Part shown: one piece after another, positions 1 through 64,000 of the stretch
How the letters are laid out: each line of letters opens with the position of its first letter
Position numbering within the stretch: position 1 is the stretch's first letter
Assembly: GCF_900446215.1 (NCBI RefSeq)
Contig: NZ_UAQZ01000001.1
Coordinates: 1,302,001-1,366,000, forward strand
Reading direction: 5' to 3'
DNA from: Burkholderia cenocepacia
GTDB taxonomy: Bacteria > Pseudomonadota > Gammaproteobacteria > Burkholderiales > Burkholderiaceae
Length of the DNA stretch: 64,000 bases
The notes under the pieces: model-generated
Told to the model about the DNA's origin: nothing
Database searches by the model: none
Seen by the model: only the letters and a program-made list of their open reading frames with translations
Position numbers and translations under genes: made by a program

Positions 1-48
1 GAGCGCGGCGATCGCGCGCGCGTGGTCGACGTCGAAGTATTCGGCCAT
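1..48 (-). CDS. Start of an unidentified protein, cut by the window edge
   Basis: Reading leftward from an ATG at 46-48, an open frame of 16 codons (MAEYFDVDHARAIAAL) continues to the edge with the GC-rich third positions typical of the neighbours. No clear Shine-Dalgarno sequence precedes this ATG and the frame stays open upstream, so the true start may lie further right. The family cannot be named from 16 residues. If real, it is divergent from the binding-protein gene at 291. Confidence 0.3.
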   Translation of the reverse strand, partial: MAEYFDVDHARAIAAL

Positions 49-290
49 GGCGTTGAGGCAGGTGGATCGGGCAGTGCGGGGAACGAGCGATGGAACCGGG
101 GCGCTCGGCCCGGGTGCGCTGGTGTCTCGCGGATCACGGTCGGCTTGCCCGGCATCGCGCACAGTGGCGCGCCGGCAGGCCTTCGAACGGTACCGGGGCG
201 GGGCGACTACGCCAACCAATCGATTCGCATTTGCTTATCGTCTGGCGGCCGATAAGCATCCGGGCCGCCGCCGATGCGTAGAATGCCGGC

Positions 291-1118
291 ATGAACCCTT
301 GGATCGCAGTCCTGCCGATGTACAACGTGACGCCGCGCCATGCCGTGCTGTGGCGCGCGCTGCTGCGCGACGCGCTCGATGCGTTCGCGAACGCGGGCGG
401 GCCTGCCGACGTCGCGCTGCCCGACGCGCCGTTCGACGACCTGCAGGCGCTGTGGCGGCGCGACGACCTGCTGCTGTCGCAGACCTGCGGCTACCCGTAC
501 CGGATGCTCGGCTTGCGCGACGTCGTGCGATTGATTGCGACCCCGATTTTCGAGGCGGAGGGCTGCGATGGGGCGTGCTACAGCAGCGTACTGGTCGTAT
601 CGGCGCGCGTGCATGCGGGCGGCGCGACGACGCTCGCCGCCTGCCGCGGGTTGCGGGCCGCCTTCAACGGCGCAGATTCGCACAGCGGGATGAATGCATT
701 CCGGCACGCGGTTGCGCCGCACGCGCACGACGGCCGGTTCTTCGGTTCGGTCACGCCGTTCGGTTCGCACCTGAACGTGCTGCGTGCGCTGGCGTCGGGA
801 GAAGCCGATTGCGCGGCGATCGACTGCGTGACGTTCGCGTATGTGCGCGACGCGCTGCCCGATCTGCTGACGGACATCCGGATCATCGGCACGACGGCGT
901 CCGCGCCGGGATTGCCGTTCGTCGCATCGCGGGCGGCGCTGGCGGATACGCAGGTCGTCGCGTTGCAGGATGCGCTGGACCGCGCGGTCGCCGCCGACGC
1001 GGAACGGGCGCGCGTGCTGAGGCTGAAGGGATTCGACCGGCTGTCGCCGGCCGACTACGACACGATTGCGCGGTTCGCGCAGGCAGCCGCGGCGCACGGC
1101 TATCCCGAACTCGCGTGA
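291..1118 (+). CDS. PhnD-like phosphate/phosphonate-type substrate-binding protein without signal peptide
   Basis: The 275-aa product has the two-lobed layout of PhnD-like ABC binding proteins: an opening strand (AVLPMYNVTP), a mid-protein YSSVLVV segment, a hinge-type motif GADSHSGMNAFRHAV near residues 126-140, and FGSVTPFGSHLNVLRALASGEAD followed by an aspartate-rich strand. This layout is known for proteins binding phosphonate, phosphite or similar anions. Unlike transported members it has no hydrophobic signal peptide: it begins MNPWIAVLPM and is charged soon after. No permease or ATPase lies beside it, so it may be a cytoplasmic sensor or an orphan. The start is the only ATG preceding the fold; its ribosome-binding site is weak. 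It converges on dbpA. The ligand is unknown. Confidence 0.75.
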   Translation: MNPWIAVLPMYNVTPRHAVLWRALLRDALDAFANAGGPADVALPDAPFDDLQALWRRDDLLLSQTCGYPYRMLGLRDVVRLIATPIFEAEGCDGACYSSVLVVSARVHAGGATTLAACRGLRAAFNGADSHSGMNAFRHAVAPHAHDGRFFGSVTPFGSHLNVLRALASGEADCAAIDCVTFAYVRDALPDLLTDIRIIGTTASAPGLPFVASRAALADTQVVALQDALDRAVAADAERARVLRLKGFDRLSPADYDTIARFAQAAAAHGYPELA

Positions 1119-1168
1119 CAAACGGGGCGGCGCCCGGCGGTACTGCGACCGCCCACGCCGCGGCCCGC

Positions 1169-2566
1169 TTACTCCTCGTCCATCAACCGGACCTTGACGC
1201 GCTTGCCCTTGATCTTCCCCGCATTGAGCTTGCGCAGCGCGTCGCGCGCGACGCCGCGCTCGATCGCGACATAGGTCGAGAACTCGGTCACGTTGATCTT
1301 GCCGATCTGCTTGCCGTCGAACCCGGCGTCGCCGGTCAGCGCGCCGAGCACGTCGCCCGGGCGGATCTTGTCCTTGCGCCCGCCGAGGATCTGCAGCGTT
1401 TCCATCGGCGGCAGCAGCACGCTGTCGTCCGCCGGCTTCAGCTCGGCGAGCGGATGCCATTCGACCTCGCGCTTCTGCGCCTGTTCGATCGCGCCGACGC
1501 GGCCCATCTCGTCCATGCTCGCGAGGCTCAGCGCCCAGCCGTCCTGATCCGCGCGGCCGGTGCGGCCGATGCGGTGTACGTGCACTTCGGGGTCGGGCGT
1601 CACGTCGACGTTGATCACCGCTTCGAGCTGCGCGATGTCGAGCCCGCGCGCGGCGACGTCGGTCGCGACCAGCACCGAGCAGCTGCGGTTCGCGAACTGG
1701 ATCAGCACCTGGTCGCGTTCGCGCTGGTCGAGTTCGCCGTGCAGCGCGAGCGCATGGAAGCCTTGCGCGTGCAGCACGTCGAGCAGGTCGCGGCACTGCT
1801 GCTTGGTGTTGCAGAACGCGATCGTGCTCACTGGCCGATAGTGGTTCAGCAACTGGCCGACCGCGTGCAGCCGCTCGTCCTCGGTCACTTCATAGAAGCG
1901 CTGGCGGATCTTGCTGTCGTCGTGGCGTTCCGCGAGCTTGATTTCCTTCGGATTGCGCAGGAACTGCTGGCTCAGCTTCGCGATGCCGTCCGGATAGGTC
2001 GCGGAGAACAGCAGCGTCTGGCGCGTCGTCGGACACATCCGCGCAACCTTCGCGATGTCGTCGAAGAAGCCCATGTCGAGCATCCGGTCAGCTTCGTCGA
2101 GCACCAGCGTATTCAGCGCGTCGAGCTTCAGGTTGCCGCGATCGAGGTGATCCATGATGCGGCCCGGCGTGCCGACGACGATGTGCGCGCCGTGCTCGAG
2201 GCTCTGCGCCTGCGGGCGCATCGGCGTGCCGCCGCACAGCGTCAGCACCTTCACGTTCTCCTCGGCGCGCGCGAGGCGGCGCACTTCCTGCGCGACCTGG
2301 TCGGCCAGCTCGCGCGTCGGGCACAGGATCATCGCCTGCACGTCGAAACGGCGCGCATCGAGGCGCGCGAGCAGCGCGAGCGAGAACGCGGCGGTCTTGC
2401 CGCTGCCCGTCTTCGCCTGCGCGATCAGGTCCTGGCCGGCCAGCGCGATCGGCAGACTCGCGGCCTGGATCGGCGTCATGTCGACATAGCCGAGCTGCGC
2501 GAGGTTCGCGAGCGTGGCGGGCGTCAGCGGCAGCGCGCTGAACGGCGTGGCGGTCGGTTGGGTCAA
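1169..2566 (-). CDS. dbpA: ATP-dependent RNA helicase DbpA
   Basis: This 465-aa DEAD-box helicase is close in length to E. coli DbpA (457 aa). Visible motifs are the Q motif (GYVDMTPIQ, about residue 26), Walker A AKTGSGKT (51-58), a PTRELA block, LDEAD, SAT, and the C-terminal HRIGRTGR. The last about 75 residues (IRPGDVLGALTGDAGFDGKQIG onward) form the RNA-binding domain that directs DbpA to hairpin 92 of 23S rRNA during 50S assembly. I chose a TTG start at 2564-2566 because GGAG lies 8 bases before it and the DbpA-like N-terminus begins there. The upstream ATG extension belongs to the zinc-ribbon gene region. The TTG overlaps that gene's TGA stop (TTGA), which suggests translational coupling. 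Confidence 0.93.
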   Translation of the reverse strand: MTQPTATPFSALPLTPATLANLAQLGYVDMTPIQAASLPIALAGQDLIAQAKTGSGKTAAFSLALLARLDARRFDVQAMILCPTRELADQVAQEVRRLARAEENVKVLTLCGGTPMRPQAQSLEHGAHIVVGTPGRIMDHLDRGNLKLDALNTLVLDEADRMLDMGFFDDIAKVARMCPTTRQTLLFSATYPDGIAKLSQQFLRNPKEIKLAERHDDSKIRQRFYEVTEDERLHAVGQLLNHYRPVSTIAFCNTKQQCRDLLDVLHAQGFHALALHGELDQRERDQVLIQFANRSCSVLVATDVAARGLDIAQLEAVINVDVTPDPEVHVHRIGRTGRADQDGWALSLASMDEMGRVGAIEQAQKREVEWHPLAELKPADDSVLLPPMETLQILGGRKDKIRPGDVLGALTGDAGFDGKQIGKINVTEFSTYVAIERGVARDALRKLNAGKIKGKRVKVRLMDEE

Positions 2567-2760
2567 GACAGGTCTCCGAGGTAGGGTCGGCCTTCCATCT
2601 GCTCGTAGACGACGTTGCCTTCGTCGTCCTCGAAGCGTTCGAGATAGTTGCGGGCGCCGCACAGCGGGCAGCGGAACAGCAGCCCCTGGCCTTCGTCCTT
2701 GATGACGACGTCGGACTGCTCCCACTGCGTGCCGCAGCTCTGGTTTCGGCAGGTAAACAC
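2563..2760 (-). CDS. Small zinc-ribbon protein upstream of dbpA
   Basis: This 65-aa protein starts with GTG at 2758-2760, five bases after a good ribosome-binding site (GGAGAAAG). It carries two cysteine pairs, C4/C9 and C31/C34 (CPLCGARNYL), spaced as in a single zinc ribbon, followed by an acidic C-terminal half. Its stop overlaps the TTG start of dbpA, so the two are very probably co-translated. A function in RNA or ribosome biology is suggested only by that coupling. I recognise no named family. Confidence 0.75.
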   Translation of the reverse strand: MFTCRNQSCGTQWEQSDVVIKDEGQGLLFRCPLCGARNYLERFEDDEGNVVYEQMEGRPYLGDLS

Positions 2761-2959
2761 GGTCTTTCTCCAGCTGAATTCGATTGATGGCGCGCCCGGG
2801 CGGGCGCGGCCACGGCGGGCGGCGCTCGCGCGGCTCGGGCGCGGGCCGCACCGGCGGTGGCTCGGGTTGGGTCGATGCGGATGATGGATCGGACGGCGAC
2901 GGCGTCGCGCGTGCCGCAATTCTAGCGGAAGCCGGTGCTTTCGCCCGGCGCGCACCAGG

Positions 2960-2987
2960 AAAAACGGCCGCCCCGGAGGGCGGCCGT
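2960..2987 (-). terminator. Rho-independent terminator of mqo
   Basis: A 10-bp perfect stem (ACGGCCGCCC with GGGCGGCCGT, tetraloop) lies 60 bases beyond the mqo stop. In the minus direction it is followed by five T residues. This separates mqo from the zinc-ribbon/dbpA unit. Confidence 0.85.
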
Positions 2988-3047
2988 GTCGGGCGGCATC
3001 ACGGTGCCGCATGGGTGCCGCGCGGGTGTCGCGCTGCATCGGGCGCG

Positions 3048-4691
3048 TTACAGCGCCATGTCGGCCGACGCCTTCGCCGGGCGGGCCGGCGCGGCGCCGG
3101 TGGCCTGCGACGGCGCGCCGAGGTCGATCTTCGGCGGCGGCGACAGTTGCAGCACGTCGCTCGTGTAGGTCCATTCCTCGACGACCTTCGCCGGGCTGTC
3201 GTTCAGCCTGGTGCCGTAGCTCGGCACGATCTGTCGGATCTTCTGCTGCCACTCGGGCGTCGCGACCTTGTCCTTGAACACTTTCTTCATCAGGTTCAGC
3301 ATGATCGGCGCGGCGGTCGACGCGCCCGGCGATGCGCCGAGCAGACCCGCGATGCTGCCGTCCTGCGACGCGACGATCTCGGTGCCGAGCTTCAGCACAC
3401 CGCCCTTGACCGGGTCGCGCTTGATGATCTGCACGCGCTGGCCGGCCTGCCACAGGCGCCAGTCTTCCTTCTTCGCGTTCGGGAAGTATTCCTTCAGCGC
3501 GTTGAAGCGGTCGTCGTCGGACAGCATCAGCTGGCCGGCGAGGTACTGCACCAGCGGGAATTCGTCGACGCCCACGCGCATCATCGGCGCGACGTTGTGC
3601 AGGTTGGTGCTCTTCGCGAGGTCGAAGTACGAGCCGTTCTTCAGGAACTTGGTCGAGAACGTCGCGAACGGCCCGAACAGGATGATCTTCTTGCCGTCGA
3701 TGATGCGCGTGTCGAGGTGCGGCACCGACATCGGCGGCGAGCCGACCGACGCCTTGCCGTAGGCCTTCGCGAGATGCTGCTTCACGACCTCGGGGTTGTC
3801 GGTCACGAGGAACGAGCCGCCGACCGGGAACGCGCCGTAGTCCTTCGCTTCGGGGATGCCCGACGCCTGCAGCAGGTGCAGCGCACCGCCGCCCGCGCCG
3901 ATGAACACGAATTTCGCGTCGACGGCTTGCGGCGGTTCATCCGAGTGCAGCTTGACCCACGACACGTGCCACGTGCCGTCGGCGTTGCGCGTGATCTCGC
4001 GCACTTCGCTCGACAGCGACAGCGTGAAGTTCGGCTGCGTCTTCAGGTAGCCGACGAACTGGCGCGTGATCTCGCCGAAGTTCACGTCGGTGCCGATCGG
4101 CGTCCACGTCGCGGCCACCTTCTGGTTGCGGTCGCGACCTTCCATCATCAGCGGCACCCACTGCTTGATCTGGTCGTAGTCTTCCGAATACTGCATCCCG
4201 CGGAACAGCGGGCTCGCCTGCAGCGCTTCGTAGCGCTTCTTCAGGAAGCGGACGTTGTCGTCGCCCCAGACGAAGCTCATGTGCGGCGTCGAGTTGATGA
4301 ACGAGTGCGGGTTCTTCAGCACGCCCTGCTTCACCTGCCACGCCCAGAACTGGCGCGAGATCTGGAACGACTCGTTGATCTCGATGGCCTTCGAGATGTC
4401 GACCTTGCCGTCCGCCTTCTCCGGCGTGTAGTTCAGCTCGGCGAGCGCCGAGTGGCCGGTGCCGGCGTTGTTCCAGCCGTTCGAGCTTTCCAGCGCGACG
4501 CCGTCGAGGCGCTCGACCATCGTCATCGACCAGTCGGGCTGGAGTTCGTGCAGCCAGACGCCGAGCGTCGAGCTCATGATGCCGCCGCCCACCAGCAGGA
4601 CGTCGACCTTCTTCGTGTCGGCGGCGTGCGCCGACGATGTCGCGACGCACAGCGCGAGCGCCGACAGTATTACCCGTAACGTTTTGATCAC
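3048..4691 (-). CDS. mqo: Malate:quinone oxidoreductase with N-terminal signal sequence
   Basis: The 547-aa flavoprotein oxidises malate to oxaloacetate and passes electrons to quinone, a membrane-linked alternative to NAD malate dehydrogenase. Residues from about 29 carry the FAD-binding strand [16 protein letters not shown], followed by the family signatures [24 protein letters not shown] and [14 protein letters not shown]. Total length matches E. coli Mqo (548 aa). The start is GTG at 4689-4691 with AAAGGGA upstream. It gives a hydrophobic leader ending AHA-A around residue 23, implying export or membrane tethering, whereas the E. coli enzyme is a cytoplasmic-face peripheral protein. A long untranslated leader with two palindromes precedes it, and a terminator follows. 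Confidence 0.92.
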
Positions 4692-4767
4692 AGCAGATCC
4701 CTTTTTCAACTTGGATGCATCGGTTTGCCATGCCGCCCGGCGCGCGGTTCCGTCGTGTCGAAACACG

Positions 4768-4805
4768 GGTCCGGAGATCCGGACCACGAATCCGGAATTC
4801 CGGAT
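4768..4805. repeat. Tandem palindromes in the mqo leader
   Basis: GGTCCGGA at 4768-4775 pairs with TCCGGACC at 4778-4785 across a 2-base centre. Four bases later ATCCGGAATTCCGGAT (4790-4805) is a perfect 16-bp palindrome. Both share the half-site TCCGGA. They lie between the candidate promoter and the mqo start, so they could be an operator pair or RNA structures. Confidence 0.6.
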
Positions 4806-5014
4806 CGACGCTGCACGCCGTTGCATTGGCGCATACGAAGCGATTCGGAAGGACACCTTCGGATCGGTTTCCCGCGAACAGGCAAGGGCCTGCGTCGCGA
4901 CGGTGCGCCACGCGCCCGGCCCGGGTGGCGGGCCTGAGCGGACGGCGCTTCAGGCTGCGTCGAAAGCGGCCGCGCGCGACACGTTTTGCGGGGGCGGGAT
5001 GGCAAGGGGCGCGT

Positions 5015-5043
5015 AATATAACCGAACTCGGACAACGTGTCGC
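5015..5043 (-). promoter_or_regulatory. Candidate sigma-70 promoter for mqo
   Basis: On the minus strand GCGACA (5038-5043) and TATATT (5015-5020) are separated by 17 bases. Initiation just beyond would leave an untranslated leader of about 315 bases before the mqo GTG. This is assigned from spacing and similarity alone. Confidence 0.4.
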
Positions 5044-5185
5044 AGGCGACGAATATCCCTGTTTTCGTGGGGTTTTTTGCGCGTCCGGGTTTCCGGAATG
5101 ACGGTGTGCGACGCGGGAAAATCGAGCGGGATCAACGGGGCGGAATGGACGGTCACGCAGACCATGCAACAGACCGGAACGTCAC

Positions 5186-5212
5186 CGGGTCGCGGCGTTG
5201 CACCGCGACCCG
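5186..5212 (-). terminator. Terminator-like hairpin after the lipoprotein gene
   Basis: A perfect 10-bp stem (CGGGTCGCGG with CCGCGACCCG, 7-base loop) lies 22 bases beyond the lipoprotein stop. No strong T-run follows, so the termination role is probable rather than certain. Confidence 0.5.
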
Positions 5213-5234
5213 TTCACGGCTACATCAGTTCACT

Positions 5235-5540
5235 TCACTTCGCTCCGCCGCTCCGGCAGAACTGCTCATACGCCTGCGCCGAATTCGCGAACCCCTGCGC
5301 CTTCGCGAGTTCCCACGGACGCTCGCACTGCCGGGTCCGTTCGCACCATGCGTAGCCGGCCGAGCCGATGCAGCCGTGCGCGTCGCGATCGCCGCCGACC
5401 CGCGGCGGGGCCGCTTGCGCGGCAGTGTCGGCCGGCGCGGACGCATTGGCCGGCGTGGACGATGGCGTCGCACAGGCGCTCAATGCGAATGCGCAGGCAA
5501 TCGCGGCGGCAAACGACGCGGCGGGTGAGTAACGTTTCAT
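5235..5540 (-). CDS. Small cysteine-containing lipoprotein
   Basis: The 101-aa product begins with a lipoprotein signal peptide and a lipobox LSAC around residues 20-23, then a low-complexity Ala/Ser/Pro linker. A compact C-terminal domain carries GCIGSAGYAWCERTRQCERPWELA, with three cysteines and an RPWELA motif that I have seen in small bacterial envelope proteins of unknown function. The ATG at 5538-5540 is preferred over one at 5553-5555 because GGAG lies 9 bases upstream of it. Membrane anchoring is supported by the lipobox; the function is unknown. Confidence 0.72.
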   Translation of the reverse strand: MKRYSPAASFAAAIACAFALSACATPSSTPANASAPADTAAQAAPPRVGGDRDAHGCIGSAGYAWCERTRQCERPWELAKAQGFANSAQAYEQFCRSGGAK

Positions 5541-5610
5541 CGGGTAGCGCTCCATGGGATGACGATCGGCGGCGGATGCCCGTGTGCGGGCGTCTGCAAA
5601 GCATGACCGG

Positions 5611-6099
5611 TCACGCGTCCGGCACCGGCACGCGCGACGAGAACTTCACCTCGCGCAACGCGAGGCTCGACTGGATCGACGACACGCCGGCCTGTTTCCG
5701 CAGCACGCGCTCGACGAATTCCGCATACGCGTCGAGATCGGCCGCGACGACCTGCAGGATGTAGTCGGCCGCGCCGGTGATCTTGTGGCACGACGTCACT
5801 TCGTCGTGACGCCGCATCACGTCCTCGAAGTGATCCGAATCCTGGCCCGAATGCATGTTGAACGTCACCTGCACGAACGCGAACACGTTCATGCCGAGCG
5901 CGCGCCGGTCGAGGTTCGCCTGATAGCCGGTGATCACGTGCTCGTCCTCGAGCCGCTTGCGGCGGCGCCAGCACGGCGTGACGCTCAGCGACAGCTTCTC
6001 GCCGAGCGTGGCGTTCGACAGCGCGCCGTCTTCCTGCAACAGGCGGAGCATCGCGCGGTCGACGCCGTCCAGTTCAACTGAAGCGCGATTTTTGCTCAT
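5611..6099 (-). CDS. Lrp/AsnC family transcriptional regulator
   Basis: The 162-aa protein has an N-terminal winged helix-turn-helix (DRAMLRLLQEDGALSNATLGEKLSLSVTPCWRRRKRLEDEHVITGY) and a C-terminal RAM ligand-binding domain (VFAFVQVTF through DYILQVVAADLDAYAEFV). Such proteins respond to amino acids and often control the gene facing them. Here it is divergent from the acetylpolyamine amidohydrolase with 128 bp between the starts, so that gene is its likely target. An ATG three codons upstream (6108) is an alternative start but has almost no space for a ribosome-binding site. Confidence 0.9.
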   Translation of the reverse strand: MSKNRASVELDGVDRAMLRLLQEDGALSNATLGEKLSLSVTPCWRRRKRLEDEHVITGYQANLDRRALGMNVFAFVQVTFNMHSGQDSDHFEDVMRRHDEVTSCHKITGAADYILQVVAADLDAYAEFVERVLRKQAGVSSIQSSLALREVKFSSRVPVPDA

Positions 6100-6227
6100 A
6101 TCCGGCATTCCGTAGACAGTTTTCTCAAAATTGTACAAAACGAAGCGCTGAAAAGCAAAGCTATTGCCGGGCGGCCTCAATAGACTGTTGCCAACCCCTT
6201 TCCCCGTCATCCCTGCAACGGTCAACC

Positions 6228-7265
6228 ATGCTCACGGTCTACAGCAGCGATCACCACCTGCATCGCGGCGTCGAACTGAAGGACGGCGCGATCACCGAGT
6301 CGTTCGAACACCCCCTTCGCGCCGAAACGGTGCTCGCGCAGGTCCGCGCGGCCGGCCTCGGCGACGTGATCGCGCCGCGTGCGTTCGACCGGGCGAGCTA
6401 TGCCGGCGCGCACAGCGCGCGCTACGTCGACTTCCTCGCCGGCGCATGGGACGAATGGACCGCGACCGGCCGCACCTGCCAGGCGCTGCCGCTCGTGTGG
6501 CCGGTGCGCGCGATGCCGGCGGCCGCGACGCCGCCCGGCTTCATCGACGGCAAGCTCGGCTTCTTCGCGATGGACGCCGGCGCGCCGATCAACGCCGGCA
6601 CATGGGACGCGGTGAGCGCGAGCGCGAACTCGGCGCTGACCGGCGCCGACCTGCTGTCGGGCGGCGGCGCGCGCGCCGCGTTCGCGCTGTGCCGCCCGCC
6701 CGGCCACCATGCGGGGCGCGAGTACATGGGCGGCTACTGCTACCTGAACAACGCGGCGATCGCCGCGCAGCACGGCATCGCGCGCGGCGCGGCGCGCGTC
6801 GCGGTGCTCGACGTCGATTTCCACCACGGCAACGGCACGCAGGACATCTTCTACGAGCGGTCGGACGTGCTGTTCGCGTCGCTGCATGGCGAACCGTCGG
6901 TGTCGTATCCGTACTTCTCCGGCTACGCGGACGAGCGCGGCGCGGGCGTCGGCGCGGGCTTCAACCTGAACCTGCCGCTGCCGAAGGGCACGCGGTGGGA
7001 CACCTACTCGGCAGCGCTCGACCACGCCGCGGCGGCGATCGCGAAGCATGCGCCCGACCTGCTCGTCGTGTCGCTCGGCGTCGACACGTTCGAGCACGAC
7101 CCGATCAGCCATTTCAAGCTGCGCTCGCCCGACTACCTGCGGATCGGCGAGACGCTCGCGCGCCTGAACCTGCCGACGCTGTTCGTGATGGAAGGCGGCT
7201 ACATGGTCGACGAGATCGGCATCAACGCGGTGAACGTATTGCTGGGATTCGAAGGGCGTGCGTAA
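6228..7265 (+). CDS. Acetylpolyamine amidohydrolase (histone deacetylase family)
   Basis: The 345-aa zinc hydrolase deacetylates acetylated polyamines or related amides. Active-site residues line up with the Mycoplana ramosa enzyme at an offset of two: the catalytic pair H160/H161 (RPPGHHAG), zinc ligands D197 and H199 (DVDFHHGNGTQ) and D286 (GVDTFEHDP), and the transition-state tyrosine Y325 (MEGGY). Its family length is about 341 aa. The divergent Lrp-type regulator and the amino acid binding protein gene 68 bp downstream suggest a catabolic role for an imported acylated amine, which is inference. The substrate could differ, since histone-deacetylase-like amidohydrolases are broad. Confidence 0.9.
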   Translation: MLTVYSSDHHLHRGVELKDGAITESFEHPLRAETVLAQVRAAGLGDVIAPRAFDRASYAGAHSARYVDFLAGAWDEWTATGRTCQALPLVWPVRAMPAAATPPGFIDGKLGFFAMDAGAPINAGTWDAVSASANSALTGADLLSGGGARAAFALCRPPGHHAGREYMGGYCYLNNAAIAAQHGIARGAARVAVLDVDFHHGNGTQDIFYERSDVLFASLHGEPSVSYPYFSGYADERGAGVGAGFNLNLPLPKGTRWDTYSAALDHAAAAIAKHAPDLLVVSLGVDTFEHDPISHFKLRSPDYLRIGETLARLNLPTLFVMEGGYMVDEIGINAVNVLLGFEGRA

Positions 7266-7333
7266 GCGCGGCACGACCTTCGGCGAATGACGGATCCGAA
7301 CACGAACGAAGCGCGACAAGGAAGGAGACGAGC

Positions 7334-8476
7334 ATGAATCGGCATCACAAGACGGTATTCGCCACCGCGGTTGCGCTGACGTGCGCGCTGCCTGCGGGGG
7401 CCGCGCAGGCGGACGACGTCGTGCGCATCGGGCACGTCGCGCCGCTGACCGGCGCGATCGCGCACCTCGGCAAGGACAGCGAGAACGGTGCACGGCTCGC
7501 GGTCGAGGAAATCAACGCGAAGGGGCTCGTGATCGGCGGCAGGAAGGTCACGCTGCAGCTCGACGCGCAGGACGACGCGGGCGATCCGCGCACCGCGACA
7601 CAGGTCGCGCAGCGGCTCGTCGACGACAAGGTCGTCGGCGTCGTCGGCCATCACAACTCGGGCACGTCGATCCCGGCGTCGCGCGTGTATCGCGACGGCG
7701 GCGTCGTGCAGATCTCGCAGGCCGCGACCAACCCGACGTATACGCAGCAGGGCTTCAAGACGACCTATCGCGTCGTCGCGACCGACGCGCAGCAGGGACC
7801 GGCGCTGGCGATGTATGCGGCGAAGAACATGGGGATCAGGACGGTCGCCGTGGTCGACGATTCGACCGCGTACGGGCAGGGCCTCGCGACCGAATTCGAG
7901 AAGGCCGCGAAGGCGGCCGGGATGAAGGTCGTGTCGCGCGACGCGACGAACGACAAGGCGATCGACTTCCGCGCGATCCTCACGAAGATCAAGGGCGCGA
8001 GCCCCGACGCAATCATGTATGGCGGGATGGACGCGACGGGCGGGCCGCTCGCGAAGCAGGCGCGCCAGCTCGGCATGCGCGCGAAGATCCTGGCCGGCGA
8101 CGGCGTGTGCTCGACCGATCTGCCGAAGCTCGCCGGCCCGGCGTCGGACAACGTCGTGTGTTCCGAGGCCGGCATCGCGCTCGAGAAGATGCCGGGCGGC
8201 GCGGCGTTCGCGAAACGCTACGAAGCGCGTTATCACCAGCCGATGCAGGTGTATGCGCCGTTCTCGTACGACGCGGTCTACATCATCGTCGACGCGATGA
8301 AGCGCGCGAACTCGACGGATCCGGCGAAGGTGCTGGCCGCGATGCCGGCCACCGACTATCGCGGCGTGATCGGCGAAACGAGCTTCACGCCGCAGGGCGA
8401 CCTGAAGCACGGCGCGATCTCGGTGTTCACGTACAAGAGCGGCAGGAAGGCGCTGCTCGACATCGTCCGGATGTAA
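7334..8476 (+). CDS. Branched-chain amino acid type ABC transporter substrate-binding protein
   Basis: The 380-aa product has a signal peptide (cleavage near AQA-DD, residue 26) and a periplasmic binding protein type 1 fold like LivJ/LivK: VRIGHVAPLTGAIAHLGKD, a GVVGHHNSGTSIPAS loop, then YRVVATDAQQG and AVVDDSTAYGQG. GAAGGAGACGAGC precedes the ATG. No permease or ATPase genes are adjacent, so it must work with a transporter encoded elsewhere or act as an orphan. It lies in the same direction as the amidohydrolase and may share its transcript. The ligand is uncertain; the family binds amino acids, amides and aromatics. Confidence 0.85.
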   Translation: MNRHHKTVFATAVALTCALPAGAAQADDVVRIGHVAPLTGAIAHLGKDSENGARLAVEEINAKGLVIGGRKVTLQLDAQDDAGDPRTATQVAQRLVDDKVVGVVGHHNSGTSIPASRVYRDGGVVQISQAATNPTYTQQGFKTTYRVVATDAQQGPALAMYAAKNMGIRTVAVVDDSTAYGQGLATEFEKAAKAAGMKVVSRDATNDKAIDFRAILTKIKGASPDAIMYGGMDATGGPLAKQARQLGMRAKILAGDGVCSTDLPKLAGPASDNVVCSEAGIALEKMPGGAAFAKRYEARYHQPMQVYAPFSYDAVYIIVDAMKRANSTDPAKVLAAMPATDYRGVIGETSFTPQGDLKHGAISVFTYKSGRKALLDIVRM

Positions 8477-8486
8477 CGCCGCGGCC

Positions 8487-8503
8487 GGGGCGCGCCGCGC
8501 CCC
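8487..8503. terminator. GC-rich hairpin between convergent genes
   Basis: GGGGCG and CGCCCC flank a 5-base loop in the 33-bp gap between the binding-protein stop and the mscS stop. It could end transcription in both directions. There is no T-run. Confidence 0.35.
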
Positions 8504-8509
8504 GCTGCG

Positions 8510-9379
8510 TCACGAGACCCGCACGCGCGCCTCGTCCGCGCGGCGCGCCGCGTCGTGCACGATGTGCAGCTCCCGCGTGCGGATCGGCAGCGCGCAATCC
8601 GCGTCGGCGAGCGTCTTGCGCACCTGGCGCGCGAGACGCCAGCGCATCGCCCAGAACTGGTCGGTATGCGTCCACACGCGCATGTTCGCGACAGCCGTGC
8701 TGTCGTCGAAGCGCATCACCATCACGTCCGGCGCGGGGTCCTGCAGCACGTCGGGATCGGCCACGGCCAGCGCACGCAGCGCAGCGAGCGCGCGATCGAT
8801 ATCGTCATGCACGGACACTTCCACTTCGAGATCGAGGCGGCGCGTCGGGTTGCGCGTGTAGTTGCGGATCGAGCTGCCCCACAGCGCGCTGTTCGGCACG
8901 TACTCGCAGATGCCGTCCGGCTTCGTCAGGCGCGTCATGAAGAGCCCGACCTCTTCGACGGTGCCCGCGACGCCCGTGCCGCCGTCGATGTAGTCGCCGA
9001 CCTTGAACGGCCGCAGCAGCAGAAGCATGATGCCGGCCGCGATGTTCTGCATCGTGCCCTGCAGCGCGAAGCCGATGGCCAGGCCGGCTGCGCCGAGCAC
9101 CGCGACGATGCTCGCGGTTTCGATGCCGAGCTGCGACAGCGCGCCGACGATCGCGACGATGCGGATGCCCCACACCGCGACGTCGCAGAGGATTGGCCGC
9201 AGCGTGTCGTCGACGCGCTCCTTGTTCGAGAGCAGCCGGTTCAGCCAGTTGCCGATGCGTTTCGACAGCCACCAGCCGGCGACGAGCAGCGCCAGGGCCG
9301 CGGACAGCTTGAGGGAGAGGGTGGACAACGCGTTCCACAGGAACGTCCAGCGTTCCGGATGAAGTTGATCGAGAAACAT
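8510..9379 (-). CDS. mscS: Small-conductance mechanosensitive channel (MscS family)
   Basis: The 289-aa protein matches E. coli MscS (286 aa). It has three membrane segments at about residues 15-40, 60-85 and 90-125. The pore helix carries the Gly/Ala-rich pattern VLGAAGLAIGFALQGTMQNIAAGIMLLL followed by RPFKVGDYI, and a soluble cage domain ends the protein. It releases solutes on hypo-osmotic shock. I start at the ATG at 9377-9379, where the family N-terminus begins; the in-frame upstream extension is non-coding in character. A copy of the 14-bp recurrent repeat lies 150 bp upstream, between this gene and the divergent M23 peptidase. Confidence 0.92.
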   Translation of the reverse strand: MFLDQLHPERWTFLWNALSTLSLKLSAALALLVAGWWLSKRIGNWLNRLLSNKERVDDTLRPILCDVAVWGIRIVAIVGALSQLGIETASIVAVLGAAGLAIGFALQGTMQNIAAGIMLLLLRPFKVGDYIDGGTGVAGTVEEVGLFMTRLTKPDGICEYVPNSALWGSSIRNYTRNPTRRLDLEVEVSVHDDIDRALAALRALAVADPDVLQDPAPDVMVMRFDDSTAVANMRVWTHTDQFWAMRWRLARQVRKTLADADCALPIRTRELHIVHDAARRADEARVRVS

Positions 9380-9528
9380 GACGGGATTCCGGTGTTGAAG
9401 ACACGATGCGCGGCGCGTGTCGCGCGCCGGTAGCCCTCGACTGTACACGGCACCGCCGGTTTCGCGCGAATGCGTGACGTGCCGGCTGCGCTGATTTAGT
9501 ACGAGTATTAAGCGGCTTTTTGAACAAA

Positions 9529-9542
9529 TAAGACGAGTCCTA
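9529..9542. promoter_or_regulatory. Recurrent 14-bp inverted repeat, copy 1
   Basis: The plus strand reads TAAGACGAGTCCTA, i.e. TAGGACTCGTCTTA on the minus strand, one variant of the repeat TAGGACCAGTCC(G/T)A. It lies between mscS and the divergent M23 peptidase gene. Confidence 0.5.
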
Positions 9543-9658
9543 TTCAGCCGTTTCGACCACGCCGATACACTCGCTGTCGAGTAGCCGGATCGCGACGATC
9601 GTTCCTCCGCGACGCCCGGTTTTTTCCCGATTTTCATTGAATAGCGAGTGACGACGTC

Positions 9659-11032
9659 ATGCGGTCAGACCTGCGTTTCCGTGTCGCACGCGAGCAAGGT
9701 CGACCCGCGTCACGCGGCGTTCACCGTTTTCCGATCGGTCGCGCGTTCCTGCGCGGCATCGTCGCGGCGGCCTGCGTGGCCGGCGCACAGGGCGCGGCAG
9801 CGCAGGCGTTTCACGACGCCGCGCCGGCCGCGCCCGCGACGGCGGAAACCATCGATCTTGGCGACGTGCCTTTCTTCAATTCCGCGCGCACGACGTGGGG
9901 CGGCCTGCGTGCATCGTCCGCCGCGCCGCTCGACGTCGCTTATGCGTCGCATGCGTGGAACGTGTCGACGGGCACCGGGCGCGACGATCCGGTGGCGCGC
10001 TTCGGCGCCTGCGTTGCATATCGCGTGCTGTGCGATACCGCGCGCGGTGCGGTCGAACGCGGCTATGCGGCGCGGTTCGATTACGGGCTGGCATCGGCGT
10101 TGCCAGCGACGGGTGCGCAGCCGGCGTTCGCGCACGGTCCGGTCGATCTGGCCTCCGCCGAGCCGTTCACGCTCGCGCAACCGGATCGCGGCACGCGCGC
10201 CGGCGCGATCGTCGGCAGCCTGCACGCGTCGCTGGCGCGCGCCGATCTGCCGGCCGGCGTCGCCGCGCAGATCGTCCGCATGCTGGCCGGGCGCGTCGAT
10301 CCGAAGCAGCGCGGCGCGCAGGGCGACACTTTCCGCGTGGCATTCGAGCCCGACCACGACGCCACGCGGCCGGGCCGCGTACGCGTGACGGCGCTCGACG
10401 TCCGCTTTCGCGGGCAGCAGGTCGCGGCCGTGTGGTTCGCCGCGCAGGCCGGCTCGCCGGGCGCCTATTACGACCTCGACGGCATGCCACTCGGCGGCGC
10501 ACGCTTCGCGATGCCGGTCGCCGCGACGCGCATCAGCTCGACATTCGGCGCGCGTGTGCATCCGGTGAGCGGCGCGCGTCACGTGCATTCGGGCGTCGAT
10601 CTCGCGGCGCCGGCGGGCCGCGCGGTGCATGCGTCGGAGCGCGGCGTCGTGACGTTCATCGGCACCGAGCCGCGCGGCTATGGCAAGTACGTGGTGATTC
10701 GCCATGACGGCGGTTACGCGTCGTACTACGCGCACCTGTCGGCGTTCGAGCCGACGTTGCGAACCGGCGCGCGCGTCATGCGCGGTCAACGCGTCGGCGC
10801 GGTCGGCAGCACGGGAACGGCGACCGGCCCCCATCTGCACTTCGAGGTGCGCCGGCATGCGCGCCTCGTCGATCCGATCGAACTTGTGCACGCCGCCCAA
10901 GCGACGAAACTGAAGGGCGCGCAGCGCGTGGCGTTCAATCGGGTGGCGCGTGATGCGCGCGTGCAGCTCGCGGCGGCCACGTGGGCGCAACCCGTGGCGA
11001 TGTCCGCGCCTTCGGCGCCGCATGCCGGCTGA
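9659..11032 (+). CDS. Exported M23-family peptidase (LytM-type)
   Basis: The 457-aa protein has a long basic N-terminus and a hydrophobic export segment (residues about 28-49, ending AAA-QA). A middle domain with a GDTFRVAFEPD strand precedes a C-terminal M23 domain. The zinc ligands are H310 and D314 (HSGVD) and H394, with catalytic H359 and H392 (HLHFEVR). These residues are all present, so it should be an active glycine- or peptidoglycan-crosslink endopeptidase rather than a NlpD/EnvC-type activator. The ribosome-binding site is weak. It is divergent from mscS, with a recurrent-repeat copy between them, which may link cell-wall remodelling to osmotic response. Confidence 0.85.
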   Translation: MRSDLRFRVAREQGRPASRGVHRFPIGRAFLRGIVAAACVAGAQGAAAQAFHDAAPAAPATAETIDLGDVPFFNSARTTWGGLRASSAAPLDVAYASHAWNVSTGTGRDDPVARFGACVAYRVLCDTARGAVERGYAARFDYGLASALPATGAQPAFAHGPVDLASAEPFTLAQPDRGTRAGAIVGSLHASLARADLPAGVAAQIVRMLAGRVDPKQRGAQGDTFRVAFEPDHDATRPGRVRVTALDVRFRGQQVAAVWFAAQAGSPGAYYDLDGMPLGGARFAMPVAATRISSTFGARVHPVSGARHVHSGVDLAAPAGRAVHASERGVVTFIGTEPRGYGKYVVIRHDGGYASYYAHLSAFEPTLRTGARVMRGQRVGAVGSTGTATGPHLHFEVRRHARLVDPIELVHAAQATKLKGAQRVAFNRVARDARVQLAAATWAQPVAMSAPSAPHAG

Positions 11033-11057
11033 TTGCCGGCCATCTCGATGACGCCGG

Positions 11058-11087
11058 GCCGGTATCGCTGGATGGGGCGATACCGGC
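11058..11087 (+). terminator. Terminator-like hairpin after the M23 peptidase
   Basis: GCCGGTATCGC pairs perfectly with GCGATACCGGC across an 8-base loop, 25 bases after the stop. No T-run follows. Confidence 0.5.
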
Positions 11088-11141
11088 ATGCACGGTTCCA
11101 TCGTTGTCGCATTCGAGCGCGTGTGACGGCACCGTCCCGCC

Positions 11142-11153
11142 GGACTGGTCCTA
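11142..11153 (-). promoter_or_regulatory. Recurrent inverted repeat, copy 2
   Basis: The minus strand reads TAGGACCAGTCC, a 12-mer found exactly twice more in the window (53741 and 61139). It lies 248 bp upstream of the catalase-like gene. Confidence 0.55.
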
Positions 11154-11400
11154 CATGCGGCCTGCGATTTCAGCCTGGTCTGATGGCTCCGCTGTTACCC
11201 CGTCGCTAAGATTTTCGTATGCAATGCGCGTAGCGACTGCCGCAGTCTGCCGTCGCTGCCCGCGTTCGTACCTCAATCGATTCGATCGTGGGCACCCGAC
11301 GGCGCCCGTGAGCGCAGCCATGCGCTTCATGCATCGACGGCCGCGCCAGGCAAAACACGGCGCGGCACGCACGACGACCCAACGGGATGAAAAACCATCT

Positions 11401-12474
11401 ATGTCAAAACTGGATTTCACGTCGAAACGCACGTGGGGGGCGCTGGCGGCGATTGCCGCCGTGGCCGGCGTACTGACGTCGACCCTTGCGTGGACGGCCG
11501 GCTGGATCGGTTCGCGTACGACCAGCGTATCGCTGGTGTCGGAAACCCCACAGCCGTTTCCGGCAGGCTTTCGCCGCGCGCACGGCAAGGGCGTCTGCTT
11601 CGCCGGCACCTTCCGTCCCGACCGCGCGGCGGTGCCGTTGTCGACCGCGCGTGTGTTCACGCAGGCGGATATCCCGGTCGTCGGTCGGCTCTCGATCGGC
11701 ACCGGCAGCCCGTACGCGGCGGACAGCTCCACGACGACGCTGAGCATGGCTCTGCTGCTGACGACCGATGACAAGCAGCAATGGCGCATGGCGATGAACA
11801 ACCAGCCGTACTTCGCGACACACGAACCGGAGGGCTTTCTGGCCATGCAGCAGGCGACCGCGCCCGATCCGGCCACCGGCCAACCCGACCCGGCGCGGCT
11901 CTCCGCGTTTCTGAAAGCCTACCCGGAGGCGGAGAAGTTCATGAAATGGGCGGCGCAGGAACCGGCTCCGGGCAGTTTCGCGGGCGCGACGTTCTACAGC
12001 GTCAATGCCTTCTATCTCGTGGGCGCCGACGGGCACCGGCAGCCGGTGCGCTGGATGATGCGCCCGCATGATCCGTTCATGCCGATGAGCGATGCACAGC
12101 GGCAGAAGGCCGACCACGACTTCCTGTTCGAAGGCGTGCGCGAGCGGCTCGCGCGAAAGCCGCTCTATTGGGATTACGTGCTGCAACTGGCGCAGCCGGG
12201 CGATCCGGTCGACGATGCGTCGCAGCCGTGGCCGGCCGATCGCAAGCAGCTCGTCGCCGGCACGCTGGAAATGATGCGCGTCGTCGAACAGGCCGAGGGC
12301 GCGTGCCGCGACATCAACTTCGATCCGTCGATCGTGCCCGCGGGCGTCGAGGTCTCGAACGATCCGATCCTGAACGCGCGTTCGGGCGCGTACGCGCATT
12401 CGTTCAATCGCCGCGAACGCGAAATCGGCTACGGCAAGGCGACCGAAGCGGTCGGCAAGCAGGAGGTCAAATGA
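11401..12474 (+). CDS. Membrane-anchored/exported catalase-related peroxidase
   Basis: The 357-aa protein belongs to the short catalase-like haem family (SrpA type). After an N-terminal hydrophobic segment (residues about 13-37) comes the catalytic-histidine region RRAHGKGVCFAGTF (His about 61). Further on are SMALLLTTDDKQQWRMAMNNQPYF and a C-terminal RSGAYAHSFNRR block holding the presumed haem-ligand tyrosine. It lacks the NADPH-binding and C-terminal domains of full catalases. Its stop overlaps the start of a cytochrome b561 gene (ATGA), the usual partner. This suggests electrons from the quinone pool reach a periplasmic peroxidase, which is known only by association for such pairs. The start is chosen at the ATG before the membrane segment; its ribosome-binding site is weak. 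Confidence 0.85.
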   Translation: MSKLDFTSKRTWGALAAIAAVAGVLTSTLAWTAGWIGSRTTSVSLVSETPQPFPAGFRRAHGKGVCFAGTFRPDRAAVPLSTARVFTQADIPVVGRLSIGTGSPYAADSSTTTLSMALLLTTDDKQQWRMAMNNQPYFATHEPEGFLAMQQATAPDPATGQPDPARLSAFLKAYPEAEKFMKWAAQEPAPGSFAGATFYSVNAFYLVGADGHRQPVRWMMRPHDPFMPMSDAQRQKADHDFLFEGVRERLARKPLYWDYVLQLAQPGDPVDDASQPWPADRKQLVAGTLEMMRVVEQAEGACRDINFDPSIVPAGVEVSNDPILNARSGAYAHSFNRREREIGYGKATEAVGKQEVK

Positions 12475-13037
12475 ATACGCGGAAGATCACGAGCGGCGAT
12501 GCACCCCGCCATTTCAACGCGCTGGCGCGCGGTCTGCACTGGCTGATGGCCGCAATGATCCTGGCCATGCTGTTCATCGGCGCCGGCATGATGACGTCGT
12601 TGCATCACCGGATCTGGCTGATCGACCTGCATCGGCCGCTGGGTATCGCGATCCTCGTGCTGGCGCTGCTGCGCGTCGCGAACCGGTTGCGCAGCCGGCC
12701 GCCGGCGTTGCCGCGAAGCTTGCCGCATTGGCAGGTGCTCGCAGCGAAAGCGTCGCACTGGGCACTGTATGCGTTGATGCTGGCATTGCCGCTGATCGGC
12801 TGGGCCTTGTTGTCGGCGGGCGGGTTCCCGATCGTGCTGTTCAAGGGCGTCAACCTGCCTGCGATCGTACCGGCCAGTCCGACGCTCTTTGCGTGGTTGC
12901 GCGATGCGCATGGTCTATTGGCGCGACTGCTGTTCGTCGTCGTGCTGGCCCATCTGTCGGCCGCTCTGGTTCATGCGTGGATTTACCGGGACGGCGTTTT
13001 CTCCAGCATGGCGCGAGGTGGACGGCAGCGCGGCTAG
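12471..13037 (+). CDS. Cytochrome b561
   Basis: The 188-aa integral membrane protein has four hydrophobic helices. Histidines in ALARGLHWLMA (helix 1), LIDLHRPLGIAILVLALLR (helix 2), AAKASHWALYALML (helix 3) and LRDAHGLLARLLFVVVLAHL (helix 4) are placed to bind two b haems. AGGAGGTCAA directly precedes the ATG, which overlaps the catalase stop. It probably shuttles electrons between quinol and the exported catalase-like protein. The partner assignment rests on the gene overlap. Confidence 0.9.
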   Translation: MNTRKITSGDAPRHFNALARGLHWLMAAMILAMLFIGAGMMTSLHHRIWLIDLHRPLGIAILVLALLRVANRLRSRPPALPRSLPHWQVLAAKASHWALYALMLALPLIGWALLSAGGFPIVLFKGVNLPAIVPASPTLFAWLRDAHGLLARLLFVVVLAHLSAALVHAWIYRDGVFSSMARGGRQRG

Positions 13038-13534
13038 GCCGCCGCGTCGTTCGATCGTCGTCGGGGCCTGTCCAGCGTCGGTTCTGGCGGCCATCGCCAA
13101 GCGGTCCGAAATATGGGCTGCCCCGGATCGTCGATCGCATCGGCCAGAACCGGTGGCCGCGCAGTCGTCCGAAAGCGGGCGGCATTGCATCGTGCAAAGC
13201 AACATGACCGAATCGTCCATGCTGCTTTGCACGGTCATTCGATGGCGGTATTGCGTCATCTTTTCCGATTCGCCCGAATCTCGTCGTCCCGGCTTTCAGG
13301 GGTGACGCGACAACCGGAAAATTAAACCGGCTTCGTGTGGGTGATGGTCGTCGCGCAACGTTTTCTGCGGCGCAGCAACACAGCCGTTTTCTTTATTTCC
13401 CGCTCCAAAACAAATCGCCGCGTGATTACCGATATCACGCCCTCGCATCTTGCGATTATTTCAAGACAGGTGATATAACCCGTTTCACGCACCGATTTGC
13501 AGCAATAACGTCACCAATAAATGCGAGCGGAAAA
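13038..13534. other. Intergenic region upstream of the autotransporter
   Basis: This 497-bp region becomes noticeably AT-richer over its last 170 bases, as expected for a promoter zone. It contains the inverted repeat at 13192-13232. I see no gene: the reading frame open from 13337 lacks a ribosome-binding site and a signal peptide until 13535. Confidence 0.6.
13192..13232. repeat. Inverted repeat between cytochrome b561 and the autotransporter
   Basis: GTGCAAAGCA (13192-13201) and TGCTTTGCAC (13223-13232) are perfect 10-bp arms 21 bp apart. ATGACCG at 13204 and CGGTCAT at 13232-13238 form a second, nested pair. It could be an operator or a transcript-end hairpin; there is no T-run. Confidence 0.55.
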
Positions 13535-16500
13535 ATGAAAAGAAAGGCGCGGAACCTGGGTTTGGGTGGAATGGCGATCCTGACCGGCGCGGTGCCGGTC
13601 AGTGCGTATGCGGCGTGCTCGGCCACCGCGCCGGGCAGCGGCACGACGGTGACGTGTACCGGCGCGAATGCGCCGTCGGTCGTGGCCACGGCCGGCAGCA
13701 CCGGCGTGACGATCAACCTCGATTCGACCGTGACGGGCAGCTACGTGCTGACGTCCACGCCGACGCCGTTCTCGGTCGATGCGTCGAGCACGATCACCAA
13801 CAACGGCAGCCTGTCGATGTCCGGCAACGGCACGGGCGTCGCGAACCGCGGCGCGGTGCTGCTCGGCGTGAACAACGGCAACACGCTCACCAATGCGGCG
13901 ACCGGCGTGATCGCGACGTCGGGCACCTACAACGACGGGATGGCCGCGAACGGCAACAACAACACGCTCGTCAACAACGGCACGATCACGACCACCGGCA
14001 ACAATTCGTACGGGATGACGGCCGCGTGGGGGCAGAGCAATCCCGGCGCGTCGGGCAACCAGATCGTCAACACGGGCACCGTGACGACATCCGGCAACAA
14101 CGCGCGCGCGGCGTCGCTGCTCGGCGGCAACGGGACGATCACCAACGGCGGCACGCTGACATCGAACGGCCGCGATGCACCGGCCGTTTACATGCAGGGC
14201 AACAACGACACGCTGGTCAACAGCGGCACGATCCAGACCACCGGCACCGCGACGAGCGGCGGCAGCGTCGACGCGGTCGTATCGAACACGCTCGGCAGCT
14301 CGTTCACCGCGACCATCACGAATCAGGCCGGCGGCAGGATCATCAGCAACAACGGGATCGGCGTACGCTCGACCAACGGCGCGACGACGATCACCAACGC
14401 GGGGCTGATCCAGGGTGGCGGCGGCACCGCGATTCAGGGTGGCAACGGCAACGTGACGCTGATCCTGCAGACCGGCTCGCAGATCGTCGGCACGGCCAAC
14501 GGCGGCGCGGGCACCAACACCCTGACGTTGCAGGGCACCGGCACCGCGTCGAATGCGTTCACGAATTTCCAGAGCCTGACGATGGCCGGCACCGACTGGA
14601 CGTGGGCCGGCACCGGCACGTTCTCGACCGCGCTGGTGCAGAGCGGCACGCTGAACCTCACCGGCACGCTCGGCACGACGACGGCATCGGTCGTCGCGAC
14701 CGTCAACGCGGGCGCGACGCTGCAGGCGAATGCGTCGAACCTGCCGCTGTCCGTCACCGACAACGGGCTCGTGCGCTTCCAGCAGGACAGTGCCGGCACG
14801 TACACGGGTACGATCGGCGGGTCGGGCGCGGTGGAGAAAACCGGCGCGGGCACGTTGACCGTCGCGCCTTCCTCCGCAGGCGGCAACCCGTATTCGGGTG
14901 GCACGACGATCACGCAGGGTACGCTGTCGGTCGCGGCCGACAACGCGCTCGGCGCTTCGTCGGGATCGCTGACTTTCAACGGTGGCACGCTACAACTCGG
15001 CAGCGCGTTCGATCTCGCGTCGAGCCGCGCGGTGTCGATCACGTCGAACAACGGCACGATCGATACGCAGGGCTTCGATTCCGCGATCGCGCAGAACGTC
15101 ACCGGCGCGGGCGGGCTCACCAAACTCGGGGCCGGCACGCTGACCATGAACGGCGCGAACACCTATGCCGGCGGCACGGCGCTGAATGCCGGCACGCTCG
15201 TCGTCGGTGACGCCGCACATGCGTCCGCCGCGCTGGGCGGCGGCGGGCCGGTGGCGGTGGCAGCAGGCGCGACGCTCGGCGGCTATGGCAGCGTGACGGG
15301 CAACGTGACGAACAACGGCACGATTTCGGTCGCGAATGCACTCGCCAGCCTCGCCAGCGGCGCGATCGGCGATTTCCGGATCAACGGCAACCTGACCAAC
15401 GCGGGGCGCGTGCAGCTCGGTGGTAGCGGCGTGGGCAACACGCTGACGGTCGCGGGCAACTACGTCGGCCAGAACGCGATGCTCACGCTGAACACGACGC
15501 TTGCCGGCGATGGCGCGCCGTCGGACAAGCTGGTCGTCAGCGGCGGCACGGCGAGCGGCTCGAGCACGCTGAAGGTGACGAACGTCGGCGGCGCAGGTGC
15601 GCAGACGACGGGCGACGGCATCCAGGTCGTGCAGGCGGCGAATGGCGCGACGACGAGTGCGGGTGCGTTTTCGCTGTCCGGCGGGACGGTCAGCGCGGGC
15701 GCATATACGTATTTCCTCGCGAAGGGCGGCGAGTCGACTGGCACTGGCGACAACTGGTATCTGCGCAACACGGTGCCGCCGAAACCGCAGCCGCCCGTCG
15801 TCGAGCCCGGCCAGCCGACGCCGCCGGCCGAGCCGCCGGTGATCGCCGCCGAAGGCACGCCCGAATCGATCGTCGAAGCGGTCGATCATGCGGGCATCGG
15901 CGGCAATCCGGAGCCGATCTATCGTCCCGAAGTGCCGCTATACGCGGAAGCGCCGGCCGTCGCGCGTCAGCTGGGCCTGCTGCAGATCGACACGTTCCAC
16001 GATCGTCAGGGCGAACAAGGGCTGCTCGCCGAAAACGGGTCGGTGCCCGCGTCGTGGGCCCGCGTGTGGGGCGGCAACAGCAACATCAGACAGAAGGGCG
16101 ACGCGACACCGTCGTTCGACGGCACGGTGTGGGGGATGCAGGTCGGGCAGGATCTCTACGCCGATACGACCGCCAGTGGCCATCGCAATCACTACGGTTT
16201 CTTCCTCGGCTTCTCGCGCGCGGTCGGCGATGTGAACGGCTTCGCGCTCGCGCAGACGGACCTGGGCGTCGGCTCGCTGCAGGTCAATGCATACGACCTC
16301 GGCGGCTACTGGACGCATATCGGCCCGGGCGGCTGGTACACGGACGCGGTGCTGATGGCCAGCGCGCTGACGGTGCGCACGCATTCGAACGACAACGTGA
16401 ACGGCTCGACGAACGGCAACGCATTGACGGGCTCCGTCGAAGCCGGATTGCCGATCGCGCTCGGCAACGGGCTGACGCTCGAGCCGCATGCGCAACTCGT

Positions 16501-16870
16501 GTGGCAATGGCTGTCGCTCGATCGCTTCAACGACGGGGTGTCGAGCATCGGATGGAACAACGGCAATACGTTCGTCGGCCGGATCGGCGCGCGGCTGCAA
16601 TACGCGTTCGATGCGAACGGCGTGAGCTGGAAGCCGTATCTGCGTGCGAACGTGCTGCGCTCGTTCGGCGCGGACGACAAGACGACGTTCGGCGGTTCGA
16701 CGACCATCGGCACGCAGGTCGGGCAGACGGCCGGCCAGATCGGCGCGGGGCTCGTCGCGCAGCTGACGAAGCGCGGCAGCGTGTATGCGACGGTCAGCTA
16801 CCTGACCAACTTCGGCGGCGAGCACCAGCGCACGATTACCGGCAATGCGGGCGTGCGGTGGGCGTGGTGA
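13535..16870 (+). CDS. Type V autotransporter with beta-helical passenger
   Basis: The 1,111-aa product has a signal peptide ending near AYA-AC (residue 27). A long passenger of Asn/Thr/Gly-rich repeats (TNNGSLSMSGNGTG, NTLTNAATGVI, TITNAG) resembles a pectin-lyase-type beta-helix. Two PATR-type segments follow (YSGGTTITQGTLSVAADNALGASSG and TYAGGTALNAGTLVVGDA). A Pro-rich linker (PPKPQPPVVEPGQP) leads to a C-terminal barrel of about 270 residues beginning near WARVWGGNSNIRQKGD and ending in W, as outer-membrane barrels do. The ATG at 13535 is chosen because GAGCGG and the signal peptide follow correctly; the longer frame from 13337 would bury the signal. No protease motif is visible, so adhesion or aggregation is more likely. 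Confidence 0.88.
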   Translation: MKRKARNLGLGGMAILTGAVPVSAYAACSATAPGSGTTVTCTGANAPSVVATAGSTGVTINLDSTVTGSYVLTSTPTPFSVDASSTITNNGSLSMSGNGTGVANRGAVLLGVNNGNTLTNAATGVIATSGTYNDGMAANGNNNTLVNNGTITTTGNNSYGMTAAWGQSNPGASGNQIVNTGTVTTSGNNARAASLLGGNGTITNGGTLTSNGRDAPAVYMQGNNDTLVNSGTIQTTGTATSGGSVDAVVSNTLGSSFTATITNQAGGRIISNNGIGVRSTNGATTITNAGLIQGGGGTAIQGGNGNVTLILQTGSQIVGTANGGAGTNTLTLQGTGTASNAFTNFQSLTMAGTDWTWAGTGTFSTALVQSGTLNLTGTLGTTTASVVATVNAGATLQANASNLPLSVTDNGLVRFQQDSAGTYTGTIGGSGAVEKTGAGTLTVAPSSAGGNPYSGGTTITQGTLSVAADNALGASSGSLTFNGGTLQLGSAFDLASSRAVSITSNNGTIDTQGFDSAIAQNVTGAGGLTKLGAGTLTMNGANTYAGGTALNAGTLVVGDAAHASAALGGGGPVAVAAGATLGGYGSVTGNVTNNGTISVANALASLASGAIGDFRINGNLTNAGRVQLGGSGVGNTLTVAGNYVGQNAMLTLNTTLAGDGAPSDKLVVSGGTASGSSTLKVTNVGGAGAQTTGDGIQVVQAANGATTSAGAFSLSGGTVSAGAYTYFLAKGGESTGTGDNWYLRNTVPPKPQPPVVEPGQPTPPAEPPVIAAEGTPESIVEAVDHAGIGGNPEPIYRPEVPLYAEAPAVARQLGLLQIDTFHDRQGEQGLLAENGSVPASWARVWGGNSNIRQKGDATPSFDGTVWGMQVGQDLYADTTASGHRNHYGFFLGFSRAVGDVNGFALAQTDLGVGSLQVNAYDLGGYWTHIGPGGWYTDAVLMASALTVRTHSNDNVNGSTNGNALTGSVEAGLPIALGNGLTLEPHAQLVWQWLSLDRFNDGVSSIGWNNGNTFVGRIGARLQYAFDANGVSWKPYLRANVLRSFGADDKTTFGGSTTIGTQVGQTAGQIGAGLVAQLTKRGSVYATVSYLTNFGGEHQRTITGNAGVRWAW

Positions 16871-16952
16871 TGTAACGGCGAAGACCCCGGGGGCGATCGG
16901 CCGTGGCGCGCATCGTCATGGCCGATCGTGTTCTTGTGACCCGGGTGGGTTC

Positions 16953-17000
16953 GCGACTGGCCGACGCGCACCGGCCAGTCGCCACGCCGGGCGGCGTGGC
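16953..17000. terminator. Paired hairpins between convergent genes
   Basis: Two perfect stems lie between the autotransporter and bclB stops: GCGACTGGCCG with CGGCCAGTCGC (16953-16982), and GCCACGCC with GGCGTGGC (16981-17000). A third arm pair, CGATCGGCC with GGCCGATCG, lies just before. They probably end transcription from both sides, although there is no T-run. Confidence 0.5.
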
Positions 17001-17023
17001 GACGCTCGTCGGGCTAGCGTGCG

Positions 17024-17758
17024 TCAACCCAGCGGCCAGTTCAGGATCGCGATGCCGTCGTTGTAGTCGCCATCGCCGCCATCTTCCGATCCGACCAGCC
17101 CGAAGTAGGTCTTCTTGAAGATGTCGACCTGACGCGAGCCGATCTTCGACGGCTTGCCGTTCGCCGTCACGACCACCCGCACCTTCCCCTTGCCCGAGTT
17201 CACGATCTGCGTGTTCAGGTTCGCGTCCTGCGTGCCGGCGCCCTGGAACGTCGCGGCCGGTTTCGGGTTGTCGTCGACGAACACCTCGATCGTCTGCGGT
17301 GCGGACGAATTGACCAGCGCGGTCACGCCGAATGCGATGTTCGGCGGCAGGGTGAAGATGCCGTCGCGTTCGCCGCCGCCGGTCGGCACGGGCGCGGGCT
17401 GCACGGGTTGCGGTGTCGCTTTCGAGAAGTAATTGACCACCGCGCCGACGCCGAACTTCGCCGCGGCACCGGGCAACACGCCCGGCGCGCCGGCCCACGT
17501 CACCGTGCACGCAACGACCTCGCCTGCCGCATCGGTTTTCACCTTGTTCTGCCAGCTGCCGACGTCGAAGCTGTACGGGATCGTCGCGATATCGACGAAC
17601 ACGTCGTATTGCGGCAGTTTCTCGACGAGCTGCGCGGTCATGAACTGACGCATCCGGTCGAGCACGGCCTGATCGCCGTTGGCCTGCACGGCAGTGGCGT
17701 CGTTGCCCGCGAGTTGCAGCAGCGCGTAAAGGTCGTCGTGGGTAAAGGGTTGTGACAT
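17024..17758 (-). CDS. bclB: PA-IIL-type calcium-dependent lectin BC2L-B
   Basis: The 244-aa product equals the known length of BC2L-B. The C-terminal about 115 residues form the PA-IIL/LecB lectin fold, with the calcium and sugar site SEDGGDGDYNDG and the terminal glycine that completes the neighbouring subunit's site. The specificity loop reads NSSAPQ (SSA). In related lectins SSG (PA-IIL) and SSA (CV-IIL) favour fucose, so fucose preference is inferred. The N-terminal about 130 residues (MSQPFTHDDLYALLQLAGNDATA) are a separate domain of unknown role, joined by a Pro-rich linker. No signal peptide is present. It is the last gene of the bclACB cluster, 162 bp after bclC. Confidence 0.92.
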   Translation of the reverse strand: MSQPFTHDDLYALLQLAGNDATAVQANGDQAVLDRMRQFMTAQLVEKLPQYDVFVDIATIPYSFDVGSWQNKVKTDAAGEVVACTVTWAGAPGVLPGAAAKFGVGAVVNYFSKATPQPVQPAPVPTGGGERDGIFTLPPNIAFGVTALVNSSAPQTIEVFVDDNPKPAATFQGAGTQDANLNTQIVNSGKGKVRVVVTANGKPSKIGSRQVDIFKKTYFGLVGSEDGGDGDYNDGIAILNWPLG

Positions 17759-17920
17759 GTCGTCCTCGTCTGAATGGAAGGTTCCGCATCGCATGACCGG
17801 CGAACGGATTTCACCGGACCGCGCGCGGTGTACAGCAGTGGGACTGCAAATGACTGCTCGAACGATGCGCAATGCATGGCGGGCCCCGTCGCCATTGCGA
17901 TGGTTAGTGATGGCCGTCGA

Positions 17921-18739
17921 TCAACCCAGCGGCCAGTTCAGGAACACGATGCCGTCGTTGTAATCGTCGTCGGCGCCGTCTTCCGAGCCGATGATCCCGA
18001 AGTACGACTTCTTGAAAATGTCGACCTGCCGCGAGCCGAGCCGCGACGGCCTGCCGTTCGCCATCACGATCACGCGCACGCGTCCGTTGCCGGAATCGAG
18101 CACTTTCGTGCCGAGGTTCTGGTCCTGGGCGCCGGCGCCCTTGAACGTCGCGGCCGGTTTCGGGTCGTCGTCGATGTAGATGTCGATCGTCTGGTCGTTC
18201 GCCGCGTGGGTGAGCGCGGTCACGCCGAACTTGATGTGCGGCGGGAGATTGAACGTACCGTCGCGTTCGCCGCCGCCGCCGATGTTGCCGGCCCCGGTGC
18301 CGCCGGTTTCGGCGCCCTGATTGCCGCTGCCTTGCGACGACGGCGCGGCCGTGCCCCAGATCGCGGACAGGCTCGCGTACGAATCGATGTGCATCGCGCT
18401 GCCGCGCACGCTTTTCCACTGGCCCTTCACGAACGTGACGCCGCTGCCGACGTCGATCGTCGCGACGAGCGTGAAAGGCATGCGGCCGGTGCTTTCGGGC
18501 ACTTTAGACGAATACGTGAAGCAGCCGTCCGCGACGACGCCCTGGTTCGTCGCGATCGCGAAATAGATGCCGGGGAAGTTGTTGCCGGTCGCATAAGGCG
18601 TCGGCACGTTGAGGATGACTTGCAGTTTGCCGTCGCGAATCCCGGCCTTCGCGACGTCGAGGTAGAGGCCGGGGATGTCGACGTAAGTCTCCGACGTCAC
18701 GACGGGCGCGCTGACGATCGAAGCCGAAAGGAGGGGCAT
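17921..18739 (-). CDS. bclC: Dual-specificity superlectin BC2L-C
   Basis: The 272-aa length matches BC2L-C exactly. The N-terminal about 130 residues form the TNF-like trimeric fucose-binding domain. Residues known to contact fucose are conserved when counted after Met removal: Y58, Y75, S82, T83, R85, R111 and H116. A Gly/Ser-rich linker (GSGNQGAETGGTGAG) leads to a PA-IIL-type domain with SEDGADDDYNDG and a HAAND specificity loop, expected to bind mannose or heptose. Such lectins can bridge host fucosylated glycans and bacterial heptose/mannose glycans. GGAG precedes the ATG. It lies between bclA and bclB. Confidence 0.95.
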   Translation of the reverse strand: MPLLSASIVSAPVVTSETYVDIPGLYLDVAKAGIRDGKLQVILNVPTPYATGNNFPGIYFAIATNQGVVADGCFTYSSKVPESTGRMPFTLVATIDVGSGVTFVKGQWKSVRGSAMHIDSYASLSAIWGTAAPSSQGSGNQGAETGGTGAGNIGGGGERDGTFNLPPHIKFGVTALTHAANDQTIDIYIDDDPKPAATFKGAGAQDQNLGTKVLDSGNGRVRVIVMANGRPSRLGSRQVDIFKKSYFGIIGSEDGADDDYNDGIVFLNWPLG

Positions 18740-18861
18740 GGGAGTCTCCGGAGGGAGGGCGGGGCCGGCCGGGGGCGAGGCGCCGCCGTACCGGGCGCAA
18801 ACCGCCGGCCGACGCGGACGCGGCGCGGCCGGCGGCGGTCGGTCGTCGAACGTGCGTCAGG

Positions 18862-19251
18862 TCAGCCGATCGGCCACTGGAGCACGACGATGCCGTCGTT
18901 GTAGTCGCTGTCGTGGCCGTCTTCCGACACGACGATCCCGAAGTTGACCGTGAACGGCGAGCCGTCCGACTTCTTGCCGTTGATCGGCGCGAGACGCGCG
19001 TCGGTCGCCGACGGCTTGCCGTTCACCGACACCTCGAAACGGATCTTGCCGTTGCCGGAATTCAGCGTGGCTTCGCGCGGGCCGTCGCGCGTCGTCAGCT
19101 TGTGATACGCGGCGGGTTCCTGGCTGTCGCCGATGAACAATTTGATGTGCTGTTGCTCGGCGGCATTCGCGAAGAAAATCGCGCGGAAATCGGTATTCGG
19201 CGGAATCGAGAATTCGCCGGCGCGGTTGGATGACGTTTGAGAATCAGCCAT
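18862..19251 (-). CDS. bclA: Mannose-specific lectin BC2L-A
   Basis: The 129-aa single-domain PA-IIL-type lectin carries the calcium site SEDGHDSDYNDG, the C-terminal glycine and the loop ANAAEQQH. The AAE triplet in that loop is the known mannose-specifying variant of BC2L-A. AGGAGAAAAGC sits before the ATG. It has no signal peptide although these lectins reach the surface, so export is non-classical. It is first in the minus-strand order bclA-bclC-bclB and has an AT-rich upstream region. The genes are quorum-sensing controlled in B. cenocepacia; I could not find a clear cep box here. Confidence 0.95.
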   Translation of the reverse strand: MADSQTSSNRAGEFSIPPNTDFRAIFFANAAEQQHIKLFIGDSQEPAAYHKLTTRDGPREATLNSGNGKIRFEVSVNGKPSATDARLAPINGKKSDGSPFTVNFGIVVSEDGHDSDYNDGIVVLQWPIG

Positions 19252-19845
19252 GCTTTTCTCCTGTGGATTATTAGGTAAGGCCAGGGGCCTCGTCGCGCAA
19301 ACGTTTGCCGTCTGAAACGCGACGTACTGAGCATGACGAAAAATAAATAAAAAAATATTCGTACGTGAATGGCTATTGTTCAGTAAATCGAAAATCAATG
19401 CCAATCGATTGAGTGAAATGTAATTAATGAAGTGGATTTCGATATATTCGAGAAATTATATCGATGCGTGTATCGTTTTCCTGAACGATGCGCGAGCGGG
19501 GCGGGAGAGGCGGAGGGCAATCGGACTTCGGAGCAGACGCTCGGCGTTCGCATATGGCAGCGTTTCGTTTCAACATCAGCATCTCTGTCGTGGCCGCGCC
19601 CACCGGCCACCGTCGAACGCCCACACCGAAGCCCGATTGCAAGGAGGGGTGTGCGGCGCCGGCGAAGAGGATGGACCGACTCACTCCGAACATGAATAGG
19701 GCCTCACCGGCGCCGCACCCGTGAAGCATATCGATGGGGCCAGCCGCCGCCTATCGGACTGGACTGATTCTGCGCCAACGCGCGTGTCGGGGGACGACGC
19801 GGAATGAATGCGCCCGGTTGACAGCCGTGGTCACCCTGTGATTTG
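19252..19845. other. Intergenic region between bclA and the leuA leader
   Basis: The half next to bclA (about 19320-19480) is strikingly AT-rich for this window and probably holds the bclA promoter. The other half is GC-rich and ends with a consensus -35 box for the leuA leader. I see no supported gene. Confidence 0.6.
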
Positions 19846-19846
19846 A
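19818..19846 (+). promoter_or_regulatory. Candidate leuA leader promoter
   Basis: TTGACA (19818-19823) is a perfect -35 hexamer. A weak -10-like ATTTGAT lies 16-17 bases downstream. Initiation about 7 bases later would fall close to the leader ATG, implying a very short or absent untranslated leader. Confidence 0.4.
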
Positions 19847-19854
19847 TGCCGGTC

Positions 19855-19950
19855 ATGCACGCCGCCCAGTTCCTCTTCTCGCTACGACTACTAGCCCGCT
19901 TCTCCGGGCTGGGTCTGCGGCTGCGCGCTTTCCATCTGCTTCTTTCCTGA
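19855..19950 (+). CDS. leuL: Leucine-rich leader peptide for leuA attenuation
   Basis: This 31-codon frame encodes 10 leucines. Three are the CTA codon, rare in GC-rich Burkholderia, including a CTA-CTA pair (codons 12-13), and a Leu-Leu-Leu run sits just before the stop. It precedes leuA by 242 bp, the classic position for a leader that senses charged leucyl-tRNA by ribosome stalling. An in-frame ATG three codons upstream (19846) is an alternative start, and no clear Shine-Dalgarno is visible. Downstream, CCGGT/ACCGG and an outer GCGCC/GGCGC pairing could form alternative structures. I could not identify a convincing terminator hairpin with a T-run. Confidence 0.65.
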   Translation: MHAAQFLFSLRLLARFSGLGLRLRAFHLLLS

Positions 19951-20192
19951 AGCGCCAGATTTTCCCCGCATCACCGACCTGGCCCCGGTTGTCGACCGGC
20001 GCCTGAGTTCGTCTTTCTTCCGTCACCACTCCGCTCCGTCCCGGTCGCCCAACCGCCAAGGCCGTCGTTTGCCGTACCGCTTTGCCGTTGTGCCGCTTTT
20101 TTGCCGTTCTTACCGCTGCGCATGGACCCGGCTCATCACGCCGATGGCCGCCGCGCCGCGCTTCACCGACAAACAGACCGAGGACCGACATC

Positions 20193-21905
20193 ATGATGCT
20201 GAAGAACCCCGCGACCAAATACCGACCGTTTACGCCCGTCAACCTGCCCGACCGCACGTGGCCGTCGCGCACGATCACGCAGGCGCCGATCTGGATGAGC
20301 ACCGACCTGCGCGACGGCAACCAGGCGCTGTTCGAGCCGATGGACGCCACGCGCAAGATGCGGATGTTCAAGACGCTGGTGGCGATCGGCTTCAAGGAGA
20401 TCGAGGTCGCGTTCCCGTCCGCGTCCGAAACCGACTTCAACTTCGTCCGCGAACTGATCGAGGGCGGCCACATTCCCGACGACGTGACGATCGAGGTGCT
20501 GACGCAGGCGCGCGACGACCTGATCGAGCGCACCTTCGCGTCGCTGCGCGGCGCGAAGCGCGCGATCGTGCACCTGTACAACGCGACCGCGCCGGAATTC
20601 CGCAAGATCGTGTTCAGCCTCGATCGCGACGGCGTGAAGCAGCTCGCGGTGAATGCGGCGCGCACGATCAAGCGATGCGCCGATGCGGCGACCGACACGC
20701 AATTTACGCTGCAGTACAGCCCGGAAACGTTTACGGCGACCGAACTCGATTTCGCGAAGGAAGTGTGCGACGCGGTGTTCGACGTGTGGCAGCCGACGCC
20801 CGAGCGCAAGTCGATCGTGAACCTGCCGGCCACGGTGGAAATCGGCACGCCGAATTACTATGCGGACCAGATCGAGTGGATGCACCGCAACCTCGCGCGC
20901 CGCGATTCGCTGATCCTGTCCGTCCACCCGCACAACGACCGCGGCACCGCGGTCGCGGCGGCCGAGCTCGCGGTGATGGCCGGCGCCGACCGGATCGAGG
21001 GCTGCCTGTTCGGCAACGGCGAACGCACGGGTAACGTCGACCTCGTGACGCTCGCGCTGAACCTGTACACGCAGGGCGTCGATCCGGGCCTCGATTTCTC
21101 GCAGATCAACGAAGTCGCGCGCACGTCCGAGGAATGCACGCAGTTGCCGGTCCACCCGCGCCATCCGTATGTCGGCGACCTCGTGTTCACCGCGTTCTCG
21201 GGCTCGCACCAGGACGCGATCAAGAAGGGCTTCGCGGTTCAGCGCGCGGACACCGTATGGGAAGTCCCGTACCTGTCGATCGATCCGAACGACCTCGGCC
21301 GCACGTACGATTCGATCATTCGCGTGAACAGCCAGTCGGGCAAGGGCGGGATCGCGTACCTGCTCGAACAGGGCTACGGCGTCGCGCTGCCGCGCCGCAT
21401 GCAGGTCGATTTCAGCGCGGCCGTGCAGCGCCTGACCGACGAGAGCGGGCACGAGGTGACGAGCGCGCAGATCTGGGCGCTGTTCCAGCAGGAATACGTC
21501 GAAAGCGACACGCCGCTGCGTTATGTCAGCCATGAGTTGACCGAGCGCGACGGCCGCGAGACGATCGTGCTGACCGCCGACGTGCACGGCGAGCGCCGTG
21601 TGCTGCGCGGTGAAGGTAATGGCCCGCTCGACGCGCTGATGCATGCGCTGCACACGCCGCTGCGGATCCAGCATTACGAGGAACGCGCGCTGTCGCAGGG
21701 CGCCGATGCGAAGGCGATCGCGATCGCCGAGCTGGCCGGTACGGGCGTGCGCGGCAGCGCGTTCGGTGTGGGGGTTGATGCGAACCTGACGACCGCGTCG
21801 ATTCGTGCGGTGATCAGCGGCGTGAACCGCGCGTATGCGCGCGCGGATGAGGTTGTACAGGCAACCTTCTTTGCCGGACAGCCGGCGGTGCAGGCCGTCG
21901 CATAA
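20193..21905 (+). CDS. leuA: 2-isopropylmalate synthase (LeuA)
   Basis: The 570-aa enzyme condenses acetyl-CoA with 2-ketoisovalerate, the first step of leucine synthesis. It is the longer LeuA type. It shows the HMGL-like barrel start ([14 protein letters not shown]), the metal motif [17 protein letters not shown] and NGERTGN near residues 243-275, and a C-terminal allosteric LeuA dimer region ([29 protein letters not shown]). GAGGACC precedes the ATG; an ATG one codon later is also possible. It follows a leucine-rich leader and ends in a strong terminator. Its substrate 2-ketoisovalerate is also the valine precursor, which matters because the neighbouring ham cluster makes valine-derived products. 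Adjacency to that cluster may be functional or chance. Confidence 0.93.
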
Positions 21906-21914
21906 GCGGGTCGA

Positions 21915-21949
21915 AACCCGGGCGGCAGGGCCGGCCCGGGTTGTTTTTT
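21915..21949 (+). terminator. Rho-independent terminator of leuA
   Basis: AACCCGGGC pairs with GCCCGGGTT. G and six T residues follow, 10 bases beyond the leuA stop. Confidence 0.85.
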
Positions 21950-21976
21950 CACGTCACGGCGCGCGCGTGCGCGCCG

Positions 21977-22690
21977 TCAGGGCAGCAGCCCGAGCATCGC
22001 GGCCTTGGTGGCCGCATGCGTCTTGTTCATCGCGTCGAGCTTCACGACGGCGTTCTGCAGGTGGAACTTCACCGTCCGCTCCGCGATCCCGAAGATCATC
22101 CCGATTTCGTAGGCCGTCTTGCCGTCGGCCGTCCACGCCAGCACCTCGCGCTCGCGCAGCGTCAGCCCGGTGCCGACCGGCGCGATCGGATCGGCGAGGC
22201 GCGGCATCAGGTACGCATGCGCCGCATGCGAGAGGCTCGCACAGGGTGCGCGCAACCGCGAGATTTCGTCCGCGTCGAGCGGCGTCGTGTCGCGCACGAG
22301 CGTCAGCACGCCGAGGTTGCCGGCCCGGTCGTAGCCGCCGTGCGACCAGCCGTAACGCATCCCGAAGCACGCCGCGTCGTGCCAGAACGCGGTGTCGCCC
22401 GGTTCGTCGAACGCATTCCATACGACCGGGCGCGGCTGGCTCGCGACCCGCTTGATGATCGGATCGATGGTGACGTAGCCGAATTTCACATAACGGTGTT
22501 CCCATTCGCGTGGATGATTGCCGACGATCTGCATGTCGGGCCGGGCGAGCGGCAGCGTGCGGCGCAAGCCGTACACGCAATACCGGAATCCGAGCGCGGC
22601 CGCGGCGGCGGCAATCGGCGGGAACGCGGCTTCCGCGGTGGGTGCGCGCTGTAGTGCGTCGAAACAGTCGTGCAGTATTGTCAGGTCCAT
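21977..22690 (-). CDS. cepR2: LuxR solo regulator, CepR2-like
   Basis: The 237-aa protein has an N-terminal autoinducer-binding domain with the conserved LuxR residues W63, Y67, D76, P77 and W91. A C-terminal GerE helix-turn-helix (LTLREREVLAWTADGKTAYEIGMIFGIAERTVKFHLQNAVVKL) follows. No luxI-type synthase lies nearby, so it is a solo. Its position between leuA and an AraC gene, beside a ham cluster, matches B. cenocepacia CepR2, which is reported to control this neighbourhood together with the adjacent AraC regulator. It is divergent from that AraC gene with 196 bp between starts. The start is the ATG at 22688-22690, where the family N-terminus begins. Confidence 0.88.
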   Translation of the reverse strand: MDLTILHDCFDALQRAPTAEAAFPPIAAAAAALGFRYCVYGLRRTLPLARPDMQIVGNHPREWEHRYVKFGYVTIDPIIKRVASQPRPVVWNAFDEPGDTAFWHDAACFGMRYGWSHGGYDRAGNLGVLTLVRDTTPLDADEISRLRAPCASLSHAAHAYLMPRLADPIAPVGTGLTLREREVLAWTADGKTAYEIGMIFGIAERTVKFHLQNAVVKLDAMNKTHAATKAAMLGLLP

Positions 22691-22886
22691 CGGTGATCCT
22701 CGTCGGTGTGGGCGGGCCGTGCATTGCGGCCCGCGCGTATCCTGTTCAAAAGGACAGTTTTGAGGCGAAGCCGACGCCGGTTTAATGGCGGCTGTTCGCA
22801 CGACGGGCCCGCTTGTGCGGGCACTGTCCCCCCGTCGTTTCACGTGTTGCGGTACCCCTCCGGTTTCGTATCAGGACTGATCGACC

Positions 22887-23702
22887 ATGACCAGCGTTCA
22901 AGACGTGCCTCTCCTCGCGCGCGCCGGTGCGCGCGCGTTCGCCTTCGGCGGGATCCGCGCGATCGAACCGCCCTGCGCGTCGGCCCCCGCCCGCGCGCTT
23001 GCTCACGAGTATGCCCCGCACGCGCATCAGGCCGGGCAACTATTGTTTACGACGCGCGGCGTATTAGTACTCGACGTCGAAGGCCAGCGCTGGATCACCC
23101 CGCCGCTGCGCGCGATCTGGATTCCGGCGCGCACCGTTCATGCGATGCGCGTGGCCGACGACGTCCAGCTCTGCTCGCTCTATCTCGGCGACGCGCTCGG
23201 CGCGCGGCTGCCGGCCACGCTGTGCGCGATGACCGTCTCGCCGCTGCTGCGCGAGCTCGCCACGCGCGTGTCGCATCCGTTCGATTGCAGCGTCGACCAC
23301 GATCCGCTCGCGCGCCTGTTCGCCGACGAACTGAGCGAACTCGCGCAGACGCCGCTCACGTTGCCGTTGCCGCGCGACCGGCGCCTGCTGAAGCTGTGCG
23401 AGCGACTGCAGCGCGAGCCGCACTGCGAACTGCCGCTCGACACGCTCGCACGCGACGCCGCGCTGAGCGCGCGCCATCTGGCGCGCCTGTTTCGCAGCGA
23501 GACCGGCATGAGCGTGGCCGCGTGGCGCCAGCAACTGCGGCTGTCGATGTCGCTCGCGCTGCTCGCGAGCGGCATGCCCGTCACGCAGGCCGCGCACCAG
23601 GTCGGCTATCGCAGCCCGACCACCTATGCGGCCACCTTCAAGCGCGCGTTCGGCGTCACGCCGAGCCAGTACCTCGCGGCGGCGGAAGCGGCGGCGCGCT
23701 GA
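22887..23702 (+). CDS. AraC-family regulator divergent from cepR2
   Basis: The 271-aa protein has an N-terminal cupin-like sensing domain (HEYAPHAHQAGQLLFTTRGVLVLDVEGQRW, with the P-H-x-H pattern). The C-terminal part holds two helix-turn-helix motifs (LDTLARDAALSARHLARLFRSETGMSVAAWRQQLRL and VTQAAHQVGYRSPTTYAATFKRAFGVTPSQYL). It shares a 196-bp divergent promoter region with cepR2 and converges on hamG, leaving 30 bp. It is the likely cluster-associated regulator of the ham genes or lectins; its effector is unknown. Confidence 0.9.
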   Translation: MTSVQDVPLLARAGARAFAFGGIRAIEPPCASAPARALAHEYAPHAHQAGQLLFTTRGVLVLDVEGQRWITPPLRAIWIPARTVHAMRVADDVQLCSLYLGDALGARLPATLCAMTVSPLLRELATRVSHPFDCSVDHDPLARLFADELSELAQTPLTLPLPRDRRLLKLCERLQREPHCELPLDTLARDAALSARHLARLFRSETGMSVAAWRQQLRLSMSLALLASGMPVTQAAHQVGYRSPTTYAATFKRAFGVTPSQYLAAAEAAAR

Positions 23703-23732
23703 CCGCCGCCACTGCCGCCCTCGCTGCCGCGT

Positions 23733-25079
23733 TCAGCGGGCGGTCCAGCGCGGCACCGCTTCGAACGCATGCTCGATCGCATGCACGATCCGGTCGACGT
23801 CCTCGCGACCGATCACGAGCGGCGGCGCGATCGCGAGCCGGTTGCCGAGCGAGCGGATCAGCACGCCGGCATCGCGCGCCGCGTCGGCCAGTGCGGCCGC
23901 ATAGCCGTCCGACGGATCGATCGATTCGCGCGTGACCTTGTCCTTCACGAGGTCGATGCCGACCAGCAGGCCCTTGCCGCGCACGTCGCCGACGACCGGA
24001 TAGCGGTCGACCAGCGGCTGCAGCCGTTCCAGCAGGTACGCGCCTTCGCGCGCCGCATTGCCGGCGAGATCCTCGTCGACGATGATCTGCAGGTTCGCGA
24101 GCGCGGCCGCGCAGACGATCGGGTGGCCCGAGTAGGTGTAGCCGTGCATCAGCGTGCCGATGCCGCCCGGGTTGGACGCGAACGCGTTCTCGATGCGACG
24201 GTTGACGACGGTCGCGCCGAGCGGCAGATACCCTGACGACACGCCCTTCGCCAAGCACATGATGTCGGGCGCGACGCCCCAGCCGCGGCTGCCGAACGCC
24301 GCGCCGGTCCGGCCGAAGCCGGTCACCACCTCGTCGGCGATCAGCAGCACGCCGTGGCGGTCGCACACTTCGCGCACCAGCGGCCAGTAGTTCGCGGGCG
24401 GCACGATGATGCCGCCCGTCGCCTGCACCGGTTCGGCGATGAAGGCGGCCACGGTATCGGGGCCCTGGAACAGGATCTCGCGCTCGACGAGCGACGCGCA
24501 CAGGCGGCCGAGCTCTTCCGGGTCGTGCGTGAACGGGTTGCGATAGATCCACGGCGTCTCGACGTGGAAGCAGCCGGCGAGCGTCGGCTCGTAGTTGCGG
24601 CGGTAGACGGTGTTGCCCGTGACGGAGCTGCCGCCGAAGTGCGAGCCGTGATAGGCCTGGCGCAGCGCGATGAACTTGGTGCGCTCGGGCTGCCCGGACA
24701 CCTTCCAGTACTGCCGCGCGATCATCAGCGCGGCCTCGACCGCGTCCGAGCCACCGGAGCCGAAGATCACGCGGCTCATGTCTTCCGGCTGCAGCATGCC
24801 GACCAGCCGCGCCGACAGTTCTTCCGCGCGCGGATGGCTGAACCCGGCAAACACCGGGTGATATTCGAGCTCGTCGAGCTGCCGGATGATCGCTTCCTTG
24901 ATTTCCCGCCGGCCGTGGCCGACGTACACGTTGAACAGCGACGCGACTGCGTCGAGATACGGCCGGCCGGTGTCGTCGTACAGATAGCAGCCTTCGCCGC
25001 GCGTGATGCGGACCGGCGGGCGCGACGCGGCGAGCGGATGTTGCCGGGGATGCCAGAAGCGCGATTCCGAATAGGACAT
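23733..25079 (-). CDS. hamG: PLP-dependent class III aminotransferase HamG
   Basis: The 448-aa enzyme carries the fold-type I aminotransferase signatures: GSGGSDAVEAALMIAR (phosphate contact), LLIADEVVTGFGRTG with D249 against the pyridine nitrogen, and the Schiff-base lysine K278 (CLAKGVSSGY). In fragin biosynthesis HamG is expected to convert the aldehyde released by HamD into the amine that is then acylated. GGAG lies 7 bases before the ATG at 25077-25079. It follows hamF by 56 bp on the same strand, so hamF and hamG form one operon. Confidence 0.9.
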   Translation of the reverse strand: MSYSESRFWHPRQHPLAASRPPVRITRGEGCYLYDDTGRPYLDAVASLFNVYVGHGRREIKEAIIRQLDELEYHPVFAGFSHPRAEELSARLVGMLQPEDMSRVIFGSGGSDAVEAALMIARQYWKVSGQPERTKFIALRQAYHGSHFGGSSVTGNTVYRRNYEPTLAGCFHVETPWIYRNPFTHDPEELGRLCASLVEREILFQGPDTVAAFIAEPVQATGGIIVPPANYWPLVREVCDRHGVLLIADEVVTGFGRTGAAFGSRGWGVAPDIMCLAKGVSSGYLPLGATVVNRRIENAFASNPGGIGTLMHGYTYSGHPIVCAAALANLQIIVDEDLAGNAAREGAYLLERLQPLVDRYPVVGDVRGKGLLVGIDLVKDKVTRESIDPSDGYAAALADAARDAGVLIRSLGNRLAIAPPLVIGREDVDRIVHAIEHAFEAVPRWTAR

Positions 25080-25135
25080 GACAGGACTCCGTAGTGATTC
25101 GGTTTGACGGGGCAACACGGTGACGCAGGTGGCGC

Positions 25136-26497
25136 TCAGCCGGCGAGCGCCGCCGGTTGAAAGTCGAGCCGGCTCTCGAGCGCGCCGAGCGTCGCGAACG
25201 GTTCGTCGAGCGCGACACGCATGAAAGTCAGGAACTGGCCGACGTGGGCGTTCAGCGCATCACGGCTGTAGTACTGCGGACTCGCGTCGAAGTCGAAGCG
25301 CAGCGGCTCGCCGTTGCGGCGGTCGGTCAGGTTCACCATCAGGTCGTCGGTGGTGCCGACGGACAGGTTGTGCGACGTCGTCACGCAGTCGCCGAACCGC
25401 AGGTCGTAGTCGAACGCCATGATGTTGATCTCGGGGCCGAACACGCCCTGGCCGTTGTCGAGCGACGTCAGCTCGCGGTGCAGGTCGCCCATCCGGTAGC
25501 GCTGGTGCTGGCGCAGCGCGGTCATCTCGCGGTTCGCCTGGCGGCACAGATCGTCGAGCGTGTGGCCCGGCTCGACGTGCAGGCGCAGCGGCAGCATGTT
25601 CGCGCACTGCGCCGGCGTGCGGCGCTCGCGCGCCGACGTGCGCGCCATCGCGGCGACCGACAGCACGATGTCGTGCGCGCCGGTGTTCAGGTACAGGTAC
25701 GCGGCGGTCAGCGCGGTGACGAGCCGCGGCATCGTCGACGTGAAGAGATCCCTGGCGACCGCCTCGAGGCGTGCGCTTTCGGTTGCGGTGGCGAGGCGCG
25801 TCTCGCGCAGGTCGGGCCCGTCGTCGCGCTCGGGAAAGCGTGCGGGGCCGGCGAGCGTGACCGTGCGCGGCTGGTCCGCGAAGCGCTCGAGCCAGTAGCG
25901 GCGATCGTGCGCGAACTGTTCGGACGCGCGGTACGCGTCTTCGTCCAGTTGCAGCTCCGCGAGCGACGCGAAGCGCGCGGGCGGCGCCTTGGCGCCCGAG
26001 GCGAACGCGTTGTACAGCTCGGCGGCGCGCGTGGCGATCAGGCTGCCCGAATAGCCGTCGACCAGGATGTGCGCGTAGCCGTGATACCAGTAGTAGTGAT
26101 CCGGCGCGATGCGGTACAGCGTATGGCGGAAGAACGGCCCGCGCGCCAGATCGATCGCGCCCGTGCAGTGTGCGCGCATGCCGGCGAGCGCGATGGCGTG
26201 CGCGTCTTTCGTGCCGGCGAGGTCGACGTGTTCGAGCGTCCAGTCGTTGGCGAGCGCAGCATCGAGCACGCGCACGGGCGTGTCGCCATCCAGCACGATC
26301 CGCGTCGTGTGCAGCGTCTGCGCCTCGCGGATCACCTGCCGCAGCGCGTGTTCGAATGCGCCGGTGTCGAGCGCGCCGCGAATGTCGAAATACTCGGCCG
26401 CGTAGATATGCGTCGACGGGACGGGATACGCGAGCGCGGCCTCCCAGAAATCCCGCTGCGGCGCGGACAGCGGCAATTGAAGCGTCGAATCGGTCAC
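25136..26497 (-). CDS. hamF: Free-standing NRPS condensation-domain protein HamF
   Basis: The 453-aa protein is a single condensation domain. It has an opening LPLSAPQRDFWEA motif and the catalytic HHxxxDG variant AHILVDG (H143, D147, G148). The first histidine of the usual HH pair is replaced by alanine. In the ham pathway it is placed to join the valine-derived amine to a fatty acyl group (octanoyl in fragin). The start is GTG at 26495-26497 with AGGAGAAACGAC upstream. It is divergent from hamA across a 396-bp region carrying a perfect inverted repeat. Confidence 0.9.
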   Translation of the reverse strand: MTDSTLQLPLSAPQRDFWEAALAYPVPSTHIYAAEYFDIRGALDTGAFEHALRQVIREAQTLHTTRIVLDGDTPVRVLDAALANDWTLEHVDLAGTKDAHAIALAGMRAHCTGAIDLARGPFFRHTLYRIAPDHYYWYHGYAHILVDGYSGSLIATRAAELYNAFASGAKAPPARFASLAELQLDEDAYRASEQFAHDRRYWLERFADQPRTVTLAGPARFPERDDGPDLRETRLATATESARLEAVARDLFTSTMPRLVTALTAAYLYLNTGAHDIVLSVAAMARTSARERRTPAQCANMLPLRLHVEPGHTLDDLCRQANREMTALRQHQRYRMGDLHRELTSLDNGQGVFGPEINIMAFDYDLRFGDCVTTSHNLSVGTTDDLMVNLTDRRNGEPLRFDFDASPQYYSRDALNAHVGQFLTFMRVALDEPFATLGALESRLDFQPAALAG

Positions 26498-28058
<1,561 letters not shown>

Positions 28059-28062
<4 letters not shown>

Positions 28063-28985
28063 CGACCGCCGTCACCTACGTGAGCCACGTCGATCGCTGG
28101 GAGGCGCGCGCGACCGTGCGATCGCGCCCGCGGCGGATCGTCGAGGACGACGAACTGCGCTATTACCCGCTCGAACGCCAGCCGCTGTGCGCGCACCCGG
28201 CGATCGTCGACGCGGGCGATGCGGTGCGCGATTTCGTCCTGCTGCAGAGCTTCTACAAGTACATCCAGGACGTGATCATCTTCGAGACGGAGATCGTCAA
28301 CGCCACCGCGTTGCGGATCGCGCGCGGCCGCTTCGCGCACCCGTTTCCGTTTGCATGCCGGCAGGATGCGATGACCGTCGTGATCGACGAGGACTACCAC
28401 GCGTACGTCGCGATGGACTACCTGCGGCAGGTCGAGGAGGCCACCGGCATCGCGCCGCTGCCGCCGAACAGCGAGATCGAGCTGTCGCGGGCGATTCCGC
28501 GCGCGGTCGAGCGGGTCGGCGCGCAGTATCGCGACGGCATGGAGCTGCTGTGCGTCGCGATCTCGGAGAACACCGTCACGGCGGAAGTCGCGGCGTTCTC
28601 GCGCGACGCGACGCTCAAGCGCTCGGTGAAGGGCGTGATGGCCGATCACCTCGCGGACGAAGGCCGTCACTCGGCGTTCTGGATCAATCTCGTGAAGCTG
28701 TACTGGTCGGAGATCGACGAACCCGCGCGGCTCGCGCTCGGCGAAGGGCTGCCGTGCTTCCTGCGCGAATACCTGAGTGCCGACCTGCAACTGCAGTTCG
28801 ATCGCCGCCTGATCGATGCGCTCGACCTGCCGGCCGCCGAGCGCGCGCGGATCGCCGACGACATGGTCGGCGCGTATCCGATCACGAGCCAGCATCCGAT
28901 GATCGTCAACATCCGGCAGTTCTTCCGGATGAGCGGCCTGCTCGATCACGCGCCGACCCGCGCGGCCTTGTCCGACTACCTGTGA
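28059..28985 (+). CDS. hamC: HamC, AurF-type diiron N-oxygenase
   Basis: The 308-aa ferritin-like enzyme shows two ExxH diiron motifs, E111/H114 (DEDYH) and E201/H204 (DEGRH). Additional glutamates lie at about 76-78 and 170 (ISENTVTAEV), the ligand set of p-aminobenzoate N-oxygenases. It should hydroxylate the amino group of the valine unit, probably while tethered to HamD. The ATG overlaps the hamB stop. Nine bases separate it from hamD. Confidence 0.9.
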
Positions 28986-28994
28986 GTCACGTCG

Positions 28995-31900
28995 ATGAAA
29001 GCGATCATCATTGCGATCGGCGGGCAGACCCGTCTCGCCGCACGGCTGGCGTCTGAACTCGAGGCGACCGGTCATACCGTCTGTATCGCCGACGGACGCG
29101 ACGGCCCGCTGCGCGACGCGGCCGACGCGCTGCTGTTGCCGGCGCCGGCGCCCGAACCGTTGCGCAACGCGGCCGAGTGGTCGATCGTCTGCGGCGCGCC
29201 GGACCCCGCCGTGCACTGCGCGCACGCACGGCCGCTGCATTGCGAGATCGTCGCCGATGCGTTTCCGCCGCGCGAGGTACGCGTCGCGTGGCTGACCGAC
29301 GCGGCGCCGGGCGACACGCGCGTGCTGGCCGACGCGACGCTCGCGTTCGGCGCGGCGCTCAACGGCGCCGATCTCGCGGACGAGATCGCCGCGTGCGCGG
29401 TCGATCTGATGCACGAAGTCGCGAGCGGGATCGCCCGCGAGCTGAGCGACCCGAACGACGCGCCGCGCGCGACGCCGCCCGGGCCGGCCGACATCGTGCT
29501 CGATCTCGAACGGTTGGCCGGCTGGCACGCGTCGAACGACACGGCGGCCGAATGGCCATGCGAGCCGTCGCTGCCGGAACTCGTGTCGCGTGCGGCGGCC
29601 GCCGCGCCGGACGCCTGCGCGCTCGTCGCGGCCGATGGCCAGCTGACCTATCGCGAACTGGTCACGCGCGCCCGCCAGGTTGCCGCGCGCATTGCCGCGC
29701 GGCCCGCCGCGCCGCGCGTGGTCGCGGTGCGGCTCGACAAGGGCGTCGCGCTGTATCCGGCGCTCGTCGGTGTGCTGGGCGCCGGCGCGACCTGCGTGCC
29801 GCTCGATCCCGCGTTTCCGCCCGAACGGGCCCGTACGATCCTGCGTGAATCGGGGGCGCAGGCGCTCGTCGTCGACGGTGCGGTCGAGCCGGCGCTGCTC
29901 GACGGATTCGACCTCGACGTGATCGACTGTGGCGCGCACGAGCAAGTGGACGCGGACGCCTCGCCCGATGCGCTGTCCGGCCAGTGGCCGCTCGAACGCG
30001 ATGCGGATCGCGCTGCGCGCTGCGCGGTCGCGATCTACACGTCGGGGTCGACCGGCGTGCCGAAGGGCGTGATGCTGTCGCACCGGAACATCGTGCAGTT
30101 CTGCCACTGGTATCGCGCGCACGTGTCGCTCGATGCGTCGTCGCGCGTGCTGCAGTTCTCGACGGTCGCGTTCGATGCGTCGCTGCTCGACATGTTCCCG
30201 ACCTGGCTCGCCGGCGCGACGCTGGTCGCGCCGAGCGAGGCGCAGCGCCGCGAACTCGACGCGCTCGCGGCGCTCGTCGCCGACGCGCGCATCACGCACG
30301 GGTTCCTGCCGCCCGCGCTGCTCGCGGCGCTGCCGGATTGCGACTGGCCCGCGCTCGCGCATCTCGTCACCGGCGGCGACGTGTGCGACCCCGACACGAT
30401 CGCACGCTGGAGCGCGAACCGGCGGCTGCACAACATCTACGGGCCGACCGAATGCACGGTGCTCGCGACGACGGGCGAACTGCGCGCCGGCGACAGCAAC
30501 CGGCGCATCGGCCGGCCGATCGCGAACGCGCGCTGCCATGTGCTCGCGGCCGACGGCCGTCCGGCGCTCACCGGCGAGGAAGGCGAACTGTGCATCGCCG
30601 GCGCGGGCGTCGGGCTCGGCTATCTCGGTCGGCCCGACCTGAGCGCCGAGCGTTTCGTCGCCGATCCGTACGGCACGCCGGGCGCGACGATGTACCGGAC
30701 CGGCGACATCGCGAGCTGGGAGCCGGACGGCACGCTGCGTTACGTGGGCCGCCGCGACGCGCAACTGAAGATTCGCGGTTTTCGCGTCGAGCCGGGCGAG
30801 ATCGAGACGGCCGCGCTGGCCGCGGGGCTGTACCGCCAGTGCGCGGTGGTGCCCGACGAGCGCAAGCGCATCCGGCTGTTCGCCGCGAAGCCGGTCGACG
30901 CGGCGGCGACGCCCGACGCGCTGCGCGCCGTGCTGGCCGCCACGCTGCCCGACTACATGGTGCCGTACGACATCACGGCGCTCGACGTATTGCCCGCGAC
31001 GCCGAACGGCAAGATCGACCGCGCCGCACTCGCGCGCCTGCCGGTGTCGCGTGCGGGGAGCGACACGCGCGACGCACCGCGCGGCGCGCTGGAGCTTCGT
31101 CTCGCCGCGATGTGGGCGACGCTGCTCGAACTCGCGCCGGACGAGATCGGCCGCGACGCGTCGTTCTTCGAACTGGGCGGCCATTCGTTGCTGGTGTCGC
31201 GGCTGATGCTGGCGGTGAAGCGCGAACTGGGCGGCAACGCGGCGCTCGCGCGTTTCATGGAGCGGCCGACGATCGCCGCGCTCGCGGCGCTGCTGACCGA
31301 CGAAACGGGCGAGCGCGGCGCGAACGTGCCGGCGCGCGTGCACGACGATCGCCGGCTGCCCGACGACGTGCGACTGCCGGCCGGCCAGTCGGCGGGCGAC
31401 GGCCCCGGCGCGGTGCTGCTGACCGGTGCGAACGGCTTCCTGGGCAGCTTCATCCTCAGCGAGCTGATCAGCCGCACCAATCAGATCGTCTACTGCGTCG
31501 TGCGCGGCGACGACGATGCGAGCGCGCGCCGGCGGCTCGACGAAGCGGCGTTCGTCAACGGGCTCGGCCATCTGTGCGGGCATCCGCGCGTGCGGGTGCT
31601 GCGCGGCGATCTCGGCGCACCGCGCCTCGGGCTGTCGGATGCGGTGTGGCAGACGCTCGCGGCCGAGGTCGGCGCGATTCATCACAACGGCGCACACGTG
31701 AACCACGTGTACGACTACCCGTATCTGCACGCGGAGAACGTCGGCTCGACGCTCGAACTGCTCCGCCTGTGCTGCAGCGGCCGCCGCAAGGCGCTGCATT
31801 TCGTATCGACGCTATCCGCGGCGAGCGCGACGGGCCCGACGGGCCGCCTGATCGAGGCGGCCCCGTCGGAGGCCGGCCCTGCCTTCGTCAACAACGGCTA

Positions 31901-32561
31901 CAACCTGACGAAGTGGGTGTCCGAGCATCTCGTTGCCGAAGCGGCTGCGCGCGGGATCGACACGACGATCCTGCGGCCCGGCAACATCACGGGCCATTCG
32001 CGCACGGGGCTGTGCCAGCCGGGACGCAACCGGATCCTGCTGCTGCTCAAGGGTGCGGTGCAGCTCGGCTGCGCGCCGCTCGCGAGCGAGGGCGGGCTGT
32101 TCGACCTGAGCCCGGTCGACTACCTGGCGCGGGCGATCGTCGCGTGCACGCTCGACGGTGCGCGCACCGAGCGCGTGTTCCATCTGCACAACCCGCGTCC
32201 GCTCGACTGGGCCGGCTACCTGCGCGCACTCGCGCGGCGCGGCTATCCGCTGCGATTCGAGGCGCCCGAGGTCTGGCGCGAGCGGCTGTTGTCGATCGAC
32301 GAATCGAATGCGCTGTTCGACGTCGTCGCGTTCTATCTCGACGACCGGCAGGACGATATCGGCGACATGGCCGTGATCGATCACGCGCGCACCGAGGCGA
32401 CGCTGCGCCGGCTCGGCGTCACGTATCCGGACAAGGACGACGCGCTGCTCGATGCGCATTTCGGCTATCTCGCCGAATGCGGCTTCATGCCGCCGCCGCC
32501 CGAGCCGGCGCCGCGCGCGAACGACGCCCGCCGCGACGCCGAGCCCGAACCCGCGTGGTGA
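28995..32561 (+). CDS. hamD: HamD, NRPS with adenylation, carrier and reductase domains
   Basis: The 1,188-aa enzyme reads as follows. Residues 1 to about 180 form an extra Rossmann-like domain (MKAIIIAIGGQTRLAARLAS) resembling formyltransferase N-termini but without their catalytic signature. About 190-690 is the adenylation domain, with YTSGSTGVPKG near 347, NIYGPTECTV, YRTGDIASW and NGKID. About 695-770 is a carrier domain with the pantetheine serine in ELGGHSLLVS near 727. About 805-1180 is a thioester reductase with the NADPH loop LLTGANGFLGS and YNLTK near 968. Valine activation and reductive release fit the valine skeleton of valdiazen and fragin. Substrate choice is inferred from the cluster identity, not read from a specificity code. 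Confidence 0.92.
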   Translation: MKAIIIAIGGQTRLAARLASELEATGHTVCIADGRDGPLRDAADALLLPAPAPEPLRNAAEWSIVCGAPDPAVHCAHARPLHCEIVADAFPPREVRVAWLTDAAPGDTRVLADATLAFGAALNGADLADEIAACAVDLMHEVASGIARELSDPNDAPRATPPGPADIVLDLERLAGWHASNDTAAEWPCEPSLPELVSRAAAAAPDACALVAADGQLTYRELVTRARQVAARIAARPAAPRVVAVRLDKGVALYPALVGVLGAGATCVPLDPAFPPERARTILRESGAQALVVDGAVEPALLDGFDLDVIDCGAHEQVDADASPDALSGQWPLERDADRAARCAVAIYTSGSTGVPKGVMLSHRNIVQFCHWYRAHVSLDASSRVLQFSTVAFDASLLDMFPTWLAGATLVAPSEAQRRELDALAALVADARITHGFLPPALLAALPDCDWPALAHLVTGGDVCDPDTIARWSANRRLHNIYGPTECTVLATTGELRAGDSNRRIGRPIANARCHVLAADGRPALTGEEGELCIAGAGVGLGYLGRPDLSAERFVADPYGTPGATMYRTGDIASWEPDGTLRYVGRRDAQLKIRGFRVEPGEIETAALAAGLYRQCAVVPDERKRIRLFAAKPVDAAATPDALRAVLAATLPDYMVPYDITALDVLPATPNGKIDRAALARLPVSRAGSDTRDAPRGALELRLAAMWATLLELAPDEIGRDASFFELGGHSLLVSRLMLAVKRELGGNAALARFMERPTIAALAALLTDETGERGANVPARVHDDRRLPDDVRLPAGQSAGDGPGAVLLTGANGFLGSFILSELISRTNQIVYCVVRGDDDASARRRLDEAAFVNGLGHLCGHPRVRVLRGDLGAPRLGLSDAVWQTLAAEVGAIHHNGAHVNHVYDYPYLHAENVGSTLELLRLCCSGRRKALHFVSTLSAASATGPTGRLIEAAPSEAGPAFVNNGYNLTKWVSEHLVAEAAARGIDTTILRPGNITGHSRTGLCQPGRNRILLLLKGAVQLGCAPLASEGGLFDLSPVDYLARAIVACTLDGARTERVFHLHNPRPLDWAGYLRALARRGYPLRFEAPEVWRERLLSIDESNALFDVVAFYLDDRQDDIGDMAVIDHARTEATLRRLGVTYPDKDDALLDAHFGYLAECGFMPPPPEPAPRANDARRDAEPEPAW

Positions 32562-32616
32562 AGACGTACCCCGTTTGATCAATCGCTGTCATCGCATCAT
32601 TCATCAAGGAGGCATC

Positions 32617-33105
32617 ATGCTGCAACGTACTGCAACGCAACCCCGTCCGTCCACGCTCGTCTACGCGCCGCAAACGCCGATCCTGTCCGGCTCGGCCGAT
32701 CTCGACGTGCCGGCGCGCGACGCGTGGCGCGTGGTCGGCGACTTCGCCGGCTTCTCGCGCTTCATCACGGGGCTCGACCATACCGACATGATCGGCGAAG
32801 GCGTGCGCTCGTTGCGCATCAAGCATTTCGCGGACGGCAACGTCGTCGTCGAACAGCTCAACAGCCACGACGACGAAGCGATGGTGATGACGTGGAGCCT
32901 GATCCATACGTCGTTCGACATCGGCAATCTGTGGGCGCTGATGCGCGTCGAACCGCGCGGCGACCACGCCTGCACGGTGACGTGGGACATCGCCGGCGAA
33001 CCGTCGCACGGCGGCGCCGCACGCCAGCCGGAATTCGACGCGTTCGTCACCGGCTTCCTCGACATGGCGATGACGAACCTGCGCGCGCTGTTCAAGCCGC
33101 AGTAA
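32617..33105 (+). CDS. hamE: HamE, START/polyketide-cyclase-like protein
   Basis: The 162-aa single-domain SRPBCC (START-like) protein has the typical opening strand and helix (SADLDVPARDAWRVVGDFAGFSRFITGL) and a C-terminal long helix (FVTGFLDMAMTNLRALF). AAGGAGGCATC gives a strong start at 32617. Family members bind hydrophobic small molecules in a deep cavity. Here it is the last gene of the hamABCDE operon and precedes a strong terminator. Its step in the pathway is unknown to me. Confidence 0.85.
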   Translation: MLQRTATQPRPSTLVYAPQTPILSGSADLDVPARDAWRVVGDFAGFSRFITGLDHTDMIGEGVRSLRIKHFADGNVVVEQLNSHDDEAMVMTWSLIHTSFDIGNLWALMRVEPRGDHACTVTWDIAGEPSHGGAARQPEFDAFVTGFLDMAMTNLRALFKPQ

Positions 33106-33118
33106 CCGTGCATCGCCC

Positions 33119-33151
33119 GCCGGCGCCGTGCCGCTATGCGGCGGCGCCGGC
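33119..33151 (+). repeat. GC-rich inverted repeat after hamE
   Basis: GCCGGCGCCG pairs with CGGCGCCGGC (10 bp) across a 13-base loop directly before the hamE terminator. It may assist termination or protect the transcript end. It overlaps the last codons of the opposing LysR gene. Confidence 0.5.
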
Positions 33152-34120
33152 CCACGCGCCGGCCTTGCCCGGCGCGTGGCTTTTTCTTCCGGCCGGTGAT
33201 GCGCATGCGTCGTCGTGCACCTGGGCGAACGCGTCGCGCAGCGCGGCCTTCATGAAGTCGACCCATGCACGCGTTTTCGCATCGAGATGCTGGCGCGACG
33301 CGTACACCAGAAACACGCCGATTTCTTCTGCCTGGTAGTCGGACAGCACGCGCACCAGCGCGCCCGAACGCAGGTCCGCCGCGGCGACGAAGTCCGGCAG
33401 CAAGCCGATCCCCGCGCCTTCGCGCACGGCGATCGCGAGCGACGCGGCGACGTCGGCCGTCATCGACGGATCGACGTCCACGGTCTGCGCTTCCGCACCG
33501 TTCCACAGCGTCCAGATGCGCTCGTGATACGCGGGCGCGACCAGTTGCACGCAGCGATGGTGAACCAGCGCGCCCGGCGAATCGGGCATGCCGTGCGCAT
33601 CGAGATACGCGGGCGACGCGCACAGCACGCTGCGGATCCGGCCGACGTCGATCGCGACCTGCTCGGAACTCGGCAGGCTCGGCATCGCGATCACCGCGAC
33701 GTCGTAGCTGTCGCGCACCAGTTTCGGCAGGTGCGGCGCGAGCGTCAGGTCGACGCTGACGTCCGGGTAACGCGCCTGGAATTGCCCGATCAGCGGAATC
33801 ACGAAATGGTTCGCGATGCTGGCGCTGCAATGCGCGCGCAGTCGGCCGTGCGGATGCACGCGCGCGTCGCGCGCCTCGCGCTCGCTCGCATCGACGGCGA
33901 GCGTGATGTCGCGGGCGCGCGCCAGATAGCGCTCGCCCGCTTCGGTCAGGCACATCGAACGCGTCGTGCGGTTCAGCAACCGGATGCCGAGACGATGCTC
34001 GAGCGACGCGACCAGCCGGCTGACGTGCGCGGTCGTGATGCCGAGCCGTTTGCCGGTCTCGGTGAAGGTGCCCGCGTCCGCGAGCGTGACGAACGCCTGC
34101 ATGCTTTGAATCAGATCCAT
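33134..34120 (-). CDS. LysR-family transcriptional regulator
   Basis: The 328-aa protein has an N-terminal winged helix (MQAFVTLADAGTFTETGKRLGITTAHVSRLVASLEHRLGIRLLNRTTRSMCLT) and a LysR substrate-binding domain. It is slightly longer than usual. The last 20-odd residues (SHAPGKAGAWAGAAA) are encoded by the DNA of the opposing ham terminator and look like read-through tail rather than fold. It is convergent with the ham operon and has an AraC gene behind it. The target is unknown. By position it could act on the efflux operon or on distant genes. Confidence 0.9.
   Translation of the reverse strand: MDLIQSMQAFVTLADAGTFTETGKRLGITTAHVSRLVASLEHRLGIRLLNRTTRSMCLTEAGERYLARARDITLAVDASEREARDARVHPHGRLRAHCSASIANHFVIPLIGQFQARYPDVSVDLTLAPHLPKLVRDSYDVAVIAMPSLPSSEQVAIDVGRIRSVLCASPAYLDAHGMPDSPGALVHHRCVQLVAPAYHERIWTLWNGAEAQTVDVDPSMTADVAASLAIAVREGAGIGLLPDFVAAADLRSGALVRVLSDYQAEEIGVFLVYASRQHLDAKTRAWVDFMKAALRDAFAQVHDDACASPAGRKSHAPGKAGAWAGAAA
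33152..33185 (+). terminator. Strong Rho-independent terminator of the hamABCDE operon
   Basis: CCACGCGCCGG pairs perfectly with CCGGCGCGTGG over a 6-base loop. C and five T residues follow. It lies inside the 3' coding end of the convergent LysR gene. Confidence 0.9.
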
Positions 34121-34237
34121 CGGGATAACGAAACCTTCGGCTGGCCGTATGGCAATGCCGCTACTGTAGCGACGGCCGTGGCACGCCGCGCGCGCGCATC
34201 AGCGATCGATCGTCGCAAAACGGACAATCGACGCGGA

Positions 34238-35011
34238 TCAGCGCCGCCGGAAGTATTCGCTCGGCGCGACGCCGAGCGCCTTGCGGAACATCGCAGCGAA
34301 CGCGCTGGGGCTGTCGTAGCCGTGTTCGAGCGCGAGTTCGAGGATCGGCGTGCCGGCGGCGAGGCGCGGCAGGCTCAGCAGCAGCCGCGCGTGGCGGCAC
34401 CATGCGCCGTGCGTCATGCCCGTTTCGCGCTTGAACGCACGGGCGAGCGTGCGCTCGTTCATGTGCGCGTCGCGCGCCCACGCCTGCAGCGTGACGGCCG
34501 ACGACGGGTCGTTGATGAGCCGCGTGCACAGCGCGACGAGCGCGGGATGGCGCGGCATCGGCACGTGCAGCGACAGCGACGGCGCGATCTCGATCTCGTC
34601 AAGGATCAGCGCGAGCACGCGGCCCGGGCGGTGCGACAGGTCGTAGTCGGCGGGCAGGTCGCAGGCCGTCACGATCAGTTCGCGCAGCAGCGTGCCGACC
34701 TCGATCACGCGGCATTCGGTCGGCAGGCTCGGCCGCACTTCCGGGCCGACGAACACGGTGCGCATCTGCACGTCGCCGGCCGAGCGGATCTCGTGCTGCG
34801 TGCCGCCCGGCACCCACACCGCGCGGCCCGTCGGCACAACCCAGCTGCCCGCGTCCGCGTGCACGATCATCACGCCGGAAATCGCGTGGATCAGCTGGCC
34901 CTGGCGGTGCGAATGCGGCGGGTACGCCATGCCCGCCGGCGAGTCGGAGGCGACGACGGCGATCTGCTTGTCGCGCGCCTGGCGCTCGAGTGCGATGAAG
35001 AAATTTTCCAA
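34238..35011 (-). CDS. AraC-family regulator of the efflux operon
   Basis: The 257-aa protein has an N-terminal cupin sensor (AYPPHSHRQGQLIHAISGVMIVHADAGSWVVPTGRAVWVPGG) and C-terminal paired helix-turn-helix motifs (LQAWARDAHMNERTLARAFKRETGMTHGAWCRHARLLLSL and ILELALEHGYDSPSAFAAMFRKALGVAPSEYF). It faces the three-gene efflux operon across 110 bp, so control of that operon in response to an exported compound is likely. Confidence 0.9.
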   Translation of the reverse strand: MENFFIALERQARDKQIAVVASDSPAGMAYPPHSHRQGQLIHAISGVMIVHADAGSWVVPTGRAVWVPGGTQHEIRSAGDVQMRTVFVGPEVRPSLPTECRVIEVGTLLRELIVTACDLPADYDLSHRPGRVLALILDEIEIAPSLSLHVPMPRHPALVALCTRLINDPSSAVTLQAWARDAHMNERTLARAFKRETGMTHGAWCRHARLLLSLPRLAAGTPILELALEHGYDSPSAFAAMFRKALGVAPSEYFRRR

Positions 35012-35121
35012 TTGATCTGAATTGTCCTTTTCTCGACGACGAATGCGCTTTACGCGCGAGATCGACCGCTCAGGTCGAAATTACCATAAGCCCATCGTTT
35101 GTTCGACCTCCTTGCCACCCG

Positions 35122-36615
35122 ATGCGCGTTCCGTCCATTCCGTCCGCTCCGCCCGTTTCTCCCGCCGTCGAGACACGCTTGCCGCACGTGCGGCGCGCCA
35201 CCTGTGCGGCCGTGCTGCTGGCGTCGGCCGCGCTGGCCGCGTGTTCGGTCGGCGAGCCGTATCGGCCGCCGGTGTCCGACGCGACGCGCACCGGGCCGTT
35301 CGACGCGGTGGCCGACGTGCCGGCCGCGGCCGCCGGCGAACCGCCGCAACGCTGGTGGCGCCTGTACGACGATCCAGTGCTCGACGGCCTCGTGCGCGAT
35401 GCGCTCGCGCAGAACCGCGATCTCGCGGCGGCCGTCGCGCGGGTCGAGCGTGCGCGCGCCGTGTTCGACGAGGCCGGCGCCGCGCGGCTGCCCGATACGA
35501 CGGCCGGGTTCGGCGTCGATTACGGCAAGCACGCGCCCGACCAGATCGTCGCGGCGGCCAAGGGCACCGAAGCGCGTACGCGCTGGGGTTTCGCGCCGTC
35601 GTTCTCGTTGTCGTGGGAAGTCGATCTGTGGGGCCGCGTGCGTCATCTGGTCGACGCCGCGCGGGCCGACGCCGACGCGGTGCAGGCCGCGTCCGATGCG
35701 ATGCGCGTCGTGGTGGCCGCCGAGACGACGGCCGCCTATGCGCAGGTGTGCGCGTACGGCGAGCGGATCGACGTGGCCGAGCAGTCGGTCGGCATCGCCG
35801 ACCGGCTGGCCGCGCTGACGGCGAAACAGCGCGCGCACGGGCTCGTGTCCGACCTCGAAGTGGCGCGCTCGCGCGCGTTCGCCGACGACACGCGCGCCGA
35901 TCTGCCCGCGCTCGTCGGCTCGCGGCGCGCCGCGCTGTACGAACTCGCGGCGCTGACCGGGCGCGCGCCCGGTGCGCTGCCCGACGCCGCCGCGCATTGC
36001 CGCACCGCGCCGGTGCTCGCGCGGCCGTTCCCGGTCGGCGACGGCGCGTCGCTGCTGCGACGCCGCCCCGACCTGCGCGAGAGCGAGCGCCAGCTGGCCG
36101 CCGCGAATGCGCGGATCGGCGTGGCGACGGCCGAGCTGTATCCGTCGATCTCGCTCGGCGGTTCGGTGAACTGGCTGTCGACCGGCGGCGATCCGTCGAC
36201 GCTCGGCGACAAGTACGCGATCGCCTGGGGCGTCGGCCCGCTGATCACGTGGCGCTTTCCGAACATGGCGGCGAGCCGCGCGCGGCTCGCGCAGGCCCGC
36301 GCCGACGACACGCTCGCCCGCGCGCAATTCGATGCGCAGGTGCTGCGCGCGCTGAAGGAAACCGAGCAGGCGCTGGCCCGCTACGGCGCCGCGTGGCGTC
36401 GCCGCGCCGCGCTCGAAACCGCGCGCGCCGAGCATGCGCGCGCCTATCACCTTGCCGAGCTGAACTACGAAGCCGGCGCACTCGATTTCCTCGGCGTGCT
36501 CGACGCGCAGCGCAGCCTCGTCGCGGTCGATTCGGCGCTGGCCGAGTCGACGCAGCAGGTCTCGCTCGACCAGGTCGCCGTGTTCAAGGCGCTCGGAGGC
36601 GGCTGGCAACCGTAG
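35122..36615 (+). CDS. Outer-membrane efflux lipoprotein (NodT/OprM family)
   Basis: The 497-aa protein has a signal peptide with lipobox LAAC (residues about 37-40). Two repeats of the TolC-type helical barrel follow (WWRLYDDPVLDGLVRDALAQNRDLAAAVARVERARA and LLRRRPDLRESERQLAAANARIGVATAELYPSISL). It forms the outer-membrane channel of a tripartite pump. It is first in an operon with an EmrA-like adaptor 59 bp downstream and an EmrB-like transporter. Confidence 0.92.
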   Translation: MRVPSIPSAPPVSPAVETRLPHVRRATCAAVLLASAALAACSVGEPYRPPVSDATRTGPFDAVADVPAAAAGEPPQRWWRLYDDPVLDGLVRDALAQNRDLAAAVARVERARAVFDEAGAARLPDTTAGFGVDYGKHAPDQIVAAAKGTEARTRWGFAPSFSLSWEVDLWGRVRHLVDAARADADAVQAASDAMRVVVAAETTAAYAQVCAYGERIDVAEQSVGIADRLAALTAKQRAHGLVSDLEVARSRAFADDTRADLPALVGSRRAALYELAALTGRAPGALPDAAAHCRTAPVLARPFPVGDGASLLRRRPDLRESERQLAAANARIGVATAELYPSISLGGSVNWLSTGGDPSTLGDKYAIAWGVGPLITWRFPNMAASRARLAQARADDTLARAQFDAQVLRALKETEQALARYGAAWRRRAALETARAEHARAYHLAELNYEAGALDFLGVLDAQRSLVAVDSALAESTQQVSLDQVAVFKALGGGWQP

Positions 36616-36674
36616 CCGGCCGCGTTCGCCGCGTCCCTGTCCGTTCTCTTGCACGCCTACACATCATTCCGATC

Positions 36675-37799
36675 ATGAGCACGACTGCCGTACCCGAAAA
36701 AGCCAAATCCGCCCGGTTCTCCCGGCGCCAACTGATCGCCGCGGGCGTCGTGCTCGCCGTCATCGCGCTTGCCGTGTTCGGCTGGCACTGGTGGACCGTC
36801 GGCCGTTTCATCGAAGGCACCGACGACGCATACGTGCGCGCCGACGTCGTGACCGTGAGCTCGCGTGTATCGGGTTACGTCGCGCAGGTCGCGGTCGACG
36901 ACAACCAGCCGGTGAAGCGCGGCGACGTGCTCGTACGGCTCGACGATCGCGACTATCGCGCGAAAGTCGACGATGCGCAGGCCGCCGTGGCAGCGGCCGA
37001 GGCGACGCTGCAAGCTGAGCAGGCGGCGGCTTCGACGCTCGACGCGCAGATCGGCCAGCAGCGCAGCCAGATCGCGCAGGCTGACGCCGACGCGGCCGCC
37101 GCGCGCGCCGAAGCCGCGCGGCGCGACGCCGATGCGACGCGCTACAAGCAACTGCTGGCCGAATCCGCCGCGAGCGGACAGCGCTGGGAGCAGGCCCACG
37201 CGGACGCGCTGAAGGCGCGCGCCGAGCTGGCCCGCGCCGGCGCCGCCGTGCGCGTGCAGACCGACCAGCAGACCGTGCTGCAGCGCCGCCGCGAACAGAG
37301 TACGGCCGCGATCGCGCAGGCGCGCGCCCGGCTTGCGGCGGCCCAGGCGAAGCTCGCGCTTGCGCAGCTCGATCTTGACCACACGGTGATCCGCGCGACG
37401 CGCGACGGCAGCATCGGCCAGCGCGCGGTGCGGGCGGGCCAGTACGTCGAAGTCGGGATGCCGCTACTCGCGGTGGTGCCGCTGAGCGACGTGTACGTGG
37501 TCGCGAACTTCAAGGAAACGCAGTTGGGCGCGATGCACGACGGCCAACCCGTCGAGATCGACGTCGACACCTATTCGGGCCACACGCTGCACGGCCGCGT
37601 GATCGGCCTCGCGCCGGGTTCCGGCGCGCAGTTCGCGCTGCTGCCGCCTGACAACGCGACCGGCAACTTCACGAAGATCGTGCAGCGCATCCCGGTGAAG
37701 ATCCGCGTCGATGCGCCGCCGGCCGGCGTCGTGCTGCGGCCTGGGATGTCGGTGATCGCGCGCGTCGACACGCGCGGCACGCAGGAGGCCGGCACGTGA
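36675..37799 (+). CDS. EmrA/HlyD-type membrane fusion protein
   Basis: The 374-aa periplasmic adaptor has one N-terminal membrane helix (residues about 20-42) and a lipoyl half-motif (GTDDAYVRADVVTVSSRVSGYVAQVAVDDNQPVKRGDVLVRLD). A long alanine-rich coiled coil spans about 95-215. A second lipoyl half (IRATRDGSIGQRAVRAGQYVEVGMPLLAVVPL) and a beta-barrel domain follow. It links the inner-membrane transporter to the outer-membrane channel. The stop overlaps the next gene's GTG start (GTGA). Confidence 0.93.
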   Translation: MSTTAVPEKAKSARFSRRQLIAAGVVLAVIALAVFGWHWWTVGRFIEGTDDAYVRADVVTVSSRVSGYVAQVAVDDNQPVKRGDVLVRLDDRDYRAKVDDAQAAVAAAEATLQAEQAAASTLDAQIGQQRSQIAQADADAAAARAEAARRDADATRYKQLLAESAASGQRWEQAHADALKARAELARAGAAVRVQTDQQTVLQRRREQSTAAIAQARARLAAAQAKLALAQLDLDHTVIRATRDGSIGQRAVRAGQYVEVGMPLLAVVPLSDVYVVANFKETQLGAMHDGQPVEIDVDTYSGHTLHGRVIGLAPGSGAQFALLPPDNATGNFTKIVQRIPVKIRVDAPPAGVVLRPGMSVIARVDTRGTQEAGT

Positions 37800-39379
37800 G
37801 CACGACGACCGCGCAGGCTGCGCACGAAGACACCGTTTCGCTGCGCGCGTGGGTCGCCGTGCTCGGCGGCGTGTTCGGCTGCTTCATGGCCGGCATGAAC
37901 GTGCACGTGACCAATGCGTCGCTGCCCGACATCCGCGGCTCGCTCGGCGCGAGCTTCGAGGAAGGCTCGTGGATCACCACCGCGTATCTGGTTGCCGAGA
38001 TCGTCGTGATTCCGCTCACCGGCTGGCTCGTGCAGGTGTTTTCCGCGCGACGCGTGCTGCTGGTCGGCGCGACCGGCTTTCTCGCGTTTTCGCTCGCGTG
38101 CTCGGTCGCGCCGAGCATCTCGACGATGATCATCGCGCGGGCGCTGCAGGGCGCGTTTGGCGGCGTGCTGATTCCGCTGTCGTTCCAACTGATCGTCACC
38201 GAATTGCCGCCGTCGAAACATCCGCTCGGGATGGCGCTGTTCGCGATCGCGAACAACGTCGCGCAGGCGGCCGGGCCGTCGGTCGGTGGGTGGCTGACCG
38301 ATATGTATTCGTGGCGCTGGATCTTCTATCTGCAGATTCCGCCGGCGATCGCGCTGGTCGCGGCGATCGGCTGGGCGATCCGGCCCGTGCCGGTGCAGCT
38401 CGGGATGCTCAGGCGGGCCGACTGGTTCGGCATCGCGACGATGGCGGTTGGCTTGAGCGCGCTGCAGATCGTGCTGGAGGAGGGCGGGCGCAAGGACTGG
38501 TTCGCGTCGGACCTGATCGTCGAGCTGTCGATCGTCGCGGCGCTCGGGCTGGCCGCGTTCGTCGCGATCGAGCTGCGGCGCAAGGAGCCGTTCATCAACT
38601 TGCGCCTGCTCGGCCGGTACAACTTCGGGATCGCGAGCCTGATGCAGTTCCTGTTCGGTGCGGTGGTGTTCGGCGTGGTGTTCCTCGTGCCGAACTACTT
38701 TGCCGAGCTGCACGGCTACAGCGCGCGCGACATCGGCCTCGCGATGATTCCGTACGGGCTCGTGCAGTTCGCGATGTCGTTCCTGACGCCGCCGCTGATG
38801 CGCCGCACCAGCCCGCGCACGACGATCGTGCTCGGCTTCGTGCTGGTCGCGGCCGGCTGCCTGATGAACATCCACCTCGACGCCGATGCCGCGTCGAACG
38901 TGATCGTCCCGTCGCTGATCGTGCGCGGGGTCGGGCAGTCGTTCGTCGTGATCGCGCTGGCCGTGATGGCCGTCGACGGGATCGAGAAGGCGCAGCTCGG
39001 CTCCGCGTCGGGCGTGTTCAACATGGTTCGCAACGTCGGCGGCGCGATTGGCATCGCGGTGATGAGCCAGATCGTCGTCGAGCGGCAGAAGCTGCATGCG
39101 ATGCGCATCGGCGAGGCGGTCACGCCGTTCTCCGAAGCGTTCCAGGAGCGCATGGCGATGCTCGCGCGGCTGCTCGCGCGCGTGCATGCGCCGCGCGCGG
39201 ACGTGCTGCCCGGCGGGTCGATCTCCGGCGTGCACGAGCTGGCGCTCGGGCTCGTGAACCAGCGGGTGATGCGCGAGGCGCTGCTGATGGCGTACAGCGA
39301 TACGTTCCTGATCGCGGGAATCGCGATGATCGGGTGTACGGCGGCGGCCTTCGTGCTGAAGGGGAAGAAGAAGGCGTAG
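37796..39379 (+). CDS. EmrB/QacA-type drug efflux transporter (DHA2 family)
   Basis: The 527-aa transporter has about 14 hydrophobic segments, as DHA2 drug:proton antiporters do. An antiporter motif C-like segment (ANNVAQAAGPSVGGWL) lies near residue 160, and the family N-terminal NVHVTNASLPDI is present. The start is GTG overlapping the adaptor stop. With the adaptor and channel it should export amphipathic or hydrophobic compounds. Lying 6 kb beyond hamE, it might export fragin-type products, but nothing in the sequence shows this. Confidence 0.92.
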   Translation: MSTTTAQAAHEDTVSLRAWVAVLGGVFGCFMAGMNVHVTNASLPDIRGSLGASFEEGSWITTAYLVAEIVVIPLTGWLVQVFSARRVLLVGATGFLAFSLACSVAPSISTMIIARALQGAFGGVLIPLSFQLIVTELPPSKHPLGMALFAIANNVAQAAGPSVGGWLTDMYSWRWIFYLQIPPAIALVAAIGWAIRPVPVQLGMLRRADWFGIATMAVGLSALQIVLEEGGRKDWFASDLIVELSIVAALGLAAFVAIELRRKEPFINLRLLGRYNFGIASLMQFLFGAVVFGVVFLVPNYFAELHGYSARDIGLAMIPYGLVQFAMSFLTPPLMRRTSPRTTIVLGFVLVAAGCLMNIHLDADAASNVIVPSLIVRGVGQSFVVIALAVMAVDGIEKAQLGSASGVFNMVRNVGGAIGIAVMSQIVVERQKLHAMRIGEAVTPFSEAFQERMAMLARLLARVHAPRADVLPGGSISGVHELALGLVNQRVMREALLMAYSDTFLIAGIAMIGCTAAAFVLKGKKKA

Positions 39380-39431
39380 CGGCGCAGTGGCTTGCGGCTG
39401 GGGTGGGGCGCCGGTAAGGGAGTGAACGCGC

Positions 39432-39445
39432 TCGGACCGGTCCGA
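39432..39445. promoter_or_regulatory. Recurrent inverted repeat, variant copy 3
   Basis: TCGGACCGGTCCGA is a perfect 14-bp palindrome that keeps the GGAC-GTCC core of the repeat. It lies 135 bp upstream of the glycosidase gene. Confidence 0.4.
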
Positions 39446-39579
39446 TGGTGGCAGGCGCGGGGCTCTGCAACAATGCACGATCGGCCACGACGCGCCGTTT
39501 CCGCCGGCCGGCCGTGCGTGTGCGGGCTCGTTCCGGCGCTCGCCACATGCCGCCGGCATTTCCGACCGTTCTCTTGCCC

Positions 39580-40578
39580 ATGCTCCGGATTCCCACGCTG
39601 TTCGTCGCCGTCGTACTGAGTTTCGCCGTACTGCCGGCCGCCCATGCCGCCGACCACGCTCGCTGGCCGACCGCTTTCGGCGGCCAGCCGCGTGTGGGCG
39701 TCCAGGTGAAGATCCAGTCCTTTACCCCCGACGATGCGCGGCAGATCCGGCAGACCGGCTTCGACTTCGTCCGCTTCGGCGTATGGACCGATCGCCTCGA
39801 TCGTGCGGACTACCGCCGTCAGATCGACGACGCATTCGCGGCGGCGCGTTCGGCTCGCCTGCCGGTGTTGCTGACCGTGCGCACGCTCACGCGGTTCCGG
39901 CGAGTGGACTGGCAGCGCGAAGAAGCGCAGGTGGACCGCGAATCGCTCGCGGCTACCGGTGCCCGCCTCGCCGGCACGGTGACGCGGCTCGCCGCGCAAT
40001 ACAGTCACGCGCTGGTGGCGCTTGAACTCTGGAACGAACCGGACCTGGATCGCTATTGGCCGACCGGCGACGTCGCGCACACCTTCCCGCCGTTTGCCGA
40101 AGGGTTGTGCGGCGGGTTGGCCGCGCGCCGGCCGGACGTTCCGGTCGTTGGCTTCGGATTCGCACGGCCGCCGCTGCCCGGCAGCGTGCCCGACCGACTG
40201 CTGGCCGACGTGTACGCCGCCTCACCCGCGTGTCTCGACGCGGTGTCGTACCACGCGTATGGCATGACGCCGATGCAGATCCGCGATGCCGCGCGCGATA
40301 TCCGCGCACGCTACGGTCTGTCGGCGCTCGTGACCGAAGACGGCGCGGCGTCGGCGGGCGTCGACGGCGATGCGCGGCAGGCGCGCCGTGTGCGTACGCT
40401 GCTCGACGCGCGCGCGACACTCGGTACGCCGTTGCTGTCGATCTATGAATGGATCGATACGCCGAAAGCGAACGATGCGGTGCAACGCAGCTATGGGCTC
40501 GTGCGTGCAGACCGGTCTCCGAAGCTCGCGCTCGATGCCGCCAGCACGTCGCTGCGCGCGACGACGTCGAAGCCGTAG
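39580..40578 (+). CDS. Exported glycoside hydrolase (GH5/GH39-like clan A)
   Basis: The 332-aa protein has a signal peptide (cleavage near AHA-AD, residue 24) and a TIM-barrel glycosidase pattern. The clan-A acid/base lies at E153 (LELWNEPD) and the nucleophile candidate at E253 (ALVTEDG). The start at 39580 puts the leader first; an ATG at 39547 is an alternative. It converges on the exopolysaccharide polymerase gene with only 7 bp between stops. It probably trims or frees the polymer made by the adjacent locus. The specific linkage cannot be told. Confidence 0.8.
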   Translation: MLRIPTLFVAVVLSFAVLPAAHAADHARWPTAFGGQPRVGVQVKIQSFTPDDARQIRQTGFDFVRFGVWTDRLDRADYRRQIDDAFAAARSARLPVLLTVRTLTRFRRVDWQREEAQVDRESLAATGARLAGTVTRLAAQYSHALVALELWNEPDLDRYWPTGDVAHTFPPFAEGLCGGLAARRPDVPVVGFGFARPPLPGSVPDRLLADVYAASPACLDAVSYHAYGMTPMQIRDAARDIRARYGLSALVTEDGAASAGVDGDARQARRVRTLLDARATLGTPLLSIYEWIDTPKANDAVQRSYGLVRADRSPKLALDAASTSLRATTSKP

Positions 40579-40585
40579 CCGGCTG

Positions 40586-41635
40586 TCAATTCGGATCGCG
40601 CGTGCGGATCGCCCACAGCGCGACGGCGAACGGTGCGACGCTGGACAGGTGGCGCAGGTAGCTGCCCAGATCCGGCTCGAACAGCATCGATACCGCGACA
40701 TGGCCGAGCAGCAGGCACGCGAGCAGTTCACCATTGCGGCGCAGGCCGGTCGTGCGTTCGCCGCTGCGCTGCGACGGCACGCGTCGCCACGCGGCGCCGA
40801 GGAACAGCGCGACCAGCGCCTGCATCGCGAATCCCTTCGGATCGAACGAGAACAGCACCGGCAGGTTGAGCCGCACGAACGAATACGAATAGTTGCCTGC
40901 GAAATGGACGAATGAATCGGGCGGGAACGGGTTGTAGAAACTCGTGCGCGCACCGAACGGCGATGCATACATGAGATAGTCGACCGCGAGGTCGCGCGGC
41001 TGTTGAAGCAGCGAGTAGGCGGCATTCGGCAGCGCGACGAGCACGGCCACGACCAGCAGCGCGCCGGCCAGCCTCGGCAGCGTCGATACCCGGCGCCATA
41101 CCCATGCCGCGAGCGCGATCGCGACGATCAACGCGAAGTAACTGCGGATCGTCGCCGCATAGCCGAGATACAGCATGACGGCGATCGGCATCGCGCCGGC
41201 CGGCCCGCGTACGCGTGCAACGGCGAGGACGGCGATCGACATCGCAACGACGAGCGTGTCCTTGCTCGCGACGAACAGGTTGAAGAACAGGCACGGCGCA
41301 ATCAACGCGAGATGCGCGACCAGTGCGCCGAGCCGCCGTGTCGCGCGCAACGCGATCCAGATCGTGGCGATGCCCAGCGCGACGACGAACACGGCCGTGC
41401 CGGCGCCGCCGAGCGCCTGGTACAGCTTGCCGACCGCATCGAACGACGAGCCGTCGTAGGTCGAGCCGCCGCCGATCTGCGTCTGGATCTTGTCCGCGTC
41501 GCGGAAGATGAATTCCGGCAGCAGCACGCGTGCGTTCGCATAGACGCCGACGTACAGCAGCGCGAGGCACGCGGCGATGGCATCGCGCAAGCCGCGGCTC
41601 AGCAGCGGACCGCTCGCGATCAGCTTACGCAGCAT
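40586..41635 (-). CDS. Polytopic membrane protein, probable polysaccharide polymerase (Wzy-like)
   Basis: The 349-aa protein has about ten hydrophobic segments and a large periplasmic-looking loop (FGARTSFYNPFPPDSFVHFAGNYSYSF). Sequence similarity among Wzy proteins is poor, so the call rests on topology and place: last gene of the operon, overlapping the flippase by 11 bp, in a locus otherwise lacking a polymerase. An EpsG-like or O-antigen-ligase-like protein is an alternative. I start at the ATG at 41633-41635; the longer frame overlaps the flippase deeply. Confidence 0.65.
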   Translation of the reverse strand: MLRKLIASGPLLSRGLRDAIAACLALLYVGVYANARVLLPEFIFRDADKIQTQIGGGSTYDGSSFDAVGKLYQALGGAGTAVFVVALGIATIWIALRATRRLGALVAHLALIAPCLFFNLFVASKDTLVVAMSIAVLAVARVRGPAGAMPIAVMLYLGYAATIRSYFALIVAIALAAWVWRRVSTLPRLAGALLVVAVLVALPNAAYSLLQQPRDLAVDYLMYASPFGARTSFYNPFPPDSFVHFAGNYSYSFVRLNLPVLFSFDPKGFAMQALVALFLGAAWRRVPSQRSGERTTGLRRNGELLACLLLGHVAVSMLFEPDLGSYLRHLSSVAPFAVALWAIRTRDPN

Positions 41636-42920
41636 CGGCCGCTCCCGGCCGGATGGCGCGGCGCGCCGTCGGGGCGCGCGACGACACGATCCACACGAGC
41701 CACGCGGCCACCGCGATACTCGCGACGAGATGCGCGATGGCCGCGCCGATCGCGTGCTGGTCATGCACGAGCGCGATCGTCATCGGGACGCACGCGAGCG
41801 TCAGCACGGCCATCACGCCGGCGACCACGCGGCCTGCCCGCAACGCGACGGCGGCGGCCCACAGTACGTCGCACGCGGCGCGCAGCACGAACGACAGCAG
41901 CAGGATCGCGAGGATGACAGTCGACGGCAGGTCGTTGCCTTCATGCGCGAGCCGGAACAGCCACGGATGGACCGTGACGATCGCGAGCGCGGCCGCACCG
42001 GTCAGGATCACCGACCCGCGCAGCGCGTGCGCCAGTTCGCCGCGAAACGCCTGCGGTGCGCGGCGCGGACAGTCGAGTGCCCGCACGAGCCGCGGCGCGG
42101 CGACCGCCGCGACGGTGGCCGACGCGATCGTCTGGATCGCGTTCGCGATCGACCAGACGAACACGTAGCGGCCGAGCTCGCCCGCGTCGAGCATCGCGGA
42201 CGCGACGAAACGTTCGAGATACTGCAGCACAGACAGCAGCAGCAACGCGACGAAGAACGGCGCGCCGCTGCGCCAAACCGTCGCGAGCGGCAAGCGCGTG
42301 GCGGACAGCGCGGGCATCGCCGGTAGCCGGCGCGCCGTGCCCGCTATCAGCAGCCAGCCGAGCGCGACGACGAGCGCGTCGCCGGCAAGCCAGATCGCGA
42401 ACACGCCGTCGATCGACACGATCGCGCGCGCCGCGAGCGCGGCGAGCGCGACGCCGGCCCACGCGCCGGTCCGCGCGAACAGCACCCACGACGCCGCGCG
42501 GACCCGATGCAGCGAGAACAGCCATGTGTTGACCTCGAGCGCTGCATGTTCGGCGCACGCGACGAGCATCACCAGGACGAGCGGCACGTCGGCCAGCGCG
42601 CCCGCCCGCGGCAGCCCGATGAATGCGCCGACCGGCAGCGCGGCCGCGCCGCACAGCGCGACATAGACGCCCGCATACAGCACGGACAGCCGCATGCAGG
42701 TCCGGATCGCATCGCGCGGATCGGGGCCGGCGAGCCGGCGGTTGATCTCGGTGCTGAAGCCGAGCCCGAGGACCTTCGACGCGACGACCGACACCGCGAG
42801 CGCGACCCCATAGACGGCTACCGCATCGAAGCCGAGCGTGCGCGCGACGACGATCGTCAGCACGAATTTCAGGCCGAGCGCGCCGACCCGTAGCGCGAGG
42901 CGCGACGAGGCGGCCTTCAT
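41625..42920 (-). CDS. Wzx-type polysaccharide flippase (MATE-like superfamily)
   Basis: The 431-aa protein has 12 or so hydrophobic helices, starting SRLALRVGALGLKFVLTIVVARTLGFDAVAVYGV, the N-terminal pattern of Wzx/RfbX lipid-linked-oligosaccharide flippases. A charged EINRRLAG loop follows helix 2. It should move undecaprenyl-linked repeat units across the inner membrane for polymerisation. The ATG at 42918-42920 overlaps the pyruvyltransferase stop by 4 bp. Confidence 0.85.
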   Translation of the reverse strand: MKAASSRLALRVGALGLKFVLTIVVARTLGFDAVAVYGVALAVSVVASKVLGLGFSTEINRRLAGPDPRDAIRTCMRLSVLYAGVYVALCGAAALPVGAFIGLPRAGALADVPLVLVMLVACAEHAALEVNTWLFSLHRVRAASWVLFARTGAWAGVALAALAARAIVSIDGVFAIWLAGDALVVALGWLLIAGTARRLPAMPALSATRLPLATVWRSGAPFFVALLLLSVLQYLERFVASAMLDAGELGRYVFVWSIANAIQTIASATVAAVAAPRLVRALDCPRRAPQAFRGELAHALRGSVILTGAAALAIVTVHPWLFRLAHEGNDLPSTVILAILLLSFVLRAACDVLWAAAVALRAGRVVAGVMAVLTLACVPMTIALVHDQHAIGAAIAHLVASIAVAAWLVWIVSSRAPTARRAIRPGAADAA

Positions 42921-44083
42921 CGTGCCGCTCCGTGGTGGAGCGCGGCCCGCAGCGCGGCGACGATCCGGTCGCGCTCGCGGCCGAGCCGCGCGATGCCGGT
43001 GTCGGTCTGCGTCCAGAAGCGGCGCAGCGCGTCGGGGGCGAACAGCGTGTCGCATACCGCATTCGCATCGAAATCGGCGGCGTTCGCGACCCAGTGGCCG
43101 ACGCCGAGATCAGCGTACGCGCCGAACCCCTTGCGCTCGTAGCTCAGGTGATAGGCCGGCACGCCGTGCAGGATCGACTCGAGCGCGCCGTGCAGGCGCA
43201 CGGAGACGACCGCATCGGGCGTGTCGCCGGCGAGCACGTCCTTCAGCGTGCGCGTGTCGTCGAAGCCGCGTTCGCGGTAGTACGCGGCGTCGTCGTTGCC
43301 GCGCCCGGTGCTTTGCACGGCGAACGTGATGCGGCAGAACGCGCCGAGCCGTTCGACCAACGCTTCCGTCTGCGCGTGATAGCGCGCGCATTGCGCGGCG
43401 CTCCACGCGGGCGGACGGCGCAGCACCAGCGCGATGTGGCCGGGGTGTGCCGGCGGCACATGCGCGTGCTTCCGCAGGCCGGCCGCACGGCGGCCGAATT
43501 CGAGCACCGCGAGATCGGGCGCACGCCGGGTGTTCGGATTGGCGGCAAGCAGCGCCATCGAACGATCGTCGCGCACGAACACGGTGTGGAAACCCGCGAG
43601 CAGCGACGTCAGATGGCCGGCGAGCATCGTATTGCCGGCCGCCGGGCCTATGCTCTGCGGCAGGTAGACGGCCGGCTTGCGCGCCGCGCGTGCCGCACGC
43701 ATCTGCACGAGGTGCCCGGCTTCGAGCTTGAGCGCCTCGACGCTGTTGCGTGCGCGCAGGTAGCCGCCGCCGACGCCGACGATCAGGTCGGCCTGCTTCA
43801 GCAGGCCGCGCAGGTCAGCCAGCGCCGGATTGGCGCCGACGGGCAGCGCGGCCATCGCGGCGCCGATCAGCCGCCCGGCGCCGCCGGCGGCGAGCACGGG
43901 CGCGGGCCGCACGTCCGGCTGATCCGGGAACGACGCGGGATCGGCCGCGACGACGGACACGCGCGTGTCGGTGCCGAACGCACCGCGCAGCAGCGCGACC
44001 GACAGTTCGACGAGCAGCCCGTCGCCGGAGTTGCGCGCGCTGTACGCGTGCAGCAGCGCGACGTGAACGGGGCGGCTCATCAT
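42917..44083 (-). CDS. Polysaccharide pyruvyl transferase
   Basis: The 388-aa protein has the CsaB/WcaK-type layout: ALLHAYSARNSGDGLLVELSVALLRG, LIVGVGGGYLRARN, AVYLPQSIGP, and a C-terminal VVSVRLHGALESILHGVPAYHLSYERKGFGAY. It should add a ketal-linked pyruvate from phosphoenolpyruvate to a sugar, giving the polymer negative charge. GGGAG precedes the double ATG at 44083/44080. It overlaps both neighbouring genes by 4 bp. Confidence 0.9.
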   Translation of the reverse strand: MMSRPVHVALLHAYSARNSGDGLLVELSVALLRGAFGTDTRVSVVAADPASFPDQPDVRPAPVLAAGGAGRLIGAAMAALPVGANPALADLRGLLKQADLIVGVGGGYLRARNSVEALKLEAGHLVQMRAARAARKPAVYLPQSIGPAAGNTMLAGHLTSLLAGFHTVFVRDDRSMALLAANPNTRRAPDLAVLEFGRRAAGLRKHAHVPPAHPGHIALVLRRPPAWSAAQCARYHAQTEALVERLGAFCRITFAVQSTGRGNDDAAYYRERGFDDTRTLKDVLAGDTPDAVVSVRLHGALESILHGVPAYHLSYERKGFGAYADLGVGHWVANAADFDANAVCDTLFAPDALRRFWTQTDTGIARLGRERDRIVAALRAALHHGAAR

Positions 44084-45303
44084 GCGTTCTCCCGGAGCAG
44101 GTCGCGATAGACGGCGAGCGTGCGATCGACCATCGCGTCCGCCGAGAAATGGGGGTAGGCGCGTGCGCACTGTTCGCGCATCAGCCGGTGCGAGGCCGGA
44201 TGCTCGACGAGCCGGCCGACCATCGACGCGAACGCGGCCGGATCGTCGCTGTTCGATACCGTCAGCCCGACGCGATGTCCGGCAATCAGTTCGGTCGCGC
44301 CCGACACCTGTGTGGCCACGATGGGCACCTGTGCGGCGACGGCTTCGAGGCACACGTACGGAAACCCTTCGTAGCGGCTCGGCAGCGCGAGCAGGTCGAA
44401 CGCGGAGAAGTAGCGGCGCGCCGAGTCGACGCGGCCCGCGATGCGCAGGTTTGCCGGCAGGTCGTGCGCTTCGTCGCCCGCGGCCTGATCGAAATCGCCG
44501 GAGCCGATCGCGACGACCTGCACGCGGTTGCCGAAGCATTCGTCCAGTACGCGCGCGATCCGCACGAGGCGGTCGACACCCTTCTGGTGATCGAACCGCC
44601 CGACGAACCCGACGACGAACGGGTGATCGGCCAGCCCGAGCGCGATGCGTGCCGCCTGGCGCGCGAGCAGCATCGGCGGCGTGACGCCGTTCTCGACGAG
44701 CCGGATGCGGTCGCGCGCGATGCCGAGCGTATGCAGGTGATCGGCTTCGTCCTGTGACACGGCGATCACCGCGTCCGAGCACGCATTGCCGAGCACGCGC
44801 TCGACGCCGCCGTAGAACGCGCGTTTCGCGGGCGACAGCGTTGGGTTCAGCGTATAGACCGCATGCGGGGTGTAGACCTGCTTCCATGGCCCACGGCACA
44901 GGCGCGCGAGCGCGCCGGCCTTCGAGCTGTGGCTGTGCACGATGTCGGGCCGGATCCGGCGCAACAGCCGGCGCAGCGCGATTGCGCCGCGCAGGTCGTG
45001 TGCGCCGACCGAGCGCCGCAGCGGCAGCCGGTGAAAGGTCGTGCACTGTGCAGCCGCGCCGGCCAGCATCGCGTCGTCGAAGCGCTCGCCGAGCGGTGCG
45101 ATCAGGTGGATTTCCGCGTGCCCGCGTGCGTGCAGGCCGGCGATCAGGTCGGTCAGGTGGACGGCGACGCCGCCGCCAGCGGCTTCGACGACGAGCGCGA
45201 TGCGCAGCGGCGGCGCAGCGGTCGCCGAGGGCGCCGGTGGGTTCGTGTCGGGTTGAAGGGACGCGCGCTCGTCGAGTGAAGGCGCGAATGCGATGTCGCT
45301 CAT
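44080..45303 (-). CDS. Glycosyltransferase family 4
   Basis: The 407-aa GT-B enzyme has an N-terminal acceptor domain with AAGGGVAVHLTDLIAGL and HSHSSKAGALARL. Its C-terminal nucleotide-sugar domain shows VGRFDHQKGVDRLVRIARVL and the EX7E-type segment PSRYEGFPYVCLEAVAAQVP. It transfers a sugar to the growing lipid-linked repeat unit. GGAGG lies before the ATG at 45301-45303. The start overlaps the wzc stop. Confidence 0.9.
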   Translation of the reverse strand: MSDIAFAPSLDERASLQPDTNPPAPSATAAPPLRIALVVEAAGGGVAVHLTDLIAGLHARGHAEIHLIAPLGERFDDAMLAGAAAQCTTFHRLPLRRSVGAHDLRGAIALRRLLRRIRPDIVHSHSSKAGALARLCRGPWKQVYTPHAVYTLNPTLSPAKRAFYGGVERVLGNACSDAVIAVSQDEADHLHTLGIARDRIRLVENGVTPPMLLARQAARIALGLADHPFVVGFVGRFDHQKGVDRLVRIARVLDECFGNRVQVVAIGSGDFDQAAGDEAHDLPANLRIAGRVDSARRYFSAFDLLALPSRYEGFPYVCLEAVAAQVPIVATQVSGATELIAGHRVGLTVSNSDDPAAFASMVGRLVEHPASHRLMREQCARAYPHFSADAMVDRTLAVYRDLLRENA

Positions 45304-47573
45304 GCGGACCTCCGCAGCAGACGTTGAAGTGCCGCGCGCAGGCGGGCGAGATGCGTACAGCGCCGCGTGTTGCACGTGTAGCGGTAGGCTTCGTAGCGAT
45401 AGCCGCCGTATTTCGAGCCGAAGGCCGATGCGCCCGTGCGCGGATCGAGGCCGTTCAGCACGACGCCGGGCTGTGCGTCGGGCCGCTGCGGCAGGCGTTT
45501 CGCGGCTTCGACGAGTTCGCCGGCCCGCGTCGAGCCCGCGCGTGCGACGAGCAGCGTCGCGTCGGCATGGGCGCCGAGCCAGGTCGAGTCGGTGGCGGCG
45601 AGCAGCGGGGCGGAATCGACGATGACGAGGTCGTAGCGCGCGCGCAGCGACGCGAGCAGCGCGCCGAGACCGGCCTGCTGCAGCAGCGCGGTCGGCGCGC
45701 TCGGCAGTTCGCCGGTCGGCAGGAAGTCGAGATTCGGCGCGACGTTGCGGCGGATCGCATTGTCGGCATGCGCATGGCCGGCGAGCAGCGCCGCGAAGCC
45801 TGCGCCGCGTTCGAGTCCGAAGTACTGATGCAGATAGCCCTTGCGCAGATCGCCGTCGATCAGCAGCACGCGCCGGCCGCTCGCCGCATGCACCGCCGCG
45901 AGGTTGACCGACACGAACGACTTGCCGGTGCCGGGCGCGGGGCCCGTGACCAGCACCAGCGGATGCGCACGATCGGCGAGCGCGAAGTGCAGCGCGGTCT
46001 GCAGGCTGCGCAGCCCTTCGATTGCCGGTTCATACGGATCGTCGTAGGCGAGCACATGCAGGCCCGCGTCGTGTCGTTCGACCGCGCGCATCAGCTTGCG
46101 CTGGCGGGCGGCGGCAGGCAGCACCGCGCGCACCGGCAGCGACGTGTGGCGCTCGATCTCGTCGACGGCGGTCAGGCCGCCGTACAGGAATTCGCGTGCG
46201 AACGCGGCGATTAGCCCGAGCGCGAGGCCGGCCAGCGCGGCGGCGGCGATCACGACCGGCCGGTTCGGGCGCACCGGGTCGGCCGGCGCGACGGCCGCAT
46301 CGACCACGCGCACGCTCGCCGTCCTGCCGGCTTGCACGAGTTCTAGTTGCTGGGTGTTGTTCAGCAGCGCGGTGTACAGGTCCGCGTTCACCTTCACGTC
46401 GAGGCGGGCACGCACTTCCTCGCTTTGTTGCGCCGGCAGCCGAGCGATGCGCGCGTCGAGCGCGCCCTGCTGGCGCTTCAACGTCGCGAGTTGCGCGTCG
46501 AGTGCGGCCATGTCGGGGTGTGTCGGCAGGAAGCGGCGCGACAGTTCGTCGTGCTTTTGCTGCAATTCGAGCAGGCGCGTCTGCAGGTCGGCGCCTTGTT
46601 GCAGGACGACCTTGCCTTCTTCCTCGAGATCGACCGAGCCGGTGCGGCTGCGCAGGCGCGCGTAACGCGTTTCCGCGCGCTCGAGCTGGCCTTTCACGAT
46701 CGGCAGCTGCGCGTTCAGGAACGCGAGCGATTGCGCGGCCTCGGCCGTGCGGCGCGCGATATTCTGTTCGATGTAACGGTTGGCGATCGCGTTGAGCGTC
46801 GCGCTGATGTCGACGGGATCGTCGCCGCGCAGCGACGCGACGAGCACGCCCGATTGCTTCACCTTCTCCTGGACGTCGAGCGCGGTGCGCAGCGTGTCGA
46901 TCGTTTCCGCGCGCGATTGACGCACCAGCTGGAAGCGCGTGCCGGGCAGCGCATCGAAGCCGATGATGTCGATGTGCAGCGGGCCGTAGCGCGTGTCGAA
47001 GGTTTCCGTGCGGCCGATCGTGCCGATCGCATCGGCCTTCATGTCCGCGCCGGTGAGCCGGTAACGCGTATTGTCGAGCCGCACGACCTGGAAGGTGTCG
47101 CCTTCCGCGCGCGTCGGTACGTCGAAGCGCACGACGTCGATCCGCTCCTGTCCCCACGCATAGCCGCCGAAACCGAACAGGCCGGGCTTCACCGCGCCGT
47201 CGTTGAAGCGCGCGACGAACGCGCCGATCACCGGCACGCGGGCGGGTGTCGCGACGATATAGGCGCGCAGGTCTTCCACTGCGCGCGTGACGACGAGCCG
47301 CGACGACAGGATCTGCGCCTCGGCCGACGCGGGCGAGGCGACGTTGAAGAACGATGCGGCGTCGCCGAGCAGGTTCTTCGACGCGGCGTCGGTCGCATCG
47401 TCGGTCTGGATCATCAGGTCGGCCTGGTAGGTCGGCGGCGCGACGAACGCATACAGCGCGCCGGCGGCGACGCAGGCCGCCGTGATCGACGCGATGGTCC
47501 AGCGTGCCTGGCGCAGGACATCGAGCACGCGGATCAGGTCGATCTCGTGTTCGGGGGAAGCGGAACTCGTCAT
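45300..47573 (-). CDS. Polysaccharide co-polymerase / BY-kinase (Wzc family)
   Basis: The 757-aa protein has a first membrane helix near residues 28-50 and a large periplasmic Wzz domain with coiled coils (about 60-440). A second helix (about 455-480) leads to a cytosolic BY-kinase domain with Walker A GPAPGTGKSF near 546, Walker A' LLIDGDLRKGYLH and Walker B LVIVDSAP. A tyrosine cluster (YGGYRYEAYRY, about 720-732) serves autophosphorylation. It is followed by about 25 basic residues, so the cluster is not terminal as in E. coli Wzc. It controls chain length with the Wzb-type phosphatase encoded directly upstream, whose stop it overlaps. Confidence 0.92.
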   Translation of the reverse strand: MTSSASPEHEIDLIRVLDVLRQARWTIASITAACVAAGALYAFVAPPTYQADLMIQTDDATDAASKNLLGDAASFFNVASPASAEAQILSSRLVVTRAVEDLRAYIVATPARVPVIGAFVARFNDGAVKPGLFGFGGYAWGQERIDVVRFDVPTRAEGDTFQVVRLDNTRYRLTGADMKADAIGTIGRTETFDTRYGPLHIDIIGFDALPGTRFQLVRQSRAETIDTLRTALDVQEKVKQSGVLVASLRGDDPVDISATLNAIANRYIEQNIARRTAEAAQSLAFLNAQLPIVKGQLERAETRYARLRSRTGSVDLEEEGKVVLQQGADLQTRLLELQQKHDELSRRFLPTHPDMAALDAQLATLKRQQGALDARIARLPAQQSEEVRARLDVKVNADLYTALLNNTQQLELVQAGRTASVRVVDAAVAPADPVRPNRPVVIAAAALAGLALGLIAAFAREFLYGGLTAVDEIERHTSLPVRAVLPAAARQRKLMRAVERHDAGLHVLAYDDPYEPAIEGLRSLQTALHFALADRAHPLVLVTGPAPGTGKSFVSVNLAAVHAASGRRVLLIDGDLRKGYLHQYFGLERGAGFAALLAGHAHADNAIRRNVAPNLDFLPTGELPSAPTALLQQAGLGALLASLRARYDLVIVDSAPLLAATDSTWLGAHADATLLVARAGSTRAGELVEAAKRLPQRPDAQPGVVLNGLDPRTGASAFGSKYGGYRYEAYRYTCNTRRCTHLARLRAALQRLLRRSA

Positions 47574-48079
47574 GACTGGAATCCTGAGAAAGAGGCGGTG
47601 ATGTGCGGCCAGCGCGCGGCGAGCCGCGGCAGCCAGCTGCCGACCGCGAGATCGATCAGCGCCGCGCAGCGCACGAAGTCGTCGCGCGTGCCGCGGTAGG
47701 GGTCGGGGATGTCGAGGCCGAGCGGCGCGCCGTCGGCGATGCGCGCGTATTCGCCGAGACGGAACACACGGCCGCGCAGGAACGGGTGGCGCGCTTCGAG
47801 CGCGCGGCGCTGCCCGCCGTCCATCACGAAGATCAGGTCGGCCTGCGCGCATAGCGCGGCCGTCACCGGCCGGGCCGCATGCGCGTCGAGGTTCAGCCCG
47901 CGCGCGGCGGCCATGTCGCGGGCCAGCGGGTCGGCCGGCCGGCCGTTCGGCGGCGCGAGGCCGGCCGAGCCGGTTCGCGCGTGCGGGAGCTTCGCCGCGA
48001 GCAGCGCGGCCGCGAGCGGGCTGCGGCACACGTTGCCTTCGCAGACGGCGAGCAGGAACGGGGGCGGGGTCGGCATCAT
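47570..48079 (-). CDS. Low-molecular-weight protein tyrosine phosphatase (Wzb-like)
   Basis: The 169-aa phosphatase has the P-loop C13-EGNVC-R19 (CX5R) followed by SP, and the general-acid DPY motif (DIPDPYRGT). The E in place of the more usual xGN spacing residue does not break the loop. It should dephosphorylate the tyrosine cluster of the adjacent Wzc kinase so that polymer export can cycle. It overlaps wza and wzc by 4 bp each. Two adjacent ATGs (48079, 48076) are possible starts. Confidence 0.92.
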
Positions 48080-49332
48080 TTCGTGGCGATTCCGGCCGCG
48101 ACGCCCGTGTTCACGCTGGGCAGCAACAGGCTCAGCACGCGGCTGATGCGGACGAGCCCGTTGCCGTCGACGTAGACGATGTCCTTCGGCTCCAACTCGA
48201 ACTGGTTCGCGAGCACCATCGCGACGGGCGAGCGCGCGTCAAGATGGAACACCGTCGGCGTGCGGCCCTGCGCGCCGCGGATCACGAACATCTGCGCGGC
48301 ATCGGCGGTATTGGAATTGATGCTGCCGGCCTGCAGCAGCGCGTCGCTCAGCGTCAGGCGGCCGTCGCGCTTCGGCAGCGCGAGCGTCGGGCGGTTGACT
48401 TCGCCCATCACGTACACGCCGTTGCTGTCTCGCGCGCCGACGCGCAGCAGGTCGCCGCTGCGCAGCACGATGCGCGACGGATCGCGGTGGCGCTCGATCA
48501 GGCGCGCCAGGTCGATGCGCACGGGCGTGCCGTCGCGCACGATCGTCACGTCGCTCTGATCGGCGCCGGGCGTGAAGCCGCCGGCGCGCGCGATCGCGTC
48601 GGCGAGCGTCATCGGCACGTCGTTGACGGGCAGCGCGCCCGGCGTGTGGACTTCGCCGTCGACGTACACCTGCTGCGATCGGAACGACGCCACTCGCAAC
48701 GTGACCTGAGGGTCGCGATAGATCTTGCCGAGCGCCTGCTTCAGGCGTGCCTGTGCTTCAGCGGCGGTCAGGCCGGCGACCTTCAGCGCGCCGGCATACG
48801 GGAACGTCAGGTTGCCGAGATCGTCGACGACGAAGCCGGCGACCGGATCGGCCGTACGCGGCGGCGTCTGCTGTGCGCCGCCTTGCGCTGCCGCGAGTTC
48901 CGGGTGATCCCACACGGTGATCTGCAGCACGTCGCCCGGGCCGATCCGATAGGCCGACGGAGCACGCGATGCGGCCGGCGTGTCGAACGACGCTGCGGCC
49001 GCATCGCGAGCCGCGCGCTGGCGCGCGATCAGCGACGGCTCGATGTCGACGATCGGCGGCGTGGCGGCGGAATCGACGCCCGTGGACTGTGCGCGAACCG
49101 GCGTGCCGGCCATGGTCGACGCGGCCGCCGCGCGTGCTTCGGCCGCGCGCGAGTCGGCTGAGGCGGGCGCGGGCGCGCCGTCATCCGGCGTGTCGGCGAG
49201 CCAGCCGAGATACGACGTGTTCATCTTCATGCCGGGCGCGAACGCGCATCCGGACAGCGCCATGCAGGCCGCCAGGACGAGCGCGAGCGCACCGCGGCGG
49301 CGCGCGGCCGCCGATGCGATCGAGGGTGTCAT
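48076..49332 (-). CDS. Outer-membrane polysaccharide export lipoprotein (Wza family)
   Basis: The 418-aa protein has a lipoprotein signal with lipobox LSGC (about residue 28). The polysaccharide-export domain begins [19 protein letters not shown]. Two or three SLBB beta-grasp domains follow ([65 protein letters not shown]), with a C-terminal segment for the octameric outer-membrane barrel. The ATG at 49330-49332 gives the best signal peptide; an upstream ATG at 49371 lacks a ribosome-binding site. It opens the seven-gene overlapping run wza-wzb-wzc-GT-pyruvyltransferase-wzx-wzy. Confidence 0.93.
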
Positions 49333-49463
49333 GAGTTCGTTCCAGTTGCGCCGCGCGTCGGGAGACGGCATCGGCGCAGGAGCGGGCCTGCCGAAACAGG
49401 GGCCGCCGGGTCAATCGAAGCAGCCGCGGCGGCGATGCCGCGGTTGCGAACGGCATGCGCCGT

Positions 49464-50867
<1,404 letters not shown>

Positions 50868-51050
50868 CCTTGCCGTTGCGCACCGTCCGGAATGGCGGTG
50901 CGTCCGCGTTCGTGCAACGCTCCCAGAGCGGTGGGCTGCCCGGCGTGTTGCACGATGCGTTCGGGCAGTACGGCGAGTCTAGGAGCGATGACAGGGCGAG
51001 ACCATCGGACTGCGGGCGATCCGCAAGGGCACTTCGATCGGACTGCGCCT

Positions 51051-51076
51051 CATCGGGCTAGGACTCGCTCCCGATG
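51051..51076. repeat. Hairpin upstream of the WcaJ-like gene
   Basis: CATCGGG and CCCGATG form 7-bp arms. The loop holds TAGGACTCG, a 9-mer shared with recurrent-repeat copy 1. It lies between the two minus-strand genes and may be a leader structure or degenerate operator. Confidence 0.35.
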
Positions 51077-51089
51077 GCGTCAGGGATTG

Positions 51090-51992
51090 TCAAACTGCCT
51101 GTGAACAGGCAGTAAATGCGTGCTCTCGGAACGCTGTGGCGACGGCGTCGGCTTGCGGCGCGAGCAATGGCGCGAGCGACCGGGCTTGCGGATGGCGGCC
51201 GATCGTCGCCAGCGCGGCGGCTTCGAGCCGGCGGCGTTGCGCGCTATCGCGGACGAGTTCGATGCACGCATCCACCAGCGCGTCGTACGGCGCCGCGCGG
51301 AAGCCGTCGGCGTAGTCCGGATCAACCGACGTCGTCGGCGACACCTCGCCGACGATCGCCTTGCCGTTCGTCATCAGATAGAACGCGCGCACGACCTCGA
51401 AGATGTGCGACGCGTAGTGATGCAGATTCAGCACGACCTTCGTACGCGTGATGAAGGCCTCGCGTTCGGCGCCGTAGAGGCCGCCGCTGACGATCCCGAC
51501 GTTCAGCCCGCGTGCCCGCAGCGCATCGAGAATCGTCGCGCGGCGCGGGCCGATCGTGCCGTAGAACAGCACGTCGATATCCTGCTCGACGTCGGCCGGA
51601 ATGCGGCGCAGCTTCGGATGGAAACCGAGCTTCAGGTAGCGCGCGTGCCCGATGCCGAGGCTGTGCAGCTTTGCGAGGTTGCGCTCGCTGTAGTCCCAGG
51701 TTTCATATCGCGATGCCCAGCGATAGATGTTCCGGTTCCACGGCTGTTCGTCGACATGCAGCTGCTCGGTGTTGACGACGATCGTGTCGTCCGGCACGTG
51801 CGCGGTCATGTCCGGATCGGCGAGATGGCAGCCGATCAGGATGTTCCGCACATCCGGCATCATGTTGTTTTCGTTGACGTGCACGAGGTGGCCGAGATCG
51901 TCGAGCCCGTACGCGATCACCTCGGCGAGTTCCGTGAAGGCGCCCGAATGCGCGTAGCCCGGCGGGCGGACGATGCAGAGGTTGTAGTCCAT
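51090..51992 (-). CDS. Probable glycosyltransferase (CgeB-like, GT-B)
   Basis: The 300-aa protein begins MDYNLCIVRPPGYAHSGAFTELAEVIAYGLDDLGH. It carries a second-domain pattern DVLFYGTIGPRRATILDALRARGLNVGIVSGG and KVVLNLHHYASHIFEVVRAFYLMTNGKAIVGE, resembling the spore-maturation CgeB and GT1 families. It probably adds a sugar in exopolysaccharide assembly. It lies 27 bp after the TPR glycosyltransferase gene on the same strand, and a palindromic hairpin spans its stop codon. Confidence 0.7.
   Translation of the reverse strand: MDYNLCIVRPPGYAHSGAFTELAEVIAYGLDDLGHLVHVNENNMMPDVRNILIGCHLADPDMTAHVPDDTIVVNTEQLHVDEQPWNRNIYRWASRYETWDYSERNLAKLHSLGIGHARYLKLGFHPKLRRIPADVEQDIDVLFYGTIGPRRATILDALRARGLNVGIVSGGLYGAEREAFITRTKVVLNLHHYASHIFEVVRAFYLMTNGKAIVGEVSPTTSVDPDYADGFRAAPYDALVDACIELVRDSAQRRRLEAAALATIGRHPQARSLAPLLAPQADAVATAFREHAFTACSQAV
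51095..51112 (-). terminator. Hairpin at the 3' end of the CgeB-like gene
   Basis: CTGCCTGT and ACAGGCAG (8 bp, 2-base centre) overlap the last codons. On the minus strand TTTGACA follows. It is a possible weak terminator before the WcaJ-like gene. Confidence 0.4.
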
Positions 51993-52019
51993 GACGAATC
52001 TCCTGCGGGATGTCGACCG

Positions 52020-53594
52020 TCAGCCGGCCAGGCGGCGGAGATCGGCGGCGACGGCGTCCATGACCGGCTGCCACTGCGCGAACGTCTTCTGCCGATACAG
52101 CAACGCACTCGGGTAGAAGGGGCTGTCGCGGCGCTCGTGCTGCCAGACCCAGTGCGGGTTCGCATCGAGCAGCACCCACGTGCGCTGGCCGAGCGCGCCG
52201 CTCAGGTGCGCGGCCGACGTGCAGACGGTGATCACGAGATCGAGCGCGCCGACGAATGCGGCGGTGTCGTCGATCGTTCGCCAATCGCGCGTGCAGTCGT
52301 TCACGACGAAGCCGGCCGAGCGGGCGGCTTCGATGTCGTGCTGCGCGCCCGGTTGCAGCGAGTAGAACGCGACGTCCTGCTGCAGGCCGCCGAACGCTTC
52401 GGCGTAACGTTCGAGGCCGACGCGGCGAAAGCGGTTGCGCTGGTGGGAGAGGCTGCCTGTCCACGCGAGGCCGACCTTCAGCCGCTTTTCGGCCGCGAGC
52501 GCCGTGCGCCACGCGTCGGTGGCGGATGCATCGGCATGGAGGTATGGCACCGTCGTGGCGAGCGCGTCGCCGTCGAGGCCGAGCATGCCCGGAATGCTCA
52601 TCAGCGGCAGCTCGACATCGAACGCGGGCAGATCCTCGATCCGCATGCTGGTGTCGAACACGTCGACATGCCGGGCAAGGCTGCGCCCGAACAGGTCGCC
52701 CATCACCGGAAACGCGTTCCACACGATCCGGCCGCCTTCGCGATGCACGCGCTCCGCGAGCAGCGGCACGTAGCGGCAGAACTGCAGCGCGTCGCCGAGG
52801 CCCTGTTCGCCCCACAGGAGCAGCGTCTTGCCCCTCAGCGATTCGCCGCGCCAGCGTGGCCCGGCAAACGCCGGCAGATTGCCGCGCAGTTCGGCCGAAC
52901 CGTCCCAGCGCGCTTCGTAGTTGGGCCAGCCCGACGCGAAATCGCCTCGCGCAAGCTGGAGCAGCGACACATTGTGGCGATACGTCGGGTTATGCGGCGC
53001 GAGTTCGACGGCGCGTTGCGCGTGCCGTTCGGCCTGGCCCCACCATTGCGCTTCCTTCATGGCCGTCGCCGCGTTGTTCACGGCCAGCGCGCTGTCGGGC
53101 GCCAGCGAGACTGCCCGGGTGGCCGCGCGCAATGCGCCGTCGAGATCGAAACGGTCGATGCGTGTGATGACCGCATTGGTCCACGCGCGCGCATCGTCGG
53201 GGGCATCGTCGAGCGCGCCTTCGATGAGGGCGAATTCCACCTCGGGATCGCCGCCCGTGAGCCGGATCGCGAGCGCGAGATTGTTCTTCAGCGACGGCCA
53301 CGCGGGCGCGAGTTCGAGCGTGTGGCGATAGGGCGCGATCGCGTCCGCGTGCCGCCCTGCCATCTGCATCGCATAGCCGCAGTTGAATGCGGCGGCGGGC
53401 GAATCCGGACGCAGGTCCCAATGGGCGGCGGCCAGTCGGGCGGCGCGATCGGCCGCACCGCGCTCGATCAGCGTTTGCGTGGCGGTGGCGACGGCGGCGT
53501 CGTCGATACCGAGCGAGGCGGCATTGGCCAGCGCGGCGAGCATCGTGTCGTCGGTGTCGGCGAATGCGGGCGTGTCGTGGGACGTGATCTGCAT
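52020..53594 (-). CDS. TPR-repeat glycosyltransferase (GT9/GT41-like C-terminus)
   Basis: The 524-aa protein has an N-terminal half of tetratricopeptide repeats (PAAAFNCGYAMQMAGRHADAIAPYRHTLELAPAWPSLKNNLALAI, then ALAVNNAATAMKEAQWWGQAERHAQRAVELAPHNPTYRHNVSLLQLARGDF). Its C-terminal GT-B-like half carries LLLWGEQGLGDALQFCRYVPLL and a donor-side signature DLVITVCTSAAHLSGALGQRTWVLL. It may glycosylate a protein or polysaccharide acceptor. GGAG sits 8 bases before the ATG at 53592-53594. It heads the minus-strand exopolysaccharide genes and faces the small membrane protein gene across a region with three recurrent-repeat copies. Confidence 0.8.
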   Translation of the reverse strand: MQITSHDTPAFADTDDTMLAALANAASLGIDDAAVATATQTLIERGAADRAARLAAAHWDLRPDSPAAAFNCGYAMQMAGRHADAIAPYRHTLELAPAWPSLKNNLALAIRLTGGDPEVEFALIEGALDDAPDDARAWTNAVITRIDRFDLDGALRAATRAVSLAPDSALAVNNAATAMKEAQWWGQAERHAQRAVELAPHNPTYRHNVSLLQLARGDFASGWPNYEARWDGSAELRGNLPAFAGPRWRGESLRGKTLLLWGEQGLGDALQFCRYVPLLAERVHREGGRIVWNAFPVMGDLFGRSLARHVDVFDTSMRIEDLPAFDVELPLMSIPGMLGLDGDALATTVPYLHADASATDAWRTALAAEKRLKVGLAWTGSLSHQRNRFRRVGLERYAEAFGGLQQDVAFYSLQPGAQHDIEAARSAGFVVNDCTRDWRTIDDTAAFVGALDLVITVCTSAAHLSGALGQRTWVLLDANPHWVWQHERRDSPFYPSALLYRQKTFAQWQPVMDAVAADLRRLAG

Positions 53595-53740
53595 GTCGAG
53601 GGCTCCGGAGGGCCGGCCGCGTATCGAGGCAGCGGCCGGTGGCAGGTTTGTCGTTGGGGCGCCGCGGCTTGTACGCATGAGCACAAGCCGCGTGGCGCCG
53701 GCTTGACGCCCACTTTATGGATCCGCATCAGGCAACTGAA

Positions 53741-53754
53741 TAGGACCAGTCCGA
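53741..53754 (+). promoter_or_regulatory. Recurrent inverted repeat, copy 4
   Basis: TAGGACCAGTCCGA sits in the divergent control region. Its first 12 bases are identical to copies 2 and 8. Confidence 0.6.
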
Positions 53755-53811
53755 ATCGATCGGGCCGCGCGAATTGTGCCCTGTGACGAACCTACCTTTC
53801 CGTCGCGTTTG

Positions 53812-53825
53812 TAGTCCCAGTCCTA
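53812..53825 (-). promoter_or_regulatory. Recurrent inverted repeat, copy 5
   Basis: The minus strand reads TAGGACTGGGACTA. It lies 71 bp from copy 4 and 37 bp from copy 6. Confidence 0.5.
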
Positions 53826-53848
53826 TTTTTGGGGTCAGCGTTCGCCAA

Positions 53849-53862
53849 TAGGACCTGTCTGA
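53849..53862 (+). promoter_or_regulatory. Recurrent inverted repeat, copy 6
   Basis: TAGGACCTGTCTGA lies 97 bp upstream of the small membrane protein ATG. Its right half also belongs to the 12-bp inverted pair with 53923-53934. Confidence 0.5.
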
Positions 53863-53934
53863 TAGAGATCGCGCCCGGCGATCTTTGTAATACGCGGTGT
53901 TCCGGCCGACATCGTTCGGCCACTATCAGACAGG
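53854..53934. repeat. 12-bp inverted repeat pair before the small membrane protein gene
   Basis: CCTGTCTGATAG (53854-53865) and CTATCAGACAGG (53923-53934) are exact reverse complements 57 bp apart. They end 11 bases before the ATG, so base-pairing in RNA would hide the ribosome-binding site GGGAG. Confidence 0.6.
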
Positions 53935-53945
53935 GAGTACTGACG

Positions 53946-54260
53946 ATGAGCGCAGCAGATTTTCTGGTGAAAGGCACCGTGATCGGAATGGTCGCGAGCG
54001 CGGCCACGGTCGGGATGGTCCATGTGGTGGTCGAGTTCGGCACGCGCTGGTCGTCGAGCGGCATGGTCGTGACGATGGCGAGCGCATTGCTGATGGCGAT
54101 GCTGCTGCTCGTGCCGCCGCTCGTTGACGCATGGCGTAACCGCAAGGACGTGGTCGATCCGTTCTACGAGCCGGCGGCGTTGAAACCGATGTTGCAGGGA
54201 CGGACGATCGGCATCGTCGTCGGCATCGTGTTCGGCGTTTCGATCGTGACGGGGTGGTGA
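53946..54260 (+). CDS. Small integral membrane protein of unknown function
   Basis: The 104-aa protein has three hydrophobic segments: about residues 8-28, 40-58 and 88-104. A charged loop DAWRNRKDVVDPFYEPAALKP separates the last two. GGGAG lies 11 bases before the ATG. It precedes and nearly overlaps the GT25 gene, and carries recurrent-repeat copies upstream. I do not recognise its family. Location suggests a role in exopolysaccharide assembly or its regulation. Confidence 0.7.
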   Translation: MSAADFLVKGTVIGMVASAATVGMVHVVVEFGTRWSSSGMVVTMASALLMAMLLLVPPLVDAWRNRKDVVDPFYEPAALKPMLQGRTIGIVVGIVFGVSIVTGW

Positions 54261-54262
54261 CG

Positions 54263-55063
54263 ATGTCGATGCCCGTTACCGACCGAACCGATGCGGACAT
54301 GGTGCACGTAAACGCGCCCGGGATCGATGCGCCGACCGTCTGCAAAACGCTTTGCGTGATCTCGCTGCGAGGCGAGCGTGGCCGCCGCGACGCGTTCCGT
54401 GCGAATAATCCGGCGCTCGCGTTCGAATTCGTCGACGCGATCGACGGCCGGGCGCTATCGGACGACGATATCGCACGAAGCGGCCTGTTCGCGCCGGCGT
54501 TGCCATACACGCGCGGCGCGATCGGCATCGCGATGACCACGCATCGCCTGTGGACCGACATCGCCGCAGGCAACGAACTGGTCACGATCGTCGAGGACGA
54601 CGCGATCTTTCGGCCCGACTTCGACGAGACGGCAATGCAATTCCTTGCCGCACACGCGAACCGTTACGACTTCGTCGCGTGGGGCTACAACTTCGATTCG
54701 ATCCTGCGCGGTGCGATCTTCAACGGCCGCACGCCGGTGACGATGCGCTTCGATGAAGCGGCGCTCGCGCAGGCCGTCGACGAATTCCGGACCGACCGCG
54801 GCCCCGTGCTCGTGATGGATCTGCTCGAGTTCTACGGGATCTGCGCGTACACGATCTCACCGGCCGGTGCGCGCTTCCTGCTCGACCACTGCTTTCCGCT
54901 GCAACCGGAGACGCTGTTTTCGCACGGGCTCGGCCGCGCGCTGCCGAACTACGGAATCGACGTCGCGATGAACAAGTTCTATGGCGCGATGCGCAGCGTC
55001 GCCGCATTTCCGCCGCTCGCCGTGACGATGAACGCGCGCGCAACATCGACGATTCAACGGTGA
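54263..55063 (+). CDS. Glycosyltransferase family 25
   Basis: The 266-aa enzyme has the GT25 features of LPS-type galactosyltransferases: CVISLRGERGRRDAF, FEFVDAIDGRALSDDDI, GAIGIAMTTHRLWTDIAAG and the metal-site-like VTIVEDDAIFRPDF. ATG at 54263 is preferred because GGGG lies 8 bases upstream. GTG codons at 54254 and 54257 would overlap the previous stop and are possible. It is co-directional with the membrane protein gene and ends in a strong terminator. Confidence 0.82.
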   Translation: MSMPVTDRTDADMVHVNAPGIDAPTVCKTLCVISLRGERGRRDAFRANNPALAFEFVDAIDGRALSDDDIARSGLFAPALPYTRGAIGIAMTTHRLWTDIAAGNELVTIVEDDAIFRPDFDETAMQFLAAHANRYDFVAWGYNFDSILRGAIFNGRTPVTMRFDEAALAQAVDEFRTDRGPVLVMDLLEFYGICAYTISPAGARFLLDHCFPLQPETLFSHGLGRALPNYGIDVAMNKFYGAMRSVAAFPPLAVTMNARATSTIQR

Positions 55064-55075
55064 CGCCGTGCGGAA

Positions 55076-55089
55076 TAGGACCAGACTGA
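55076..55089 (+). promoter_or_regulatory. Recurrent inverted repeat, copy 7
   Basis: TAGGACCAGACTGA lies 12 bases after the GT25 stop and before its terminator. This position is less obviously a promoter for the isomerase gene 508 bp downstream. Confidence 0.45.
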
Positions 55090-55186
55090 TTGTGCGGACG
55101 CCGTATGCGCTTCGACAATGCGAAAGTCGGGCGGCTGCATGGTACGCGCCCGATACCTCGTATTCGAAGCCTGGCTTCGTTGGACG

Positions 55187-55216
55187 CGCTGCCCGTTCGT
55201 CGGGCAGCGTATTTTT
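55187..55216 (+). terminator. Rho-independent terminator after the GT25 gene
   Basis: CGCTGCCCG pairs with CGGGCAGCG across TTCGT. TATTTTT follows. Confidence 0.88.
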
Positions 55217-55340
55217 CTCCGCCTGGGGCCGAAGCAAACGATATTGCTTGTGCGGCCAGGTCCGGATAGCAAGACATGAATGCCTTGCGGCGGCCGGTGG
55301 GCTCGGTCGCATCTGCACCATTCGGGGCGCAGGTTGGGAG

Positions 55341-55361
55341 AACGCTGCCTCATGCGAGCGC
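55341..55361 (+). repeat. 21-bp direct repeat, copy 1
   Basis: The stretch beginning AACGCTGCCTCATG and ending CGAGCGC is identical to 56891-56911. The two copies flank the isomerase gene 1,550 bp apart. Confidence 0.75.
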
Positions 55362-55597
55362 AGGGCATTCATCTCTGTCTTTCCCTCCGTCGAACGTCGC
55401 TGTGCGACTGGCGACGGCGACGCTGCAAAGCCCTGCGCGGCCGACCCCACCGGTTCGCGCTTCAGGTCTGGCCGTGGCGCAATCGCGCGCGCGGCCTGTC
55501 AGGCGCCGACCCGGTCGGTCGCCCGCGGTGAATCTGCCGCACCCCCTCCCGGCCGCCATCGCGTGCGGCATCTCCCTCCATCGATGAAGGAATCGTC

Positions 55598-56440
55598 ATG
55601 AAGAAGCATCACATTTCCATTGTTTCCACACTGATCGCACTCGCGTGCGCCTGCGGCGCCCCCGTCGCGCGCGCCGCAGGCACGAAAACCGACACGCCGC
55701 TGCCGCCGGGCGTCGAAGCGGTCGTCAACGACACACCCATCGCGCGCAGCGATGTGGACAGCATGATCGAAGCGACCGGACAGACCGTCACGCCCGAATT
55801 GCGCGCACAAGCCAAGCGTGAGCTGATCGCCCAGCATCTGGTCGAGCAGGCGGCGGAAAAAGCCAACTACGGCAGCCGTCCCGAAGTGAACCGCGTCGTG
55901 ATGCGTGCGCGCACGGTCGCGGCGACGGATCTCTACCTGCGTGACAACGTGCACCCGCAAGCGGTGACCGATGCGCAGGTGAAGGCGCGTTACGACGACA
56001 TCGTCGCGAATGCCGCGCAGTTCGAATATCGCGCCGACGTGATCGCCGTAGCCGATCCTGCCGAAGTGAACGCGCTGGTCGCGGAGCTGAAGCAGGGCGC
56101 TGCGTTCGACGCGGTGGCGAAGAAGTACAACACGACGCCGAACGGCGGCGTTGCGCAGTGGGTCGAATTGCGTACGCCGGTGGCCGAGGGGAAGACGGGC
56201 GGTTTGCCGTTACCGCTCGCGCAGGCGATTACGTCGCTGCAGCCGGGTGCCGTCGCAGGCCCGATCCGGGTCGGTAACGCGTTCGCGATCGTGAAACTCG
56301 ACGAGAAGCGCGCGACGGTCGTGCCGACCTTCGAAGCGGCGAAGAACGTGCTGCGTCAGCAGCTGGAAGGGCAGGCGCAGCAGCGTGCGATGACGGCGCT
56401 GGTGGACAAGCTGGCCGGGCAGGCGACGATTCAGCAGTAA
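55598..56440 (+). CDS. Exported parvulin-type peptidyl-prolyl isomerase (EpsD-like)
   Basis: The 280-aa protein has a signal peptide (cleavage near ARA-AG, residue 27). A SurA/EpsD-like N-terminal helical chaperone region (VNDTPIARSDVDSMIEATGQTVTPELRAQAKRELIAQHLVEQAAEKANYG) precedes a parvulin domain (VIAVADPAEVNALVAELKQGAAFDAVAKKYNT through VGNAFAIVKLDEKR). Such proteins accompany exopolysaccharide loci, where they are thought to help fold exported components. GAAGGAATCGTC precedes the ATG, and a strong terminator follows. It is flanked by two copies of a 21-bp repeat. Confidence 0.85.
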   Translation: MKKHHISIVSTLIALACACGAPVARAAGTKTDTPLPPGVEAVVNDTPIARSDVDSMIEATGQTVTPELRAQAKRELIAQHLVEQAAEKANYGSRPEVNRVVMRARTVAATDLYLRDNVHPQAVTDAQVKARYDDIVANAAQFEYRADVIAVADPAEVNALVAELKQGAAFDAVAKKYNTTPNGGVAQWVELRTPVAEGKTGGLPLPLAQAITSLQPGAVAGPIRVGNAFAIVKLDEKRATVVPTFEAAKNVLRQQLEGQAQQRAMTALVDKLAGQATIQQ

Positions 56441-56483
56441 GCGGGTGTATCAGAAAGACGGCGGATCGGGTGATCCGTCGCGG

Positions 56484-56521
56484 TAGCCGCTGCCGTGGAC
56501 CACGGCGGCGGCTATTTTTTT
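56484..56521 (+). terminator. Rho-independent terminator of the isomerase gene
   Basis: A 14-bp stem (TAGCCGCTGCCGTG with CACGGCGGCGGCTA, one G-U pair, 3-base loop) is followed by seven T residues, 44 bases after the stop. Confidence 0.93.
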
Positions 56522-56600
56522 GTACAACGCGCGCGGCAGCTATTGTTTGAACTTCATTCGCACGGCATGGCGGGTATCGTCCGCAGGTAATCGAAGGAGC

Positions 56601-56801
56601 AAAACAACTCCGACAGATTCTTACGCAGACGAAGATCGGTATGTTCCGGTGCCGCATACCGCGGCCGACATGGCGCGCCGGCTTGCCGATCCGGCCATCA
56701 AGGCGGCATACGATGAGATGGCGGATGCGTTCGCTGCGCTCCGCGCACGGCTTGCACAGAATCAGCCTGGTCCGATTGGTTGTGACGTTCGTTCACGTTA
56801 G
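56601..56801 (+). pseudogene. Degenerate HigA/XRE-type antitoxin fragment
   Basis: A reading frame ending at 56801 encodes HTAADMARRLADPAIKAAYD followed by EMADAFAALRARL. This resembles the N-terminal arm that precedes the helix-turn-helix in HigA-like antitoxins (DPE-AAYDAL-EF-L). The frame stops where the DNA-binding domain should begin. A good Shine-Dalgarno (GAAGGAG, 56593-56599) lies in front, but no ATG, GTG or TTG follows it at proper spacing. It is best read as a remnant of a toxin-antitoxin pair. The match is by eye and modest. Confidence 0.35.
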
Positions 56802-56890
56802 ATTGAACGAGTGTGGCGCCGGAGCCGCTTCGGCGGCGGCCGTTGGGCCCGGCCGTCGTCACGCTATGCAATTTGATAGCACCTACTCCT

Positions 56891-56911
56891 AACGCTGCCT
56901 CATGCGAGCGC
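56891..56911 (+). repeat. 21-bp direct repeat, copy 2
   Basis: Identical to 55341-55361. It lies between the antitoxin-like fragment and the XRE gene. Confidence 0.75.
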
Positions 56912-56960
56912 CGAGGCGCTTCCGGCCGCCACACACTTCATTCCTTTGCTCCAGCAGTCG

Positions 56961-57281
56961 TCAGACCGAAACCGTGATACCCGCCAAGCGCGAGGATCCC
57001 GCTGGCCGCACCACGATTTCCACCTGCTGCCCAAACGACACCAGCGCGCGCATCAGCAGATCCAGCGAAACGTTCCGGAGCCGCTCGCGCTGCTCGGGCG
57101 TGACCACGGGTCGAGCCATGTCAGCGAGCGCCGCCGCTTCCTCGTCGCTCAGGCCCTGCGACGCGATCAATGCGTTGAGCTTCAGCACGAGCGCGGATTT
57201 GGCCGACAGTTCTCCCGCGTCGTCGAAACCGGAATCGGTGGGCGTGCAATCGGTGTGTTGATACGAGGCGTCGCGATTCAT
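56961..57281 (-). CDS. XRE-family helix-turn-helix protein, putative antitoxin
   Basis: The 106-aa protein has a small XRE-type helix-turn-helix (KSALVLKLNALIASQGLSDEEAAALADMARPVVTPEQRERLRNVSLDLLMRALVSFGQQVEIVV). This matches the compact class whose C-terminal strand reads Gx-VEI-V, common beside HigB-type toxins. Here it overlaps the stop of a SymE-like gene by 4 bp instead. Autorepression of the unit and neutralisation of the SymE-like protein are inferred from that arrangement. Confidence 0.82.
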   Translation of the reverse strand: MNRDASYQHTDCTPTDSGFDDAGELSAKSALVLKLNALIASQGLSDEEAAALADMARPVVTPEQRERLRNVSLDLLMRALVSFGQQVEIVVRPAGSSRLAGITVSV

Positions 57282-57619
57282 TGTGCGTTTCCCGTCATCG
57301 CCGCAAGTTGCCGAAGCGCTTGTCCCGTCGCGGGATCGACATCCGGGCGCTCATCCTTCCCGAAACAGTCGCGGCCCTCTTCAGCGATCGGCGTGATCAC
57401 CAGCCGCTGGTGCGTCACCTCGATCTGCAAGCGCTGTTCGGGCTCGAATCCCGCTTCCTCGATCCACCGGCCGGACAGCTTCATCCACAGATGGAAAACG
57501 GGCGGCGCCGTTTCGGCGAACCGCAGGCGCGGAAAGATGCGGCGAGTCTGGAAAGACTCGTGTGAATGGACAAAACAATCTTGGAAAAACGTCGGTGCGC
57601 TATGATTCGCGTTAGCCAT
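57278..57619 (-). CDS. SymE-like toxin
   Basis: The 113-aa protein contains the SymE core (PPVFHLWMKLSGRWIEEAGFEPEQRLQIEVTHQRLVITPI), an AbrB/MazE-like swapped-hairpin fold found in the SOS-induced type I toxin SymE of E. coli. A basic N-terminus precedes the core. GGAG lies 6 bases before the ATG at 57617-57619. The gene overlaps an 80-codon frame upstream by 8 bp and the XRE gene downstream by 4 bp. I did not find an obvious LexA box or an antisense sRNA promoter like symR. Confidence 0.85.
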   Translation of the reverse strand: MANANHSAPTFFQDCFVHSHESFQTRRIFPRLRFAETAPPVFHLWMKLSGRWIEEAGFEPEQRLQIEVTHQRLVITPIAEEGRDCFGKDERPDVDPATGQALRQLAAMTGNAQ

Positions 57620-57854
57620 GACTAACTCCAGTCGAGAGTTGGTGGTGGTCAGCGGCCCGCAGGTGTTCGTGCACTTGCGGGCCGCGCTCGTTTACGCCGC
57701 GGATGTCGATCGCCATCTCGTCACATGCTTCGCATGTCGGAGTGACACGAACAACCATGCGGAAACGCGTCACCACTTTAGCGGAGTTCGGCCGGTGTCG
57801 GGTGATGGTTGTGTGCGTTTTGCCGGTATTGGCCATTAGGCCAATGTCGCGCAT
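57612..57854 (-). CDS. Small protein upstream of the SymE-like gene
   Basis: The 80-aa frame begins at an ATG (57852-57854) 6 bases after an excellent GGAGGG and ends inside the first codons of the SymE-like gene. It contains MANTGKTHTTITRHRPNS, whose MAN- start echoes the SymE-like N-terminus (MANANHS), and TCEACDEMAIDIRG with two cysteines. A 10-bp-stem hairpin (57652-57685) lies within it. It could be a real third member or a leader frame that couples translation. The gene lies 45 bp after the hybrid kinase stop on the same strand. Confidence 0.55.
   Translation of the reverse strand: MRDIGLMANTGKTHTTITRHRPNSAKVVTRFRMVVRVTPTCEACDEMAIDIRGVNERGPQVHEHLRAADHHQLSTGVSHG
57652..57685 (-). promoter_or_regulatory. 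Strong hairpin before the SymE-like start
   Basis: GCGGCCCGCA and TGCGGGCCGC form a perfect 10-bp stem with a 14-base loop, 33-66 bases upstream of the SymE-like ATG. It could stall or regulate translation into the toxin gene. Confidence 0.45.
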
Positions 57855-57899
57855 GCTTGCCCTCCAATGAATTCAGCGCGATCGAGCGGGGCGACGGCA

Positions 57900-60800
57900 T
57901 CATCGCTTCATCACCGATGTGTTGGAAAACGTGTCGGCCGCTTGCTTCGCGTCACTTGCCGCACGCCGCGCGAGAATCTCGCTCGCACTTTGCCGATAGC
58001 GTTCGAACTCACGCGCGAACGCCGCCGCGTCCCCGGCCAGCGCTAGTGCTTCGATCGACGCGCACAGCCCCGAAATGTCCCGCTCCCCAATCATCGCGAA
58101 CGCACCGCGCATGCTGTGAATCTCCGAGCGTGCAACCTTCAGATCGCCGTCCTGGAGCGCGCGCGCGATGGCGGCGTTCGAGCGTCGCGTCGCGTCGACG
58201 AGCACCGTGTGCAGGTCTTTCGGCAGCGGGCCGGCCGCGCGCGACGGCACGGGCGGATGCACCGGCCGGCGCCACGTCCCCGCATGTTTCGTGATCGCCT
58301 GTTCGAGCGACTTCAACGACGTCGGCTTCGTGACGATCTCGTCGATGCCGGCTTCCCATGCCAGCTTCAACTCGTCGGGTTCCGCATGCGCGGTCACCGC
58401 CAGAATCGGCTGCACGCGTCCGCGCTCGCGCAGCACGCGCGCGAACGCGTAGCCGTCGAGGCCCGGCATGTTCAGGTCGGTCAACACCACCGCGTAGTCG
58501 TGGCGATCCACGAGATCGAGCGCTTCCGCGACGTTCGACGCGACATCGGCCTGATAGCCTAGTACGTCGAGCTGATCGTGGATGAGCGAACGGTTGACCG
58601 GGTTGTCGTCGACGAACAGCACGCGTGCATTCGGTGCGTCGCCGTCGGCACGCGAGCGGAGCGCGCCCGGCTGGCGATCGAGCGGCAGCGGCAGCGTGAC
58701 GACGAAGGTCGAGCCGACGCCCGGCACGCTGTCCGCCTCGATGCGTCCGCCCATCGATTCCGCGAGCTTGTAGCTCAGCGCCAGGCCGATGCCCGTCCCG
58801 CCGAAGCGGCGCGCGATCGACTCGTCGGCCTGCGCGAACGGCTCGAATACGTGCGCGAGCTGATCGGCCGTCATGCCGATGCCGGAATCGCTGACGCGGA
58901 TCGTCACGGGCGTCGCGCCGCCGCCCGATGCCGACACCGACAACGCCACCGCGCCGCGGTCGGTGAACTTGATCGCGTTGCTGACCAGGTTGACGGCGAT
59001 CTGCCGCACGCGCATCGGATCGCCGAGATACGTATGCGTGACCGCCGGATCGACGTCGATGCGCAGCGCGATACCCCTCGCGCCGGCCACTGGCTCGAAC
59101 AGGTCCGCGACGTCGCGCATCAGTTCATCGATCCGGAAACCGGTCGCTTCGAGCGTCATCCGGTCGGCCTCGATCTTCGTCATGTCGAGCACGTTGTTCA
59201 GCATGTCCAGCAGCATCCGGGCAGCCGACGTGACCGCATGCAGGCGCGGCTTCTGCCGGCTCGGGTCGGGCGCCTTGTCGAGCAGTTCGAGATTGCCGAG
59301 CATCGCGTTCAACGGCGTGCGGATTTCATGGCTGATCGTCGCGAGGAACGTCGACTTAGCGCGGTTCGCGCTGTCGAGCGCGCGCTGGGCGTCGGCGCGC
59401 GTCGTGATGTCGGAGAAGCTGCACAGCAGCGCGTCCTTGCCCTTGTAGCGCACGCGGACGAAGTTGACGAGCAGGTCGCGCGTGCGCCCATCGTCGAGCG
59501 TCACCGGCAGCTCGACGTCGAGCTGGGCCGGCGACGCGTCCGCGTGCTCGCGGTAGCGTGCCAGCAGCCGCTCGTGCAGCGGCGGGGCACCGGCCTCGCG
59601 GTCGTACAGCTCGAGCATCCGGTTGCGCAGCAGTACCTGATGCGTGTCGGGCGACACGAGACCGATGCCGAACGGCGCGGTCGCGACGATCGTGCGGCTC
59701 ATCCGCTCGCTTTCGAACACGCGGCGCGAGCGACGGAACAGCGGCGCGAACACCCGCAGATCGAACGCGATCACGAGCGTCCACAGCACGATCAGGATGG
59801 TTGCGATCGTGCCGAATTCGCGCAGCATCGTTGCCCAGATCGCATAGGCGATCGTGTGCCACGAATACGCATAGACGATCGCGTAGCCGGTGTCCGAGAT
59901 CCGGTCGGTGATCGTGAACACGCCGTGCCGGTAGCTTTCGTCGAAATTCACGAGGCCGCGGCGCCACGTGCCTTCGGCGAGCGCGTGCTTCATCAGCGCG
60001 GCGCCGTCCTCCGAGTTGTCGGTGCGATCGACGTCGAGCACCACGCGGCCGTGTTGGTCGACCAGCATCGCAACGGCATCTTCGGGCGCGTGCCTGAGCC
60101 GGTCGGCGATCACGTCGACGTCGAAATCGCTGACGAAAGTCATGAAATGCTTCTGCCCGTCGAAGGCGGGTTCGACGAGACGGAACACCGTCTTGCCGGT
60201 CAATGGGTCGATCGCCGGTGCTTGCCACGCGATCCGGCGCGACAGGCGCCAGTAGCGCGCGATCGCCGGATTGGACCAGTCGGCCACGTCGAACGCGAGG
60301 TGCTGGATCAGCGCATGCGTGTCGGGCACGCCGATGTGCGCAAGCAGGTCCGGATACGGCATCGACGGCGGCGGCGTGATCGCGATCACGTTGCGGTCGG
60401 GGCTGTACGCGTAGCCGCGCACCGCGCGCCCGGTCTGGCGCTCGGCGGCCGCGACGGAAATCGTCTGGCGCTCCATCAATTGGACGTAGCGATCGGTTTC
60501 GTCGTTGGCCAGCGCGTCGGGCGACGCGGCCAGGAAGATCTCGCTCACGCCGCGCATCGGCGCGAGCAGCACGTGGCCGTCCTTGCGTAGCGCGTCGGAG
60601 GCTTCGCGCGCATGCGGCGGATGGCCGTTCCACAGCAACTCCGCATTGATCACTGCGCGGCGCATCGACGCCTGCTTCGCGTCCATTTCGAGTTGCACGA
60701 GCGCCTTGTGCGTCAAGAACAGGTCGCGGCGCTCGGTGATGTAGTCGCGCACCGAGCCGACGAGCAGGATGCCGGCCGCGATCAGGATCACGAGCGACAG

Positions 60801-60932
60801 CACGACCGCGCCGCCGTACAACGTGAAGCGCTGATACCGGTTCAGCAGGCTCAGGTCGCGCGCGTCGTCGTCGATCGACGCGAACGGCTCGCTGGCGTCC
60901 GTATGGGACGCGAAGAGATGGCGGATGGGCAT
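57900..60932 (-). CDS. RcsC/BvgS-type hybrid histidine kinase with receiver and HPt domains
   Basis: The 1,010-aa membrane kinase has helices near 37-60 and 365-385 around a periplasmic sensor of about 300 residues. A PAS-like region (RTIVATAPFGIGLVSPDTHQVLLRN) is followed by HisKA with the phosphorylated histidine in ATISHEIRTPLNAML (about 535), then an ATPase domain with NLVSNAIKFTD and FGGTGIGLALS. A receiver (VLFVDDNPVNRSLI, TDLNMPGLDG) and a C-terminal HPt with EIHSMRGAFAMIG complete it. Its output must be a separate response regulator, and none is in the window. It is divergent from the adhesin gene, with two recurrent-repeat copies between them. Confidence 0.92.
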   Translation of the reverse strand: MPIRHLFASHTDASEPFASIDDDARDLSLLNRYQRFTLYGGAVVLSLVILIAAGILLVGSVRDYITERRDLFLTHKALVQLEMDAKQASMRRAVINAELLWNGHPPHAREASDALRKDGHVLLAPMRGVSEIFLAASPDALANDETDRYVQLMERQTISVAAAERQTGRAVRGYAYSPDRNVIAITPPPSMPYPDLLAHIGVPDTHALIQHLAFDVADWSNPAIARYWRLSRRIAWQAPAIDPLTGKTVFRLVEPAFDGQKHFMTFVSDFDVDVIADRLRHAPEDAVAMLVDQHGRVVLDVDRTDNSEDGAALMKHALAEGTWRRGLVNFDESYRHGVFTITDRISDTGYAIVYAYSWHTIAYAIWATMLREFGTIATILIVLWTLVIAFDLRVFAPLFRRSRRVFESERMSRTIVATAPFGIGLVSPDTHQVLLRNRMLELYDREAGAPPLHERLLARYREHADASPAQLDVELPVTLDDGRTRDLLVNFVRVRYKGKDALLCSFSDITTRADAQRALDSANRAKSTFLATISHEIRTPLNAMLGNLELLDKAPDPSRQKPRLHAVTSAARMLLDMLNNVLDMTKIEADRMTLEATGFRIDELMRDVADLFEPVAGARGIALRIDVDPAVTHTYLGDPMRVRQIAVNLVSNAIKFTDRGAVALSVSASGGGATPVTIRVSDSGIGMTADQLAHVFEPFAQADESIARRFGGTGIGLALSYKLAESMGGRIEADSVPGVGSTFVVTLPLPLDRQPGALRSRADGDAPNARVLFVDDNPVNRSLIHDQLDVLGYQADVASNVAEALDLVDRHDYAVVLTDLNMPGLDGYAFARVLRERGRVQPILAVTAHAEPDELKLAWEAGIDEIVTKPTSLKSLEQAITKHAGTWRRPVHPPVPSRAAGPLPKDLHTVLVDATRRSNAAIARALQDGDLKVARSEIHSMRGAFAMIGERDISGLCASIEALALAGDAAAFAREFERYRQSASEILARRAASDAKQAADTFSNTSVMKR

Positions 60933-61138
60933 GAGACGAAGGCCGGTAAATCAAAGCGAAAATCGGGAGACGCGCACGGCGCGGGCGGCAACAGCCGCGG
61001 CGGGGCCGGGACGCGGACGATATCCGCGAGCCATGCTGATGGCAGCGCAATGCGTTGCCGGCTCGGGGAACGGGAAAATTATCGGGATAGCGGACGGGCC
61101 TGTATGTAGGGCAGTCCGAAACACTCGCGCGCGATGGA

Positions 61139-61152
61139 TAGGACCAGTCCTA
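61139..61152 (+). promoter_or_regulatory. Recurrent inverted repeat, copy 8 (perfect)
   Basis: TAGGACCAGTCCTA has perfect arms; with flanking bases ATAGGAC/GTCCTAT they extend to 7 bp each around CA. It lies 207 bp upstream of the hybrid kinase start and 255 bp upstream of the adhesin start. Confidence 0.7.
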
Positions 61153-61276
61153 TTCATGCAATCGGTTGCGCGCTGCGTATATAAGGCCTGACGCGCGGAT
61201 GTGTCAAACGGAATCGGTCAGGAGAACGGTGCGTCGGCGCGTGGTTTGCACGACCGATTGTCAAGCATCGTCATGT

Positions 61277-61290
61277 TAGGACTGGGCCTA
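61277..61290 (+). promoter_or_regulatory. Recurrent inverted repeat, copy 9
   Basis: TAGGACTGGGCCTA lies 117 bp before the adhesin ATG and 138 bp from copy 8. Confidence 0.5.
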
Positions 61291-61406
61291 CGAAATAAGT
61301 CGTCGCACGTCCAGCCGTCTGATTATCGAAATGACAGGCGATCAATACATTGGCATCTGTGGACGAGGAGTGTCCTCCTCCCCTTTTTTCTACAGAGGCA
61401 ATCAAC

Positions 61407-64000
61407 ATGAACAAGAGTTATCGCACCGTCTGGAACGCGACGACGGGTACATGGACGGCGGCAGCCGAAACGGCGCGGATGCGCACGAAATCGAAGTCGA
61501 ATTCCGCGATGCGGTCGTCGGTGACGGCGGCGGTGGCGGTCATGGCCGGCGTGGGCGGCGGTGCGATGTCGGCCGATGCGAATGCCCAGGCGGCGAACGG
61601 CAATGGTTCGCTGACGCTTTGCACGCCGGGCGGTAGCGGCGGCTATTACGGGTCGGTTTTCGGTGGCGGATCCATCTCGGGTACGCGATTGACCGGGTGC
61701 GGGGCCGCGGTCTCCACGTTCAGACTCAGCGAAGGTCACGTAAGGTCGTTTCAGCTGTATAACAACAGCGCTGCGAACGGCTCCGGCGCAGGTCAGGCAA
61801 GTGCCGCGACCGAGGCCGGCATCAGCGGCACCGTCGACGGGCACCTCTTCCTGCTGGGCGGTTCCGGCGTGCATCTCCGTGGCCCGGTGGACGTCGACAG
61901 CAACGTCGACATGACGAACCACCGCATCAATAACCTCGCGGCTGGTACGGCCGGCACGGATGCGGTCAACGTCAATCAGCTGAATACGGCGATCGCCAAT
62001 GCGAAAGCGGCGGACAATCCCTATATCAAGATCATTGGCAGTGCGGCGGGAATTTCCGATACCGCGGCATCCGCCTCCAGCGGCTCGGTTGCAATGGGGC
62101 GAGGGGCGGTTGCCGGTGCCGTTTACACCACGGCCATCGGTAACGATTCGCATGCGAACGGCCAATCCTCGACTGCGGTCGGGGTAACGTCGAGCGCGAG
62201 CGGATCCCAATCCGTCGTCGTCGGCAATTCAACTTTTGCTGGCAATCAAGGTACTGCCATCGGCTACGGTGCAAATGCGAGAGGCACTAACGCTGCTGCT
62301 CTCGGCACTCGAGCTGCAGCGAGCGGCGGAGACTCGTTGGCGCTCGGTACGAACGCCAGCGCAGCAGGCACGGGTGCCGTCGCGCTGGGCTATGGATCGG
62401 AAGCGACCCGCAACAATACCGTATCGGTCGGCAAGACAGGCGCTGAACGCCAGATCGCTAACGTCGCTGCAGGTACGCAGGGCACGGATGCGGTCAACCT
62501 CAACCAGTTGAACACGGCGATTGCCGGCGTGAAGACGTCGGACAATCCGTACGTCAAAATAGTCGGCAATACGGCCGCTGAGGCGTCGGGGATGGGGTCG
62601 GTTTCGATCGGAAGCGGCTCGGTCGCCCGATCGGGGAGCAGCGGCGGCAACATTGCGATCGGGAATGGCGCCACGGCCGACACATCTGGCGGCGGGTACG
62701 GCACGATGGCGCTCGGTTACGGCGCAAAAGCCGGTACCTCCGGCTATTCCGGCGGCATGGCGATCGGTTTGGGCGCCAATTCGACTCACGGCAACGTTGC
62801 GATCGGCGACGGTGCCCAAGCCTCGGGCAAAGCCGGTGACGCAGCGACCTATCGTGGCGTGACCGCGATCGGTAATAACGCTACCGCGAATGCGGCTTCC
62901 AGCGTCGCGCTTGGGTATCTTTCGGTTGCTGATCGAGACAACTCGGTTTCGGTCGGCTCGTCGACCCTTCAGCGGCAGATTACCAACGTGGCCGCTGGCA
63001 CGGCGGACACCGATGCGGTGAACGTTTCTCAGCTGAAGGGCTCGGGCCTGATCGGAGACGACGGCAAGTCGATCGCCGCGGTGACGTACGACCGTAACGC
63101 AGACGGCACGCCGAACTACGGCACGGTGACGCTGGGTAACGGCAATGGCCCGACGCAGATCAAGAACGTCGCGGATGCGAAGGATGATCACGACGCGTTG
63201 AACCTCGGTCAGTTGAAGGACGCAGGCCTGGTCGGCGACGACGGTGCAGGCAAGCTGACGTCGGCGGCAGTGACGTACGACAAGAACGCGGACGGCACGA
63301 TCAACCACGACAAGGCCACGCTGGCCGGCACGAGCGGCACGACGCTGTCGAACGTGAAGGCAGGCGTTGCCGATATGGACGCGGTGAACGTGTCGCAGCT
63401 GAAGGGTTCGGGCCTGATCGGAGACGACGGCAAGTCGATCGCCGCGGTGACGTACGACCGTAACGCAGACGGCACGCCGAACTACGGCACGGTGACGCTG
63501 GGCAACGGCAATGGCCCGACGCAGATCAAGAACGTCGCGGACGCGAAGGACGATCACGACGCGCTGAACCTCGGCCAGTTGAAGGACACGGGCCTGGTGG
63601 GCGAAGACGGTGCGGGCAAGCTGACGTCGCTGGCGGTGACGTACGACGGCGCGGCGAAGGACAGCGTGACGCTGGGCGGCACGGGCGCGACCGCGCCGGT
63701 GGCGCTGCACAACGTGGCGGACGGTGTTCTGTCGGCGACGAGCAAGGACGCGGTGAACGGTTCGCAGCTGTTCGCGACGAACACGCGCGTGGGTGATCTG
63801 GAAGATTCGCTGTCGAAGGGCGGTGTGATCGACCCGGTGACGGGCGAATCGCTGGCCGTGGTGTACGACAGCAACGCGAAGGACACCGTGACGCTGAAGG
63901 GCACGAACGGCACGACGCTGTCGAACGTGAAGGCCGGCGCTGCCGACATGGACGCGGTGAACGTTTCTCAGCTGAAGGGTTCGGGCCTGATCGGAGACGA
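61407..64000 (+). CDS. Trimeric autotransporter adhesin (partial, runs off the right edge)
   Basis: The frame opens at ATG 61407 after ACAGAGGC and stays open for 864 codons to the edge. It begins with the extended signal peptide of trimeric autotransporters (MNKSYRTVWNATTGTW, then an Ala/Met hydrophobic segment ending ADANAQA). YadA-like head repeats follow (VAMGRGAVAG, TAIGYGANARG, LALGTNASAAG, VSIGSGSVARSG) with neck motifs (GTDAVNLNQLN, DTDAVNVSQLK). A stalk of near-identical repeats follows from about 63015. The C-terminal YadA barrel is not in the window. Such proteins mediate attachment to host cells and matrix. Upstream repeat copies and the divergent kinase suggest two-component control. 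Confidence 0.92.
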   Translation, partial: MNKSYRTVWNATTGTWTAAAETARMRTKSKSNSAMRSSVTAAVAVMAGVGGGAMSADANAQAANGNGSLTLCTPGGSGGYYGSVFGGGSISGTRLTGCGAAVSTFRLSEGHVRSFQLYNNSAANGSGAGQASAATEAGISGTVDGHLFLLGGSGVHLRGPVDVDSNVDMTNHRINNLAAGTAGTDAVNVNQLNTAIANAKAADNPYIKIIGSAAGISDTAASASSGSVAMGRGAVAGAVYTTAIGNDSHANGQSSTAVGVTSSASGSQSVVVGNSTFAGNQGTAIGYGANARGTNAAALGTRAAASGGDSLALGTNASAAGTGAVALGYGSEATRNNTVSVGKTGAERQIANVAAGTQGTDAVNLNQLNTAIAGVKTSDNPYVKIVGNTAAEASGMGSVSIGSGSVARSGSSGGNIAIGNGATADTSGGGYGTMALGYGAKAGTSGYSGGMAIGLGANSTHGNVAIGDGAQASGKAGDAATYRGVTAIGNNATANAASSVALGYLSVADRDNSVSVGSSTLQRQITNVAAGTADTDAVNVSQLKGSGLIGDDGKSIAAVTYDRNADGTPNYGTVTLGNGNGPTQIKNVADAKDDHDALNLGQLKDAGLVGDDGAGKLTSAAVTYDKNADGTINHDKATLAGTSGTTLSNVKAGVADMDAVNVSQLKGSGLIGDDGKSIAAVTYDRNADGTPNYGTVTLGNGNGPTQIKNVADAKDDHDALNLGQLKDTGLVGEDGAGKLTSLAVTYDGAAKDSVTLGGTGATAPVALHNVADGVLSATSKDAVNGSQLFATNTRVGDLEDSLSKGGVIDPVTGESLAVVYDSNAKDTVTLKGTNGTTLSNVKAGAADMDAVNVSQLKGSGLIGD
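63015..63272 (+). repeat. Adhesin stalk repeat, copy 1
   Basis: This unit encodes AVNVSQLKGSGLIGDDGKSI, then VTYDRNADGTPNYG and further stalk residues. It recurs with few base changes exactly 366 bp (122 codons) later. Confidence 0.8.
63381..63638 (+). repeat. Adhesin stalk repeat, copy 2
   Basis: Second copy of the unit at 63015. A third begins 573 bp later at 63954 and is cut by the window edge. Confidence 0.8.

Follow-up and report, generated by a model that had tools for sequence, protein, structure and literature searches.

The region and its repeated box

We refer to the whole stretch of 64,000 nucleotides analysed here as the window, and features beyond its end are numbered by continuing the same coordinates. 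In gene order and domains, the region corresponds to the B. cenocepacia trimeric-autotransporter cluster BCAM0218-0228, to which exopolysaccharide (EPS), lectin and wall genes are added; its features are collected in Table 1. We take the three-gene lectin row to be the Bcl lectin genes. The name BCAM0214 for the glycosyltransferase was assigned from gene order and from the available text of PMC3244429. In the stretch 56760-57619, one of the two small genes has an HTH_37 domain, as in antitoxins, and it is possible that the box at 56760 drives a small RNA or antisense transcript. Beyond the window, a short reading frame at 81377-82207 (L011:17377-18207) carries trimeric-autotransporter stalk repeats, has low third-position GC and shows no anchor match; it is probably a gene fragment.

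Table 1. Boxes, promoter elements and genes of the window and of the region that follows it (window coordinates; box scores are given in bits of the position weight matrix, PWM).
Feature	Position	Strand	Remarks
MscS-family channel	8510..9381	-	start set by relatives
Box, TAGTAC type	9495..9512	.	PWM 15.8; 32 bp upstream of next box
Box, MscS/M23 promoter	9527..9544	.	PWM 25.1
-10-like TACACT	9566..9571	+	21 bp after box 9527
M23 peptidase, ShyA/MepM-like	9659..11032	+
Box, catalase promoter	11138..11155	.
Box, catalase promoter	11168..11185	.	-10-like TAAGAT 21 bp on
Catalase-family protein	11401..12474	+
Three genes in a row	17024..19404	-	PA-IIL (fucose-binding lectin) domain in the outer two, which were scanned
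Box	19752..19769	.	-10-like TATGCT points to lectin genes
Weaker box near EPS genes	39430..39447	.	PWM 14.0
EPS sugar-phosphate transferase	49464..50867	-
TPR protein	52020..53594	-	first gene in front of EPS genes
-10-like TAAAGT	53712..53717	-	21 bp after box 53739, toward TPR gene
Box, TPR promoter	53739..53756	.	PWM 24.5
Box, middle of triplet	53810..53827	.	PWM 20.4
Box	53847..53864	.	-10-like TGTAAT at 53886-53891
Small protein, 104 aa	53946..54260	+	no Pfam match
Glycosyltransferase family 25 (GT25)	54254..55063	+	position of BCAM0214
Box	55074..55091	.	-10-like GACAAT at offset 22, toward PPIase gene
PpiC-type peptidyl-prolyl isomerase (PPIase)	55598..56440	+
Box	56760..56777	.	-10-like TAGATT into antisense strand of two small genes
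RcsC-like hybrid kinase, BCAM0218-like	57900..60932	-	HisKA, HATPase, receiver, Hpt
Box between hybrid kinase and adhesin genes	61137..61154	.
Second box, kinase/adhesin intergenic region	61275..61292	.	PWM 16.1
Trimeric autotransporter adhesin, BCAM0219-like	61407..70268	+	ESPR, YadA head, stalk, anchor; window ends at 64000
Two RcsB-like response regulators (BCAM0221-/BCAM0222-type)	71384-72103, 72236-72928		beyond window, between adhesin genes
Second RcsC-like hybrid kinase	83868-86903		beyond window
BCAM0228-like winged-helix protein	87047-88006		beyond window
Box pair	88038, 88086		between divergent BCAM0228-like and FixJ-partner kinase genes
FixJ-like regulator	89549-90298		beyond window

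The original prediction held that a 14-bp inverted repeat occurs nine times here, always in non-coding DNA. All nine sites lie where it placed them (the second occupies 11140-11153 on the minus strand), their non-coding position is upheld by a curated gene table, and the 12-mer TAGGACCAGTCC does occur three times in the window, as claimed. The repeat itself is real and exceeds chance, but its unit is longer: when the nine sites are aligned and iterated, they yield an 18-bp palindrome with a wider consensus, AATMRGMCNNGKCYKATT, which we call the box. The list of nine, although valid throughout, overlooked good sites at 9495, 11168, 19752 and 56760.

The string TAGGACNNGTCC has four matches in the window, corresponding to three places since one is counted on both strands, where 0.03 is expected; of its five matches in the 8.04-Mb genome, four fall inside the window. 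When up to three mismatches are allowed, the 14-mer is matched 20 times in the window, compared with an expectation of 2.47. With at most one mismatch, the consensus occurs at ten places in the entire 8.04-Mb genome, all of them in this neighbourhood: nine within the 88 kb of C7:1311527-1399274, and the tenth at C7:1503152. At two mismatches there are 49 places genome-wide, versus 12 for the reversed pattern. We use patterns with mismatches because a profile of the box is too short for whole-genome E-values; a sequence-only profile model reported just four palindromic places genome-wide, all in the array.

At the end of its iteration, the PWM finds 27 sites above 12 bits in the 105-kb stretch that begins at the window's first base. 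The best score in the 100 kb before the window is 11.2, and the 99 kb that follow the 105-kb stretch hold a single site above 10 bits, at 201152 (22.2 bits). The array continues past the end of the window, at 77862-97257 and at 201152, the latter being C7:1503152. Boxes frequently come in pairs or triplets, at steps of 19, 30-32, 37, 48 and 71 bp, and the copies have different flanks. Across the stretch 8500-98700, where the coding fraction is 0.857 according to the curated table, every one of the 17 sites above 16 bits is intergenic, as are 25 of the 27 above 12 bits. One site, at 49547 (13.3 bits), is within coding sequence and was dropped as a chance match; that at 17758 also falls within a reading frame. 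Since the consensus was learned on this genome, the independent tests are those in other genomes and that of the distance to the -10 element.

A stretch of about 100 kb at 97460-198271 (C7:1399460-1500271) has mostly lower third-position GC, as seen in gene calls from its two ends. On one side it is bordered by the ion-channel gene and on the other by genes which, in the relative G048, are immediate neighbours of that gene. The stretch is probably a genomic island inserted at the edge of the regulon. The neighbours of the tenth place, at 201152, stand right next to the array in some relatives, G048 for one, and so this place was probably split off by the insertion.

Promoter spacing and conservation

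We scanned 25 sites of this genome in both orientations (50 rows) for -10-like hexamers, over 60 offsets and with a hexamer score of at least 4 under a generic sigma-70 matrix based on general knowledge. At an offset of exactly 21 bp after the 18-mer, a -10-like hexamer starts in 12 of the 50 rows, which represent 12 different sites; the mean is 0.85 per offset, the next best offset reaches 4, and none of 300 shuffles reaches 12. Within the window, this spacing is found at the boxes for the M23 gene (9527), the catalase (11168), the lectins (19752, minus), the TPR gene (53739, minus) and the small gene with GT25 (53847). Beyond the window, it is found for two adhesin genes (boxes 77881 and 81115 (minus)), the BCAM0228-like regulator (88038, minus), MarC (95403) and the ion channel (97257, minus), while 56760 and 201152 show it without a clear target gene. 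The remaining 13 of the 25 sites break this rule, and the two boxes that precede the adhesin gene at 61407 are among them; at 55074 the hexamer is one base off. LeuA was considered as the target of 19752, which lies upstream of it in 10/10 genomes, but we rejected it, as the -10-like hexamer points to the lectins.

A spacing of 21 bp places the centre of a bound dimer near -42, overlapping the -35 region, as in class II activators. The original prediction allowed for either an activator or a repressor; the spacing points to an activator operator. In a count over many genomes, offset 21 is best with 64 of 224 rows and offset 53 has 33, but because orthologous promoters repeat in it, we did not use this count as a test.

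Our set for the genus comprises 61 genomes, this one included. Fourteen of them have a close orthologue (at least 78%) of the BCAM0222-type regulator, in each case beside a second one at 52-57%. Counting places with at most one mismatch, the 13 other genomes with the pair have 8-18 (median 13), compared with 0-12 (median 3) in the 47 genomes that lack it. In ten genomes with the pair, 103 of 122 places are no more than 100 kb away from it, a tally that leaves out G002, G025 and G028, whose places are spread over several contigs. High counts among pair-less genomes are those of G027 (12), G012 (10), G020 (9) and G040 (9), and in G027 and G020 part of the count consists of copies of one repeat. 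Identical copies of AATCAGACAACTCTTATT occur at steps of about 1.4-6.6 kb at G027:C2:227841-237452 and G020:C3:1143850-1153518.

For 12 genomes we asked which genes have a site scoring more than 16 bits in the 400 bp preceding their matched start; the chance of such a site in a random 400-bp stretch is 0-8%, depending on the region, and several of the gene pairs share one intergenic region. Sites are present for M23 (11/11), MscS (12/12), the catalase (4/4), the first lectin gene (10/11), LeuA (10/10), TPR (7/7), the first hybrid kinase (10/10), the BCAM0228-like gene (10/10), its divergent neighbour kinase (8/8) and MarC (8/10). Intermediate counts are obtained for d200 (7/11), epsUPT (4/9), PPI (3/10), GT25 (2/8), Ion (2/11), RR222 (1/10) and o57 (1/7); a distance of more than 400 bp between box and matched start accounts in part for the low counts of PPI and GT25, and a matched start that overlaps the box for that of Ion. 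No such site appears in any of the 12 genomes for eps1 to eps5, OmpA220, OMP90, LMWP, SBF and HK227, nor for the other two lectin genes, AutoT, HTH37, d201 and RR221, among others. The adhesin genes are absent from this tabulation because their ends align poorly; boxes before them are visible in the relatives' regions.

The link between box and gene is kept even after inversion or relocation of the gene (G019, G034, G045, G025). All 15 orthologous M23 promoters found keep a site 115-127 bp upstream, at 12.4 to 25.8 bits; 13 of these promoters belong to genomes that lack the pair, and in six of the 15 a second box scores above 11 bits at the same 32-bp distance. The weak site at 39432, a deviant member of the original nine, is found unchanged, in the corresponding position, in G048; near the EPS genes of G034, G038 and G025 there are close variants of it. 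The original prediction named an even genomic spread or a lack of conservation as outcomes that would count against it; we find the boxes to be clustered, intergenic and conserved.

Outside the genus, boxes are few. Among the first 16 RcsB loci, six have at least one site above 15 bits, but two of these six come from Burkholderia, and at a third the reversed control does as well; the other 64 loci give three sites above 17 bits, against ten in the reversed controls. We therefore do not claim the box beyond Burkholderia. Seven loci (L130-L134, L137, L143) have another palindrome, AATCAGTCACGACTGATT, 1.2-1.4 kb ahead of the matched start of a different M23 peptidase; it occurs once in this genome (G000:C1:21564). 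Away from the array, genomes across the genus (G010, G012, G015, G020, G022, G026, G027, G039, G056, G058 and others) share a single site, AATCGAACTCGTCTGATT, perhaps one fixed core target.

Candidate regulators of the box

Both members of the regulator pair have a receiver and a LuxR-type DNA-binding domain. Their best relative in the PDB is RcsB, at 147 and 157 bits, with EvgA next at 66, and RcsB is also their best NCBIfam model (168.1 and 177.1 bits, below the cut-off of 235). Judged by these homologies, they are RcsB-type relatives rather than RcsB itself. In the RcsB-DNA complex, as described in the available text of PMC5829831, bases are touched only by K180 and S184, with the half-site TTAGGAA. 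At the equivalent positions of the pair the lysine is kept and the serine replaced by threonine in all rows shown, a set that gives identical ends once and does not include the pairs of G002 and G041. For both hybrid kinases the best model is RcsC, at 340 and 410 bits (cut-off 920), with TorS next at 327 and 369, a narrow margin for the first kinase. The first kinase has an Hpt domain; the domain scan found none in the second.

In favour of an RcsB-type reader, three other RcsB-like genes, in G002, G017:C4 and G053, have a box about 90-290 bp upstream. Against the pair as the reader, a box upstream of its own genes is mostly absent (0/10 and 1/10 genomes). Some boxes also persist in G015 and G023, which lack the pair, and there they must have a different RcsB-like reader. 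The box is thus followed more closely by the RcsB-type class of proteins than by any single gene. In one of two clinical variants compared in the available text of PMC3244429, BCAM0207 (EPS kinase), BCAM0214 (glycosyltransferase), BCAM0219 and BCAM0223 rise 1.5- to 3.8-fold, among many other changes, which agrees with co-regulation without proving it.

We conclude that the repeat is, with a probability of roughly 0.8, the operator of RcsB-type response regulators that switch on an adhesion and surface regulon. This reading draws on the box, its clustering, intergenic position and conservation, the -10 spacing at 12 of 25 sites, and the homology of regulators and kinases; from these we infer which regulator binds, its phosphorylation, and activation rather than repression. 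Besides the points on the pair given above, the 13 sites that lack the 21-bp spacing and the NCBIfam scores of regulators and first kinase speak against it. The evidence favours the originally proposed dimer-binding operator of a surface-structure regulon, with binding itself predicted. The accompanying guess of an RcsB-type reader has gained weight from the RcsB homologues beside the array, their conserved base-contact lysine, and the fixed -10 distance at about half of the sites.

The mechanism we envisage is as follows. The two RcsC-like hybrid kinases (57900-60932 and 83868-86903) probably feed phosphate to the two RcsB-like regulators, which would bind TMRGAC-N2-GTCYKA as dimers in which helix 9 of either subunit recognizes one half-site, T(A/C)(A/G)GAC. 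A dimer centred near -42 would overlap the -35 region and recruit sigma-70 polymerase. The adhesins, the TPR gene before the EPS genes, GT25, the lectins, the M23 wall peptidase, the catalase and the PPIase would then be switched on jointly, and the BCAM0218- and BCAM0228-type signalling genes along with these surface genes.

Relatives carry a third RcsB paralogue, RcsB3, which is about 50% identical and, in the nine relatives measured, lies 47-73 kb from the pair. The box might accordingly be chiefly the operator of RcsB3, with the pair as a later copy that uses the same or modified sites. The 13 pair-less genomes that keep the M23 site do have an RcsB-like match of 46-50%, and in G015 and G023 this match is 88-89% identical to the RcsB3 of G048. 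However, no RcsB3 gene was found in this genome, where the array is nevertheless full; moreover, the base-reading position of RcsB3 holds Q rather than K, and its neighbourhood favours TAGTAC-type half-sites. We consider this account improbable, though it fares best among the alternatives.

The contact positions of RcsB3 are Q and S in the eight genomes shown. Its neighbourhood contains 13 boxes of the T type versus 6 of the G type in 177 kb, and the arrays 10 versus 162 in 640 kb (Fisher P 5e-10), the real support of this count being weaker because orthologues are repeated and hybrids are counted on both sides. The base that changes between the two half-site types is, by our counting, the G touched by K180 in the E. 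coli complex. A switch in specificity can tentatively be proposed, by which K-type RcsB paralogues would read T(A/C)(A/G)GAC and the Q-type RcsB3 would read T(A/C)GTAC. Against it stand three boxes near RcsB3 that are hybrids, with one half-site of each type, and the mixed box at the Q-type gene of G002. If the switch were true, the array and the RcsB3 neighbourhood would be two linked regulons split by one residue and one base, and some promoters, such as that of MscS/M23, would carry both box types 32 bp apart. As a separate observation, RcsB-like genes of a Ralstonia, a Paraburkholderia and an Achromobacter (L145, L146, L152) have Q at the K180 position, and TAGTAC/TCGTAC-type palindromes upstream or nearby.

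It is less probable still that the box is read by the BCAM0228-like winged-helix protein or by the FixJ-like regulator. Both do lie in the array, and a pair of boxes separates the BCAM0228-like gene from the gene of the FixJ-partner kinase. Yet in the regions that were fetched, the array persists in G017 and G019, where neither the FixJ-like regulator nor its kinase has a match, and the M23 and lectin boxes persist in G015 and G023, where the BCAM0228-like protein has none; the FixJ-like protein, besides, is a relative of FixJ, not of RcsB. Palindromic repeats can be mobile elements, and the many copies, with pairs at single promoters, could suggest such a repeat or a repressor or silencer site, but the fixed 21-bp distance, the attachment to specific promoters and the differing flanks make this very unlikely, even if a repressor at -42 is formally conceivable. 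Lux boxes have CTG outside and CAG inside; from this general knowledge we also discarded a Lux-box (CepR2-type) reading, because the box shows the reverse order.

Comparison with known systems

In the literature searched, which left most subscription journals outside its scope, we found no description of this box or regulon. In the Burkholderia trimeric-autotransporter cluster, the link from the two-component proteins to the genes they control has been missing, and an operator of RcsB-type regulators would be a candidate for it. The predicted regulon would switch on adhesins, lectins, EPS-linked and wall-remodelling genes together, and the box offers an operator candidate that is testable promoter by promoter. 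In addition, RcsB paralogues with matching boxes form a natural series in which to study how a LuxR-type regulator changes its DNA preference.

The form of the RcsAB box (TAAGA/TAGGA, a 4-bp gap and an inverted TCYTA) is matched by TAAGACGAGTCCTA at 9529 and by TAGGACCAGTCCTA at 61139. We take the RcsAB consensus to be TAAGAATATTCCTA, a string found in one paper. The enterobacterial Rcs system, in the available text of PMC5829831, shares with the system here the RcsB family, the base-reading lysine and polysaccharide targets, and the two boxes share inverted TARGA-type half-sites with a 4-bp gap. It differs in that our kinases score below the RcsC cut-off, that there are two regulators, and that the centre of the box is GAC-N2-GTC. 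A search of 21 genomes, among which 13 belong to this genus with the present one included, gave no IgaA, while the E. coli control was found; thus, this is not a canonical Rcs system.

Within Burkholderia, the description of the cluster BCAM0218-BCAM0228 in PMC3404963 has the same kinds of genes in the same order as here, and control of the cluster by its two-component proteins was proposed there earlier. Its available text gives no operator, and the array here reaches far beyond the cluster. CblSTR, the cable-pilus system mentioned in the available text of PMC3842833, can be likened by its description: it is a Burkholderia phosphorelay with an Hpt kinase that controls a surface appendage.

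A close parallel in kind is that of P. aeruginosa PA14, where control of adhesins by an RcsB-type regulator and RcsC-like hybrids is already known, as set out in the available text of PMC3842833. In the RcsB/RcsC/PvrS system of cupD, as here, an RcsB-like regulator and hybrid kinases are found beside adhesin genes. According to the same text, one of the sensor kinases has a working Hpt domain, the genes lie on an acquired island, and RcsB works as an activator from a site resembling the RcsAB box, with putative sites at other regulator genes. The PA14 system has one main adhesin operon with scattered targets, whereas about 25 boxes extend over 90 kb here; and, unlike PA14 as described there, the present system has two RcsB paralogues, trimeric autotransporters and a GAC half-site.
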